Assembly (NCBI GenBank): GCA_012517355.1
Contig: JAAYVD010000059.1
Span: 1 to 43,535, forward strand
Reading direction: 5' to 3'
Length of the DNA stretch: 43,535 bases
Origin: Candidatus Rifleibacteriota bacterium
GTDB lineage: Bacteria; Muiribacteriota; Ozemobacteria; Ozemobacterales; Ozemobacteraceae
Part shown: piece after piece, positions 1-43,535 of the stretch
Position numbering within the stretch: position 1 is the stretch's first letter
Layout: each line of letters begins with the position of its first letter
Position numbers and translations under genes: made by a program
Notes under the pieces: model-generated
What the model saw: the letters and a program-made list of their open reading frames with translations, nothing else
Databases searched by the model: none
What the model was told of the DNA's origin: nothing

Positions 1-367
1 CGAACTCCTGTCGGGCAAGTTCAAGTTCACCCCGGGCAACGAGAGCAAGGACCCCTTCAAACCCCTCGTCGTGAAAAAGGTCGTCCTGCCCCCCGCCCCC
101 ACCCCCGTCTCCAAGCCCTCCGGCCCCTCCGCTCCCCCGCCGCCCCCTCCCCCCAAGCCGATCCAGCTGTTCGTCTCGGGCGTCTGCGGCAACGAAAACG
201 AGCGCCTGGCCATGATCATGTTCGAGAACAAGCCCTACGTCGTGTCCAAGGACATGGTCGTCGATGGCAAGTTCAAGGTCGTCGACATCCTCCCCGACCG
301 CCTCGTCATCTACTCCAACAAGGAACAGATGCGGCGCACCTTCCCCATCGGCGGCGGGAAGGAATAG
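1..367 (+). CDS. PilP/GspC-like secretin-partner protein, 5'-truncated by the window edge
   Basis: The reading frame is open from base 2, so the true start lies outside the window; a GTG at 71 is internal. The visible part has KDPFKPLVV, the RDPF-type signature expected in PilP-like proteins, a Pro-rich linker, and a C-terminal domain of about 66 residues (LFVSGVCGNE to FPIGGGKE). That domain resembles the small beta domain of PilP/GspC inner-membrane proteins that bind the secretin N-domains in the periplasm. It is about 83% identical (55 of 66 residues) to the same domain of the next gene. A tandem PilP-like pair followed by a secretin supports the role. The PilP-type assignment is family inference. 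Confidence 0.8.
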   Translation, partial: ELLSGKFKFTPGNESKDPFKPLVVKKVVLPPAPTPVSKPSGPSAPPPPPPPKPIQLFVSGVCGNENERLAMIMFENKPYVVSKDMVVDGKFKVVDILPDRLVIYSNKEQMRRTFPIGGGKE

Positions 368-412
368 GCCCCGGCTGACCCGGGCACCGAACGGACAGGA
401 AAGGGGGAACCC

Positions 413-973
413 ATGCTGCGCACCGCCACCTCGCGCTGGACCCTGGCCTCATCCCTGGCCCTCGCCCTGGCCCTGACCACCCCGGGCCTCGCCCAGGAAA
501 CCGGCCCCGGCTCCGCCCCGACGGCCGGTGCCGCCGCCCTGGCCGCCCCGGCCGACCAGCCCGCCGGCCAGGACCCCCTCGCCGCCCTCGACGAGGAACC
601 CGCCCAGGTGCAGGCCCTTTCCGATACCCACAAGTTCATTCCCGGCGTCGAAGGGAAGGACCCGTTCAAACCCCTCGTCGTGAAACCCCTTCCCCCAAAA
701 ACCACCGAAGTGGTGGCCACCGCTCCCGTGGTCATCATCCCCGGTCCGGAGAAACCCCCTCCCCCTCTTCAGTTGTTCGTCTCGGGGATCTGCGGAAACG
801 AATCGGAACGTCTGGCCATGATCATCTTCGAAAACAGACCATTCGTCGTCCATAAAGAAATGAATGTGGACGGAAAGTTCAAAGTTGTCGATGTACTAGC
901 TGATCGCCTAGTCATTTATTCCAACAGGGAACAAATGCGTCGGACATTTCCGATCGGAGGTGGAAAAGAATGA
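413..973 (+). CDS. PilP/GspC-like secretin-partner protein, second copy
   Basis: 186 aa. The ATG at 413 follows an AGGAAAGGGGG ribosome binding site. The N-terminus is a signal peptide or anchor (hydrophobic to about residue 30, ending near GLAQE), then an Ala/Pro-rich linker, the GKDPFKPLVV motif near residue 83, and a C-terminal PilP-like domain. It is the paralogue of the truncated gene upstream and overlaps the secretin start by ATGA, so the three are probably one operon. The last 130 or so bases are strikingly AT-richer than the rest (CTA, GTA, AAA and ATT codons), although the protein there is nearly identical to the GC-rich upstream copy. The same stretch carries the secretin ribosome binding site GGAGGT at 956-961. 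Confidence 0.85.
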   Translation: MLRTATSRWTLASSLALALALTTPGLAQETGPGSAPTAGAAALAAPADQPAGQDPLAALDEEPAQVQALSDTHKFIPGVEGKDPFKPLVVKPLPPKTTEVVATAPVVIIPGPEKPPPPLQLFVSGICGNESERLAMIIFENRPFVVHKEMNVDGKFKVVDVLADRLVIYSNREQMRRTFPIGGGKE

Positions 974-2355
974 GTTCCACGGGTACCCAGAGAAAAACCC
1001 TCTACCTGGTGCTGGCAGCGTGGGTCCTGCTGCTGGCGTCTTCGGCCCTTGCCGAAGACAACATCTCGCTCGACTTCCGCGACACGGACATCCGTGAGAT
1101 CATCAAGATCATCGCCCAGAAGTCGGGCACCAACATCATCGCCGAGAAGAGCGTCCGCGGCAACGTCACCGTTCGCCTCAACGACGTCTATTACGAGGAA
1201 GCGATGAACCTGATCGCCAAGACCAACGGGTTCGCCGTCCGCAAGATCGGCAACACCTGGATCCTGGCCGATGAGAAGAAGCTCATCGAGGCCTTCGAAA
1301 AGGGCCTGACCATCACCAAGCGGCTGCAGTATGCCAAGGCCGCCGACGTGAGCAAGATCATCGCCCAGACCATCAAGAAGGACGTCAAGGTCGCCACCGA
1401 CGAACGCATCAACGCGGTCATCGTCTCCGGCGGCAAGGACATCCTGGACGAGGTGAAGAAGCTCATCGAGACCATCGACACCCCCGTCCACCAGGTCATG
1501 ATCGAGTCGAAGATCGTCGAAGTGACCACCAACGCCACCAAGAACCTCGGGTTCAAGTGGCAGGCCGGTCTGGAAGACGCGGTGCAGGACCTGAGCGCCG
1601 CCCCCATCTTCCGCACCAAGGAATACTTCGCGGCCAATCCCGACTCCACCCTCTACCAGGGCGGCACCTTCGCCCGGCCCCAGGGTGAACTGTTCGGCCT
1701 CGGCGACTTCTACCGCGACAACCTGATCTTCCGCACCACCCTCGCCATCCTGGAAACCCACAACGAGAGCAAGGTCCTGAGCAATCCCAAGATCTCGGCG
1801 GTGAACGGCCAGGAAGCCAACATCGTGGTGGGCACCAAGGTCATCTACCCCGGCGGCGCCGACCAGCCCCCGAAGGAAAAGGACACCGGTATCAAGCTGA
1901 AGATCACCCCCCGCATCAACGACGACGGCTACATCACCGTCGATGCGGAACCGGAAGTGTCCTTCGTGGAAAGCTGGTCCAACAACGGCATGTATCCCGT
2001 CATCGGCACTCGCTCCGCCAAGACCACCATCCGCGTCCGTGACGGCGAGGAGATCCTGATCGGCGGCCTCATCCGCGACAACGAGACCAAGGAACGGAAC
2101 AAGATCCCGCTCCTGGGCAACATCCCGATCATCAAGTCCCTGTTCAACTTCACCGGCAAAACCGGCAGCTCGCAGGAACTGATCATCCTCATCACCCCGC
2201 ACATCATCGCCCAGAGCATCGAATCGGCCGCCCCGACCTCGCTGGTGCCCACCGGTGGGGAAGCGGCAACCGTGGCGCCCGCCGCCCAGCCCGCCGCCCA
2301 GCCCGCCGGCACCCCCGGCGACGCCTTCGACAACGCCTTCGACAGCTCGTTCTAG
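970..2355 (+). CDS. Secretin, outer-membrane channel (PilQ/GspD family, short form)
   Basis: 461 aa. Signal peptide about 1-28 (cleavage near SSALA-ED). Two N-domains follow: an STN/N0-N1-like unit about 30-105 (ISLDFRDTDIREIIKIIAQ) and a second about 117-175 (LQYAKAADVSKIIAQTI). The secretin core is about 180-415, with LSNPKISAVNGQEANI and the C-terminal signature region GEEILIGGLIRDNETKE, IPLLGNIPIIKSLF and ELIILITPHII. It is shorter than typical PilQ or GspD (600-700 aa) because it has few N-domains. A Pro/Ala tail ends the protein. It would form the outer-membrane pore for a pilus or pseudopilus, with the PilP-like proteins as periplasmic partners. Translation is coupled to the preceding gene. 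Confidence 0.95.
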   Translation: MSSTGTQRKTLYLVLAAWVLLLASSALAEDNISLDFRDTDIREIIKIIAQKSGTNIIAEKSVRGNVTVRLNDVYYEEAMNLIAKTNGFAVRKIGNTWILADEKKLIEAFEKGLTITKRLQYAKAADVSKIIAQTIKKDVKVATDERINAVIVSGGKDILDEVKKLIETIDTPVHQVMIESKIVEVTTNATKNLGFKWQAGLEDAVQDLSAAPIFRTKEYFAANPDSTLYQGGTFARPQGELFGLGDFYRDNLIFRTTLAILETHNESKVLSNPKISAVNGQEANIVVGTKVIYPGGADQPPKEKDTGIKLKITPRINDDGYITVDAEPEVSFVESWSNNGMYPVIGTRSAKTTIRVRDGEEILIGGLIRDNETKERNKIPLLGNIPIIKSLFNFTGKTGSSQELIILITPHIIAQSIESAAPTSLVPTGGEAATVAPAAQPAAQPAGTPGDAFDNAFDSSF

Positions 2356-2373
2356 CCCACCCTCCGAACTCCA

Positions 2374-2401
2374 CCCCGGCCCCCACGGGCCGGGGTTTTT
2401 T
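2374..2401 (+). terminator. Rho-independent terminator after the secretin gene
   Basis: A perfect 9-bp stem (CCCCGGCCC / GGGCCGGGG) with a 4-nt loop is followed directly by six T. It starts 18 nt after the secretin stop codon and closes the PilP-PilP-secretin operon. Confidence 0.92.
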
Positions 2402-2695
2402 CCTTTTCCCCGCCGTTCCTCTTCCCCAGCCGTGGCCCTCTCCCTGCCTCCCCGGACCAACGCCACCCGTGTCGGGCCCACCGTCTGCCGCCAAATCTGT
2501 AGGGGCGGCCCCCCGTGACCGCCCCGTCCAAGGCACGGTTGCGCTCCGACAAAGGGTTCGGGTATTTTCCTGTAACCGGGAATCTCCCGGAGACAAGTTC
2601 CTTGGTGGGAAAAGCTCGAGGGGTGGCCACCACCGGTTCCCGCCCGCCACCGGTTGTCCCCCGGATACCCGGGGATTCCACGAGGGAGGTTGACC
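2402..2695. other. Intergenic region before the first transglutaminase-like gene
   Basis: No gene is visible in these 294 bases. The stretch holds the end of the terminator U-tract, one copy of the TGTAACC-N16 promoter motif and the GGGAGG ribosome binding site of the next gene. Confidence 0.7.
2571..2599 (+). promoter_or_regulatory. Putative ECF-sigma promoter, site 1
   Basis: TGTAACC at 2571-2577, exactly 16 bases, then CAAGTT at 2594-2599, about 96 bases upstream of the ATG at 2696. It matches the element shared by nine intergenic sites in this window; the -10 is one base from the CAAGTC seen upstream of the anti-sigma gene. Confidence 0.6.
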
Positions 2696-4177
2696 ATGAA
2701 ACGACCCCGCCGGACCCTTTCCGGCCTCCTATTGGCCATGCTCCTGACCACCTCGCTGGTGGTGCCCACCCTCCTGGAGGCCGCCAGCCCCCTGTCCATT
2801 CTGCAGGGCCACACGGTCAAGCCGGCCGCCGGCACCACCGAGGCGGGGGCCCCCGCCGCCGAGACCCCCACCGCACGCCAGGCCCGCATCTTCCTCAACA
2901 CCGACGGGCTGGTCAGCCGGTCGAAGGACCTCGCCTTCATGCAGCTCTTCAAGGCCGAACTGGAGAAACGGGGGATCCCCACCCAGATCTCCCCCTACGG
3001 CAGCGGCCCGAACAACCACGTCCTCAGCATCAAGAACTGCCCCCAGGGCTCCTGGGTGGTCACCGCCGCCAGCGGCATCTGCGCCGGCACCTTCCGCGAC
3101 ATGGTCCTGGCCCGGAAAGGCTACCTGAAGTCCTCCTGGGAAAAGAACCAGATCGCGGGCCTCATCTTCCTCAACCTCTCCCCGCACCTGCTCAAGGGCC
3201 TCGGCTACCTGCGCCGCGCCTGGGATGACAACTTCTCCCCCGCCTCCTTCAGGGGCATCGAGAACCCCTACCAGTACATCCGCAGCGTGGGCTACTTCGT
3301 GGCCGAATCGGCCTCCTACAACAAGCCCGAGTTGAACCCGAAGCGGGTGCCGATCCTCGCGGCCCAGATCGCCGACATCGTGCTCGGCAGGTCGGAAGGC
3401 GGCACCGAGTCGGCCGAGGCCCAGGAACTCAGCTGGATCCTGCAGCGGGTCGCCCAGGGCGACACCAGCCAGGATGGCGCCAAGGTGAAGGAACTGCAAC
3501 GCGCCCTGCAGGCCTGCGGCTATTACCGGGGCTACCTCGTCGACGGCTGGTTCGGCCCCCTCACCCAGCAGGCCGTCATGGCCTTCCAGCGCGACCACCG
3601 CCTGAACGTCAGCGGCTACGTCGGGCCCTCCCTCTTCAGCTACATCCGCGACAAGGCCAGGGAAGGGAAGGGGAAACCCGCCACCGGCACGAGCGGTTCC
3701 TCCACCACGGGCGGCTCCTTCGCCTGCCCCGACGACCTGAAATCCTACCTGCAGGCGACCTCCCACTGCCAGGTCACCAACGCCGCCATCCAGGCCAAGG
3801 CCAGGAGCCTGCGTGGCAGCACGCCCGCCGCCACCATCGCCAACGTCTTCCGGTTCGCCCAATCCCTCGGCTACCGCTACTACTACAACAGCCAGCAGGG
3901 CGCCGCCACCACCCTCGCCCGCGGCCGCGGCAACTGCTGCGACCAGGCCAACCTGATCGTCGCCCTCCTGCGCGCCAACGGCATCCCCGGCAAATACGGC
4001 CATTGCACCGACTGCCGGTTCGGCTCCGGCCTGCGCTGCGGACACGTCTGGGCCTACGCCTGGTGTGACGGAAAGTGGCTGGCCCTCGACTCCACCAGCT
4101 CGAAGAACCGCGTGGGCGCCCTCAACAGCTTCACCGCCCTCGGCACCATCAGGACCTACCGCGAACTCTCCTTCTGA
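2696..4177 (+). CDS. Secreted transglutaminase-fold cell-wall hydrolase-like protein with peptidoglycan-binding domain
   Basis: 493 aa. The ATG at 2696 is chosen because GGGAGG precedes it and a clear signal peptide (about 1-30) follows. Just after it comes SPLSILQGH. Residues about 62-230 form a domain (NTDGLVSRSKD, GPNNHVLSIKN, CAGTFRDM, RRAWDDNFSP) that I associate from memory with methanogen surface proteins. A PG_binding_1-like domain follows at about 255-325 (VKELQRALQACGYY, GWFGPLTQQAV). The C-terminal transglutaminase-like domain (380-475) has the triad context GNCCDQANL (Cys 414/415), GHVWAY (His 450) and LALDSTS (Asp 465). This arrangement resembles pseudomurein endoisopeptidases (peptidase family C71) more than true transglutaminases. 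It likely acts on wall peptides in the periplasm. A partner gene follows 20 bases later. Confidence 0.8.
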   Translation: MKRPRRTLSGLLLAMLLTTSLVVPTLLEAASPLSILQGHTVKPAAGTTEAGAPAAETPTARQARIFLNTDGLVSRSKDLAFMQLFKAELEKRGIPTQISPYGSGPNNHVLSIKNCPQGSWVVTAASGICAGTFRDMVLARKGYLKSSWEKNQIAGLIFLNLSPHLLKGLGYLRRAWDDNFSPASFRGIENPYQYIRSVGYFVAESASYNKPELNPKRVPILAAQIADIVLGRSEGGTESAEAQELSWILQRVAQGDTSQDGAKVKELQRALQACGYYRGYLVDGWFGPLTQQAVMAFQRDHRLNVSGYVGPSLFSYIRDKAREGKGKPATGTSGSSTTGGSFACPDDLKSYLQATSHCQVTNAAIQAKARSLRGSTPAATIANVFRFAQSLGYRYYYNSQQGAATTLARGRGNCCDQANLIVALLRANGIPGKYGHCTDCRFGSGLRCGHVWAYAWCDGKWLALDSTSSKNRVGALNSFTALGTIRTYRELSF

Positions 4178-4196
4178 CGATCAAGGAGCCCCCACC

Positions 4197-5297
4197 ATGC
4201 GCATCCTGCCTTCCCTCCTGCTCGCCCTGGCCTTCCTCGCCGCCCTTCCCACGGACGCCACGGCCGCCGAAGAACCCGCCGCCACCCCCGCCATCCATCT
4301 CGGAACCGTGGCGGCCGTCATTCCCGGCCCGATCACGGCCCCCGACCGGGATGCCGGGTCCGGCTTCCTCCTCGCCGTGGCCGACGGCCAGGCCTTCGTC
4401 CTCGACCTGCTCGGCCGCCGCATGCTGGTCCGGCCGCTGCAAGGGGAAGCCCCGGTCGCCACCTCCCCCCTGCCCAAGGACTTCCTGACCGCCGCCACCG
4501 CCCCCGACGGGCACGTGGTCGCCCTGTTCCGGAAGGGGTTGCAGACCTGGCCGTCCTGGCCCGCCTTCGCCCACGCCTGTGCCGACCCCGTCGCCGGACC
4601 GGCCAACCGGGTGCCCCTGGCCGGGCCCGCCTTGGCCGACGAACCCCGCCGCTACCGGCTGAAGGCCGCCCCCGACGGGACCTTCCTCTTGCGCGATGCC
4701 CAGACCGACACGCTGCACGTGCTCGCCGCCGACGGCCGGGAACTCGGAGCCCCCCCCTGTGGCAGCGACTTCCTGCCCACCGGCCAGGGAACCTTCCTGA
4801 TGACGACCGGCTCGCCCGACCAGGGCCTGAAGATCCAGGAGTTCCCCACGACCCCCCCCGCGCCCGGCCAGGACCAGCCCCAGACCGAGATGACGGGCTG
4901 GAACGAAGCCCTGAACCTCGACACCGCCGAGGCCACCCTGCTGGCCCTCGACCCCGCCGCCCCCGCCGCCTGGATCGCCCTGGCGCCGCCCGTCCCGGAG
5001 GTCCCGGTCGTTTCGGATCCCCAGGAAGCCACCGCCACCGCGGCGGTCGAGGATGCCCCCAGCGGGGTTTCCATCACGCCCACCCTGTTCCGGCACCCCA
5101 CCGACCCCACCCAGGAATGCCTCGTGGTGGCCCGCCTCGAGCCGAAAGGCCCGCTCACCCCGGTGGCCCGCTTCCCGGTGGGGGAGGCCGACGGCAAGCT
5201 CTGCCTCACCACCCAGGGCCTCTGGTTCCTCACCCTCGAATTCGGCGCCGAGGACCGCATCGACCGGCTGGTGATCCATCACGCCCCGGCGAAGTGA
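4197..5297 (+). CDS. Secreted beta-rich protein of unknown function, partner of the transglutaminase-like gene
   Basis: 366 aa. The ATG at 4197 has AAGGAG 8 bases upstream, and a signal peptide (about 1-24) ends near TDATAA-EE. I do not recognise a family. The protein has repeated short beta-like units (FLLAVADGQAFVLDLLGRR, RRYRLKAAPDGTFLLRDAQ, LHVLAADGRELG) reminiscent of a beta-propeller. It is a paralogue of the gene at 14989-16122, which also directly follows a transglutaminase-like gene (compare RRYRLQATADGRMALTD). The conserved pairing suggests the two products act together in the periplasm. The fold is inferred from pattern only. Confidence 0.75.
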   Translation: MRILPSLLLALAFLAALPTDATAAEEPAATPAIHLGTVAAVIPGPITAPDRDAGSGFLLAVADGQAFVLDLLGRRMLVRPLQGEAPVATSPLPKDFLTAATAPDGHVVALFRKGLQTWPSWPAFAHACADPVAGPANRVPLAGPALADEPRRYRLKAAPDGTFLLRDAQTDTLHVLAADGRELGAPPCGSDFLPTGQGTFLMTTGSPDQGLKIQEFPTTPPAPGQDQPQTEMTGWNEALNLDTAEATLLALDPAAPAAWIALAPPVPEVPVVSDPQEATATAAVEDAPSGVSITPTLFRHPTDPTQECLVVARLEPKGPLTPVARFPVGEADGKLCLTTQGLWFLTLEFGAEDRIDRLVIHHAPAK

Positions 5298-5365
5298 CCC
5301 GGGAAGGGCCCCGCCGGCCCTCGCCAAACGCCCTGTCGATCCACTCCGGCAGGGGGCTTCCTTTT

Positions 5366-5465
5366 CTGTCACCGCCCGGCGACCACTGCCGGAAGATGGG
5401 ACGGCGCTGAAGGGGGCGGAACTCGCTCTGTTTCCCTGTCATGGCCCGGCGACCACTGCCGGAAG
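5366..5465. repeat. Pair of 30-bp direct repeats spaced 70 bp, convergent intergenic region
   Basis: Bases 5366-5395 and 5436-5465 match at 28 of 30 positions (core GCCCGGCGACCACTGCCGG). They lie between the convergent ends of the 4197-5297 gene and the sigma gene. No third copy was noticed. Confidence 0.75.
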
Positions 5466-5563
5466 GCACCGCCCCCCCCCTCGAGCCTCCACCTCCGGCC
5501 GGATCACCCAGACCCGGGTTCCTTTCGTCCGGGCTTTCCCGGCCGGCCCGGGGACCGGCTCTC

Positions 5564-6127
5564 TCAGCCAGGGCCCGCGCCACCCATCTCCTCGCCCATC
5601 TCGCGGCGGGCCCGGAACAGGCGGATCTTGACCAGGTCCACCGAGATCTCGAGGATGTCGCCGATCTCGACGCAGCTGCGCCCGAGGAAGTAGTAGAGCC
5701 AGACCACCAGCCGCTTGTCCTCGTCGAGCCGCCGGAAGGCGGCCAGCACCTGGGCCCGGTCCTCGGCCCGCACCTGGACTTCGAGCGGGTCGGGCAGATC
5801 GGCCCCGGCGTCGGGATCGGGTGGCGGCAGCGGCCGCTTTGTGCGACGCAAAAACTGGTAGCAGTGGTGGGTGGCGATCTTGAGGATCCAGTTGGTGAAG
5901 GAGCGGCCGACGTCGAACCGCGGCAGGCTCTGCCAGGTGGCCAGAAAGATGTCCTGGCACAGGTCGAGGGCCTCCTCGCGGCGGCGCGTGTAGTTCATCA
6001 CCAGCCCGAGCACCCGGTGCTGGTAGCGCCGCACCAGCTCGGCGAACCGGTCGGGACGGCCCGCCCGCGCCTCGGCGACGATCGCCTCGTCGGATACGGC
6101 GGGCGGAACCCCCACGCCTTGGTTCAT
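5564..6127 (-). CDS. ECF-type sigma-70 family RNA polymerase sigma factor
   Basis: 187 aa. The start at 6127 overlaps the stop of the upstream GspJ-like gene (ATGA); an in-frame ATG at 6139 lies inside that gene. Region 2: RFAELVRRYQHRVLGLVMNY, DLCQDIFLATWQSLPRF, FTNWILKIATHHCYQFLRR. Region 4: LDEDKRLVVWLYYFLGRSCVEIGDILEISVDLVKIRLFRARREMG. Regions 1 and 3 are absent, as expected for ECF factors, which recruit polymerase to promoters with an AAC-containing -35. It is the last gene of module A and has no adjacent anti-sigma gene; the only zinc-finger anti-sigma in view is at 39600-40811. I infer that it recognises the TGTAACC-N16 sites. Confidence 0.93.
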   Translation of the reverse strand: MNQGVGVPPAVSDEAIVAEARAGRPDRFAELVRRYQHRVLGLVMNYTRRREEALDLCQDIFLATWQSLPRFDVGRSFTNWILKIATHHCYQFLRRTKRPLPPPDPDAGADLPDPLEVQVRAEDRAQVLAAFRRLDEDKRLVVWLYYFLGRSCVEIGDILEISVDLVKIRLFRARREMGEEMGGAGPG

Positions 6128-6678
6128 GGGCGCTGCCACTCGGGAACCGCCGCGTTGGCCGGGGCGTTCCCGCAGAAGATGAACCGTTCGAGCCGGTTCG
6201 TCTCCTTCCCCTGGTCGGTGGCGATCTCGAATCGCACCAGCACCCCGAACCGCCCCTCCGCCAGGGTCGTGCGGGTGAAGATCGCCTGGCCCCCGACGGG
6301 GGTCACCAACAAGCCGGAGGCCAGCACCCGGTCCGAGTCGCCCGGCCCCCCGCCCGACTGGCGGCGCCGGACGCCGAGCCCGCCGGGAACGAGTTCGTAG
6401 GAAACCGCGGCGCAGACCACCCCTCCCGCCCCCACCTCCTCGACCACCTCGAGGTGCATGCCACCCGACCCGACGTTCACCGTCCGGGCCCGTTGCAGGT
6501 CGGCCTCGCAGTGGGCCAGCAACAGCGCCCCCGCCTGGATGTTGGTGAGGTGCGAGGCCCCCTTGACCGACGAGCGGAGCCCCTGCGACAGCAGGTTGCC
6601 GAGGAAGGCGAGGATCAGGGCTCCCACCACCGCCCCGATGACCACCTCGACCAGGGTCATGGCCCGTCGCCGCGTCAT
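6124..6678 (-). CDS. GspJ-like minor pseudopilin, module A
   Basis: 184 aa. It starts by ATGA overlap with the GspI-like gene. The prepilin signal is short: MTRRRA then MTLVEVVIGAVVGALILAF, with Glu at +5. Residue -1 is Ala instead of the usual Gly, which may affect processing. The segment after the helix (GLRSSVKGASHLTNIQAGALLLAHCEADLQRAR) and the C-terminal FIFCGNAPANAAVPEWQ match the GspJ-like proteins of modules B and C. It is likely a membrane-extracted minor pseudopilin forming part of a K/I/J tip. Assignment to J rests on gene order (K, I, J) and weak similarity. Confidence 0.8.
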   Translation of the reverse strand: MTRRRAMTLVEVVIGAVVGALILAFLGNLLSQGLRSSVKGASHLTNIQAGALLLAHCEADLQRARTVNVGSGGMHLEVVEEVGAGGVVCAAVSYELVPGGLGVRRRQSGGGPGDSDRVLASGLLVTPVGGQAIFTRTTLAEGRFGVLVRFEIATDQGKETNRLERFIFCGNAPANAAVPEWQRP

Positions 6679-7391
6679 GGCTTCCCCCGGAACACGAGAC
6701 CGGTCAGGCGGATGGCCCGCGCCACCCCGCCGCTCTCCCAGGCCACCCTCGCCACCAGCACCTTGTAGCGGTAGGGCACCCGGTCGCCGGTCGCCTGCCC
6801 CTCGGTGACCGCGAGGGACCGCCCGAACCGCGGATCGGTGGCGGAACCGGCCACCTGAGCCAGGGCCGGCACCTCGCGCTGGCCAGGGGCCAGCAAGGGA
6901 TCGTCGAACGGCAGGCCCCGGGCCAGGTGCAGCACGTCGGCCGCCAGGCCGTAGGCCACCACCTCGTCCCGGGTCTGGACCGTGCCGGTCGTCCCCTGGC
7001 GGAACAGCGTGAACAGGGGCAGGACGGCGATGCCCAGCAGCAGGATGCCCAGGGCGACCTCGACCATGGAGAAACCCGCGACAGGGCCGCCGGTGAACCC
7101 GCCGCCCAGACGGCGACGGACCACCGGACAGGCTGCCCGGCGGAGGAAGCGGCCCCCCCCGCACCGGGCCCGGTTCGTCCGAGCCGGGTGAAGGGCGGCC
7201 ACGGGTCCCTTCACATCCCGCGGGTTTCCTGGAGCACCGCGGGCCCGATGGCTGGAATCGCCCCCGGCCGCCACGGCCCCCAAGGCCGGCCCGAACGCCA
7301 ATGCCGGCCGGCCGGCGCCGGGCGACAGGCGCTGGGCGACGGGGCCACGGGGTTTGGCAACAGGGCGGGAACCGGCCAGGATTCCTGTCAT
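6675..7391 (-). CDS. GspI-like minor pseudopilin with a long N-terminal leader, module A
   Basis: 238 aa. Translation is coupled to the GspK-like gene by ATGA at 7391. The prepilin helix (AGFSMVEVALGILLLGIAVLPLF, Glu at +5) begins only at about residue 105, after an unusually long Arg/Gly/Pro-rich leader. I see no in-frame start codon nearer the helix. The mature part includes FRQGTTGTVQTRDEVVAYGLA and PYRYKVLVARVAWESGGVAR, shared with the I-like proteins of modules B and C. The leader DNA contains GC-rich inverted sequence that may be a decayed copy of the dispersed hairpin element. Confidence 0.8.
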   Translation of the reverse strand: MTGILAGSRPVAKPRGPVAQRLSPGAGRPALAFGPALGAVAAGGDSSHRARGAPGNPRDVKGPVAALHPARTNRARCGGGRFLRRAACPVVRRRLGGGFTGGPVAGFSMVEVALGILLLGIAVLPLFTLFRQGTTGTVQTRDEVVAYGLAADVLHLARGLPFDDPLLAPGQREVPALAQVAGSATDPRFGRSLAVTEGQATGDRVPYRYKVLVARVAWESGGVARAIRLTGLVFRGKP

Positions 7392-9514
7392 CGCAGCAGG
7401 ATGGGCGACGGATCGACGCTGCACGCCAGCAGGGCCTTCCCGTCGGGGCCACCGGGAAGGGCGGCCAGGTTGGGGTTGTAGAACAGGTCCGCCCCCTGCG
7501 AGGCGTTGGCCAGATCGAACTTGCCGGTGGCCACCCCGCCCCGGAGGCGAGGCCGGCCACGCCGGAAAAGCACCTTTTCCCCCGCCGCAAGGACGGCGTC
7601 GACCCGCTGGCCGTCGAGGTCGCCGACCTCGATCGAGCCACTCGGCGCCACCAGGTGCAACGTGAAGGCGGGGGGCCCGTCGTTCTCGGCCGCCCCACCC
7701 CCGTCGATGGGTGCCAGCACCCGGATGTCGCCGGATTCGAGCACCAGCCCGCCGTTGCCCGCGAGGGTCAGGGGCTCTTTGACCACCAGCCCGCCCGGCC
7801 GGGAGCCCTTCAGCAGGATCCACCCGTCGAGCCGCAACACGCGCCCCGCCGGGTCGTACAGACCCAGCCGCGCCAGGTCCTCCCACCAGTCGACCGTCCC
7901 GCCCGCGACCCCGGCGTCGATCACCCAGGCCGTGCGGGGCCCGGGCACCCCCAGCATCCCCAGCAGGGCGGCCAGTCGGGGCATGGCGGCCGGCCGGCCG
8001 GGCAGCATGTCCCGCAGTTCGGCGGGCAGCTCGTCGAGGGCGGCGGTCGAGAAATCCTTCGTCCGCATGCGCTCCAGCAGGTTCCCCTTGAAGTTGGGGA
8101 AGGGGTCGGGCACCGTGTTGTTGGTCGAGATGTAGGCGATCGAGGCATTGTAGCCTTGCACCCGCCCGCGGCTGGCGAACTCGCGCCGGAACCGGTCGCG
8201 GTCGTCCTGGCCCGGGGTCAGCTGCAGCACCTCGCGGACGAAGGTGGCCACCGATTCCAGGCCGGCGGCGGCGGCGACGCACGGATCGGGGTCGAGCATG
8301 TCCTCCCATTCCCCCAGTGACCTCGGGTAGAGCAGGAAGGCCTCGGGAAGCAGCCCCCGTGGCTCGCACTGGTAGGCCTTGGCCGAGATCATCCCCCGGA
8401 AGACGCGCCCCAGGACGAGGGTCGGGTGCTTGTGCCCCTTGTCGGTGCCGAACAACCGGAAGATCGAGTTCTTCGTCAGGAAGTCGGCTTCGGGGGTTCC
8501 CGCCACGAAGCCGATCCAGTCCGGGGAAACGTTGGCGGCCACCTCGTCGGCGATGCCCTTGTCCCACTCGAGGAGGGCCACCTGGCCGCCGCCCCAGGAA
8601 TACTCACCGATCGTGTAGAGGCCGTCCCAGTCACCGCCCGAGGTCTTCACCTCGAACGTGTGGAAGCCCTCGCCGAACGTGCCGGTGCGCGATTCGCCCC
8701 GGGCCAGGTTCAGCACCAGCGGCCCTCCTCCGAAATGGACCAGCCCTACCCGTTTCTGCAGGAAGTTCGCGGGGTTCACCAGGTCGCCGGCCTCGAGCCG
8801 CTCCCCGTTGGCCAGGACGATGGGCACCGCGCCGGTGTTCCCGGGAATCAGCTCGCCATCGGGGGTGGTGGAAACCCGGTTGAACTTCCAGCGGTCCCGG
8901 TCGGTGACGATCTCCGGGTCGTCGAGGAAAAACGTGCACTTCGACAGGACCGGCGTCCAGGCCGCGGCGATGCGGACCGGGCAGGCGAACTGGAACTCCT
9001 CGGTGAGGGCCCGCATCTTCAGGGCGACATGCAGCCGGACGAATCCCACCTTCTCCTCGGGCAGGGCCGGCGGGGGCAAAGCGGTGAAATCCGCCTTCCG
9101 CACCGAGTACCGCAGGGTGGCGACGAGGCCGCCGTCCTCGACCAAAGGCCTGGTCAGGGCGTCGGCCAATCCCTGGAACCCGGCCGGCCCGCCGTCCAGG
9201 GACAGCGGCGTCTCGCCGATGTCCCGCAGGTCGGCCAGGGGGCGGAACAACGCGGTGCGCAGGGTGGGGTCGCCCGGGTCCGCCGACAGCAGGTCATACC
9301 GCAGTTTGTGGGCGGCCAGCGCCGCCAGGCCCTGGGCCGCCGACCCGGTCAGGGTGACCTCCCCCTGACGATGGGTCTGGCCGCGCAGGGAAACCATGAA
9401 CTGGGCGAACCACCCGCCGACCAGGAACAGGATCACCACGATGGCGAAAATGGTGACGAGCATCGAACCGGCCCGGGGGCCGGACCGCGGCCACCATTTC
9501 CGCGGGTCTGGCAC
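7388..9514 (-). CDS. GspK-like large minor pseudopilin, module A
   Basis: 708 aa. A GTG start at 9514 overlaps the OmpA gene stop (TAGTG). The short leader ends at GPRAG, followed by SMLVTIFAIVVILFLVGGWF, a prepilin-type helix lacking Glu at +5 as in GspK. The large exported domain has blocks shared with modules B and C: LVHFGGGPLVLNLARGESR, FRLFGTD, ASIAYISTNNTV. A C-terminal third of short alternating beta segments (GNGGLVLESGDIRVLAPI to LRGGVATGKFDLANAS) looks like a beta-helix. GspK caps the type II pseudopilus; this protein is about twice the usual GspK length. Function is inferred from topology and the K-I-J order. Confidence 0.8.
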   Translation of the reverse strand: MPDPRKWWPRSGPRAGSMLVTIFAIVVILFLVGGWFAQFMVSLRGQTHRQGEVTLTGSAAQGLAALAAHKLRYDLLSADPGDPTLRTALFRPLADLRDIGETPLSLDGGPAGFQGLADALTRPLVEDGGLVATLRYSVRKADFTALPPPALPEEKVGFVRLHVALKMRALTEEFQFACPVRIAAAWTPVLSKCTFFLDDPEIVTDRDRWKFNRVSTTPDGELIPGNTGAVPIVLANGERLEAGDLVNPANFLQKRVGLVHFGGGPLVLNLARGESRTGTFGEGFHTFEVKTSGGDWDGLYTIGEYSWGGGQVALLEWDKGIADEVAANVSPDWIGFVAGTPEADFLTKNSIFRLFGTDKGHKHPTLVLGRVFRGMISAKAYQCEPRGLLPEAFLLYPRSLGEWEDMLDPDPCVAAAAGLESVATFVREVLQLTPGQDDRDRFRREFASRGRVQGYNASIAYISTNNTVPDPFPNFKGNLLERMRTKDFSTAALDELPAELRDMLPGRPAAMPRLAALLGMLGVPGPRTAWVIDAGVAGGTVDWWEDLARLGLYDPAGRVLRLDGWILLKGSRPGGLVVKEPLTLAGNGGLVLESGDIRVLAPIDGGGAAENDGPPAFTLHLVAPSGSIEVGDLDGQRVDAVLAAGEKVLFRRGRPRLRGGVATGKFDLANASQGADLFYNPNLAALPGGPDGKALLACSVDPSPILLR

Positions 9515-10404
9515 TATTCCCTCACGATCTCGACCCGCCGGTTGCGGGCGCGCCCGGCCGCAGTGGCGTTGGTCACGAGCGGGCGGGTCTCGCCGAACCC
9601 CTCGGTGCGCAGACGGTTGGCTCCGATGCCGCGCTGCATCAGCCAGTCCTTGATGGCGAACGCGCGCTTCCGCGACAGGTCGAGGTTGTAGTCGGCGCCC
9701 TGGTAGTTGTCGGTGTGCCCCTCGATCAGCAAACGGACCTCAGGGTTGGCACGCAGCAGGGCCAGCAGCTTCTCGAGGGTGGGGAAGGAACGGGCCCGCA
9801 ACACCGCGCTCTGGGGGTCGAAGCGCACCGCCAGCACCATGCGGCCGGTGGTCCGCAGCGACTCGAAGCCCGGGGGCCAGGTGCCCGGGGCCAGGGGGCC
9901 TTCCCCCTCGGGAGGGTCGGGAGGCAGGAACAGCGGGGCCGGCAGGAAGTCGGGATGCCGGTGGATCCGCTTGGGATCGCCCAACCGGGTGCGGGTCAGC
10001 ACGGGGAAGGCCGGATCATGGCGGATGGCACCCATCGCCGCCGGCAGGCTGGCAAAGGGATCCTGGCCCTTGTCGGCCAAGGCCTTGAAGGACTTCATCT
10101 GGTCGAGGGTCTCCGCGGCGGAGGGGCCGGGCAGACGGATGATCCGGCAGCCCTGATCGAGCAGCCGATCTACCTCCTGGTCGCCCGCCGCCGTGAAGGC
10201 CTTCCCCAAAAGCAGCACGTCCGCCCCATCGGGAACGGCGTTGACGTCGTCGAGATACCGGCCCTGGACGCCGATGCCCCGGGCCGCCTGCACGTCCGCC
10301 AGGCTGCCCAGGATGCACGGTTCGGCCAGGAGCCGGCCGGCCCCGAACAGAATGGCCAGGACGGCCCACCCAGCCAATCCCCACGCCTGCTTGTCAGTCC
10401 ACAT
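9514..10404 (-). CDS. OmpA-family C-terminal domain envelope protein, module A
   Basis: 296 aa. Signal peptide about 1-27 (AGRLLA-EP), then PCILGS with a conserved Cys also seen in the module B paralogue. The middle is unassigned. The C-terminal OmpA-like peptidoglycan-binding domain (about 185-296) has FDPQSAVL, IEGHTDNYQGADYNLDLSRKR, RLRTEGFGETRP and GRARNRRVEI. It likely anchors the module to peptidoglycan. It is first in module A and directly coupled to the GspK-like gene. A sigma-70-like promoter lies upstream at 10424-10453. Confidence 0.92.
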   Translation of the reverse strand: MWTDKQAWGLAGWAVLAILFGAGRLLAEPCILGSLADVQAARGIGVQGRYLDDVNAVPDGADVLLLGKAFTAAGDQEVDRLLDQGCRIIRLPGPSAAETLDQMKSFKALADKGQDPFASLPAAMGAIRHDPAFPVLTRTRLGDPKRIHRHPDFLPAPLFLPPDPPEGEGPLAPGTWPPGFESLRTTGRMVLAVRFDPQSAVLRARSFPTLEKLLALLRANPEVRLLIEGHTDNYQGADYNLDLSRKRAFAIKDWLMQRGIGANRLRTEGFGETRPLVTNATAAGRARNRRVEIVRE

Positions 10405-10423
10405 GCGCTTCCCCTCCTGCCAC

Positions 10424-10453
10424 AGAATACTCCCCGGTCCCAGGAAAGTTCAA
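10424..10453 (-). promoter_or_regulatory. Putative housekeeping promoter before module A
   Basis: On the minus strand TTGAAC (10453-10448), an 18-base spacer and TATTCT (10429-10424) lie just upstream of the OmpA gene start at 10404. No TGTAACC element is present here. Confidence 0.4.
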
Positions 10454-10514
10454 CCCGGCGGGGGGGCGGCCGGCCGTGTTGATCGTGTCGATCCGCGTTT
10501 CCCCTTCTTCCGGG

Positions 10515-11087
10515 TCAGTCGACCCGCTGCCAGTCGGGAATGACCACGTTCGCGGAGGCGTTCCCGCAGAAGATCAGCCGTTCGATCTCGAAGGTCTCCT
10601 TGCCCGGCGGCGGGGCGACGACCTGCAGGCAGACCCGCACCCCCAGCCGCCCACCTGGAAAGTCCACCCGGCGGAAGAAAGGCTGATCCTTCGCGTGGTC
10701 CACCACCAGGCCGCGGCAGAACACGTATTCCATCGTCGACCCGCCCGGGGGGGTCCGCCGACGCGCCAGGCCGGGCCGGCCCGCCTGGCCCTCGTAGATG
10801 ACTTCGGGGAAAGGCCGGATGAGGCGGCCGTCGAGGTCCTCCTCGCCGATGGCCAGGCGCAGGATGTCGCTGCCCGCCGGCTCGGCCTGCACCGAACGGG
10901 CCCGCTGGATGTCCTGTTCGAGCTGCCCGAGCAGGATGGCGGCCGCCTGCACGTTCGACAGGTGGGCGGTGCCCTTGACCGAACTGCGCAGGCCCCACGA
11001 CAGCAGCCGGCTCAGCATGGCCAGCAGCAGGCTGGCCAGCACCAGCCCGATGATGATCTCGACCAGGGTGAAACCGCGGCGCTTCAT
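10515..11087 (-). CDS. GspJ-like minor pseudopilin, module B
   Basis: 190 aa, starting by ATGA overlap with the GspI-like gene. The prepilin signal is canonical: MKRRG then FTLVEIIIGLVLASLLLAML, Glu at +5. The post-helix block GLRSSVKGTAHLSNVQAAAILLGQLEQDIQRAR is split across two similar stretches in modules A and C, and the C-terminus IFCGNASANVVIPDWQ matches both. About 110 bases separate its stop from the module A OmpA start, so transcription may continue into module A. Confidence 0.85.
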   Translation of the reverse strand: MKRRGFTLVEIIIGLVLASLLLAMLSRLLSWGLRSSVKGTAHLSNVQAAAILLGQLEQDIQRARSVQAEPAGSDILRLAIGEEDLDGRLIRPFPEVIYEGQAGRPGLARRRTPPGGSTMEYVFCRGLVVDHAKDQPFFRRVDFPGGRLGVRVCLQVVAPPPGKETFEIERLIFCGNASANVVIPDWQRVD

Positions 11088-11821
11088 GGGCTGGCCCGGA
11101 ACAGCAGACCGGACATCTTGACGCTCCTCGACACTCCCCCGCTGGTCCAGGCGACCCCGACCACCAGGATCTTGTACTGGAACGGCACGTTGGGCGCGGG
11201 CGGCGGCACCTCGGTCACCGTCAGCGTCGGCTTGAACCGCGGATCGGGCGGCAGGACGCGGGCCGCCACCGCCTCGGCGACCAGGTCGGGGGCGGGCTGG
11301 CCGTCGACCTGGTCGAATCCCTTCCCCTGAAGAAAGCTCAGCACGTCGCCGGCCAGGGCGAAGGCCACCACCTCGTCGCGCGTCTGGACGGTACCGGTGG
11401 TGCCCTGCCGGAATGACAAAAAGACCGGAACCACGGCGACCGCCAGCACCAATAGCGCGATCGCAATCTCGGTGAACGAAAACCCCCGCCCGTCGCGGCG
11501 CCTCGCCGGGAGCCGCCAACGAGGGAACGGCAGGCCGTCCGGGGACAGGAGGTGGGATGACGGGCGGATCGGCGGAAACCCATCCTGCCCCAAGCGACCC
11601 CACCGCCGCGAGGTCGGAAGGGCCCCGTTGCCGCCATGGATGGCGGCGCGAAACGCCAGGTTCGCGCCTCGCCAAGGGGCCGTCCGATCCGAGGGCGACA
11701 TTCCCCGCTGCCCGTCGCCAATGGCCGCGCGCCCCCCCCGATCGTCGTTCCGCAGGGGGGCAGACCCCGGCCACGGGGTGGGGTGCAGCGTGGCCAGACT
11801 CCTTCTCCCTTGATGGCTCAT
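11084..11821 (-). CDS. GspI-like minor pseudopilin with a repeat-bearing leader, module B
   Basis: 245 aa. The ATG at 11821 lies 10 bases after the GspK-like stop with a weak GAGAGG ribosome binding site. The prepilin helix (GRG then FSFTEIAIALLVLAVAVVPVF) starts near residue 110; no closer in-frame start codon is seen, so the leader must be translated. The leader contains an inverted copy of the dispersed hairpin element (11594-11679). The mature part shares FRQGTTGTVQTRDEVVAFALA and PFQYKILVVGVAWTSGGVSR with module A. Confidence 0.82.
   Translation of the reverse strand: MSHQGRRSLATLHPTPWPGSAPLRNDDRGGRAAIGDGQRGMSPSDRTAPWRGANLAFRAAIHGGNGALPTSRRWGRLGQDGFPPIRPSSHLLSPDGLPFPRWRLPARRRDGRGFSFTEIAIALLVLAVAVVPVFLSFRQGTTGTVQTRDEVVAFALAGDVLSFLQGKGFDQVDGQPAPDLVAEAVAARVLPPDPRFKPTLTVTEVPPPAPNVPFQYKILVVGVAWTSGGVSRSVKMSGLLFRASP
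11594..11679 (+). repeat. Dispersed three-hairpin element, copy in the module B GspI-like leader
   Basis: Contains CGAGGTCGGAAG, then GCCGCCA-TGGA-TGGCGGC (7-bp stem) and GCGCGAA-N8-TTCGCGC (7-bp stem), ending CGCCAAGGGG. It is oriented opposite to the host gene. Confidence 0.8.
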
Positions 11822-11831
11822 CGTTCGCCTC

Positions 11832-13985
11832 TCATCGGGTCAGCAGCGGGGTCGGATCGAGGCTGTAGCCCAGCACGTCGTGGACCTCGCTCCCCGGGCC
11901 CTTCTGGAACTCCGCCGCGCATGCCGGCAACACGGCGAGGGCGGGGTTGTACTCGAGCAGGGCCGCCGACGAGGCGTTGCGGATCTCGTACCGCTTCATG
12001 GCCACCCCCCCCCGCAGGTGCGGCCCGCCCTCCAGCCGCACCCGCTGGGCGGCGGCCAAAGCGACGTCGACCCGCCGGCCGGTCGGAGCCTTCACGGTGA
12101 TCGACCCCTTCCGGGCCACCACCTGCAGCACCAGCGGATCGCGGGCCGGGTCCAGGTCGCCGTCGATGGTCTCCTTGATCAGGATGTCCCCCTCCTCCAG
12201 CACCAGGCCGCCGTTGCTGAGCAGCTTCATTCGTGGCAGCACCAGACCGGAAGCCGGGGCGCGGCCCTGCAGGACGATCCACCCCTTGGGGTCGAGTTCA
12301 CCGCGGTTGGGGTGCCAGAGACCGCGCCGGTGCAACGGACCGCCCGGTTTGAAGAGCTGCCCGGGGTCGGCCATTTCGACCACCCAGGTGGGACGCCCCC
12401 GGGCCGGGTCGAGGCTTTGCAGAAAGCCGTCCAGCCGCACCCCCGTCCGGCCCTGGCCGTCGAGCACCGCCCCGAATTCCTCGGGCAGCTGGTCCAGCAC
12501 GGCCGAGGAACTGGCCATCCGGTCGCGCAGACGGGTGTCGGAGATCTGGGTAAACGGGTTGGCGATCGTGTTGTTGGTGGTGTAGTAGGCCAGGGAGATG
12601 TTGTAGGGGGCCAGGCCCGCCCGGCTGGCATACTCGCGCTGGTATTTCTCGAGGTCGGAGACGGTCGCCGACAGGCCGAGGGCGTCCCGCGCGAAGGTGG
12701 CGATGCTGGGGAAGGTCTCGTTGGCGGAATAGCAGACCTGGCGGTTGAGGGCATCGCGCCATTTGTGGGTGTCATTGAAGTATTTCAGGAACAAGGGCGG
12801 GATCGGGCCGTCGTCGGTGTTGGGCACGGGAATCACGGCCCGCAGAAGGATCGCCGACCGGAAAACCTTGCCGATCACCAGGGTAGGTGACAGGTCGACG
12901 TCGGTGCCGAACAACCGGAAGATCGAACTGAACCGCATGTATTTCGCTTCCGGGGTGTCGGCGATCGCCTCGAAGAAGAACCCGTGCAGGGTGTCACCCC
13001 GTTCGTCGGCAACCGGCTTGTGCCATTCCATCAGCTGGCAGGTCTGGGGGGTGCTGAAGTCGCGCACCGCGTAGAGGCCGTCCCAGAGCTGGTCGCGGTT
13101 GCGCGTTTCGAAGAACCACCGGCCCTCACCGAATTCCCCCGCCCGGCTCTCCCCGCGGGCCATGTTCAGGTAGAGAGGACCCCCTCCCAGGTAGACCAGC
13201 CCGACGCGCTTGCGGAAGAAACTCCCCCACTCGATCGAGCCGGGGTCGAGCCGGGGGCCGTTACGCAACACCAGCGGCTGGACGGCGGACGACTTGAGCT
13301 GGCCGTCGGGATTGGCCGACACGAGGTTGTACTGCCACGGGGCGGGCTGTCCCGCCTCGTCGGTGGCGGCATCCTCGACGAACAGCGAAAACTTCGACAC
13401 CCCGGGCACGACCGCCGCCGTCACCCGGATCGGGCATTGGAAGTGGAACTCCTCCTCCGTCTCCTTCAGGGTGGTCACGATGGTCAGCCGCAGCACCCCG
13501 ACCTTCTCGGCCGGCAGCTTCGACAGCCCCTGGAAATCGGCCGCCCGCGCCGCGAAGGTGATGCGGAACCGAAATGGCCCCTGCTCCCGGATCGGCACGG
13601 TCAGGGCGTCCACCGCCGCCTGGAAGTCGACGCGGCCCCCGACCAGCTCGAGGGGGAACTCGCCGTATCCTCGAGGCATCTCCGCGAGCGGACCCGCCAG
13701 CCAGGTCCGCAGCCCGTCGTCCCCGCCGGCCGGATCCAGCAGGTCATATTGGATCTTGTGGGTGGCGAGCACCGCCAGCGCCCGGGCCACCTGGGCCATC
13801 AGCCGGCTCTCCCCGAGCCGGTGGGTCTGGGCCCGCGTCGATTTCATGAAGTGCGAGAAGAAGGCGGCGACCATCGCCAGCAGGACGAGGATGCCGAACG
13901 CGATCAGAAAGACGGTGCTGCCGCGCCGGCCGCGGGAAAGCGGAACCCGGGCGGCCGATGGCCACCGACCCGACGAACCTCTCAT
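11832..13985 (-). CDS. GspK-like large minor pseudopilin, module B
   Basis: 717 aa. The ATG at 13985 overlaps the OmpA stop (ATGA). Leader to about residue 22 ends RRG, then STVFLIAFGILVLLAMVAAFF, a prepilin-type helix without Glu at +5. It aligns with modules A and C through THKIQYDLL, VSKFSLFVEDA, VGLVYLGGGPLYLNMARGES, SIFRLFGTD, ISLAYYTTNNTI and a C-terminal beta-helix-like section (LSNGGLVLEEGDILIKETI, LRGGVAMKRYEIRNAS). It is the likely tip-capping subunit of module B. Its leader is short and repeat-free, unlike the adjacent GspI-like gene. Confidence 0.8.
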   Translation of the reverse strand: MRGSSGRWPSAARVPLSRGRRGSTVFLIAFGILVLLAMVAAFFSHFMKSTRAQTHRLGESRLMAQVARALAVLATHKIQYDLLDPAGGDDGLRTWLAGPLAEMPRGYGEFPLELVGGRVDFQAAVDALTVPIREQGPFRFRITFAARAADFQGLSKLPAEKVGVLRLTIVTTLKETEEEFHFQCPIRVTAAVVPGVSKFSLFVEDAATDEAGQPAPWQYNLVSANPDGQLKSSAVQPLVLRNGPRLDPGSIEWGSFFRKRVGLVYLGGGPLYLNMARGESRAGEFGEGRWFFETRNRDQLWDGLYAVRDFSTPQTCQLMEWHKPVADERGDTLHGFFFEAIADTPEAKYMRFSSIFRLFGTDVDLSPTLVIGKVFRSAILLRAVIPVPNTDDGPIPPLFLKYFNDTHKWRDALNRQVCYSANETFPSIATFARDALGLSATVSDLEKYQREYASRAGLAPYNISLAYYTTNNTIANPFTQISDTRLRDRMASSSAVLDQLPEEFGAVLDGQGRTGVRLDGFLQSLDPARGRPTWVVEMADPGQLFKPGGPLHRRGLWHPNRGELDPKGWIVLQGRAPASGLVLPRMKLLSNGGLVLEEGDILIKETIDGDLDPARDPLVLQVVARKGSITVKAPTGRRVDVALAAAQRVRLEGGPHLRGGVAMKRYEIRNASSAALLEYNPALAVLPACAAEFQKGPGSEVHDVLGYSLDPTPLLTR

Positions 13986-14872
13986 TCCCTCACCAGGACC
14001 ACCCGCCGGTTGCGGGCGCGCCCGGCTTCGGTGCTGTTGTCGGCGATGGGGAAGCGCTCGCCCATGCCCACCGCGTTCAGGCGGCCGGCCTCGATCGCGT
14101 GCTGCATCAGCCAGTTCTTCACCGCCTCCGCCCGCGCTTCCGACAATTGCTGGTTGTAACTGGGATCCTGGAAGGAGTCGGTATGCCCCTCGACCCGGAA
14201 GCGGAGGGCGGGCAGCTTCTTCATCAGGGCCGCGATGCGGGCCAGGTCGGTCTCGGCGTCGGCCGGGATCGCCGAACTCTGGGGGGCGAAGACGATGGTC
14301 AGGGTCAGCCGCCCCTCGGCCGCCAGCCGGGCTTCGAGGGCCGACACGACGGGGTCGACGATATCCCGCGGGAAGGGGGGCGGGTGAGGCCGGAACTCGG
14401 GGTCGGTCTGCCGCCGGTCGGCCGCCCCGGTGGGCGTGAGGTCGAGGACGCCCAGCCCCTTGCCGTCGGCCAGCAGGGACATCGTTCGGGGGATGTTGGC
14501 GAAGGGGTCACCCCCCCCGTCGATCATCGCCTTCAGGGCCTGGATGCGCTGCCGCGTCTCGGCCGCCGACCGGCCGGCCACCCGCAGGGTCAGGCACCCG
14601 AGCTCAATCAGGGCGTCGGCCTCGACGTCGTCGATCCCATTCTGGGCGTCATGGGGCCCGAGGATGACGACCCGCGACCCCTGCGGCACCGCCTCGATCG
14701 AGGTCAGGTAGGTGCCCTGCAGGCCGATGCCCCTGGCGAACGCCTGCTCCATCGGGGAACCGAGGATGCAGGGAACCCCCTGGGCGGCCAGGCGCCCGCC
14801 CGACCCGACCAGGACCAGAAACCCCAGAAACACCGCCAGGACCAGTGATCTTCCCGTCGTCCGGAGGGTCAT
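13982..14872 (-). CDS. OmpA-family C-terminal domain envelope protein, module B
   Basis: 296 aa, the same length as the module A paralogue. GGAGGATAGAGGAC precedes the ATG at 14872. Signal peptide about 1-30 (GGRLAA-QG), then PCILGS. The OmpA-like domain has FAPQSSAIPADAETDLARIA, VEGHTDSFQDPSYNQQLSEAR and GRARNRRVVLV. The N-terminal half (RGIGLQGTYLTSIEAVPQG) matches RGIGVQGRYLDDVNAVPDG of module A, so the whole protein is paralogous, not only the OmpA domain. It is predicted to be periplasmic and peptidoglycan-bound. Confidence 0.92.
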   Translation of the reverse strand: MTLRTTGRSLVLAVFLGFLVLVGSGGRLAAQGVPCILGSPMEQAFARGIGLQGTYLTSIEAVPQGSRVVILGPHDAQNGIDDVEADALIELGCLTLRVAGRSAAETRQRIQALKAMIDGGGDPFANIPRTMSLLADGKGLGVLDLTPTGAADRRQTDPEFRPHPPPFPRDIVDPVVSALEARLAAEGRLTLTIVFAPQSSAIPADAETDLARIAALMKKLPALRFRVEGHTDSFQDPSYNQQLSEARAEAVKNWLMQHAIEAGRLNAVGMGERFPIADNSTEAGRARNRRVVLVRE

Positions 14873-14952
14873 GTCCTCTATCCTCCTATCGCCCATGGCA
14901 CCGGCCCGCCCGACCTCCCCGACCGTTCGGGAACCGGGGGACGTCCACAGGA

Positions 14953-14961
14953 AATATACCA
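14953..14961 (-). promoter_or_regulatory. Extended -10 promoter element before the module B OmpA gene
   Basis: Minus-strand TGG-TATATT (TGn plus -10) about 80 bases upstream of the ATG at 14872. The flanking CATGGTATA is identical to that of the element at 20618-20626. No clear -35 is visible. Confidence 0.4.
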
Positions 14962-14988
14962 TGTTCCACCTCGACCACCCGCGTCGTC

Positions 14989-16122
14989 TCACGGGCCGGG
15001 GCCCGCAGGAACCCCGGCCGGGCCTCGAAACACGGTCAGTCCGGTGAGGGTCACCTCGTCGCGGAACCGGGGGGCCAGCAGAAACAGATGGTCGCCCGAC
15101 CGTTTCAGCTTGCCGGCCGGGTCGAACCACGGGAAGGCTGCCACGGGCCGGGCCGTGGGGGTGCCCGCTCCCGCCAGGACGACGACCAACCGCAACCGCT
15201 GCGGATCGCCCGGTTCGAAGAACGGTGCCAGCGCGGGGTCCTGCCCGACCAGGCGGTTCCGGGCCGCTTCGGCGGCGGCCACCCCCGTCCCGGGGGCGGG
15301 GTCCCGGCCGGCCTCCCGCCCGTCGGGCGGCCCCGCCGGATCGGGCGGCGACAGGGCCACCCAGGTGGCTCCCGAGGCCGGATCCCGATCGATGATCTCC
15401 CCGGCCAGGAAGGTCTTTCCCAAGCGACAGGGGATGCCCCGCTCCGCGCCGCCACCAGCCGTGGGCCGCGACCCGGGCCAGGGCTCCCCGACGAGGGCCA
15501 GGCCGGCCGGTCCGGCCTGGGTGGTCAGCAACGTCCCTCCGGGCGTCAGCCAGGCCGGCCGGTCGGTCTCCCGGTCGCCCACCACCCGGCCATCGACGGA
15601 AACCAGCACCACGACCCGGAACCTCAGGTCGGTCAAGGCCATCCGGCCGTCCGCGGTCGCCTGCAGACGGTATCGCCGCCGGTCGTCCTGCAGCGGGAGG
15701 TTCCGGAAGGGAACCCACGAGGAGGAAGCCGGCTTCCCGCCGGCCAGCAGGGTTTCGAACCCCTCCACGTCACCCAGGAAGCGCACTCCGTCGCGCTGGA
15801 GCACGGCCACCCGCCCGTCGGCGAGGAAACTGGCGGACAGGATGCCGGGGGGCAGCGGCTGGCTGCCGGTCAGCCGGCGCGTCTCCAGGTCACCGGTGAG
15901 CACCTTGCCGGCATACAGATCCTGGATGAACACCCGGTTCCCGACGATGTCGAGGAGGAAGTCGACCCCGCCTTCGCGGCCATCCACGGCGGCTTCGAGG
16001 GGAATCTCCCACCATGGCTCGGCAACGGGAACCCCCGCCCCGGCCGTTCCCGCCCACGCCAGACCCGGCCACCAGAAGGCCAGCATGACCCCCACCACCA
16101 TCCATCCACGCATTCCCGGCAT
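14989..16122 (-). CDS. Secreted beta-rich protein of unknown function, second partner paralogue
   Basis: 377 aa from the ATG at 16122, chosen because AGGAAGG lies about 9 bases upstream; nearby in-frame ATGs at 16131 and 16113 remain possible. Signal peptide ends near PGLAWA-GT. Repeated beta-like blocks (FLLDIVGNRVFIQDLYAGK, SASFLADGRVAVLQRDGVR, RRYRLQATADGRMALTDLR) parallel the gene at 4197-5297. It lies 25 bases after a transglutaminase-like gene, the same order as the plus-strand pair. I do not recognise the family; a propeller-like fold is a guess. Confidence 0.75.
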   Translation of the reverse strand: MPGMRGWMVVGVMLAFWWPGLAWAGTAGAGVPVAEPWWEIPLEAAVDGREGGVDFLLDIVGNRVFIQDLYAGKVLTGDLETRRLTGSQPLPPGILSASFLADGRVAVLQRDGVRFLGDVEGFETLLAGGKPASSSWVPFRNLPLQDDRRRYRLQATADGRMALTDLRFRVVVLVSVDGRVVGDRETDRPAWLTPGGTLLTTQAGPAGLALVGEPWPGSRPTAGGGAERGIPCRLGKTFLAGEIIDRDPASGATWVALSPPDPAGPPDGREAGRDPAPGTGVAAAEAARNRLVGQDPALAPFFEPGDPQRLRLVVVLAGAGTPTARPVAAFPWFDPAGKLKRSGDHLFLLAPRFRDEVTLTGLTVFRGPAGVPAGPGP

Positions 16123-16147
16123 CGGTCTCATCCTTCCTGACGCCCTG

Positions 16148-16864
16148 TCAAAACGGGAGTTCGGCGAAGAGCGATTCGTCGCCGCCACGCCGGCAGTTGA
16201 CCTGGCTGCCCACGCCGTTCCGATCGCTCGAGGCATCCATCACCACCCACTTCCCGTCGAGGAAGGCATAGGCGTAGACATGTCCGCAGACCAGCCCCGA
16301 CGAAAACGTGCAGGTGGAACGCCCATACCGCGCGGGGATGCCCGCCGCCCGCAGCAGGGCCACGATCAGGTGGGCATGGTCGCAGCAGTTCCCCGACCCG
16401 CCCTGCAGCGTCCCGACGGCCCCGTGTCGGGTGTCGAAGTAGAAGGAATAGGCCACCCGGGACTGGACCGCGCTCATGATGTTCGCCGCCACCTGCCGGT
16501 CGGTGCGGGCCACCAGCTCCTTCGCCTCCTCCCGGCTGTCGGGACGGGCCGCCTGCAGCCATGCCTCGCGGTCGGAAACCGCCACCCGGCACTGGTTGGC
16601 CAGGGCCACGATGGCCGGGTCCCGCGACTGGGCATTCCGGGTGGGGGAAAGGAATTCGCCCACCGCCACAGGTCGGGGGGGTGCCGTGCCGGTGTCCTCG
16701 GTGCCGTGCACCGTGCCGGTGATTTCCCCGGTCGCCTCTCCAGGCCGCAACCGGTGGTCGAGGAGGATGCCCGAGGATTCCCGGGCCTGGAGGGGGGCCC
16801 CCGAAAACCCGGCGAGCACCGCCAGCACGAGGATCAGGCCCAGGACCTTCCGGATCGCACCCAT
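16148..16864 (-). CDS. Secreted transglutaminase-fold cysteine hydrolase-like protein (C71-like)
   Basis: 238 aa. The ATG at 16864 has GGAGGAAG 6 bases upstream and leads into a signal peptide (about 1-29). Near the mature N-terminus is SSGILLDH, a variant of the SPxxILxxH motif. The catalytic domain has GNCCDHAHL (Cys 160/161), CTFSSGLVCGHVYAY (His 195) and VVMDASSDRN (Asp 210), resembling pseudomurein endoisopeptidases. Unlike the 493-aa paralogue it lacks the peptidoglycan-binding and N-terminal domains. It opens the long minus-strand run, with a promoter-like TGTAACC site 39 to 67 bases upstream. Confidence 0.82.
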   Translation of the reverse strand: MGAIRKVLGLILVLAVLAGFSGAPLQARESSGILLDHRLRPGEATGEITGTVHGTEDTGTAPPRPVAVGEFLSPTRNAQSRDPAIVALANQCRVAVSDREAWLQAARPDSREEAKELVARTDRQVAANIMSAVQSRVAYSFYFDTRHGAVGTLQGGSGNCCDHAHLIVALLRAAGIPARYGRSTCTFSSGLVCGHVYAYAFLDGKWVVMDASSDRNGVGSQVNCRRGGDESLFAELPF

Positions 16865-16902
16865 GCCTTCTTCCTCCCGGACTCTTCCGATGTTCCGCCC
16901 AT

Positions 16903-16931
16903 GACTTCGCCCCTGACCGTTCCCGGTTACA
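16903..16931 (-). promoter_or_regulatory. Putative ECF-sigma promoter, site 2
   Basis: Minus-strand TGTAACC (16931-16925), 16 bases, GAAGTC (16908-16903). The -10 ends 39 bases upstream of the ATG at 16864. It would drive the run that ends in the sigma gene. Confidence 0.65.
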
Positions 16932-17124
16932 CCGCAGAATGGAATTCTCGGGACTCCAGAAGGTCCACGGACGGGAACCAGGTTGAACCACAGATCACCC
17001 CAGCTCACCGCGGAGGAAGGGCAACCATTCCCCGATCAGACTGGCCGGGAACCTGACCATGAAGGCCCCCTCACCAGTTGGGAGGCGAAAGGGTCGAAAT
17101 CCCTTCCCGTGCCCTGTCCCAGGA

Positions 17125-17676
17125 TCATCGCTCCCCCTGCCAGCCGGGAACCGTGAAGTTCCTGGGATCGTTGCCGCAGAAGACCAGCTTCTCATACCGG
17201 CGCGTCTCCGACCCGCCCGTCACCTGCAGGTGGACGAGAACCCCATACTTCCCCTCGGCGAGCAGGACTTCGGTGAACATGGGGACGTTCCCGTCCTGCC
17301 GGACCTCGAACTCGGGAAACAGCGCATGGTCCTCGTCGGGCCCGCGACCCCCGGTCTTTTTGCGCCCCAGCCCCTTCCGGGTGGGGGTTTCCTGGTAGGT
17401 GACCACCCCGATGACCGGCCCCGAAGCCCGCACGTCATCGACGACCTCGATCCGCAGCCCCGCCGGCTGCGCGTTCACCGCCCGGGCCCGCTGCAGGTCG
17501 GCTTCGATCCGGGACAGGAGCAGGGTTCCCGCCTGCAGGTTGGTGAGCACCTCGAACCCCTGCCGCGAAGACCGCATCCCCGACGAAAGAAGGCGGAACC
17601 CGATGCCGAGCAGCAGGGCCGCCAGGAGAACCCCGACAGCCGTCTCGACGAGGGTGAAACCGCGGCGCGTCTTCAT
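17125..17676 (-). CDS. GspJ-like minor pseudopilin, module C
   Basis: 183 aa, ATGA-coupled to the GspI-like gene. Prepilin signal MKTRRG then FTLVETAVGVLLAALLLGIGF, Glu at +5. It shares with modules A and B the post-helix block (GMRSSRQGFEVLTNLQAGTL, LLSRIEADLQRARAV) and the C-terminus LVFCGNDPRNFTVPGWQ. It is the last gene of module C; about 260 bases without a visible gene separate it from the next gene. Confidence 0.85.
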   Translation of the reverse strand: MKTRRGFTLVETAVGVLLAALLLGIGFRLLSSGMRSSRQGFEVLTNLQAGTLLLSRIEADLQRARAVNAQPAGLRIEVVDDVRASGPVIGVVTYQETPTRKGLGRKKTGGRGPDEDHALFPEFEVRQDGNVPMFTEVLLAEGKYGVLVHLQVTGGSETRRYEKLVFCGNDPRNFTVPGWQGER

Positions 17677-18119
17677 CGCTTCACCTGGAACAGGAGACCG
17701 GACAGGTGGATCCGGCGCTCGATGCCGTAGGTGCTCCAGGCCACCTCGACGACCAGGACCTTGTAGGCATACGGCACCCCCGCCGTGGCCGGGAAGTCGG
17801 ACACGGTCAGGGTGCGGCGGAACCGGGGATCCTGGGCGGACGGATCGTAGACGGTGCGGCTGACCGGCATGTCCTGGGAACCCGCCGCCAGCCGGGGATC
17901 GGCGAACGGCCAGCCTTTGGCCTCCTGCAGGAGCCCCGTGGCCAGGCCGTGGGCCACCGCCTCGTCCCAGGTCTGCCGGGTTCCCTCGGCCCCCCGGTTG
18001 AACAGGGTGAACACCGGCACCAGCACGAGGGCCAACAGCACGATGGCGACCATGATCTCGGCGAAGGACAGGCCGGTGGTTCGTCCCAGGCCCTGGCGGC
18101 GGCGGGGTGAGCGTCTCAT
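17673..18119 (-). CDS. GspI-like minor pseudopilin with short leader, module C
   Basis: 148 aa, ATGA-coupled to the GspK-like gene. Leader of 16 residues (MRRSPRRRQGLGRTTG) then LSFAEIMVAIVLLALVLVPVF, Glu at +5. The mature part matches modules A and B (FTLFNRGAEGTRQTWDEAVA, PYAYKVLVVEVAWSTYGIER, IHLSGLLFQVKR). This is the only I-like gene in the window with a normal short leader, which makes the 100-residue leaders of modules A and B look like insertions. Confidence 0.87.
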   Translation of the reverse strand: MRRSPRRRQGLGRTTGLSFAEIMVAIVLLALVLVPVFTLFNRGAEGTRQTWDEAVAHGLATGLLQEAKGWPFADPRLAAGSQDMPVSRTVYDPSAQDPRFRRTLTVSDFPATAGVPYAYKVLVVEVAWSTYGIERRIHLSGLLFQVKR

Positions 18120-20539
18120 GGCAGGAAGACCGGGTTGGGGTCGACACTGCACCCGACGATCCGGTCGACGTCGGCGTCCCCGGAAGACTTCGGCAGCACG
18201 GCCAGGTTCTCGTTGTAGAACAGGTCCGCGCCTTCGGAGGCGTTGCGGATGTCGAACCGCCCGGTGAGCACCGCCCCCCGGATGGTCGGCCGCCCCTTCC
18301 GGAACAGGACCCGCCCGCTGGCAGCCAGGACGGCATCGACCCGCTTCCCGCCCAGTTCGGCCACCAGGATGTCCCCCTCGAGGGCCACCAGGTGCAAGGT
18401 CCAGGCGGGGGGCCGGTCGTCGGCCGTTGCCCCGCCGCCGTCGATGGCGGCCCCCACCACGATGTTCCCCTTCCGGAGCACGATTCCCCCGTTCCCCTTC
18501 AGGGTCAGGGGCTTGTCGATCACCAGGCCGTGCGGGCAGTCCCCGTCGAGGAAGACCCATCCCTGCGGGTCGAGCCGTTCGGCGGCCGGGTCGAACAGGC
18601 CGTGCTGGGCCAGGGCCTCCTTCCACAGGTCGGGGGCGCGGGGGGAAAGGCCCGCCCTCGCCGCCGCGCTGGCCAGGCCGATGTCCCAGCTGGCCCGGCC
18701 ACTGCAGAAACCCCGGTCTCCGGGCACGCGCAGGTGCTCCTTCCCCAGCAGCACGGCCAGCCGGGGAATGCCGGCCGGCGCCGCCCCGGGGGGCAGCAGG
18801 TCCCGCAGCGGCGGCGGGACCTCACTCAATTCGGGCGGGGGCGGGGTGGGCAGGGCGGTCATCCGGCTCTTCAGGTCGGCGCGGAAGTTCCCGAACGGGT
18901 TGGGCTCGCGGTTGCCGGTGGTGATGAAGCCGATCGAGGCATTGTACGCGACCTGCCCCGACCGGCTGGCATACTGGCGCCGGAAGGTGACCAGCCCGGT
19001 GCGGTCGTCCTGCAGGCCCAGGATCACCCTGGCGAAGGTGGCGACGCTCTCGATCCCTTCGCGGGCCGCGCGGTTGGCATCGAAATCCAGGTAGTGGGAA
19101 AAATCCTCCGGGCAGGTCGGGTAGTAGAGGAACGCGGCCGACAGCAGCCCCGGCGGCTCCGACTGGCAGGCTTTGGCCGAGATCGTGCCCCGGAACACGT
19201 TGCCGGTGACGAGCGTCGGCGTGTGCCGGCCCTTGTCGGTCCCGAAGAGCCGGAAGACCGAGTTGTGCCGCATCAGCAGCCCTTCGGGGGTGGAGGCGAC
19301 AAAATCGCTCCAATCCGGTTGCCACCCGGGCTGGCGGTCGTCGGCGATGCCGCGGTCCCATTGCAGGAGGCCGACGACCCCGTTCTTGTAGGGAAACTCC
19401 TTCACGGTGTAGAGGCCGTCCCGCTGCCCCTTTCCGTTCACCGTCTCGAAGAAATGGAACGACTCGCCCCAGGTGCCGCGGCTGTCCCCGCGGGCCAGGT
19501 TGAGCACGGTGGGCCCGGCCCCGCCGAAATGGATCAGCCCCACCCGGTCGCGGGCGAACGATTCCAGGTCGGTGGGCCGGGACTGGTCGAATGTGCCTCC
19601 GTTGTGCAACACGAGGGGAACCGCCCGCGAGGTCTTGGCCAATTCCCCGTCGGGGGTGGTGGTGACGAGGTTGAACCGGTAGCAGGGCGAGAGGTCGTCC
19701 CCGCGCGCGTCGGTCTGGGGGTCGTCGACGAACAGGTGGTATTTCGACAGCAGCGGCACCCAGGCCGCCGTCACCTTCACGGCGAGCGCGAACGCGAACT
19801 CCTCCGACCGCTGCCGGAAGGGAATGGTGATCCGCAGCCGGATGTAGCCCGCCTTCTCCTGGGGCAGGGCCGGGGCGGGAAAGGGGGAAAAATCGCCCCG
19901 CGCCAGCGACCAGGCGATCCGGAACCCGGACACCCCGTCCGGCCGCAGCGGCTGAAGCATGGCTTCGGCCAGCGGTTGCAGGTCGGCCGGCCCTCCGTCG
20001 AGGGGCAGAGGGCATTCCCCCACGTCGGTGAACGACGTCATGGCCCGCACCAGGAGACGCCGCAGGTGGCCCTGGTCGGACGGCCGGTCGGACAGCAGAT
20101 CGTGCTGGATCTTGTGGGCGCCCAGCACCGCCAGGCCCTGGGCCACCGACTCGGCGAGCCGCCCCTCCTCCTGGCGCAGGGTCTGGGCCCGGATCGCCAG
20201 CATGCCCTCCAGGAACCACCCCCCGACGATGACCAGCACCACCAGGAACACGAGGATGGTCAACAGCACCGACCCCCGCCGCCCAACGCCGCCTGGAGGA
20301 AAACCCTGCGGGCAGGCGGAGCCGCCCGGAACCCTTCCGGACTGCCCCACAGACCTTCTCCGGCAGGGCGTTCGGGCCGAACGCGACCGGGTCCGGTCGC
20401 GCCAGGGCGGAGGACAGGAACGGCAGCCCGTCGTCCCTTCCGGCTGGACCCGGCAGGAAACGATGGCGCCGGGGGATGGCCCAACCGACCAGGACAAAGA
20501 CCAGGGAGCCACCGGGCCCAAGGTCAGCCGGCGCACCAT
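18116..20539 (-). CDS. GspK-like large minor pseudopilin with a long leader, module C
   Basis: 807 aa from the ATG at 20539, with AAGGAGG 7 bases upstream. A leader of about 90 residues precedes RRG and the helix SVLLTILVFLVVLVIVGGWF, which lacks Glu at +5. The exported region matches modules A and B (AHKIQHDLL, LSKYHLFVDDP, VGLIHFGGAGPTVLNLARGD, SVFRLFGTDKG, ASIGFITTGNREPNPFGNF) and ends in a beta-helix-like section (GNGGIVLRKGNIVVGAAI, IRGAVLTGRFDIRNAS). The leader DNA holds two adjacent perfect palindromes (20368-20400). Unlike modules A and B, no OmpA gene precedes it. Confidence 0.8.
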   Translation of the reverse strand: MVRRLTLGPVAPWSLSWSVGPSPGAIVSCRVQPEGTTGCRSCPPPWRDRTRSRSARTPCRRRSVGQSGRVPGGSACPQGFPPGGVGRRGSVLLTILVFLVVLVIVGGWFLEGMLAIRAQTLRQEEGRLAESVAQGLAVLGAHKIQHDLLSDRPSDQGHLRRLLVRAMTSFTDVGECPLPLDGGPADLQPLAEAMLQPLRPDGVSGFRIAWSLARGDFSPFPAPALPQEKAGYIRLRITIPFRQRSEEFAFALAVKVTAAWVPLLSKYHLFVDDPQTDARGDDLSPCYRFNLVTTTPDGELAKTSRAVPLVLHNGGTFDQSRPTDLESFARDRVGLIHFGGAGPTVLNLARGDSRGTWGESFHFFETVNGKGQRDGLYTVKEFPYKNGVVGLLQWDRGIADDRQPGWQPDWSDFVASTPEGLLMRHNSVFRLFGTDKGRHTPTLVTGNVFRGTISAKACQSEPPGLLSAAFLYYPTCPEDFSHYLDFDANRAAREGIESVATFARVILGLQDDRTGLVTFRRQYASRSGQVAYNASIGFITTGNREPNPFGNFRADLKSRMTALPTPPPPELSEVPPPLRDLLPPGAAPAGIPRLAVLLGKEHLRVPGDRGFCSGRASWDIGLASAAARAGLSPRAPDLWKEALAQHGLFDPAAERLDPQGWVFLDGDCPHGLVIDKPLTLKGNGGIVLRKGNIVVGAAIDGGGATADDRPPAWTLHLVALEGDILVAELGGKRVDAVLAASGRVLFRKGRPTIRGAVLTGRFDIRNASEGADLFYNENLAVLPKSSGDADVDRIVGCSVDPNPVFLP
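20368..20400. repeat. Two adjacent perfect palindromes in the module C GspK-like leader
   Basis: 20368-20384 is GCGTTCGG-G-CCGAACGC (8-bp arms). 20383-20400 is GCGACCGG-GT-CCGGTCGC (8-bp arms), sharing two bases with the first. They sit in the same position relative to the prepilin helix as the three-hairpin elements elsewhere. Confidence 0.75.
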
Positions 20540-20617
20540 CTTCCATCCTCCTTCCGGGAGGGAGCCTCCCGGGTAGACCCTCGAGCGATTCCCATGCCGT
20601 GGGGCCGATCTCCGGCA

Positions 20618-20626
20618 ACTATACCA
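20618..20626 (-). promoter_or_regulatory. Extended -10 promoter element before module C
   Basis: Minus-strand TGG-TATAGT in the context ACCATGGTATAG, about 80 bases before the GspK-like ATG. It shares CATGGTATA with the element at 14953-14961 and may be a second, housekeeping start. Confidence 0.4.
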
Positions 20627-20726
20627 TGGTCTCTCTGACCGGGCTCCGGGCGGCAGGCGAAAGCGCCCCTGCTGGTCCGGACCCGGGGCCGGACAGACGA
20701 CGTTCGATCGTATCACCCCCAACCGG

Positions 20727-20755
20727 GAATTCCCCCTGGACCGTGAATGGTTACA
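20727..20755 (-). promoter_or_regulatory. Putative ECF-sigma promoter, site 3 (module C)
   Basis: Minus-strand TGTAACC (20755-20749), 16 bases, GAATTC (20732-20727), about 190 bases upstream of the GspK-like start at 20539. Confidence 0.65.
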
Positions 20756-20806
20756 GGCGGTCGGACCCCGGCCCCTCCCGACCGCCGACCCCGCCCCCGA
20801 ATTCCG

Positions 20807-20835
20807 TGTAACCGGCAGACCTTCCCCCGGAATAC
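20807..20835 (+). promoter_or_regulatory. Putative ECF-sigma promoter, site 4 (module D)
   Basis: TGTAACC at 20807-20813, 16 bases, GAATAC at 20830-20835, 172 bases before the ATG at 21008. Both boxes are identical to those at site 8; site 6 has the same -10. Confidence 0.7.
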
Positions 20836-21007
20836 TTGGTTTGGGAGTCTGCGATCGCGGGTTTTCGACCTGCGGATCCCGGGCGGGAAGGATGTTTGTC
20901 TTGCCCCTCCGCCACGGGAGGAGCAGAATGAGGGATTCCCGGCCGCAGATTTCCGGGCGCCGGGGAGGAATGGCGATTCGTGCGGTGAGGAAGGAGGGCC
21001 CGTTCCG

Positions 21008-22090
21008 ATGAAGACCAGAATGGCGAGGTTCCCTTGGAGGATGGCACCGGTGATCGCCTTACTGCTCCTGCTGGCTGGAGGGACCGCCTGTCCGGGCCAG
21101 TCCCTCGACGGGGCCGTCAACGAGATCAAGGCGTTCTGCGGGGTCATGGCCGGCGTTGAGCAGGCGGGAATCAACTGGGGGGCATTCAACAAGACCTGCC
21201 AGACGTATGCCGACGCCCACAAGAAGGAAATGGAGAAAGACCCTTTCTACGTCCCTGTCAACGGACCACGGGCGTGGGCAGAATCGAAGGTCGACCCCAA
21301 CAAGAGCAAGATCGAAGCGGCGGTGAACCTGATCAACGACTTCCTGAAGCAGCAGCGGCCCTACTTCTGCGAAACCGGCCTGATCGACGCCATGGAAACG
21401 TTGAAGAAGGACTTCGACGAAGCCCGGAAATCTTCCCAGGGGGCCAAGGGCGGCATCGACAAGATGTCCGGAACCAAGTCGGAATGGCAGACCAGGATGG
21501 GCAAGATCGGCCGGGAAACGGAAGCGGTCGGGAACTTCCTCATCGGCAAGGCAGGCCTGTTTTCCGACCTCGTCGCCCAGATCGACCCGGCGGTCGCGAA
21601 GTTTCTCACCCCGGCCGGGATCCGCGGCAAACTCGAAGGCCTGGGAAACTCGCTCAAAGCCGCCGGGCAGAAGGTCGTCGATGCCGGCAAGCAGCTCCAA
21701 CAGAAGGCCGCCGAGGCCACCTCCCAGGACGAAGGATATGGAAACGCCATGAGCCAGGGCGGGGGTGGAGGATCGGGGGGCGGGTCCGGCGGCGGGTCCG
21801 CTCCAGTCCCACCGGCCTCCCCTGCCGGCTCCCGCGAAGTCTCCCAGGCCTTCGACGCCAGCGACCGGGCCACCGTCGCCACCGCTCCGGCCTCCGGAAC
21901 CGCGGGCCCACAGAACCCGGATGACACGGTGGGAACCGATTCGGCACGCACCACCACTCCCTCCGACGGGGTGGCCACCGGCTCGGCCACCGCCGATGAT
22001 CAGGCTTCGGCCACCTCCGGAGCCGTCTCCGCCCCCACCGAGGGCCGACCGAAGAACAAACCAGGGCTCAACCTGGGGGGGAGGAAGTGA
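21008..22090 (+). CDS. Secreted helical protein of unknown function, first gene of module D
   Basis: 360 aa. The ATG at 21008 has AAGGAGGG 9 bases upstream; earlier in-frame starts lack a signal peptide. Hydrophobic signal (APVIALLLLLAGGTAC), then a charged, mostly helical region (about 35-245) with several Cys (IKAFCGVMAG, FNKTCQTYADAHKKEMEK, QQRPYFCETG), then a Gly/Ser and Ala/Thr/Pro-rich low-complexity region, ending RPKNKPGLNLGGRK. The position and tail match the first gene of module E (IKTKPGLSIPKK), although the bodies differ. No family recognised. It could be a substrate or tip-associated protein of the module. Confidence 0.75.
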   Translation: MKTRMARFPWRMAPVIALLLLLAGGTACPGQSLDGAVNEIKAFCGVMAGVEQAGINWGAFNKTCQTYADAHKKEMEKDPFYVPVNGPRAWAESKVDPNKSKIEAAVNLINDFLKQQRPYFCETGLIDAMETLKKDFDEARKSSQGAKGGIDKMSGTKSEWQTRMGKIGRETEAVGNFLIGKAGLFSDLVAQIDPAVAKFLTPAGIRGKLEGLGNSLKAAGQKVVDAGKQLQQKAAEATSQDEGYGNAMSQGGGGGSGGGSGGGSAPVPPASPAGSREVSQAFDASDRATVATAPASGTAGPQNPDDTVGTDSARTTTPSDGVATGSATADDQASATSGAVSAPTEGRPKNKPGLNLGGRK

Positions 22091-24408
22091 AGGGAATCTC
22101 CCCTCCTGCCCATCCAGCCGGAGGCACGAGTGGGATCGGCCACCAGCCGAAGCGCGAAACGGCTGTTTCGCGCCCCCAGCCGTCGCGGCAAAGCCCCACT
22201 TCCGACGTCTGGCCGGGCGGACGGCCGCTCCTGGCCGAGGTCCCGGGAAACCGCCGCGGGGCGCTGCTCTACATCCTGCTGGCGCTGCTGTTCTGCGGCG
22301 CCATCTTCGCGGCCGCCCTGTTCGAATTCCACCTGGGCGCCGTCGACCAGTTGGCCCGCACCATCGACCAGAGCCGGCTCGCCGCCACCGCCCAGGCCGG
22401 CCTCCAGGAAATGCTGGCCCGCCTGCGAGAACGGGCGGCCGATCCCGGTTCGGCCACCGGCGCCGCCTGGCGCCAGGCCTTCCGCCCCGCCGACCAGCGG
22501 CCGGCCGGCCGGCTCGCCCCGCCGCTCACCGGCGACCAGGATTTCCCCACGACCGCTCTGCCACACGCCAATGCGCTGGCCCGCCTGAACCTGGGCCCCG
22601 GGGCCCGGGCCGAGGGAACCGCCCGGTTCGTCTTCCTCCACAAGACCGCCACCCTCCCCTTTTCCCTCGGAGGCTACCTCGAGCTGACCTGCCGGGTCGC
22701 CGCCGCCCGCGGGGCGGCCCGCGCCCTCACCCTCCGGGAACGCCGGGAGATCCGCGCCGTCGACCTGCGGGACCTGTTCTTCGACAAGTACGCCCTGTAC
22801 CTGAAAAGCTTCTGCCCGCGGCTCAACGACCCCGATCACCGGATCGTCATCGAGGGGGTGGTCCGCGACGACGTCCACTCCCGGGTCTACCTGGGCAACC
22901 GCTTCTATCCGCCGGTCCCCGAGTTCCCACAGGGAGAGCGGGGAGGCGCCAACCCGCCCGTCCTGCTCGACCTCGATTTCCTCGCCGACCACGCCCTGAT
23001 CGAGAATCTCGGGCCAGGGCCCACCGGGATGGCCCCCCGCGACGCCCAGGCCGCCCGGCTCAGCCAGGGGCAGGTGTTCCTGGCCCGTTCACCGGCCCTC
23101 CCCTTCAAGGCCCTGAAGGGCCGCCATCCCCTGCGGGACTTCGCCCTCCTGCCCGCCCTCGCCGGCTTCTACCGCCAGGTGATCGTCGACAAGGCCCGGC
23201 CCTTTTCCGCCAGCCCCGACACCGTCGGCTACGAAGTCATGCAGGATTTCCAACGCAGCGGCGGCGACCCCGAGGTGTCCCAGGTGTTCCGCCTCCTGGT
23301 CGACCATTGCATCGAGGGCTGGCAGTACCACTACGGATACACCGATTACCAGCACATCCGCCCCCCCCACTCCGATCGCCTCTCGCCCTTCATCGCCGAG
23401 GTTCCCCACTTCGCCGGCATCCAGAAATACTTCCTCGACCAGGCCACCCGGAACCTGCACCGCGTCGCCGGCGGGGCCATGCCCCTCCTGTTCGGCCCGG
23501 GACGCGACATCCCTGTGTATGTCGAGGGCAACGTCTTCCTGCGCTTCTTCAAGGTCGCCTTCCTCGACGAGTTCTCGCTGACGCTGCCCTTCAAGCGGGC
23601 GGCCACCACCCTCCGTTTCCCCGTCATCCCGCTGCCCTGCATACCCCCGGACGACCCACAGGTCTTTCTGCCCAACCGCAACGTCGGGGTGATCGACGGC
23701 ATCGAGGAGGTCCTGATGAGCCGCGCGGTCGACCACCTGTCGGTCAACACCTTCTTCTTCGACGAGACAGACCCCTGTCCCACCCCTCGCCAGGAGGGCG
23801 CCACGGCCGACGGCGCAAGCCTGTTCCCCCTGCTCGACCCAGGACTGCACAGCGTCTCGCATTTCTACGCCACCGTCGGCGAGTTCCTCGAAGCCCGCAC
23901 CCGCAGGCTCGGCGGGGAATCGCGCCTGTCCCTGGACGGGATCATGGTCATCCACGGGATCGACGGGGCACCCCTCGATCTCACACGGTTCCGGACCTTC
24001 ACCGGCCAGGGCATCATCGTCCTGCAGCGGGGTGGGTGCCACCTCGCCTCCCTGCGCAAGACCGATCCCCGGCGCGACCGCCTCAAAATCCAGTTGCTGG
24101 GCGGAAGCTTCTCGCTGGACGGTCGTGGGGAACCCTGCCACATCGAAGCCTCCCTCGCCGCCACCGCCTTCGTCCCCCCCGACCCCGCCGGATTGCCACG
24201 GGACCAGCAACTGACCATCCTCTTCGACGGCGGCGACGCCGAGATCCTGGGCAACCTGGTCGTCGACGACCTCGACCTCGCCCGGGGCCGGACCGGGGCC
24301 AGAATCCTCCGCCTCGTCCACGACCCCGACCTGTTCCTGCCCGACGACCCCTACCGCCTCAGCATCAGTCCGGTCCGCACCCTCTATGCGGCGGATGCCG
24401 GAGGCTGA
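22087..24408 (+). CDS. GspK-like large minor pseudopilin, module D
   Basis: 773 aa. The only usable start I find is the GTG at 22087 overlapping the upstream stop (GTGA), with GGGAGG very close by. This gives a leader of about 56 residues ending NRRG before ALLYILLALLFCGAIFAAAL, a prepilin-type helix without Glu at +5. The exported region is shared with module E: VDLRDLFFDKYALYLKSFC, VYLGNRFYPPVPEFPQGE, HYGYTDY, FLRFFKVAF, MSRAVDHLSVNTFFFDE. Late repeated beta segments (GQGIIVLQRGGCHLASLRK, IQLLGGSFSLDG, AEILGNLVVDDLDL) again suggest a beta-helix. The leader contains an inverted hairpin element. Confidence 0.8.
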   Translation: MKGISPPAHPAGGTSGIGHQPKRETAVSRPQPSRQSPTSDVWPGGRPLLAEVPGNRRGALLYILLALLFCGAIFAAALFEFHLGAVDQLARTIDQSRLAATAQAGLQEMLARLRERAADPGSATGAAWRQAFRPADQRPAGRLAPPLTGDQDFPTTALPHANALARLNLGPGARAEGTARFVFLHKTATLPFSLGGYLELTCRVAAARGAARALTLRERREIRAVDLRDLFFDKYALYLKSFCPRLNDPDHRIVIEGVVRDDVHSRVYLGNRFYPPVPEFPQGERGGANPPVLLDLDFLADHALIENLGPGPTGMAPRDAQAARLSQGQVFLARSPALPFKALKGRHPLRDFALLPALAGFYRQVIVDKARPFSASPDTVGYEVMQDFQRSGGDPEVSQVFRLLVDHCIEGWQYHYGYTDYQHIRPPHSDRLSPFIAEVPHFAGIQKYFLDQATRNLHRVAGGAMPLLFGPGRDIPVYVEGNVFLRFFKVAFLDEFSLTLPFKRAATTLRFPVIPLPCIPPDDPQVFLPNRNVGVIDGIEEVLMSRAVDHLSVNTFFFDETDPCPTPRQEGATADGASLFPLLDPGLHSVSHFYATVGEFLEARTRRLGGESRLSLDGIMVIHGIDGAPLDLTRFRTFTGQGIIVLQRGGCHLASLRKTDPRRDRLKIQLLGGSFSLDGRGEPCHIEASLAATAFVPPDPAGLPRDQQLTILFDGGDAEILGNLVVDDLDLARGRTGARILRLVHDPDLFLPDDPYRLSISPVRTLYAADAGG
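22137..22212 (-). repeat. Dispersed three-hairpin element, inverted copy in the module D GspK-like leader
   Basis: Contains the perfect GCGCGAAA-N6-TTTCGCGC stem (8 bp). On the minus strand it reads ACGTCGGAAGTGGGGCTTTG followed by CCGCGACGGCTGGGGGC. Opposite to the host gene. Confidence 0.8.
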
Positions 24409-24411
24409 CCG

Positions 24412-25038
24412 GTGCGCCATCACCCGCTGACCGCCCGGAACCGACCGACACGAAATCGGAAGAGCCCCTTTGCCACCACCGAGGGTGGCGGGAAACACCC
24501 GTTTCGCACACCGCAAGAGGGCCGTCCGCCACCTCCCGGCCTCCGCGGGCCTGCCAGGTCCGGGACCGACCGACACGACGTCGGAAGGGCTTCCCCTTTG
24601 CCGCCACCGAAGGCGGCACGAAACGGCCATTCCGCACCTGGCACCGGGGCTTCCCCCGGCCGCCTCGTGGCCCTCCTCCTGCTGGGAGCCGTTCTGGTCA
24701 TCCTCCCTGGCTGCCGCAGCTCCGCGCCTCCTCAACCCGCCGCCGGGCCGGCGGCCTTCCTGCCGGGCCCCGCTTCCGAACCCAGACAGGCCCCGCCCCG
24801 CCCCCGGGGCCTCCTCCTCGGAACCCGGCCGCCGACCGCGACCGGGCCGCGGGACCCGGCCAACCGAACCCCGAGGGATGGGTTGTCCCCCGGCCACTTC
24901 CAGCCCGCACCCCTGGCCGACGTGAAGCAGGCCCGCAAAGGCATCCTGGAACGGACCGCCACCGAACTCTCCCTTCCCGACCTCCTGGCGGAGGACCAGC
25001 GACTCCTCCAGCAGCGAAGGAGGTCACCCCGGCCATGA
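24412..25038 (+). CDS. Lipoprotein with a repeat-derived leader, module D
   Basis: 208 aa from the GTG at 24412, four bases after the GspK-like stop; no good ribosome binding site is visible. A lipoprotein signal appears only at about residue 85: RLVALLLLGAVLVILPGC, lipobox LPGC. A GTG at the Val of RLVALL could be an alternative start but also lacks a ribosome binding site. The mature part is Pro/Arg-rich with a helical end (ADVKQARKGILERTATELSL). The counterpart in module E (33472-33882) has the same place between K and I and a similar C-terminus. Two tandem hairpin elements make up most of the leader and are read in two frames. A pilotin-like or anchoring role is possible but unproven. Confidence 0.65.
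   Translation: MRHHPLTARNRPTRNRKSPFATTEGGGKHPFRTPQEGRPPPPGLRGPARSGTDRHDVGRASPLPPPKAARNGHSAPGTGASPGRLVALLLLGAVLVILPGCRSSAPPQPAAGPAAFLPGPASEPRQAPPRPRGLLLGTRPPTATGPRDPANRTPRDGLSPGHFQPAPLADVKQARKGILERTATELSLPDLLAEDQRLLQQRRRSPRP
24441..24520 (+). repeat. Dispersed three-hairpin element, first tandem copy in module D
   Basis: CCGACCGACACGAAATCGGA, then a CACCACCGAGGGTGGCGGG stem region and GAAACACCCGTTTC, ending CACCGCAAGAGG. Translated as FATTEGGGKHPFRT. Confidence 0.75.
24565..24650 (+). repeat. Dispersed three-hairpin element, second tandem copy in module D
   Basis: ACCGACCGACACGACGTCGG, CCCCTTTGCCGCCACCGAAG, then GGCGGCACGAAACGGCCATT. Translated in another frame than the first copy (PLPPPKAARNGHSAPG). 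Confidence 0.75.
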
Positions 25039-25682
25039 CCAGCCAACCACTCAACCAGCCGCTCCCGGACGGCAGCCGGCGTCGGCGGACCCGACCGCCA
25101 CGAGGTCGGAAGTGGGCCGCGGGGGCCTCTTCGGCCACGTCAGGTCCGTCGGCCCGCCGCGGGTTCTCGCTGCTCGAAGTGGTGGTGGCCATCGGGGTGG
25201 TCTTCACCCTTGCCGCGGCCCTGTTCACCGCCATGGGACGCACCCGGGCCGATACCCGCCTGGCCGTCGACCACCTGCGGGCCCTGGAGATCGCCCAGGA
25301 GACCATCGACTGGGTCCTGGCCGCCCGCCTCGATGCCCGCGGTCTCCAGGCCCTCCGCGGCCAGACCGGCTCGCTTCTCGACCCCGCCACCGGTCGGGGG
25401 GTGCCCCTGCCCGAGGCGGTCACCGGCCTGTTCGGCCGGCCGCCCGATGTCCCGCCCCTCTGCCTGCCTGCCCAATATGACTCCGCCTTCTTCCACCGCA
25501 CCCTCGACCTGACCCCCCTGCCCGGTGACGATGGCCGCACCTTCCTCTACCGGGTCACCGTCACGGTCGCCTGGAACGAAGGGAAGGCCCCCAGGCAGAT
25601 CGAGTCCGTTTCCGGCCCGCCCGACCGCATGAAGAGCATCTCGTTGTCCACCCTGGTCGCCGACGACGGGGAATGCTACTAG
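25035..25682 (+). CDS. GspI-like minor pseudopilin, module D
   Basis: 215 aa, ATGA-coupled to the lipoprotein gene. The leader of about 43 residues ends ARRG, then FSLLEVVVAIGVVFTLAAALF, Glu at +5. The mature part (HLRALEIAQETIDWVLAARL, YDSAFFHRTLDLTPL, VTVTVAWNEGKAPRQIESV, PPDRMKSISLSTLV) closely parallels module E and differs from modules A-C. The leader carries the beginning of a hairpin element (25089-25125). Confidence 0.85.
   Translation: MTSQPLNQPLPDGSRRRRTRPPRGRKWAAGASSATSGPSARRGFSLLEVVVAIGVVFTLAAALFTAMGRTRADTRLAVDHLRALEIAQETIDWVLAARLDARGLQALRGQTGSLLDPATGRGVPLPEAVTGLFGRPPDVPPLCLPAQYDSAFFHRTLDLTPLPGDDGRTFLYRVTVTVAWNEGKAPRQIESVSGPPDRMKSISLSTLVADDGECY
25089..25125 (+). repeat. Partial dispersed element in the module D GspI-like leader
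   Basis: ACCCGACCGCCACGAGGTCG followed by GAAGTGGGCC matches the first third of the three-hairpin element; the rest is absent. Confidence 0.55.
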
Positions 25683-25689
25683 CCCAGCC

Positions 25690-26481
25690 GTGGCCAACCA
25701 CACCGCCCGACTTCCGTCTCCGGCGCCAGGCCTGAAGGAGCCGCCGGCCCGGACGGCCGCAACTCCGGCGCCCCGACCAGGGCGAAGTCCCTTCCTTCCT
25801 TCCCGTTCGCGCCCGGCACCTGGCGGCTTCACCCTCGTCGAGACCCTGGTCGCCCTGGCCATCGGCGTCTTCCTTCTGGTGGCCATCGGCCAGGCCCTGG
25901 GTTTCCTGGGATGGCAGTTCCGCCGGGGCAGCGGCGACCTGCAGAACCTGCAGGAGGCCCGGCTGGCCCTGGCCGCCCTGCGACGCGATTTCGCGGGAGC
26001 GGTTCCCCGCTTGTCGGCAGCCGGCCCGGGCCCTCAGCGCGAACGCACGAGGCGGTTCCCCATCACCGCCGCCCCCCCCGGCCCGACCGCGAGGCCAGGA
26101 TCGGCCGGCAACGCCCCCGTGCGGCTGCTGCCCGATGGCATCGAGTTCCAGGTCGGCCGCTTCGACAGCCCCGCCGACGATCTGGCCCCCCGGCTCGACC
26201 CGGTCAGCTACACCTTCGACGCCAAGACGGGAACGCTGATACGCGCCACTCCGGGTGGCACCACCCGCTTCCGGGGCATCCGCGAGGCGCAGTTCGAGGT
26301 GTTCGCCCACGCCGCCAACCCCGACGTCCCCCTCCTGTGGGTGCGTCTCGTGACCCTGGCCGACGACGGGGCGGCCGCGGGTGGACAGCCGCTCGAACTG
26401 GCCACGACCATGGCCAGCCGCTTCATCGCCAGCGACCGCCGGACCCCCTCATGGAACCTGTCCTCCCTGGCGGCCGATTGA
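25690..26481 (+). CDS. GspJ-like minor pseudopilin, module D
   Basis: 263 aa from a GTG at 25690, seven bases after the previous stop; no ribosome binding site is visible, so translation may rely on reinitiation. Leader of about 46 residues, then PGG and FTLVETLVALAIGVFLLVAI, Glu at +5. The block DLQNLQEARLALAALRRDF is nearly identical in module E, and the C-terminal part (FRGIREAQFEVFAHAANPDV, PLLWVRLVTLADD) also matches. The 3' end overlaps the convergent small gene at 26449-26818 by 33 bases. Confidence 0.82.
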   Translation: MANHTARLPSPAPGLKEPPARTAATPAPRPGRSPFLPSRSRPAPGGFTLVETLVALAIGVFLLVAIGQALGFLGWQFRRGSGDLQNLQEARLALAALRRDFAGAVPRLSAAGPGPQRERTRRFPITAAPPGPTARPGSAGNAPVRLLPDGIEFQVGRFDSPADDLAPRLDPVSYTFDAKTGTLIRATPGGTTRFRGIREAQFEVFAHAANPDVPLLWVRLVTLADDGAAAGGQPLELATTMASRFIASDRRTPSWNLSSLAAD

Positions 26482-26818
26482 CCGGAGACCGGCCGCCGGC
26501 TCAGGGCCGGGCCACCGTCCCGAGATACGCCGGAAGTCGCCCCGGATCTTCTCCAACAGCGCGGTCCGGACGGACGGGAACGGGCAGGGCAACTCCAGGG
26601 TGGCCTGGAAGGCCGTGCGGAAGTCGGCCAGCTGCCGGCGCACGGGCGATGACCAGGGAGGGAACGAAGGACCCCGCCTTCATGGTGACGCGGTCCCCCG
26701 TAAAGTCCAGGAAGATGTCCTTCAGCTCGGGGTCGGCCCAGAACCCGGCCGCCACCGGCCCCGCCAGGAAGACGAGCACGAACGGGAAAAGGGTCGGGAT
26801 TCCGCGGCGAGCATGCAT
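26449..26818 (-). pseudogene. Small secreted protein gene, apparently frameshifted
   Basis: The ATG at 26818 has GAGGAG upstream and gives a signal peptide (MHARRGIPTLFPFVLVFLAG) followed by WADPELKDIFLDFTGDR and MKAGSFVPSLVIA. In this frame G/C-ending codon bias is strong until about 26650 and then collapses. The bias continues in the +1 frame from a GTG at 26643 (VRRQLADFRTAFQATLELPC, FPSVRTALLEKIRGDFRRIS) to a stop at 26449. The span is 370 bases, one more than a multiple of three, as expected for a single extra base near 26645-26650. Joined, it would be about 122 aa. It could be a real frameshift, an assembly error or two overlapping genes. Unknown function; it has no counterpart in module E. 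Confidence 0.55.
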
Positions 26819-26857
26819 ACGGCTCCTCATTTCTGGACCATGGGATTTCTCACCCGG

Positions 26858-26886
26858 TCCCTGGTCGGAGCGGGTTCCAGGTTACA
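26858..26886 (-). promoter_or_regulatory. Weak ECF-sigma promoter candidate, site 5
   Basis: Minus-strand TGTAACC (26886-26880) with CAGGGA 16 bases on. The -35 is perfect but the -10 fits poorly. Distance to the ATG at 26818 is similar to that at site 2. Confidence 0.35.
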
Positions 26887-26930
26887 GGGAGTCGGCAGGA
26901 TCCGCCAATCTGGAACGAACCCGCTTTTCA

Positions 26931-26939
26931 TGCTATTTT
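26931..26939 (+). promoter_or_regulatory. Extended -10 element upstream of the module D FecR gene
   Basis: TGC-TATTTT in an unusually AT-rich patch, about 265 bases before the ATG at 27205. A possible housekeeping start. Confidence 0.3.
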
Positions 26940-27143
26940 CTAGGCATCCGCCCACGACCCCCGGTGGGGAAGGGGAGTACCTCCCGGCAGCCCCGGCCAC
27001 CCCGCAGGGAAAATGGTGGACCGGGACCGCGGCAGAGAACCAGGAACACCCTTGGACCTCAGGACGACCAGAAACCCGACCGGAGAGGCGCCGCCACCGA
27101 GCCGGCGGATCCCCCGACCGCTTCCCTGCCGGAAAACGATCGC

Positions 27144-27172
27144 CGTAACCGGAATCCGTTCCGAGGGAATAC
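27144..27172 (+). promoter_or_regulatory. Putative ECF-sigma promoter, site 6 (module D FecR/TPR)
   Basis: CGTAACC at 27144-27150, 16 bases, GAATAC at 27167-27172, 32 bases before the ATG at 27205. This supports that start rather than upstream alternatives. Confidence 0.65.
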
Positions 27173-27204
27173 CCGGACAGACAGACGACCCGCAGGAGGG
27201 AACC

Positions 27205-28038
27205 ATGACGAGGGGCCTTCGCAGGATGGTGCTGATGGGCTGCTTGGCTGGATGGATGCTGAGCGGCATGGCCGGCTCCGCTCCGGCGGGGGCGGCATCT
27301 CCCGCCCTGCCGGGCGTCGGACCCGTCCCGCCCGCGTTCGACCGCGTGTACATCTACGGCATGGTCGTCCTGGAGCCGGGTGGCGGCACGGTGTTCTATC
27401 CCGACCAGCGGCCACCCCGCACCGCCAGCGGGTCCGACCTGCTCGTGCCGACCGGCGCCAGCATCCGGACCGGGGCCTCGGAGACGGCGGTGATCCGGGT
27501 CGGCCAAGGGTCCGTGCTGCGCCTCGCCCCCCGGACGGAGGTGATCGTCCGCCCCGCCCGCCTCGACCTGCAGCAGGGGGAATGCCTGGTCCGCCACGGC
27601 GATGCCGTCATCCCCTTCCGGTTGGGTGGCACGGCCATGGTCTCGATCGCTCCGGGTGGAACGGTCGAAGCCGCCCGCGAGGGCGACCACCTGCTGCTCG
27701 TCGTCCAGGCGGGCACCGCCCGCGTCGGGAACCACCCAACCCCGCTCGCCGCCGGCCAGAAGGCCGAAGTGACCAAGGCGTCCGTACGGCTGTCCGACAC
27801 CCTTGCCCTGCCCGGAAACGAGCCCGCGCCCGGCGCCGCCGGACCGCCGCCCGACCCCTTCGATGCCCTGGCGACCGGCGACGAGGCGGCTGAACCCGCG
27901 GGAACCACCCCCACCGCCCCGCCCGCCGCCCAGGTCCCCGGCAAACCGGCGGACCAGCCCAAGACGCCACCCAGCACGCGGGATTTCCTGCGGAAACACC
28001 AGGATCCCAATCCGGAATCCAGCCAGGAAACGCCATGA
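27205..28038 (+). CDS. Secreted FecR-domain protein, module D
   Basis: 277 aa. The ATG at 27205 follows GGAGGGAACC and the site 6 promoter. Signal peptide about 1-30. A FecR-like beta domain (about 40-200) has LLVPTGASIRTGASETAVIR, GSVLRLAPRTEVIVRPARLD and LQQGECLVRHGDAVIPFRLG. There is no transmembrane anchor after the signal, so it is probably a soluble periplasmic protein and not a classic FecR anti-sigma regulator. The Pro-rich tail ends with STRDFLRKHQD, a variant of the SPxxILxxH motif. It is ATGA-coupled to the TPR gene, an arrangement repeated in module E. Confidence 0.85.
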   Translation: MTRGLRRMVLMGCLAGWMLSGMAGSAPAGAASPALPGVGPVPPAFDRVYIYGMVVLEPGGGTVFYPDQRPPRTASGSDLLVPTGASIRTGASETAVIRVGQGSVLRLAPRTEVIVRPARLDLQQGECLVRHGDAVIPFRLGGTAMVSIAPGGTVEAAREGDHLLLVVQAGTARVGNHPTPLAAGQKAEVTKASVRLSDTLALPGNEPAPGAAGPPPDPFDALATGDEAAEPAGTTPTAPPAAQVPGKPADQPKTPPSTRDFLRKHQDPNPESSQETP

Positions 28039-29789
28039 CGAACACCAGACCCGGCCCAACCGATACGAGGTCGGCCACCCCCCCTTGCCGCCACGGATGG
28101 CGGCGCGGAACGGCAGTTTCCCGCATCGCCAAGGGGCTCACCCCGAACCCGCTCCAGGAGAGGGTGATCACCCCAGCAGCCACCTGCAGCGCGGACCGGA
28201 CACCAGCTCCACGCCCGGTATCGGGCCTGCTGGCGACCCAACCGCCAGGAGGTCGCCAGTGCCCCCTTGCCGCCTCGGCTGGCCGCGCGGAACATCCGCG
28301 TCACGCCTCGCCCGGGGGCCGCCACCTCGCCGCCCGGCATCCAGGTCGGCCGGCCATCCTGGCCATCGGCCTGCTGACCCTCGGCCTGCTGACGGCCGCC
28401 ATCCCCGGCCAGGCCGCCGACCCGCCAGTCGCCCCCGCGCCCCCGCGGGATTCCTACCAGGAGGCCATGCAGGCCTTCGCCCGCGGGGAGTTCTTCGCCG
28501 GCATCAAGCGATACTACAAGTTCCTGCTGTTCACCGATCGCCTCGTCTCCAAGGCCGTCCGCCGCCGCGACCTGCAACAAGCGCAGGCCGCCCTGCAGCA
28601 GGCGGCCCGCACCGGGCCCGCCACGTCCACCGCCCAACTGGCCCTCACCCTCATCGACCGCATCCTGGAGGACTGGCCGACCGCCAACCGCCGCATCGAC
28701 CTGCTGCGCCGGCAGGCCCCTGCCTCCCGGCTCCTGTCGTTCCTCAAGGGCGAGTTCCTGCTGGCCCAGCAGCAGCGCGAAGATGCCAGCCGGGTGCTCG
28801 GCGGCCTGCTGGCCGGGAACCCCGGCCAGGGGCTCGCTCTCCTCACGCGGATGCTCCTGGAACGCCACGGTGGTCCCGCGCCCCCTGCGGCAGCCACGGC
28901 CTCGGCCACCACGCCACCGCCTCCTCCGCCCGACCCCGAGACCCGCCGCCGCGCCCTGCTGCGCGAGGCCTACCACCTCTGGGATGCCCAGGACCGCGAG
29001 GCGGCGGTGCAGGCGTTCGGGCGGGTGATGAACGGGTTCCCCGACGACCCCGAGGCCTTCCAGGCCGCCGCCAACCTCCACTACGAGATGAAGCGGGTGC
29101 GCGAGGCGGAAAGCATCCTCCGGCGCTGGGAGGACCGCACCGGCCGCCCCCTCCTTCCCCCCCTGCAGGAGGCCCGCATCCTGGTCGCCCTGGAGCGGTT
29201 CGGCAAGGCGGTGCCCCTCCTGGAAGGCCTGTTGCGCGCCGAACCCGACAACGAATTCGCCCGCCTGCTGCTGGCCGAAAGCCTGTTCCAGAGTGGATCA
29301 TACGCTTCGGCGGCCGTGCAGTTCGAGGCCATGCAGGCCAGCGACCCGCTCAACATCGGCATCGTCTACCGCCTCGGCTTCTGCCTGGAAGCCACCGGCC
29401 ACTCCGACGAGGCCATCGCCCTCTTCCAGAACCTGCTGCGCGACGACCCCGGGCAACCTCTGCTGCAGATGGAATTGGCCGCCATCTTCGAACGGCAGGG
29501 GAACCTCGAGGAAGCCGCGACCTGGTATTTCCGGGTTTCGGAATATGAAAACCCCTTCCAGGCCCAGGCAGCAGAAAAACTGCCGCAGATCGCCGCCCTC
29601 CAGATGGAACTGGCCGCCCAGAACCGGCGGGAGGACCCCCAGGCCCCCGCGGACCAGCCCTCGGCCCACGACGCGCCGTTCCAGCCTCCACCCGGCGACA
29701 GCCCTGCCGGCCATCGCCCCTTGCAGGCCGCGGATGCGGGCAAGACCAACCTCGAACAGGTGAACCGGTGGCTCAAGATGTTCGATTGA
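28035..29789 (+). CDS. Secreted TPR-repeat protein with a repeat-derived leader, module D
   Basis: 584 aa, ATGA-coupled to the FecR gene. The first 110 or so residues are a leader containing two hairpin elements (CRHGWRRGTAVSRIAKG is one translated piece). Only then comes a Sec signal (PAILAIGLLTLGLLTAAIPG). No in-frame start is seen just before that signal. The mature part opens SYQEAMQAFARGEFFAGIKR and YYKFLLFTDRLV, then tandem TPR-like helices (EALLREAYHLWD-type region near 310, FGRVMNGFPDDPEAFQAAAN, LAESLFQSGSYASAAVQFEA, EEAATWYFRVSEY). It ends NLEQVNRWLKMFD. A scaffold or assembly role is inferred. Confidence 0.82.
   Translation: MTNTRPGPTDTRSATPPCRHGWRRGTAVSRIAKGLTPNPLQERVITPAATCSADRTPAPRPVSGLLATQPPGGRQCPLAASAGRAEHPRHASPGGRHLAARHPGRPAILAIGLLTLGLLTAAIPGQAADPPVAPAPPRDSYQEAMQAFARGEFFAGIKRYYKFLLFTDRLVSKAVRRRDLQQAQAALQQAARTGPATSTAQLALTLIDRILEDWPTANRRIDLLRRQAPASRLLSFLKGEFLLAQQQREDASRVLGGLLAGNPGQGLALLTRMLLERHGGPAPPAAATASATTPPPPPPDPETRRRALLREAYHLWDAQDREAAVQAFGRVMNGFPDDPEAFQAAANLHYEMKRVREAESILRRWEDRTGRPLLPPLQEARILVALERFGKAVPLLEGLLRAEPDNEFARLLLAESLFQSGSYASAAVQFEAMQASDPLNIGIVYRLGFCLEATGHSDEAIALFQNLLRDDPGQPLLQMELAAIFERQGNLEEAATWYFRVSEYENPFQAQAAEKLPQIAALQMELAAQNRREDPQAPADQPSAHDAPFQPPPGDSPAGHRPLQAADAGKTNLEQVNRWLKMFD
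28055..28136 (+). repeat. Dispersed three-hairpin element, first copy in the module D TPR leader
   Basis: CGATACGAGGTCGG, CCTTGCCGCCACGG with the stem GCCGCCA-CGGA-TGGCGGC, then GGAACGGCAGTTTCCC, ending CGCCAAGGGG. In sense with the gene. Confidence 0.8.
28233..28320 (+). repeat. Dispersed element, second degenerate copy in the module D TPR leader
   Basis: GCGACCCAACCGCCAGGAGG, then CCCCCTTGCCGCCTCGGCTG and CACGCCTCGCCCGGGGGCC follow the same order as the first copy 178 bases upstream, but the stems are decayed. Confidence 0.6.
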
Positions 29790-29794
29790 CCCCG

Positions 29795-29814
29795 GTGCCC
29801 GGCGGACCGGGCAC
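29795..29814 (+). terminator. Hairpin after module D, possible terminator
   Basis: A perfect 8-bp stem GTGCCCGG / CCGGGCAC with a 4-nt loop, starting 6 bases after the TPR stop. There is no T-run (CAAAGAT follows), so it is a weak intrinsic terminator or an RNA 3' end structure. Confidence 0.5.
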
Positions 29815-29841
29815 AAAGATCGCCCGCCACCCCGAAAGGGG

Positions 29842-29870
29842 TGTAACCAACCCCCTGCCTCGCAGAATAC
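29842..29870 (+). promoter_or_regulatory. Putative ECF-sigma promoter, site 8 (module E)
   Basis: TGTAACC at 29842-29848, 16 bases, GAATAC at 29865-29870, 68 bases before the ATG at 29939. Sites 4 and 8 share identical boxes although the 16-base spacers differ in sequence. Confidence 0.7.
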
Positions 29871-29938
29871 ATGGGCGGAACGGCCCCTCACAGCCGGCAA
29901 CCTGAATCCTGAGACGAGCCCATCCTGAGGAGGAACAC

Positions 29939-31129
29939 ATGAAACGGACGATCGGACGACGGGCCCTGGTGTGGATCCTCGCCTTCCTCTGCGCCGTCCA
30001 GCCATTGGTGGTCGAGGTGGTACGCGCCGAGTCGACCTCCGCGGCCCAGGCGGTGGCCGACGAAAAGACCCGGTTCGACGAGACCTACCAGCAGATCATG
30101 GACCTCAAGCCGATCGAGATCGACTGGCTGACCGCCAAGACCCTCTGCCTCGGCGACAGCCTCTCGGGCCAGGACTGGGGCACCTACGAGGCCAAGATCA
30201 AGGAGGCCAACAAGGCCATCGACCAGGCCAAGCAACAGGCCAGCCAGGCCAAGACCACCCTCGATCTCGAAGCCATTCACGCCAAAACCCTGGCCACCGA
30301 ACAAGACGGGGTCAAATCCGACCTGACGGGAACCACCAAGGCCAAGGCCCTCCTGCAGACCGGCCTCCGCGATGTCGGCAACCAGCTCAAATCCCTCGGG
30401 GAGGCGATGAACACGGTTTCCCTCGTCATGTCGGCCGCCTACATCGCCCTCGTCGTGATCGGCGCGGTGGCCACCGTCGGCGTCCTGTCGGCCCTCGTCA
30501 CCCCCCTCGGCACCGCCGCCACCGTGCTGGGCATCGTCGGAACCTCCCTGAGCGTGGCCGGCCAGTCACTGGTCAACGCCAGCCAGGCCGGGGCCAACAC
30601 CGACAACGCGGTCCTCACCGCCATCGGCTGCGGGGTGGCGACCGGCGTCGTGCTGGGGGCCTTCACGAAGTATGCCCCCGGCCTCGACAAATTGGCCGCC
30701 AAGGGCATCAACCCCCTCGCCAAGTGGTTGACCGGCAAGTCGGTGTCCCAGTCCGGCACCCTGAGCGGCACCCTGTTCAATTTCATCCGGTCCCACAGCA
30801 AAGCCTACGACGTCCTGGCCACCCGCGCCCTGAACGCCGCCGGCCGCGATGTCCTGGGAACGGCGGGCCAACGCTCGGCCTTCACCATCTACGACGGCGT
30901 GGCCGTGACGGCCGCCAACCAGGCCCGCCAGAACCTCCTCAAGGAAGGCACCACCAAGGCCATCGGCCTCATGCTCGGCCAGATGGGGATTCCCGACTCG
31001 GTCTCCGACGTGATGAAGGGGACGATCATCGGGAACCTGGCTCCCAAACCGCCCGAGGAAGGGGAAGGAACCCCCGCCGGCGACCCCCGGATCAAGACAA
31101 AGCCAGGCCTGTCGATTCCGAAGAAATAG
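29939..31129 (+). CDS. Secreted protein with a hydrophobic Gly/Ala region, first gene of module E
   Basis: 396 aa. The ATG at 29939 follows AGGAGGAACAC. Signal peptide about 1-30 (QPLVVEVVRA-ES). A helical region with paired Cys context (AKTLCLGDSLSGQDWG) precedes a long Ala/Val/Gly-rich hydrophobic stretch (about 155-215: AYIALVVIGAVATVGVLSAL, PLGTAATVLGIVG, VATGVVLGAFTKYAPGLDKL). This resembles membrane-inserting regions of some toxins. The C-terminus is IKTKPGLSIPKK, matching the tail of the module D counterpart. No family recognised. Possibilities are a secreted effector or a structural substrate. Confidence 0.75.
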   Translation: MKRTIGRRALVWILAFLCAVQPLVVEVVRAESTSAAQAVADEKTRFDETYQQIMDLKPIEIDWLTAKTLCLGDSLSGQDWGTYEAKIKEANKAIDQAKQQASQAKTTLDLEAIHAKTLATEQDGVKSDLTGTTKAKALLQTGLRDVGNQLKSLGEAMNTVSLVMSAAYIALVVIGAVATVGVLSALVTPLGTAATVLGIVGTSLSVAGQSLVNASQAGANTDNAVLTAIGCGVATGVVLGAFTKYAPGLDKLAAKGINPLAKWLTGKSVSQSGTLSGTLFNFIRSHSKAYDVLATRALNAAGRDVLGTAGQRSAFTIYDGVAVTAANQARQNLLKEGTTKAIGLMLGQMGIPDSVSDVMKGTIIGNLAPKPPEEGEGTPAGDPRIKTKPGLSIPKK

Positions 31130-31132
31130 AGC

Positions 31133-33463
31133 ATGGGGATGCCCGCGACCACCGTGAACACCGGAAAGCCCTTCGGGCCCCCCGGCGCCGGGCCGCGGCC
31201 TTCCCTCAACCGCGACGTGCCGCCGCGGAAGACGGCCCGAACCACCCGTTTCGGCCCCTGTGGAGGGACCGACCGGCCCAAGGCTCCGTCCCCTCGCGTC
31301 CCCCGCCCTGCCTCGGGAACCCGGCGGGGCTTCGCCCTCTCCATCGTCCTCGTCCTCCTGTTGGGCATGTCGCTGCTGCTGCTGGCCCTCAGCCGCTTCC
31401 AGCAGGGGGCGGTCGTGCAGCTGGGCCGGATGGTCGAGCAGGAGCGCCTGCAGGCGGCCGCCCAGGCCGGCCTGGCCGACATCACCGCCCGCCTCCAGGA
31501 CGAACTCAACGACCCCACCACCCCCGCCGGTGCCCTGGTCTCGGCAGTCTTCGCCGACCCCGACCTGCTCGTGGCCCCTGACGGGCCGGTCACCTGGAAC
31601 CGGACCCTCTCCTTCCCGCCCTCACGACTGGCTGATGCCACCCGCGTCGCGGCACTGACCGTCGGCCGCCCGGTGACCCTGACGGGGGAAGCCCGCCTGC
31701 AGGTCACCGAAAAGGCGGGGGTGCTCCCCCCGTCGTACGTGGGCTTCGTCGAGACCACCGCTAAGGTCGAGGGCGACGACCTCCCGGTGACGGTCGGCCG
31801 GGAACGGCGCGAGATCAGGCTGGTCGACCTGCGCGACCTCTTCCTGGACAAGTATGCCCTCTACGTGAAGAACTTCTGCGTCAACCTCAACCACCCCCGA
31901 CGACGCCTGGTGGTTGAAGGCCTCCAGAAGGACGGAGCGGTTTCGCGGGTCTACCTGGGCAACCGGTTCTACCCCCGCTGCCCCGAATTCCCGCAGGGCG
32001 AGGAAAGCGCCGCCAACCCGCCGGTGCTGCTCGATCTCGACTTCCAGGAAGACCAGGCCCTGATCGAGGACTTCCTCACCCCGGGAAAGGTCTTCCCCGT
32101 CCGCGAACCCCCCGCGGTGGAGGCCGCCCGCGGCCAGTTCTTCCACGTTCGGGACCCCTACGTGCGGTTCGAGACGATCCGGCAGCGCTTCCAGCTGCCC
32201 GAGTTCTATTCGATCCCCGAGGTTCGCGATTTCTACAAGATGGTCATCGACAAGAGCCGCCCCCACGGCTCGGTCCAGAACTCGGTGGCCTACGAGATCA
32301 TGAAGGATTTCCGGCAGGCCGGCGGCAAACCCGAGAACTCGGCCCTGTTCAAGGCGATCGTCGAAACCTGCACCAAGGGCTGGGACTACCACTACGGGTA
32401 TACCGACTACTCCCACCTGGTCAGCCCGGACGGCGACCCCGCCGGCCTCCTGGGCGTCAGCTATTTTTCCGGGATCGCGCCTTTTTTCGAGGAATACCGC
32501 CAGTTCAACATCCAGCGCCTGACCGGAGGGAAGATGCCGCTGTTGTTCGGCCCCGCGCGCGGGCAGGGGGTGCTCGTCGAGGGCCCCGCCTTCCTGCGGT
32601 TCTTCAAGGTGGCCTTCTTCGACCATTTCGTCACCGACCTGCCCGCCATGGGGCAGACCTTCACGCTGAACATCGCCGAGGTGCCGCTCAAGTTCCGGCG
32701 CCCCGGCCAGCCCGCCGATTTCGCCAGCCGCGAGATCGGGACCTTCGACGACCTGGGCCTGGAAACGGCCCTGATGAGCCGGCCCGTCGACGAACTGCCG
32801 GTCAACAACCTGTTCTTTGGCGAGAGCCGGCCCCGCGAGGCCCCCCAGGGCACGAACGGACGGCGGGGGGGGGACGACATCTTCCCCGTCCTCGATGCCC
32901 AGCTGCGCACCGTGTCCCGCCTGTTCCGCGACACCGAGGAGTTCGCCCGCCACGCCGTCCGCCCAGGGCCCGACGGGCACCCGCGCCTGCATCTCGACGG
33001 CGTGACGGTCATCCTCGGCCGCGACGGACGCGCCCTCGACCTGACGGGGGTCTCTACCTACGCCGGCAGGGGAACCATCGTCCTGTTGCGCGGCAACTGC
33101 CTTTTGGCCAACCTGCGGCGCGCCAACGGCCCGTCCACCGACTTCCTGCGCCTCTCGCTGATGAACGGGGGATTCACCGTCCGCGGCGGCGGCCAGCCGG
33201 TGACCATCGAGGCGGCCCTGCTCGCCACCACCTTGCGGCCGGGCCGCCGCGAGGATTCGCTGGGTTTCGAACCCGATCACCACCAGGTCACCATCGTCGG
33301 ACAACTGGTCGTCGACGACCTGCTCGAACTGGTCCACGTCGATGAGGCTCGCCCCCTGCGGATCGTCCACGACCCCGCCCTCTTCCTGCCGGCCCTGCCA
33401 CCGCGCCGCGCCAGCCTGGGCCCGGTCCGCAGCGGGGTGCATACCTCGTTCGCGGGAGAGTGA
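31133..33463 (+). CDS. GspK-like large minor pseudopilin, module E
   Basis: 776 aa from the ATG at 31133 (a second ATG at 31139 is possible; the ribosome binding site is weak). Leader of about 64 residues ends GTRRG, then FALSIVLVLLLGMSLLLLAL, without Glu at +5. Very similar to module D across the exported part: VDLRDLFLDKYALYVKNFC, VYLGNRFYPRCPEFPQGEE, GWDYHYGYTDYSHL, MPLLFGPARGQGVLVEGPAF, MSRPVDELPVNNLFFGE. The late beta-rich section (GRGTIVLLRGNCLLANLRRA, SLMNGGFTVRGGGQPVTIEA) is also shared. It is the likely pseudopilus tip-cap subunit. Confidence 0.8.
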   Translation: MGMPATTVNTGKPFGPPGAGPRPSLNRDVPPRKTARTTRFGPCGGTDRPKAPSPRVPRPASGTRRGFALSIVLVLLLGMSLLLLALSRFQQGAVVQLGRMVEQERLQAAAQAGLADITARLQDELNDPTTPAGALVSAVFADPDLLVAPDGPVTWNRTLSFPPSRLADATRVAALTVGRPVTLTGEARLQVTEKAGVLPPSYVGFVETTAKVEGDDLPVTVGRERREIRLVDLRDLFLDKYALYVKNFCVNLNHPRRRLVVEGLQKDGAVSRVYLGNRFYPRCPEFPQGEESAANPPVLLDLDFQEDQALIEDFLTPGKVFPVREPPAVEAARGQFFHVRDPYVRFETIRQRFQLPEFYSIPEVRDFYKMVIDKSRPHGSVQNSVAYEIMKDFRQAGGKPENSALFKAIVETCTKGWDYHYGYTDYSHLVSPDGDPAGLLGVSYFSGIAPFFEEYRQFNIQRLTGGKMPLLFGPARGQGVLVEGPAFLRFFKVAFFDHFVTDLPAMGQTFTLNIAEVPLKFRRPGQPADFASREIGTFDDLGLETALMSRPVDELPVNNLFFGESRPREAPQGTNGRRGGDDIFPVLDAQLRTVSRLFRDTEEFARHAVRPGPDGHPRLHLDGVTVILGRDGRALDLTGVSTYAGRGTIVLLRGNCLLANLRRANGPSTDFLRLSLMNGGFTVRGGGQPVTIEAALLATTLRPGRREDSLGFEPDHHQVTIVGQLVVDDLLELVHVDEARPLRIVHDPALFLPALPPRRASLGPVRSGVHTSFAGE

Positions 33464-33471
33464 GGAAGTTC

Positions 33472-33882
33472 ATGACCACCGGAATCCGACATCGGCCGCC
33501 AACCACCCCCGGGGGGTGGCTCCTCCTCATCGGCGTGGCCGCCGCGGCGATCGCCGGCTGCGGGGCCCCGCCCGCCCCGGCCCCGGCGGAGGCTCCCCCC
33601 AACGTCCAGGACCAGATCCGTGGTCCGGAGGTCTCCCTGCCTACGGATCAGCCCACCGCCTCCAGCGACCTCCCCGCCCCGCCCCGGCCCGGCCTGCGCC
33701 CCACGTCGACCCGCCGCGGGTACACCGAGGTCCTGCCCGAGGAGTATTTCCGGCCCCAGGACCTCTCCAGGACCAAAGCCGGCATGAAGCAGCTGGTCCA
33801 GCAACTCGCCGTCGAGATCGAACTCGAGGAGGAGGAGGCCGCCCGCCACCGGCCCGCCACCGGAAGCGGAGGAACCCCATGA
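33472..33882 (+). CDS. Lipoprotein, module E
   Basis: 136 aa from the ATG at 33472, which has GAGGAAG just upstream; a GTG at 33460 overlapping the previous stop is the alternative. Lipoprotein signal WLLLIGVAAAAIAGC, lipobox IAGC. The mature part is Pro-rich, then EVLPEEYFRPQDLSRTKAGM and KQLVQQLAVEIELEEEEAAR, a probable helix. It is the counterpart of the module D lipoprotein, but without repeat elements in the leader. Confidence 0.82.
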   Translation: MTTGIRHRPPTTPGGWLLLIGVAAAAIAGCGAPPAPAPAEAPPNVQDQIRGPEVSLPTDQPTASSDLPAPPRPGLRPTSTRRGYTEVLPEEYFRPQDLSRTKAGMKQLVQQLAVEIELEEEEAARHRPATGSGGTP

Positions 33883-34589
33883 AGCCCACCCCCCGGCCCG
33901 GTGACCCGCTCCGGGCAACCTCCTCGGCAGGCAGACCGCCCTGGCGGTCTGATCTCCCGCCCGCCACACCCCTGCCGGGGATGCCCCTGCCTGCCCGCCT
34001 CCCCGCCCTCCTCCGCAAGCGAAGTCGGGCGAGGGCCGATGGTGATCTCCGCTTCCGCGTTCAGGCCGTCCGGGAGCGGAAAGGATTCACCTTCGTCGAA
34101 GTGATCCTGGCGGTGGTGGTGGTGGCGGCCGTGCTGGGAGGCCTGCTCGGATGGCTGCAACAGACCACGGGCGACGCCGGCCGGAGCATCCATTACCTGC
34201 GGGCCTTCGAACTGGGCCAGGAAATGCTCGACTGGGTTCTCTCCACCCCGCTCGACGAGGCACGACGAAAAGCCCTCGAACGCCTGGGCGGCTCCCTCGT
34301 CGATGCCCAGACCGGCCGCTCCAGGCCGGTGCCGGCCGGGTCGACCCGGGACTGGCCGGTCGGACCACAGGAACTGGCCTATCCTGCCGACTACGCCCCG
34401 TGCTTCTTCCATCGCCACCTCCGGATCGAGCCGGTGGCCGGCCGCCCCACCCTGTTCGAGGTCACCGTCGAGGTGTCCTGGAACGAAGGAAGGCCGCCCG
34501 CGACCATCGAGTCCGTCGGAGGCACCCCCGACCGCATGCGACGGATCGTGCTCTCGACCCTGGTCCACGACGGTTCGCCTACCCGGTGA
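33879..34589 (+). CDS. GspI-like minor pseudopilin, module E
   Basis: 236 aa, ATGA-coupled to the lipoprotein gene. Leader of about 65 residues ends RERKG, then FTFVEVILAVVVVAAVLGGLL, Glu at +5. The mature part parallels module D (HYLRAFELGQEMLDWVLSTP, YAPCFFHRHLRIEPV, VTVEVSWNEGRPPATIESVG, TPDRMRRIVLSTLV). The leader contains a perfect palindrome at 33932-33951. Confidence 0.85.
   Translation: MKPTPRPGDPLRATSSAGRPPWRSDLPPATPLPGMPLPARLPALLRKRSRARADGDLRFRVQAVRERKGFTFVEVILAVVVVAAVLGGLLGWLQQTTGDAGRSIHYLRAFELGQEMLDWVLSTPLDEARRKALERLGGSLVDAQTGRSRPVPAGSTRDWPVGPQELAYPADYAPCFFHRHLRIEPVAGRPTLFEVTVEVSWNEGRPPATIESVGGTPDRMRRIVLSTLVHDGSPTR
33932..33951. repeat. Perfect palindrome in the module E GspI-like leader
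   Basis: CAGACCGCC-CT-GGCGGTCTG: 9-bp arms with a 2-base centre, between start codon and prepilin helix. Confidence 0.75.
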
Positions 34590-34602
34590 GGAAAGCGCCA
34601 TC

Positions 34603-35568
34603 ATGCCCCCCACCGCCCCCCACCCGACCGACACGATGTCGGCCTTACCCCTTTGCCGCCACGGGTGGCGGCGCGAAACGCCAGTTTCGCGCATCGCAAC
34701 CGGGCCGACCGCGGCCCGGACCACCCTGGCGGCCACGGCCGCCCACCTCCCCCGGCCGGCCGGATTCCCGAACCCTGCCACCCCCGCGGCACGACCCGAA
34801 GCGGGAGTTTCACGCCGCTCTCCCTTGCGGCCAGCGGGCCATTCCGACTTCGTGCCGGTCTCCCCTCCGCTCCGCTTCGCGCCTCCGGCGCGCGGTCAGG
34901 GTGGAGGGGTGACCGGCCGCATCGGAACCACCGTGGTCGAGTTTCTGATGGTGATGACGCTGTTCGTGTTCATCCTCGGATTGGTCCTGTCCATGACCTC
35001 CCGGGTCCGCTTCCTGACCGGTCGGAGCACCATCGACCTGCAGAACCTGCAGGAAGCCCGGCTGGCCGTCACCGCCCTGCGCCGCGATTTCGCCGCCGCC
35101 GGCCCGGTGTTCGCCGGGGCGGATTCCCAACGTGACCGGGAACGCCTGCGCCGCGCCCCCCTGCGCCGCCATTCGGGACAGGCCCTCACCGGTCAGAGCA
35201 CTCCCATCCTGGTGGGCGAGCGGGAACTGATCTTCCAACGGTTCCGGCCCGGAGGGTCCGCCGGAGACCCACCCGCCGTCGAACCGGTCCGGTATGGGTT
35301 CGATCCCGGCACCGGGCACCTGACCCGTACCACCCCCGGCCAGACCACGGTCTTCACGGGCATCCGGGACGCGACCTTCAAGGTCTACACGCAACCAGCC
35401 AATCCCGAGGTCCCCCTGCTGTGGGTTCGCCTGGAGGTGCGCCAGACCGCCCCCGGCTTCGCCTCCGGCCCGACCCTGGCCCTCACCACCACCCTCCGCA
35501 GCACCATGGCGGCCGATCTCGCCAACCACCCGGAATGGTTCCTGCAAGCCGCCAGGCAAGCCCATTGA
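34603..35568 (+). CDS. GspJ-like minor pseudopilin with a repeat-derived leader, module E
   Basis: 321 aa from the ATG at 34603. The ribosome binding site GAGGAAA overlaps the preceding stop and lies 8 to 9 bases upstream, so translation starts before the repeats. Leader of about 105 residues ends GRIG, then TTVVEFLMVMTLFVFILGLV, Glu at +5. A GTG at 34909 is closer to the helix but its GGAGG is almost adjacent. The mature block DLQNLQEARLAVTALRRDF is shared with module D, as is FTGIRDATFKVYTQPANPEV. The leader contains a good hairpin element and an inverted partial one. Confidence 0.8.
   Translation: MPPTAPHPTDTMSALPLCRHGWRRETPVSRIATGPTAARTTLAATAAHLPRPAGFPNPATPAARPEAGVSRRSPLRPAGHSDFVPVSPPLRFAPPARGQGGGVTGRIGTTVVEFLMVMTLFVFILGLVLSMTSRVRFLTGRSTIDLQNLQEARLAVTALRRDFAAAGPVFAGADSQRDRERLRRAPLRRHSGQALTGQSTPILVGERELIFQRFRPGGSAGDPPAVEPVRYGFDPGTGHLTRTTPGQTTVFTGIRDATFKVYTQPANPEVPLLWVRLEVRQTAPGFASGPTLALTTTLRSTMAADLANHPEWFLQAARQAH
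34623..34704 (+). repeat. Dispersed three-hairpin element, best-preserved copy (module E)
   Basis: Three perfect stems in order: CCGACA-CGA-TGTCGG (6 bp), GCCGCCA-CGGG-TGGCGGC (7 bp), GCGCGAAA-CGCCAG-TTTCGCGC (8 bp). Translated as CRHGWRRETPVSRIATG, the same frame as the copy at 28055-28136. Confidence 0.85.
34797..34860 (-). repeat. Dispersed element, inverted partial copy (module E)
   Basis: On the minus strand ACGAAGTCGGAATGGCCCGC, then CGCAAGGGAGAGCGGCGTGA and AACTCCCGCTTCGGG follow the element order with degraded stems. Confidence 0.55.
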
Positions 35569-35751
35569 CGCGGGGCGGGCCGGCCAGGTGCTACGCCGGG
35601 AATGGCCGCGGGAAGGCGGCGGTCGCTCTGGACGATCGTTCCGGCGGGACCGCGGGAGACTCCATCCGGTCACCGCCGTCCCCTGGTCCCCCGGCCAGGT
35701 GGGGATCGGACCCCAACCGGCCGGGAATCTCTTTCCCCCCAACACGAGCAA

Positions 35752-35760
35752 TGATACAGT
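35752..35760 (+). promoter_or_regulatory. Extended -10 element before the module E FecR gene
   Basis: TGA-TACAGT about 90 bases upstream of the FecR start. No TGTAACC site is present here, unlike the equivalent module D position, so this pair may be regulated differently. Confidence 0.4.
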
Positions 35761-35848
35761 GGATCAGGGGAGGTCCCCGGGGACGGCTTTCCCCTGACCA
35801 TGTTCCGGAATCCCCGTCCTTCCCATTCACCCACCGAGGATGGCCGTG

Positions 35849-36772
35849 ATGACCCGCTACCCCGTCTTGTCGGTTCCGGTTCTTCTGGTCGCCATCCTGT
35901 TCGCCGCGACCTGTTCCGTGGCGGATGTTCCCCCGGCCCAGGGCCAGGGCCGGGACAACCCTGCCCGTGATTCCTCCCGGACGACGGCCGCCACCCCGAC
36001 CGCGCAGCCAGCCCGCGAAGGCCGGGCCCCCAGCCTCCCGCCCGTTTCGCCGAGGCGGTTCAGCGAGGTCTACCCTGTCGGCATGGCCGTTTTCCTCCCC
36101 GGGAGCGGGTCGGTCCTCCTGCCCGACCGCCCGGACCGGCCGCTGGTTCCCGACCGGGAGACCCTGCTGCCCACCGGTTCCATCGTCCGCACCGGCCCGA
36201 CGGAAGAAGCCCGGGTCCGCCTGGGCGAGCGGTCCCTGCTGCGGATCGGCCCCGACTCCGAGGTCGTCTTCCGCGCCCTGCACCTCGAGATCTCCCGCGG
36301 AACCGTTTTCCTGCGCCATGGCGAAACGCTCCTTCCCCTGCCCGTCCGGTCGGGGAGATCCCTGGTCCTTCTCGACCGCGGGGCGGCGGCCGACCTGGAG
36401 GCGCAGGAGGACGGCCTGCTGGTGACGCCGCAGGCGGGTTCGGTCCGCCGGCCGGGGCAACCCCGGGCCTTCGGACCGGGAGAACGGTTCTTCTGCCGCG
36501 GCGACACCCTGGTCGAGGACGCCCCGCCCGCCCGCACCGCCCCGGCCCTGGCCGCGGCCGGGCCCCAAACCCCCGACCGGGTCCTCTGGCCCGAACTGGT
36601 CGACGCCCTCGAGACGGCCCTCGCCGAGGCGGCCACCGGCGACTGGCCAGCCCCCGGCCCCGACTCGACGGGCCCCGCCCCCGCCGTCGAGCCCGCCGCG
36701 CCGCCCCGACCGATGGGCATCCTTCGTCACCATACCCTCACCGGGTCGGGCAGCGAGGAGATTGGGCCATGA
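35849..36772 (+). CDS. Secreted FecR-domain protein, module E
   Basis: 307 aa. The ATG at 35849 is preferred because GAGG at 35836-35839 is 9 bases upstream; an ATG at 35840 would sit on that site. Signal peptide about 1-25 (LFAATCSVAD). The FecR-like domain parallels the module D protein: LLPTGSIVRTGPTEEARVRL, GERSLLRIGPDSEVVFRALH, ISRGTVFLRHGETLLPLPVR. No membrane anchor. The C-terminus has PMGILRHHTL, a variant of the SPxxILxxH motif. ATGA-coupled to the TPR gene. About 280 bases without a visible gene precede it (35569-35848). Confidence 0.85.
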   Translation: MTRYPVLSVPVLLVAILFAATCSVADVPPAQGQGRDNPARDSSRTTAATPTAQPAREGRAPSLPPVSPRRFSEVYPVGMAVFLPGSGSVLLPDRPDRPLVPDRETLLPTGSIVRTGPTEEARVRLGERSLLRIGPDSEVVFRALHLEISRGTVFLRHGETLLPLPVRSGRSLVLLDRGAAADLEAQEDGLLVTPQAGSVRRPGQPRAFGPGERFFCRGDTLVEDAPPARTAPALAAAGPQTPDRVLWPELVDALETALAEAATGDWPAPGPDSTGPAPAVEPAAPPRPMGILRHHTLTGSGSEEIGP

Positions 36773-38601
36773 CCCGCCACCCACCCACCCACCAGGGTTC
36801 ACCGCCCCGCGCCAACCGGCAGACACGCGGTCGGACAGGGCCGGCACGGCCACCGACGAGGCCAGCCCTTTCCTCCCTCCTGCTCGCCGGGCTTCTGGCA
36901 CTGGGCGCCGCCACCTCTGCCGCCGCGGCCCCGCCCACCCCACGGCCACCAACAGCCACCAGGGCGCAAACCACGAGACCACCGGCGGTGGCCACCGGCC
37001 ACGAGCCGGGTCTTCCCGACACGATGTTTGCCAATCCCCCATACCGTCACGGATGGCAGCACCAAACCTCCGTTTCCCGGAACCGAATGGGACCGTTCCG
37101 ACCCGACGCCAGTCCCATCCTCATCGCCAGAGGAGCGGAGTTCGCCGCCACCCCCGCGGGCACCGGCTCCAGGACCACCGTTCCGGCCGCACCTCCTCCG
37201 CCCGCCACCCCGACGGCCACCGGGGGGCATCGCCCCGCGCTCGCCGCGCCCAAGCCGCCCCTGGCCGCCAAGGGCGGGCCGGTCAGCCTGTATTTCCAGG
37301 CCGTCGAGGCCCTGCGGTCGGGAGCCGCCTTCCAGGGGCTGAAGAAGTATTACAAGTTCTTGTTGCTCTCCGACCCGCTCCTGGCCGCGCCCCTGCGGGA
37401 GCACGACCTGCGCGGCGCCGCCGGCCATTTTCCCGAACCCCTGCCGGGGACCGCGCCGTCGAAGGAGGCCGCCCTCGCCCTGGTCTTGCTCGACCGCCTC
37501 CTCGAACGCTGGGAAGGCGGCCTGCGACGCCTCGATGCGCTGCGCGCCGCTTTCCCCACCTCGGCCGTCCTGACCTTCCTGAAAGGGGAACTGCTGCTCG
37601 CCGCCGGCCGGGACGACGAAGCCCGCCGGCTCTTCGCCGAACTGGCCACCCTCCCCGATCCCCGGCGCCTGCCGGCTCTCGCCCGCTTCCTGCTCGGCCG
37701 GCACGGGGCGGGCGAACCGCCCTCACCCACCGCCCGCCGCGAGTTCCTGCTGAAGGCCGCCGCGCGCCGCTGGGACCTGCTGGACCTGGAAGGGGCCATC
37801 GCCGCCTACCAGGCCGTCATCGGGCAGTTCCCCGACCACCCCGAGGCGCCCCGGGCACTCATCGACCTCCTCACCCAGATGGACCGACCCGCCGACGCCG
37901 CGCAGGTGCTGCAGGAATGGGAGGACCGCACCGGCCGGCCCCTGCTCGATCCCCTTCCCCTGGCCCGCCTGCGCTACGCCCAGGGTCGGTTCGCCGAAGC
38001 CGTCCAGGTCCTCCGACCGCTCGCCGCCCAGGATCCCCCCAATGCCCTGGCCCGTCTGCTCCTGGCCGAATGCCTGTTCCAGACGGGCGGCTACGACGAG
38101 GCCGCCAGCTGGTTCCAGAAACTGGCGGCAGCCGACCCCGGCAACCTCGGCCTGCTGCAGCGCCTGGCCGTCTGCCTGGAGGCCCTCGGCCGCCCCGGCG
38201 AGGCGGCCACCCGCCTGGGCATGGCCCTGGAACGGTCCCCCGACGAGGCTCCCCTCCGCCAGGACCTCGCCTTCCTGCTGATGCGGATGGGCGACCTCGA
38301 CCAGGCGGCCATCCAGTTCGCCTTCCTGGCCGACTCCGACTCCCCTGCCCGTTACGAGGCGAAGAAGCAGCTGGCAGTCATCTCCCGCCTGAAGCTGGAA
38401 CGGGATGGCGCCGGCGAAACCGCCGAAAGCGCGGCCGGGCCCACGGACCCCGCCGAAAGCAGCGCCGCCCCCGACCACCTGTACTGGGAAGAGGAAAACA
38501 CCCATCTGGCCAGCCCTGGCTCGCCCGAACACCAGGCCCGCGCCCTCACCCAGGACCAGATCGACCGCATCAACCAGCTGGTCGAGGCCGGGCGCCCCTG
38601 A
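36769..38601 (+). CDS. Secreted TPR-repeat protein, module E
   Basis: 610 aa, ATGA-coupled to the FecR gene. Signal peptide at about 32-53 (SSLLLAGLLALGAATSAAAA). A Pro/Thr/Arg-rich linker to about residue 165 contains a decayed hairpin element (YRHGWQHQTSVSRNRMG), here after the signal instead of before it. The mature domain begins SLYFQAVEALRSGAAFQGLK and KYYKFLLLSDPLL, then TPR-like repeats (AIAAYQAVIGQFPDHPEAPR, LLAECLFQTGGYDEAASWFQ, AVCLEALGRPGEAATRLGMA). It ends TQDQIDRINQLVEAG, comparable to NLEQVNRWLKMFD of module D. A scaffold or assembly role is inferred. Confidence 0.85.
   Translation: MTRHPPTHQGSPPRANRQTRGRTGPARPPTRPALSSLLLAGLLALGAATSAAAAPPTPRPPTATRAQTTRPPAVATGHEPGLPDTMFANPPYRHGWQHQTSVSRNRMGPFRPDASPILIARGAEFAATPAGTGSRTTVPAAPPPPATPTATGGHRPALAAPKPPLAAKGGPVSLYFQAVEALRSGAAFQGLKKYYKFLLLSDPLLAAPLREHDLRGAAGHFPEPLPGTAPSKEAALALVLLDRLLERWEGGLRRLDALRAAFPTSAVLTFLKGELLLAAGRDDEARRLFAELATLPDPRRLPALARFLLGRHGAGEPPSPTARREFLLKAAARRWDLLDLEGAIAAYQAVIGQFPDHPEAPRALIDLLTQMDRPADAAQVLQEWEDRTGRPLLDPLPLARLRYAQGRFAEAVQVLRPLAAQDPPNALARLLLAECLFQTGGYDEAASWFQKLAAADPGNLGLLQRLAVCLEALGRPGEAATRLGMALERSPDEAPLRQDLAFLLMRMGDLDQAAIQFAFLADSDSPARYEAKKQLAVISRLKLERDGAGETAESAAGPTDPAESSAAPDHLYWEEENTHLASPGSPEHQARALTQDQIDRINQLVEAGRP
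37015..37091 (+). repeat. Dispersed three-hairpin element, decayed copy in the module E TPR linker
   Basis: CCCGACACGATGTTTGCC, then GTCACGGATGGCAGCACC and CCTCCGTTTCCCGGAACCGA. Read in the same frame as the copies at 28055 and 34623. Confidence 0.65.
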
Positions 38602-38650
38602 CCCGCCGCCCCGGGAATCACAAGGCCCCTTCCCCGGTTCCGTCCCTGCC

Positions 38651-39565
38651 TCAGTCGGCGAGGCGCAGGCTGGTGATCAGGCAGCCGTGGTCGGAATACC
38701 CTTCCTTGAACCCGCGCACCCAGGCCGGGCCGTCGGGGGCGAAACCGCCCTTGAGGAAGATGTAGTCGATCTTGGTGCCGGGCTCGTTCATGTAGGTGGT
38801 GTCGACGTTGGCCGTCAGGTCGGTCATCAGGGCGGTGATGGCGCTGATGTTGGACGAGGCGGGCATGGAATTGAGGTCACCCATCAGCAGGCAGGGCTCG
38901 GTGCGCCGCTTGACCATCTCGAGGATCTGCTGCACCTGGCGGCCCGATTCCTGGGCCTTCAGGCTGAGATGGGCCACGAACACCCGCACCTTCCGGCCCT
39001 GGCCCAGGTCGATCAGCGCCTCGAGGCAGCCGCGCTGCTCTTCCTTCTCCGACAGCCGGTACAGTTTGTGGTTCTTGTGCGATAGAATGGGGAACCGGCT
39101 GATGATCGCATTTCCCTGGGCCGCCCCGACCAGGGCGATACGGAAGTTCTCGCCGTAGACCGACTTGAACCCCAGCCGCCCCGCCAAAAATCGCGGCTGG
39201 TCGCACAACACCGACCGGAAATCGACCCCCGAGATCTCGGTGCAGCCGACGATGTCGACCTTTTCCGCCTTCAGCAGCGCAGCGATGCCGTCCAGGTTCC
39301 GGAGGTTGCCGATCTCGTTGATCCCGCCCCGCTTGTTGCCGCGCGCGTGGGCGATGTTGTAGGTCGCCACCCGGATGCGGTCGCCCGCCACCGCCACCTT
39401 CGGCGTGAACAGCTTCTTGATGCCGAGCGGGTCGGTGTTCGCCTGCGCGGCGTGTTCCTGCAGGATCTCCTGCGGGCTCTTGCCCGCGGCCGGCAGGGCC
39501 AGAAGTGCCAGCAGGGCCACCGCCAGCATCATCGCTCCCAGGGGTCTCGGATGTGCGCGCGTCAT
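38651..39565 (-). CDS. Secreted endonuclease/exonuclease/phosphatase-family protein
   Basis: 304 aa. Signal peptide about 1-28, then SPQEILQEH (30-38), a copy of the SPxxILxxH motif. The EEP fold has its usual motifs in order: VATYNIAH (Asn), DIVGCTEIS (Glu), GNAIISRFPI, VRVFVAHLSL (His), LLMGDLNSMP (Asp and Asn), KIDYIFLKG and GYSDHGCLI (Asp-His). All key residues appear present, so it should be an active metal-dependent phosphoesterase or nuclease in the periplasm or outside the cell; the substrate is unknown. It starts 34 bases after the anti-sigma stop and is probably co-transcribed. It is convergent with module E. Confidence 0.92.
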   Translation of the reverse strand: MTRAHPRPLGAMMLAVALLALLALPAAGKSPQEILQEHAAQANTDPLGIKKLFTPKVAVAGDRIRVATYNIAHARGNKRGGINEIGNLRNLDGIAALLKAEKVDIVGCTEISGVDFRSVLCDQPRFLAGRLGFKSVYGENFRIALVGAAQGNAIISRFPILSHKNHKLYRLSEKEEQRGCLEALIDLGQGRKVRVFVAHLSLKAQESGRQVQQILEMVKRRTEPCLLMGDLNSMPASSNISAITALMTDLTANVDTTYMNEPGTKIDYIFLKGGFAPDGPAWVRGFKEGYSDHGCLITSLRLAD

Positions 39566-39599
39566 GATGGTCGTTCCTCCAGGTTGGGTTGAAAAGCGG

Positions 39600-40811
39600 T
39601 CATTCCGACCGCTTCAGCGAATGGCCGTTCAGGATGTCACGGGGGGAAAGGGAAGCCGCCGGCGGGGAAGCGGTCTGGCTCGCCGGCCATCCCTGCCCGG
39701 CGAGAGGATCGGGGCCGGAGGCGGCCGTCGCCACCCCGGCGGGAAAGGAAACCGGTGCGGGGGGAACCGCCACCGGGGGAACCGCCGCCGGGCCATCCGT
39801 GGGCCCCTCCGCCAGGCGGTTCCAGTCAGCCAGATCGGCCGCCACCACCGTCTCCACCGTCACCCGGGTGTGGTCGGCCACCAACCGCTGGCCGGCCGCC
39901 AGGTCGCGGTGGCCCGCCGTCCCTTCCCACGCCACCCCGCCCTCGACCAGGACCACCTCGGTGCCCGAGGCCTGGGCCCGCACTCCGAAGCGGGTGCCGG
40001 TAACCTCGACCCGGCCCTGCGGAGTCCGGACCCGGAACGGAGGCCGACCCGCCGCCCGGGGCCCCACCTCGAACCAGGCCACCCCGACAGGCAGGGAGAC
40101 CTCGTCAGGAGCCAGTTCGACGACCGTGTCCGCCCCGACGGCCACCCGGCCGCCCGGGTCGAGACGGAACTCGAGCCGCGACCCCGCCCCGGTCTGGAAA
40201 CGGGCGGGGACGCCCACGGCCAGCGGCCCGGGCGGCAAGCGCGGTTCCCAGGATCCGGCGGCCGCGGCCAGGACGATGGTGGCCGACGGACCGAGAGCGG
40301 CGACCGGCAGCGGAGCCGGAGTCACCGCGGGAACAGCCGGCAAAAGCGGCTGGGCCGGGAGGTCCGTCGGCGGGGTGGCTGGAGGGTTCCCCTCTCGCGG
40401 AGGGGTGGCAAGGCCGGACGTCCCGTTGGAAATCGGGCCAGGCCCGGCCGGGCCACCGCCACCCGAGAAGGCCAGCAGCGCCAGGCCCGCCGCCAGGGCC
40501 AGGGTTCCCACGACCTTCCACAGGAATGGAACCGCCGCCGGCCCGGGGGCTGGCGCCACCCGTTCCATCACGCGCGGCACGAGATCCAGGTCCGGCACGT
40601 GCGGACGCAGTCCCCGCAACCGCCCGTCGCCGCGGCGGACCGCCTCGAGGGCTTGCCGGCAGGCGGGGCAGCCGGCGAGATGCGTGTTGAGGTCGGCCGT
40701 CCGGGAAGGATCGAGAGTTCCTTCGGCAAGATCGAAGAGCAGCCCTTCCCGGTCACTGCCCAGGGGGCAGCCGGCGGCCGCAGGAGGATCGGTTGGTCGC
40801 TGGTTCGTCAT
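39600..40811 (-). CDS. Anti-sigma factor: zinc-finger (zf-HC2-like), membrane helix and FecR domain
   Basis: 403 aa. Residues 44-51 give HLAGCPACR, the HxxxCxxC of zinc-binding anti-sigma domains, in the context LFDLAEGTLDPSRTADLNTH. A single membrane helix lies at about 98-116 (WKVVGTLALAAGLALLAFS). The periplasmic part is a FecR domain at about 175-330 (ARFQTGAGSRLEFRLDPGGR, EVTGTRFGVRAQASGTEVVL, VEGGVAWEG). The C-terminus is SPRDILNGHSLK. The fusion fits a transmembrane anti-sigma factor that holds an ECF sigma at the membrane until a periplasmic signal. No sigma gene is adjacent; the only one in view is at 5564-6127. Its own upstream region carries a TGTAACC-N16 site, suggesting feedback. 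Confidence 0.9.
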   Translation of the reverse strand: MTNQRPTDPPAAAGCPLGSDREGLLFDLAEGTLDPSRTADLNTHLAGCPACRQALEAVRRGDGRLRGLRPHVPDLDLVPRVMERVAPAPGPAAVPFLWKVVGTLALAAGLALLAFSGGGGPAGPGPISNGTSGLATPPREGNPPATPPTDLPAQPLLPAVPAVTPAPLPVAALGPSATIVLAAAAGSWEPRLPPGPLAVGVPARFQTGAGSRLEFRLDPGGRVAVGADTVVELAPDEVSLPVGVAWFEVGPRAAGRPPFRVRTPQGRVEVTGTRFGVRAQASGTEVVLVEGGVAWEGTAGHRDLAAGQRLVADHTRVTVETVVAADLADWNRLAEGPTDGPAAVPPVAVPPAPVSFPAGVATAASGPDPLAGQGWPASQTASPPAASLSPRDILNGHSLKRSE

Positions 40812-40823
40812 GGCTTCATCCAG

Positions 40824-40852
40824 GACTTGTCGCGAACCAGGAAACGGTTACA
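40824..40852 (-). promoter_or_regulatory. Putative ECF-sigma promoter of the anti-sigma gene, site 9
   Basis: Minus-strand TGTAACC (40852-40846), 16 bases, CAAGTC (40829-40824). The -10 ends only 12 bases before the ATG at 40811, so a start about 7 bases on would give a nearly leaderless mRNA. Confidence 0.6.
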
Positions 40853-40938
40853 AAGAAATTCCCCCCATCCGTGGCACCGGTTCCCTGATGTGAAGAGGAG
40901 GAATTCAGGCGTAGGAGGGGGGAAAGCGGAAGGTCGGC

Positions 40939-41817
40939 TTACATCCCGGAGGGGGCGGGGGGACCCACATGGCCCTTCAGCAGGGCGCCAGGGCTGGCCA
41001 ACTGGGCATCGCCATCCTCTCTGGGGGCGAACCCGTCGAGGGTCGTGTGGAGGGCCTCAGGGTGGCCTTCCCCCCCGGAAACGGCCCCGCCCGCCGCGGG
41101 TTCGGACCCGCCCGCGGGGTCTTCGGGCACCGCACTGCCCGCCAGGTCCGGCTCGTAGGCTTTGAAGACCTCCCGGCCCCAGGGATCGGTGGGGTCGGCC
41201 TCGGAGGGCTGCCATTTCGCGATCTGCAGGTTTTCCCCGCTCACCCGCAGGGGGCGGCCGGGTTCCCACTCGAAGGGGGCGATCGCCGGCTTGTCGGGTT
41301 CCACGGTGACCTTGCCTTCGAGCAGGTGCACCATGCCGGTTTCGGAAGCCAGGGCGAAGGCGACCCGGGTGCCCCGGATGCCCAGGGTGGCACAGGGAAC
41401 CTTGATCCGGAGCTTTTTCCCGGGGGCGACCAGGAACCCCGCGATAAAGCGGCCCTCCGTGGTTTTGAACCCGTCCTCGGTCAGTTCCATCCGGCAGCGG
41501 CCCACGCAGTCGATCGAACTGCCGCCGGGCAGGGCCAGGGTGGCCCGCGAGTCGTCGGCCGCCAGGAAGAGGATCGACCCGAACGGAACCATCGACGGGT
41601 TGGCGGCCAATTGGATGGCCTGACCGGCGGGGGGTGCAACCTCACCGCCCTTCCCGGAGGCCTGGATCCCCGGAGTGGCAACGCCTGCCGTCGAAGATTG
41701 TGCGATCTCCTGGGAAGGGGATTTGGGGGAAGACTGCGTCCACCAGAGGAATCCGGCCCCGATCAGGAGGATGGCCACCACCACAACGACCAGACCGCCG
41801 CCCTTGGCACGGATCAT
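40939..41817 (-). CDS. Membrane-anchored FecR-domain protein
   Basis: 292 aa. The ATG at 41817 is chosen because AGGAGG lies about 6 bases upstream. N-terminal anchor (GGGLVVVVVAILLIGAGFLW, about 7-26) without a cytoplasmic domain, so unlike FecR proper it has no obvious sigma-binding part. The FecR-like core includes GSILFLAADDSRATLALPGG, KVPCATLGIRGTRVAFALAS and MVHLLEGKVTVEP. An acidic, Gly/Pro-rich tail ends ASPGALLKGHVG, a copy of the SPxxILxxH motif. It precedes the anti-sigma gene by 127 bases, in which a separate TGTAACC site lies. Confidence 0.82.
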   Translation of the reverse strand: MIRAKGGGLVVVVVAILLIGAGFLWWTQSSPKSPSQEIAQSSTAGVATPGIQASGKGGEVAPPAGQAIQLAANPSMVPFGSILFLAADDSRATLALPGGSSIDCVGRCRMELTEDGFKTTEGRFIAGFLVAPGKKLRIKVPCATLGIRGTRVAFALASETGMVHLLEGKVTVEPDKPAIAPFEWEPGRPLRVSGENLQIAKWQPSEADPTDPWGREVFKAYEPDLAGSAVPEDPAGGSEPAAGGAVSGGEGHPEALHTTLDGFAPREDGDAQLASPGALLKGHVGPPAPSGM

Positions 41818-41848
41818 GAGACCCTCCTGCAAAGCTGGAGTTTTCTTC

Positions 41849-41877
41849 ATTTTACCCGATCCCGGCCCGTGGTTACA
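41849..41877 (-). promoter_or_regulatory. Putative ECF-sigma promoter, site 10 (variant -10)
   Basis: Minus-strand TGTAACC (41877-41871), 16 bases, TAAAAT (41854-41849), 32 bases before the ATG at 41817. The -10 keeps the central AA but is otherwise closer to a housekeeping box. Confidence 0.5.
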
Positions 41878-41883
41878 CGGGCC
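41864..41883. other. Inverted repeat overlapping the site 10 -35 box
   Basis: GGCCCGTG-GTTA-CACGGGCC, 8-bp perfect arms. It lies about 76 bases beyond the aroC stop and contains the TGTAACC box. It could be the aroC 3' hairpin (no T-run) or an operator. Confidence 0.5.
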
Positions 41884-41959
41884 AGAGGGAACCGAAAATC
41901 TGCCGGTCAAGCGATCGGGAAATTCCTGAGCATCTCCTCGCCCGCCGAAATGGCCTGCC

Positions 41960-43132
41960 TCATCCCTTGGGCCGGGGAAGCCGGTACCGGAAGTGGGCCA
42001 GGGCGGCCCGCAGGTCGTCGAGCGTGTCGCCGCCGAATTTCTCGAGCATGGCCCCGGCCAGTTCCAGCGCTGCCATCGACTCGGCCACGGCCGCCAGGGA
42101 GTCGACCGCCGTGGTATCGGACCGGTAGAAAGCCGGAACGGCGGCCCGACCCGTCCGCAGATCGGCCGACCCCGTCCGGCACGGGCCGGGGATCGGCTTC
42201 ATGAAGCATCGCACGACCAGGCGCTCGCCATTGGTCATGCCGCCTTCGATCCCTCCGGCCAGGTTGGTCGGCCGGGTCCAGCCCGTCTTCGGGGAATACC
42301 GGATCGGATCCTGGGCCTTTTTTCCGGTCATGGCGCTCTGCGAGATGCCCTGGCCGATCTCGACCGCGCGCACCGCCGGGATCGCCATCAGGGCAGCTGC
42401 CAACCGGGCGTCGAGCCGGCGCGCCGGGTCGACATGGCTGCCCAGGCCCGGCGGCAGACCGTCGACCCAGACCTCGGCCACCCCGCCCAGGGAATCCCCG
42501 CGCTCGCGGGCTTCGTCGACCAGCCGTTTCCAGACGGGAACGACCCGGGCATCGGGGGTCGCGAAACACCCGCCTTGACGCGCGATCTTCTCCCGCATTC
42601 CCGCCACCGTCGTGCGGGCAGGCAGCCGGGCCGGCACCTCGCCCAACACGGCAGTGAACCCGACCGACCGGATGCCCGTCTCCTCGAGCAGCCGGCGGGC
42701 CGGCACCGACAGGGCGGCGCGGATCGCCGTCTCCCGGGCCGACGCCCGCTCCCGCACCGGCCGGGCATCGTCGAACCCGTATTTGAGGGCTCCCGCCAGG
42801 TCGGCGTGCCCGGGAATCGGCACCGTCAGCGGAGCCTCGGCGACCAGCTCCTCCTCCAGGGTCGGCGGCTCCAGGACCGCGAACCGGTGGTCGCGGTTCC
42901 AGATCAGCAGGCCGATCGGGCTGCCGATCGTCAGGCCCCGCCAGACCCCGGACAGGATCTCGACCTGGTCGGTCTCCACCAGCCGCCGCGGCCCGCGCCC
43001 GTAGCCGCCCTGCCGCCGATCCATCAGTCCGGCGAAATCCTCCGGCACGAGCGGCACCCCGGCCGGCATCCCCTCCAGGATCCCGAGCAAGGCCCGCCCG
43101 TGTGATTCGCCCGCCGTCAGATACCGCAGCAT
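41960..43132 (-). CDS. aroC: Chorismate synthase
   Basis: 390 aa, about the expected full length for the longer bacterial form. Converts 5-enolpyruvylshikimate-3-phosphate to chorismate with reduced FMN, the last step of the shikimate pathway, in the cytoplasm. Family motifs: N-terminal LRYLTAGESHGRALLGILEG, RRQGGYGRG, the central SARE-type segment RERASARETAIRAA, GSHVDPARRLD, GGIEGGMTNGERLVVRCFMK and RSDTTAV. The ATG at 43132 has only a GGTGG-type ribosome binding site. It is the only obvious housekeeping gene and is not clearly linked to the pilus-like cluster. Confidence 0.98.
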   Translation of the reverse strand: MLRYLTAGESHGRALLGILEGMPAGVPLVPEDFAGLMDRRQGGYGRGPRRLVETDQVEILSGVWRGLTIGSPIGLLIWNRDHRFAVLEPPTLEEELVAEAPLTVPIPGHADLAGALKYGFDDARPVRERASARETAIRAALSVPARRLLEETGIRSVGFTAVLGEVPARLPARTTVAGMREKIARQGGCFATPDARVVPVWKRLVDEARERGDSLGGVAEVWVDGLPPGLGSHVDPARRLDARLAAALMAIPAVRAVEIGQGISQSAMTGKKAQDPIRYSPKTGWTRPTNLAGGIEGGMTNGERLVVRCFMKPIPGPCRTGSADLRTGRAAVPAFYRSDTTAVDSLAAVAESMAALELAGAMLEKFGGDTLDDLRAALAHFRYRLPRPKG

Positions 43133-43207
43133 GCCACCAACCCCCGTCCTGGATTGCCGGCAAACCCCGACGGCCCACCGGCTCCCCCCAGCTTACCCGA
43201 AAAACCG

Positions 43208-43225
43208 TGCCTCCAGGCATTTTTT
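43208..43225 (+). terminator. Short hairpin with T-run upstream of aroC, possibly bidirectional
   Basis: TGCCT-CC-AGGCA followed by six T on the plus strand; on the minus strand the same hairpin is followed by CGG and five T. On the minus strand it would lie in the aroC leader, so attenuation is possible. Confidence 0.4.
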
Positions 43226-43230
43226 GTCAC

Positions 43231-43249
43231 CCGCTTCTGAAGCGGTTTT
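43231..43249 (+). terminator. Second hairpin with T-run upstream of aroC
   Basis: CCGCTT-CTG-AAGCGG followed by TTTT, six bases after the T-run of the first hairpin. Confidence 0.35.
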
Positions 43250-43514
43250 GCCATGAGCGAGGGTTCCCCAATTTCCCCCGGAAAGAGAGGACCCCTTGGC
43301 TCGCCGGAAACCACCCGCCCGAACGGGGTCCTGAAAATGGTGGAGGCCTGCGATTTCAGGCGGACAGCAACTCCAGGCGTTTTCGAGACCTCAGCCTGAC
43401 TTTCGCCAATAGGATTTTCTCCCCCGGGCAAATCGGCTATCCATGAGGATTTCCGCGGGCACCGCGGGTAACTGTAAATTTTGTAATTGGCTATGGACGC
43501 GGGGCATGGTGGTG

Positions 43515-43523
43515 TGATATATT
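43515..43523 (+). promoter_or_regulatory. Extended -10 element at the right edge
   Basis: TGA-TATATT in an AT-rich patch, facing right. It probably serves a gene beyond the window. Confidence 0.35.
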
Positions 43524-43535
43524 GATGGTGTAAGC

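Follow-up and report, generated by a model that had tools for sequence, protein, structure and literature searches.

Methanogen-type transglutaminase domains, predicted from profiles and distribution, in two putative wall proteins of a Riflebacteria envelope locus

Two proteins, A and B, are encoded in the window, the 43,535-nucleotide stretch of Riflebacteria DNA analysed here, which comes from a genome of 7.1 Mb. Judged by sequence profiles and by distribution among genomes, which give firm ground for the assignment, their transglutaminase (TG) domains belong to the family of wall transglutaminases found in pseudomurein methanogens. In these Riflebacteria enzymes two key domains that are otherwise found almost only in pseudomurein methanogens, the TG domain and an N-terminal domain (N-domain), are joined to a bacterial wall-binding domain. 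Archaea and bacteria would then have wall-acting domains in common, and not only Mur ligases. The bacterial branch with PG_binding_1 offers a second test system for the chemistry by which methanogens cross-link and cut their own pseudomurein.

Two predicted wall proteins and their neighbourhood

The features of the locus are collected in Table 1. Protein A starts at the ATG at 2696, which is preceded by AGGGAGG. For protein B we chose the ATG at 16864 as the start, with the stop at 16148, and its residue numbers count from that ATG.

Table 1. Positions of the features discussed, counted from the first letter of the window
Feature	Position	Strand	Remarks
Secretin (GspD/PilQ type)	970..2355	+	PF00263, E 3.8e-43
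Terminator-like stem	2373..2396	+	10 pairs with T tail; located between the secretin gene and A; a pattern match, not proof
Protein A	2696..4177	+	coding 2696-4174, 493 aa; from N to C: signal-like N-terminus, N-domain, PG_binding_1, methanogen-type TG domain ending YRELSF
N-domain of A	2861..3445	+	without Pfam family; shared with Methanobacteriales surface proteins
PG_binding_1 (PF01471) of A	3476..3634	+	aa 261-313, E 8.5e-18
TG domain of A	3722..4174	+	triad C414 (codon 3935), H450 (codon 4043), D465 (codon 4088)
Partner A	4197..5297	+	secreted-looking, without Pfam match; begins 20 nt past A
ECF-type sigma factor	5564..6139	-	PF04542, E 1.6e-18
Large protein in prepilin module	7388..9514	-	N-terminal hydrophobic segment; no Pfam match at E<=0.01; presumably GspK-like (our own label)
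OmpA-domain protein	9514..10404	-	homologue adjoins N-domain gene of locus L019
Partner B	14989..16131	-	paralogue of partner A; begins 16 nt past B
Protein B	16148..16864	-	about 238 aa; signal-like N-terminus and TG domain ending FAELPF
Triad of B			C160, H195, D210

The first-pass annotation had reported motifs shared by two transglutaminase-fold proteins, and these are read in both: GNCCDQANLIVALLRANGIP, SGLRCGHVWAYA and LDSTSSKN in A, and GNCCDHAHLIVALLRAAGIP, SGLVCGHVYAYA and MDASSDRN in B, which lies outside the segment 2696-4177 that it had annotated. Chance is ruled out for the motifs by the matches of PF01841 (Transglut_core) to A (E 2.3e-14, 54 bits) and B (E 6.7e-16, 59 bits), both of which pass the curated cut-off of 23 bits. 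The two proteins are 46% identical across 127 aa, and the columns of the Cys, His and Asp triad are invariant in 24/24 family rows of alignment A6.

The bacterial peptidoglycan-binding domain previously read in the larger protein is present in A as PG_binding_1, and we infer from the sequence that A is secreted and held on peptidoglycan through this domain. B is presumably exported as well; the Pfam scan at E<=10 matched no wall-binding domain in it. At E<=10, neither A nor B matched the pseudomurein-binding repeat PMBR (PF09373).

In agreement with the pilus locus proposed earlier, the window encodes, besides the secretin and the OmpA-domain protein, prepilin-type ORFs with GFTLVE-like starts. 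The terminator-like stem ahead of A suggests a separate transcription unit that probably begins with A. As the stem parts A from the secretin, a joint function of A with the apparatus rests on the neighbourhood. This neighbourhood recurs in related loci. In both L019 and L020 three genes adjoin, one for an N-domain protein, one partner-like and one for PG_binding_1+TG; FecR and TPR genes come next, and in L019 an OmpA gene lies upstream. The OmpA, FecR and TPR genes of the two loci match genes of the window at 3e-19 or better, while of the partner-like genes only the L020 copy matched the window partners (7e-7 and 1e-5), which are themselves 27-30% identical to each other. In L017 an endo/exonuclease-phosphatase gene like that of the window (9e-15) adjoins a gene with N-domain, C39 and TG. 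These gene rows show the association of TG and N-domain genes with this envelope locus to be conserved, in parts, among Riflebacteria and Wallbacteria relatives.

The window contains duplications. Three paralogous large membrane-anchored proteins (7388-9514, 11832-13985 and 18116-20722; 37-49% identical) belong to successive prepilin modules, and a second pair of large paralogues (22087-24408 and 31133-33463) is 43% identical. OmpA, FecR, TPR and TG+partner genes are duplicated too. Before the secretin two genes that we label PilP-like lie in tandem (22-365, cut by the window edge, and 631-971), their DNA being 74-84% identical over the repeats.

Family membership of the transglutaminase domain

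Compared by hhalign, the six Riflebacteria/Wallbacteria rows match twelve methanogen TGs at 4.4e-60, nine ordinary bacterial TGs at 2.1e-25 and PeiP+PeiW at 9.8e-7. The distribution agrees with this order. Alignment A2 is matched at E<=1e-10 by 59/60 genomes sampled from the order of G044, a genome with a Methanobrevibacter locus. As A2 includes one archaeal virus row, the test was repeated on the loci with an HMM restricted to the six bacterial rows. With this HMM, archaeal members of the family reached up to 191 bits, most of them 104-191, as against at most 21 bits for the other TGs of the window's genome, 19.5 for PeiP and 17.6 for PeiW.

A and B had been annotated as C71-like and close to PeiW/PeiP-type peptidases, an assignment that we reject. 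PF12386 (C71) is unmatched in both at E<=10, while PeiP and PeiW score 318 and 296 bits (curated cut-off 22), and together with the profile comparison by hhalign this rules out C71 membership. Some relatives lie near the cut-off of 22 bits (L012 with 22.0, L013 with 21.3 and the member from virus Drs3 with 20.7), and 6/24 members of A6 match PF12386 at E<=0.01. A PF12386 profile search of the window's genome gave no match (0/1) and is uninformative, as the control genomes gave none either. Gene transfer or shared ancestry, also invoked in the first-pass annotation, is needed to explain the close relatives in pseudomurein methanogens.

The family has a C-terminal mark. Of 85 family ORFs (>=95 bits), 74 end in [LIVM][PSA]F, including all six from Riflebacteria/Wallbacteria (ELSF in A, ELPF in B), as against two of 60 lower-scoring ORFs, both archaeal (Euryarchaeota and Methanopyri records); the mark depends partly on the score, since the scoring model spans the C-terminal columns.

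A species-genome scan with A2, which under-samples because a single pattern around NCCD was used, returned 44 loci, 37 archaeal and seven bacterial: two from Wallbacteria, two from Riflebacteria, one from Omnitrophota and two from one Clostridia MAG. TG matches at E<=1e-12 occur in 17/145 Omnitrophota and 26/291 Clostridia-class genomes, with one genome in each set above 100 bits and the remaining genomes at 72 bits or less. The latter matches and that of G010 (1.3e-8) are ordinary-looking TGs and were excluded from the family. When 50,697 phage records were searched, a protein of Methanobacterium virus Drs3 matched the TG domain of A best (38.8% identity over 151 aa, E 3e-24). A search of 72,556 plasmid records gave TG matches of about 1e-8 at best, and two scans of viral contigs with the TG domain found no relatives.

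The repeats that bind pseudomurein are common but not universal in methanogen TGs, being absent from some archaeal family members such as L021, and were therefore not taken as defining the family. PG_binding_1 is also present in the relatives L008, L009, L012 and L013. In A this domain occupies the place of the PMBR found in many archaeal members, while the archaeal-type N-domain is kept.

The TG domain model (pLDDT 94.4) has a predicted TG fold. Its nearest solved structure is 3ISR (Z 16.9, rmsd 2.3 over 140, 24% identity), a putative cysteine protease of Cytophaga hutchinsonii and, by its title, an ordinary bacterial TG-like protein. PeiW and PeiP resemble A and B in their TG-like fold (Z 11.8 and 11.6) and Cys-His-Asp triad, which are common to TG-like families at large and hence not decisive for C71. 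They differ in matching PF12386 and in having no LPF end, whereas A and B lack both PF12386 and PMBR. The closest known systems are the TG-type adhesin-like surface proteins of Methanobacteriales, on which passages of PMC11532034 report. These share with A and B the TG subfamily by profile, the Cys-His-Asp columns, a YxxLPF-type C-terminal end and, as predicted from sequence, an exported, wall-associated architecture. They carry PMBR or Ig-like repeats, whereas A has PG_binding_1 and a fused N-domain. In the Drs3 pseudomurein-binding repeat protein (AXN53416.1), too, YLxxTxxCQV lies upstream and the end is of the form EL[PS]F; the protein differs from A in having three PMBR instead of PG_binding_1 and no N-domain.

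In open-licence literature we found no paper joining Riflebacteria with transglutaminase or pseudomurein, nor one on Wallbacteria with archaea and peptidoglycan or on a horizontally acquired pseudomurein-binding transglutaminase.

The Clostridia MAG RGIG2228, from goat colon, has five methanogen-type TG copies; its loci include L057 2528-4465, L050 3-1391, L137 and L163. The L057 protein combines a dockerin (2.9e-15) with PMBR-like repeats and a TG domain ending YIELPF; the repeats score 19.5 bits in L057 and 24.0 in L050, at a cut-off of 24.9. The neighbours of L057 look bacterial, and its product is possibly a bacterial enzyme acting on pseudomurein.

The N-domain and the origin of the bacterial genes

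Searched at E<=10, the N-domain of A has no counterpart in Pfam. Its conserved positions are D..D, CAGT, R-A-W-D-D-N-F-S, F.G and P, and on sequence grounds it is a real conserved domain. An HMM of the four bacterial rows finds it in 47/60 genomes of the order of G044 (E<=1e-4, best 3.7e-27), which bears out the earlier remark that the N-terminal domain recalls methanogen surface proteins, and at E<=1 in 7/12 genomes reached via loci, in six of which E was 3.5e-8 or lower. Four of 39 genomes of the window's phylum have the domain. These four are among the five with a TG match to A, and the fifth, G010, has the ordinary-looking TG mentioned above. With a 12-row model the domain was found in 4/286 genomes related to the window, all within its phylum, and in 0/291 Clostridia-class genomes, a set holding no known positive, for which the search of the 286 genomes serves as the control. 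The analysis defines an unnamed domain, widespread in pseudomurein archaea and scarce outside them.

Among the loci examined, A and L017 are the only two cases of an N-domain and a TG domain fused within a single ORF. In methanogens the N-domain is flanked by Ig-like and PMBR-looking repeat regions, according to our reading without a PMBR scan. The model of the domain is of low confidence (pLDDT 70.5, from an alignment of 4 sequences). Foldseek gave a best E of 1.4e-3 at a TM of about 0.4, and VIA a best Z of 10.8 among many flavodoxin- and receiver-like folds. The predicted fold is alpha/beta with, at most, a Rossmann-like arrangement, and implies no function.

In three archaeal genomes (L202, L203 and L204) one gene for a TG and one for an N-domain are at most about 10 kb apart, around genes that we read as argC and secDF-like.

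The first-pass annotation had named a closer relationship to ordinary bacterial TG-like proteins as the finding that would speak against its view. The profiles place the domain with the methanogen family instead, and the trees lean the same way with weak support. In an 88-row tree (22 of 73 methanogen rows retained; 16 names dropped) the family forms one branch with support 94/94, into which PeiP/PeiW and one Omnitrophota row fall as well, a placement on very long branches that we distrust. In a 47-row tree (22 names dropped; 12 ordinary TG rows kept) the family branch has support 75/96, and the six Riflebacteria/Wallbacteria rows form one side of a branch at 73/93. The AU test on this tree does not reject a grouping of the two window proteins with the 12 ordinary TGs (p 0.107). 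For the methanogen rows as a clade the test gave p 0.026, and for the methanogen, Drs3 and Clostridia rows as one clade p 0.134. In the N-domain tree the four bacterial rows form one clade (99/95), which attaches between two archaeal subfamilies.

An inter-domain transfer with archaea as the source appears the more likely origin, since the N-domain is common in archaea and rare in bacteria. The trees and AU tests leave this direction unproven, while profiles and distribution make the relation itself firm. Any transfer would be old, as A (0.94) and B (0.87) resemble the adjoining genes (0.87-0.92) in GC3. Shared ancestry without transfer, in which an old bacterial wall TG, later mostly lost in bacteria, was the source of the methanogen family, is in our estimate doubtful, while keeping an appreciable share of the probability. 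It agrees with the GC3 values and with the single clade of bacterial N-domains, with further bacterial members in one Omnitrophota and one Clostridia genome, and with the AU test, which does not reject the Riflebacteria rows standing outside all other family rows taken together (p 0.446). Opposed to it are the frequency of the N-domain, in 4/286 bacterial as against 47/60 archaeal genomes, and two genomes of the same genus from which both TG and N-domain are missing.

Possible functions in the bacterial wall

Our preferred reading, put forward tentatively, is that A and B cut peptide links in the bacterium's own peptidoglycan near the pseudopilus locus. Both proteins would be exported, with A anchored on peptidoglycan by PG_binding_1. 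Through its catalytic cysteine each enzyme would attack an amide or isopeptide bond in the stem peptides, as an endopeptidase or amidase does, and could thereby loosen the sacculus at the point where it is crossed by the secretin/pseudopilus apparatus. The TG enzyme may be assisted or controlled by the partner protein, whose gene directly follows. Caution towards the cleavage reading comes from protein B, which is without a wall-binding domain, from the support of 75/96 for the family branch, and from the p-AU of 0.107 for the grouping with ordinary TGs.

The family member of virus Drs3 likely hydrolyses its substrate, as its gene is located after tail genes, the protein has three PMBR and the record contains no PeiP-like match at E<=1. 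For the A/B family as a whole, sequence cannot separate hydrolysis from cross-linking. Murein has D-amino acids at places where pseudomurein has L, and the substrate is therefore not transferable from the methanogen members. PeiW and PeiP cut L-Ala-epsilon-L-Lys, according to passages of PMC4592898 and PMC2989375. As this link in that form is not part of murein, the exact bond for A and B is not fixed by these two enzymes.

It is also conceivable, if rather unlikely, that A and B act as ligases, forming isopeptide cross-links either within peptidoglycan or from it to some protein of the apparatus. Methanogen transglutaminases have been proposed as pseudomurein cross-linkers in passages of Leahy et al. 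2010 (PMC2812497) and, as candidate OG0000044, of Lupo et al. 2025 (PMC11915815), and both papers favour cross-linking for the methanogen members; OG0000044 is, however, equated with the A/B family from its description only. Cross-linking is also consistent with the near universal presence of the family in the order of G044 (59/60 genomes) and with a predicted fold close to true transglutaminases (TG3, Z 12.9), whereas the lysin-like gene position and repeats of the Drs3 member argue for cleavage.

The predicted fold is also near LapG (Z 11.5), a likeness in structure. A LapG-like processing of surface or pilus proteins, with PG_binding_1 merely as an anchor, would suit the many surface and pseudopilin proteins encoded around A and B. 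We regard it as improbable, as the relatives by sequence are wall-associated proteins with PMBR or PG_binding_1.

An attack on archaeal walls had been considered earlier as well. Methanogens occupy anaerobic habitats too, and the closest relatives of A and B work in or on pseudomurein cells. Yet A and B are without PMBR, A has, like its relatives, a domain that by homology binds bacterial peptidoglycan, and the neighbourhood with its envelope genes is conserved within the phylum, so that a weapon against the pseudomurein of methanogens is the least probable of these functions, and very much so.

Beyond the preferred cleavage of the bacterium's own peptidoglycan, Riflebacteria and pseudomurein archaea might share a transferable kit of wall enzymes, with the wall-binding part as the one element that is exchanged; in peptidoglycan, the bacterial members of the kit would form or cut isopeptide-type links by TG chemistry. 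We advance this as a speculation that is on balance unlikely to hold in full. If true, the bacterial TG chemistry of the kit lies outside the penicillin-binding and L,D-transpeptidase types. The kit would comprise the TG domain and the N-domain, and perhaps a TIM-barrel and a C39 domain too; the similarity of the C39 domains is weak (E 0.005), as is that of the TIM-barrel between L020 and L203 (E 1e-8 in a single comparison).

The archaeal protein at L203 953-3130 (-) has a TIM-barrel-like domain followed by PMBR-like repeats and TG. In the Riflebacteria protein at L020 326-2362 a TIM-barrel-like domain is followed by PG_binding_1 and the N-domain.

What the first reader, a model, noticed from the sequence alone, without database searches (positions are those of the whole stretch)
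39600..40852. Sigma and anti-sigma genes are separated by 34 kb but linked by a shared promoter
Seen: the ECF sigma gene ends a pseudopilin operon, while the zinc-finger/FecR anti-sigma gene is at the other end of the cluster with a TGTAACC-N16-CAAGTC site in front. Known: the two are usually adjacent. Inference: the anti-sigma is made only when the sigma is active (negative feedback), and the sigma gene itself may be co-transcribed from the site upstream of 16864 (positive feedback). Signal input could pass through the other FecR proteins.
Basis: partly seen in the sequence, partly recalled or inferred. Interest (0 to 1): 0.62.

Follow-up and report, generated by a model that had tools for sequence, protein, structure and literature searches.

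The report
Split sigma/anti-sigma pair controlling pilin genes
In an uncultured bacterium (Candidatus Riflebacteria) a gene switch and the protein that restrains it lie 34 kb apart at the two ends of a pilus-like gene cluster instead of side by side; relatives show they are a true pair, and the restrainer carries its own copy of the control site that the switch reads, so the feedback loop should survive the separation.

Summary
An ECF sigma gene (5564-6127, -) is the last gene of a pseudopilin operon. A zf-HC2/TM/FecR anti-sigma gene (39600-40811, -) lies 33.5 kb away, with TGTAACC-N16-CAAGTC in front. Relatives indicate the pair is real. The sigma belongs to a clade of 11 loci in Ozemobacteraceae (Riflebacteria): in nine others a related anti-sigma gene follows the sigma gene directly, in one it is convergent and adjacent; only here is it distant. 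The anti-sigma's only close paralogues in this genome are the partners of the sigma's two closest paralogues. Ten of 11 loci have TGTAAC-N15-17-nAAnW before the anti-sigma gene, at -41/-42 from the start codon in six, implying a ~5-nt leader. Most have a similar site heading the pilin-sigma operon. In the window seven such sites lie before genes; the other 7.07 Mb hold about as many as the reversed control. Most likely: the sigma activates its own pilin operon and, separately, its anti-sigma; the split is a local rearrangement tolerated because the anti-sigma has its own sigma-dependent promoter. 'Made only when sigma is active' and 'signal through the other FecR proteins' are not shown. New variant of a known kind.

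The parts
5564..6127 (-). ECF sigma factor, last gene of the pseudopilin operon; ATGA overlap with the gene before it
   Evidence: Pfam Sigma70_r2/r4_2, TIGR02937, PDB profile best match SigW 5wuq_A
39600..40811 (-). anti-sigma factor: cytoplasmic zinc-finger (ZAS) domain, one TM helix, periplasmic FecR-type beta domain, low-complexity stretch, tail SPRDILNGHSLKRSE
   Evidence: Pfam zf-HC2 + FecR; RsiW and PupR in PDB profile search; AlphaFold model and Foldseek to PupR 6ovk_R and BDI_1681
40824..40852 (-). predicted sigma-dependent promoter of the anti-sigma gene, TGTAACC-N16-CAAGTC, 41 nt before the ATG
   Evidence: conserved in 10 of 11 loci
16903..16931 (-). predicted sigma-dependent promoter of the operon that ends with the sigma gene, TGTAACC-N16-GAAGTC
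5564..16864 (-). pseudopilin operon: transglutaminase (16148-16864), 14989-16101, OmpA (13982-14872), large pilin-like (11832-13985), two pseudopilins (11084-11821, 10515-11087), OmpA (9514-10404), large pilin-like (7388-9463), two pseudopilins (6675-7380 approx., 6124-6660), sigma
   Evidence: all one strand, gaps from -4 to 116 nt apart from two where the start codon is uncertain; terminator-like sites no more than chance; Pfam
41849..41877 (-). predicted promoter TGTAACC-N16-TAAAAT before the second FecR gene
40939..41817 (-). membrane-anchored FecR-type protein without zinc finger; a FecR-type gene also sits next to the anti-sigma gene in G012 and G005
   Evidence: Pfam FecR 22 bits, just under the cut-off; relatives over the cut-off
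38651..39532 (-). secreted endonuclease/exonuclease/phosphatase-family protein, in the same block as the anti-sigma and FecR genes in relatives (about 53% identity)
2571..2599 (+). predicted promoter TGTAACC-N16-CAAGTT before the peptidoglycan-binding/transglutaminase gene (2696-4177)
20727..20755 (-). predicted promoter TGTAACC-N16-GAATTC before the large pilin-like gene 18116-20269 and pseudopilins 17673-18119, 17125-17676
20807..20835 (+). predicted promoter TGTAACC-N16-GAATAC before the operon starting with the ORF that ends at 22090
29842..29870 (+). predicted promoter TGTAACC-N16-GAATAC before 29939-31129 and its operon

Best explanation
The two genes encode one sigma/anti-sigma system controlling a pseudopilus cluster. 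The anti-sigma's cytoplasmic zinc-finger domain holds the sigma at the membrane. An unknown envelope signal acting on the periplasmic FecR-type domain (probably by triggered proteolysis; inferred) frees the sigma. The sigma then starts transcription at TGTAACC-N16-nAAnW sites before the pilin-type operons of the cluster, including the long operon that ends with its own gene (positive feedback), and at a separate site just before the anti-sigma gene (negative feedback). Both feedback promoters look ancestral in this clade, where the two genes are normally neighbours. The 34 kb separation is a local rearrangement in this genome, tolerated because the anti-sigma gene carries its own sigma-dependent promoter. 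Shown by sequence comparison: genes, pairing by homology and synteny, promoter conservation. Inferred: binding, promoter use, signal step.
For: Sigma clade of 11 loci, support 0.998; anti-sigma gene adjacent in the other ten. In its own genome the sigma's closest paralogues are C125:23502 and C10:98759 (1.7e-48, 2.0e-48; next 4e-19), and the anti-sigma's only matches at E<=1e-8 are C125:22329 and C10:99357, the genes beside them. Independent PDB profile searches put the sigma on SigW (5wuq_A) and the anti-sigma N-terminus on RsiW of the same complex (5wuq_C). In G012 and G005 the order is sigma, promoter, anti-sigma, FecR, phosphatase-family gene, pilin cluster. TGTAAC-N15-17-nAAnW precedes the anti-sigma gene in 10 of 11 loci, at -41/-42 in six; chance per locus at most 0.002; no hit in 78 kb around 26 non-clade sigma loci. 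All 18 sites listed from the cluster-type loci have TGTAACC, a 16-nt spacer and AA in the -10. In G012 six sites fall within 19 kb of one contig, with 28 in the whole 5.7 Mb genome.
Against: No experiment: neither binding nor promoter use is shown. C125 lacks a clear site before its anti-sigma gene. The window anti-sigma groups with the C125 one (0.85), not with G012/G005 as the sigma does (0.78), so the partner trees agree only at clade level. The ~11 kb operon may have internal promoters. The split is seen in one assembly only. A basal source of anti-sigma before activation is unexplained.
Confidence: 0.8

Rival explanations
1. The pairing is right but the 34 kb separation is an assembly error in a metagenome-derived contig; the genes are adjacent in the real genome.
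For: Only this one genome shows the split; relatives have the genes adjacent; the window is a single contig of a 184-contig assembly.
Against: No repeat of 60 bases or more was found in the contig that could mislead an assembler. The sigma keeps its ancestral place behind the pilin genes (as in C125 and C10), the anti-sigma keeps its FecR and phosphatase-family neighbours, and the interval is filled by genes of the same cluster with the same promoters.
Confidence: 0.1
2. Cross-wired paralogues: the window sigma is held mainly by the anti-sigma of a paralogous locus (C125 or C10), and the window anti-sigma is a decoy or serves another sigma.
For: Three related pairs coexist in the genome; their promoters resemble each other (TGTAACC against TGTAACA).
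Against: C125 and C10 anti-sigma genes each have an adjacent sigma; the window anti-sigma has the window-type promoter TGTAACC; its C-terminal tail resembles those of the G012/G005 partners.
Confidence: 0.12
3. The TGTAACC sites are read by another sigma or bound by a different regulator, and the window sigma does something else.
For: No direct test of recognition; the -10 (nAAnW) differs from the common CGT of ECF promoters (PMC8103513).
Against: The motif tracks this sigma clade across 10 loci and several genera, with clade-specific differences in the base after TGTAAC, and is absent from 26 other sigma loci of the genome.
Confidence: 0.06

Closest known systems
SigW/RsiW of Bacillus subtilis
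   Same: Solved-structure relatives of both partners (5wuq chains A and C); membrane anti-sigma with a class I anti-sigma domain; positive autoregulation is common in ECFs (PMC8103513)
   Different: Periplasmic part here is FecR/PupR-type; genes 34 kb apart; separate sigma-type promoter before the anti-sigma; promoter -10 is nAAnW
FecI/FecR and PupI/PupR cell-surface signalling
   Same: Periplasmic domain matches PupR (6ovk_R, Foldseek 2.1e-08) and Pfam FecR
   Different: N-terminus is a zinc-finger anti-sigma domain; no second (C-terminal) subdomain seen, only low-complexity sequence; no TonB receptor with STN domain found; fecIR is not autoregulated (PMC9249621)
VreI/VreR (PUMA3) of Pseudomonas aeruginosa
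   Same: ECF sigma with a FecR-like regulator controlling an adjacent type II secretion (Hxc) locus (PMC2729926)
   Different: Sigma and regulator adjacent, with a VreA receptor-like protein; no sequence comparison was made here
HasI/HasS of Serratia marcescens
   Same: The sigma drives expression of its own anti-sigma gene: negative feedback (PMC9249621)
   Different: Genes adjacent; haem uptake; hasI itself not autoregulated
Sinorhizobium meliloti RpoE2/RsiA1
   Same: Precedent for an anti-sigma gene encoded away from its sigma gene (PMC8103513)
   Different: [quoted passage not shown] belongs to the general stress response

Membership tests
ECF (group IV) sigma factors | only sigma2 and sigma4 domains, short linker | tested here: met
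   187 aa; Sigma70_r2 at 31-98, Sigma70_r4_2 at 125-177, nothing between
ECF (group IV) sigma factors | promoters with AAC in the -35 and CGT in the -10 | tested here: inconclusive
   AAC present in all sites (TGTAACC); -10 is nAAnW, not CGT. PMC8103513 gives this as an early criterion, later relaxed
[quoted passage not shown]
   not in this locus (33.5 kb apart); adjacent in the other ten clade members; later classifications require only the sigma2 and sigma4 domains (PMC8103513), so this does not exclude membership
ECF (group IV) sigma factors | positive autoregulation | tested here: inconclusive
   promoter motif at the head of the sigma operon here and in most relatives; use of the site not testable
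zinc-finger (ZAS) membrane anti-sigma factors, RsiW type | N-terminal H-x3-C-x2-C helical domain followed by one TM helix | tested here: met
   zf-HC2, RsiW match at profile positions 13-71, helices 18-84 and TM 95-113
zinc-finger (ZAS) membrane anti-sigma factors, RsiW type | binds and inhibits its sigma | not testable with these tools
   needs binding or reporter assays
FecR/PupR cell-surface signalling regulators | FecR-type periplasmic beta domain | tested here: met
   Pfam FecR 57 bits; Foldseek to 6ovk_R 2.1e-08
FecR/PupR cell-surface signalling regulators | C-terminal second subdomain (present in PupR) | tested here: not met
   residues 338-403 are low-confidence coil with one short helix; matches cover only the first subdomain
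FecR/PupR cell-surface signalling regulators | TonB receptor with an STN signalling domain | tested here: not met
   four TonB-receptor barrels and one STN hit in the genome, on different contigs; genome 96% complete

The most novel reading that the evidence does not exclude
A sigma clade found here only in Riflebacteria is built into pseudopilin operons as an assembly-state sensor: the sigma gene is translationally coupled to the last minor pseudopilin gene, the anti-sigma is supplied by its own near-leaderless sigma-dependent mRNA, and pseudopilus or secretin status is read by the FecR-type domain or its conserved C-terminal tail.
Probability: 0.15. Interest if true: 0.68.

Novelty: new variant of a known kind. 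Interest (0 to 1): 0.42.

Why it matters
It shows how a normally inseparable gene pair can be split: the anti-sigma gene already had its own sigma-dependent promoter, so distance need not break the feedback. It also gives a testable promoter code (TGTAAC-N16-nAAnW) and a regulon for an uncultured phylum, tying an ECF switch to pseudopilus/type II-like secretion genes in about ten loci.

Tried and rejected
Single-protein scan of genome contigs with the sigma found nothing; the alignment query worked. The large 691-aa pilin-like protein could not be assigned by fold (pLDDT 57.6; no PDB match below 0.001). A classical FecA-FecR-FecI arrangement was considered and rejected (no STN receptor). The site at 26886 (TGTAACC-N16-CAGGGA) does not fit the -10 and was left out, although a signal-peptide-like ORF (26501-26830, -) follows it. 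A common housekeeping promoter before the anti-sigma was looked for and not found, but the scan only knows the E. coli consensus. Rfam gave no match in the window. Literature searches found nothing on ECF regulation in Riflebacteria in the held library.

Full report
What is there. The window is one complete contig (G000:C134) of a 7.1 Mb, 184-contig genome. Its nearest genus-level relative in the held set matches Candidatus Ozemobacter sibiricus BY5, so it is an Ozemobacteraceae member of Candidatus Riflebacteria (by matching contig lengths and positions). The contig carries a PilQ/GspD-type secretin, several sets of pseudopilin-like genes, OmpA-type, transglutaminase and TPR proteins. The sigma gene (5564-6127, -) closes a run of minus-strand genes from 16864; its ATG overlaps the stop codon of the last pseudopilin gene. 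The anti-sigma gene (39600-40811, -) is at the other end, between a second FecR-type gene and a secreted phosphatase-family gene.

Is it a pair? The sigma falls in a clade of 11 loci with support 0.998: three in this genome (window, C125, C10) and eight in relatives. In nine of the other ten the next gene on the same strand is a zinc-finger-type/TM anti-sigma, usually with a FecR-type domain; in C125 it is convergent and adjacent. Searching the genome with the anti-sigma returns only the C125 and C10 partners at E<=1e-8, while searching with the sigma returns C125 and C10 far ahead of any other sigma. The two searches are independent and agree. Nearly all other ECF genes in this genome have their own adjacent zinc-finger/TM protein; exceptions are C72 (two sigmas), C75 and C178 (zinc-finger gene 2.7 kb away). 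PDB profile searches place the two proteins on the two chains of the SigW-RsiW complex, with the periplasmic part on PupR. The partner trees agree only at clade level.

Promoters. TGTAACC-N16-nAAnW occurs seven times in the window, each before a gene or operon, against 0.007 expected. With a slightly looser spacing the rest of the genome holds about six places, and the reversed control five; one of those (C143:5520) heads another pseudopilin operon, so the regulon may reach beyond this contig. In relatives the motif stands directly before the anti-sigma gene: G012, G005, G014 and G004 with TGTAACC, and C10, G001, G002, G007 and G008 with TGTAACA or TGTAACT. The chance of a site in a 110-nt upstream stretch is at most 0.002 per locus, and 26 other sigma loci of this genome (78 kb) have none; the relaxation to TGTAAC was made after seeing the sequences. 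In six loci the site is 41-42 nt before the ATG, which leaves a leader of about 5 nt, and the window anti-sigma has a weak Shine-Dalgarno match (-3.1 against a median of -8.7 kcal/mol in 19 window genes). This suggests, without proving it, that the anti-sigma is made mainly from its own mRNA. Heads of the pilin-sigma operons also carry the motif: window 16931, C10 -51, G014 -57, G012 156037, G005 -137 and G007 -93; G001, G002 and G004 have weaker versions.

Why split? In G012 and G005 the order is sigma, promoter, anti-sigma, FecR protein, phosphatase-family protein, pilin cluster. In the window the sigma has kept the place behind the pilin genes seen in C125 and C10, and the anti-sigma has kept its FecR and phosphatase-family neighbours, but duplicated pilin and TPR sets lie between the two. 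A rearrangement with expansion explains this. Since the anti-sigma gene has its own sigma-type promoter, it would stay under control after being moved. No repeat of 60 bases or more was found in the contig, which makes a misjoin less likely but does not exclude one.

Mechanism. Steps supported by sequence: membrane topology, domain types, promoter placement. Steps inferred: sequestration by the zinc-finger domain, release by a periplasmic event, probably proteolysis (two strong site-2-type M50 proteases are in the genome). A FecA-type route is unlikely, because no TonB receptor with an STN domain was found and the PupR second subdomain is missing. Precedents: ECFs are often autoregulated, membrane anti-sigmas are mostly released by proteolysis, and distant anti-sigma genes are known (PMC8103513); HasI drives hasS (PMC9249621); VreI/VreR controls a type II secretion locus (PMC2729926).

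Verdict. 'Only when the sigma is active' and the role of the other FecR proteins remain open. The system is a new variant of a known kind; the split is probably a lineage accident, whereas the conserved double promoter in a pilin-linked sigma clade is the more useful finding.

Noticed in passing
window 39600-40811, 40939-41817, 27256-28038, 35840-36772 (C-termini); 38651-39532 (N-terminus): A short tail of the type [S/D]xxxLxxH recurs: SPRDILNGHS, SPGALLKGHV, STRDFLRKHQDP, PMGILRHH, SPQEILQEHA; relatives' anti-sigmas end LDETLLHHQP, LDDTLFRHQP or SPLDVLNEWS after low-complexity stretches.
   Followed up: partly
G000:C178 (L034) and G000:C131 (L039): Two further ECF/anti-sigma pairs of this genome also sit in or next to pilin-type genes, so pilin-linked ECF switches recur here.
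   Followed up: no
L097 4004-5011 and L098/L099 (G012, G005 anti-sigmas): These anti-sigmas keep the helical domain but have lost zinc ligands (ANADSR in G012 and EHEDCR in G005 in place of C-x2-C).
   Followed up: no
G000:C143:5520 (L095): A TGTAACC-N16-TAAAAT site heads another pseudopilin operon on a separate contig, a likely further target of the window sigma.
   Followed up: partly
window 26858-26886 and 26501-26830 (-): An eighth TGTAACC, without the AA -10, lies before a 109-aa ORF that begins like a signal peptide.
   Followed up: partly
window 6124-20269: Three copies of a set of one large pilin-like protein plus two pseudopilins (large proteins 42-52% identical), apparently tandem duplicates.
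   Followed up: no
G000:C10:143904 (L048): A zf-HC2 match (41 bits) with no recognised sigma gene near it.
   Followed up: partly
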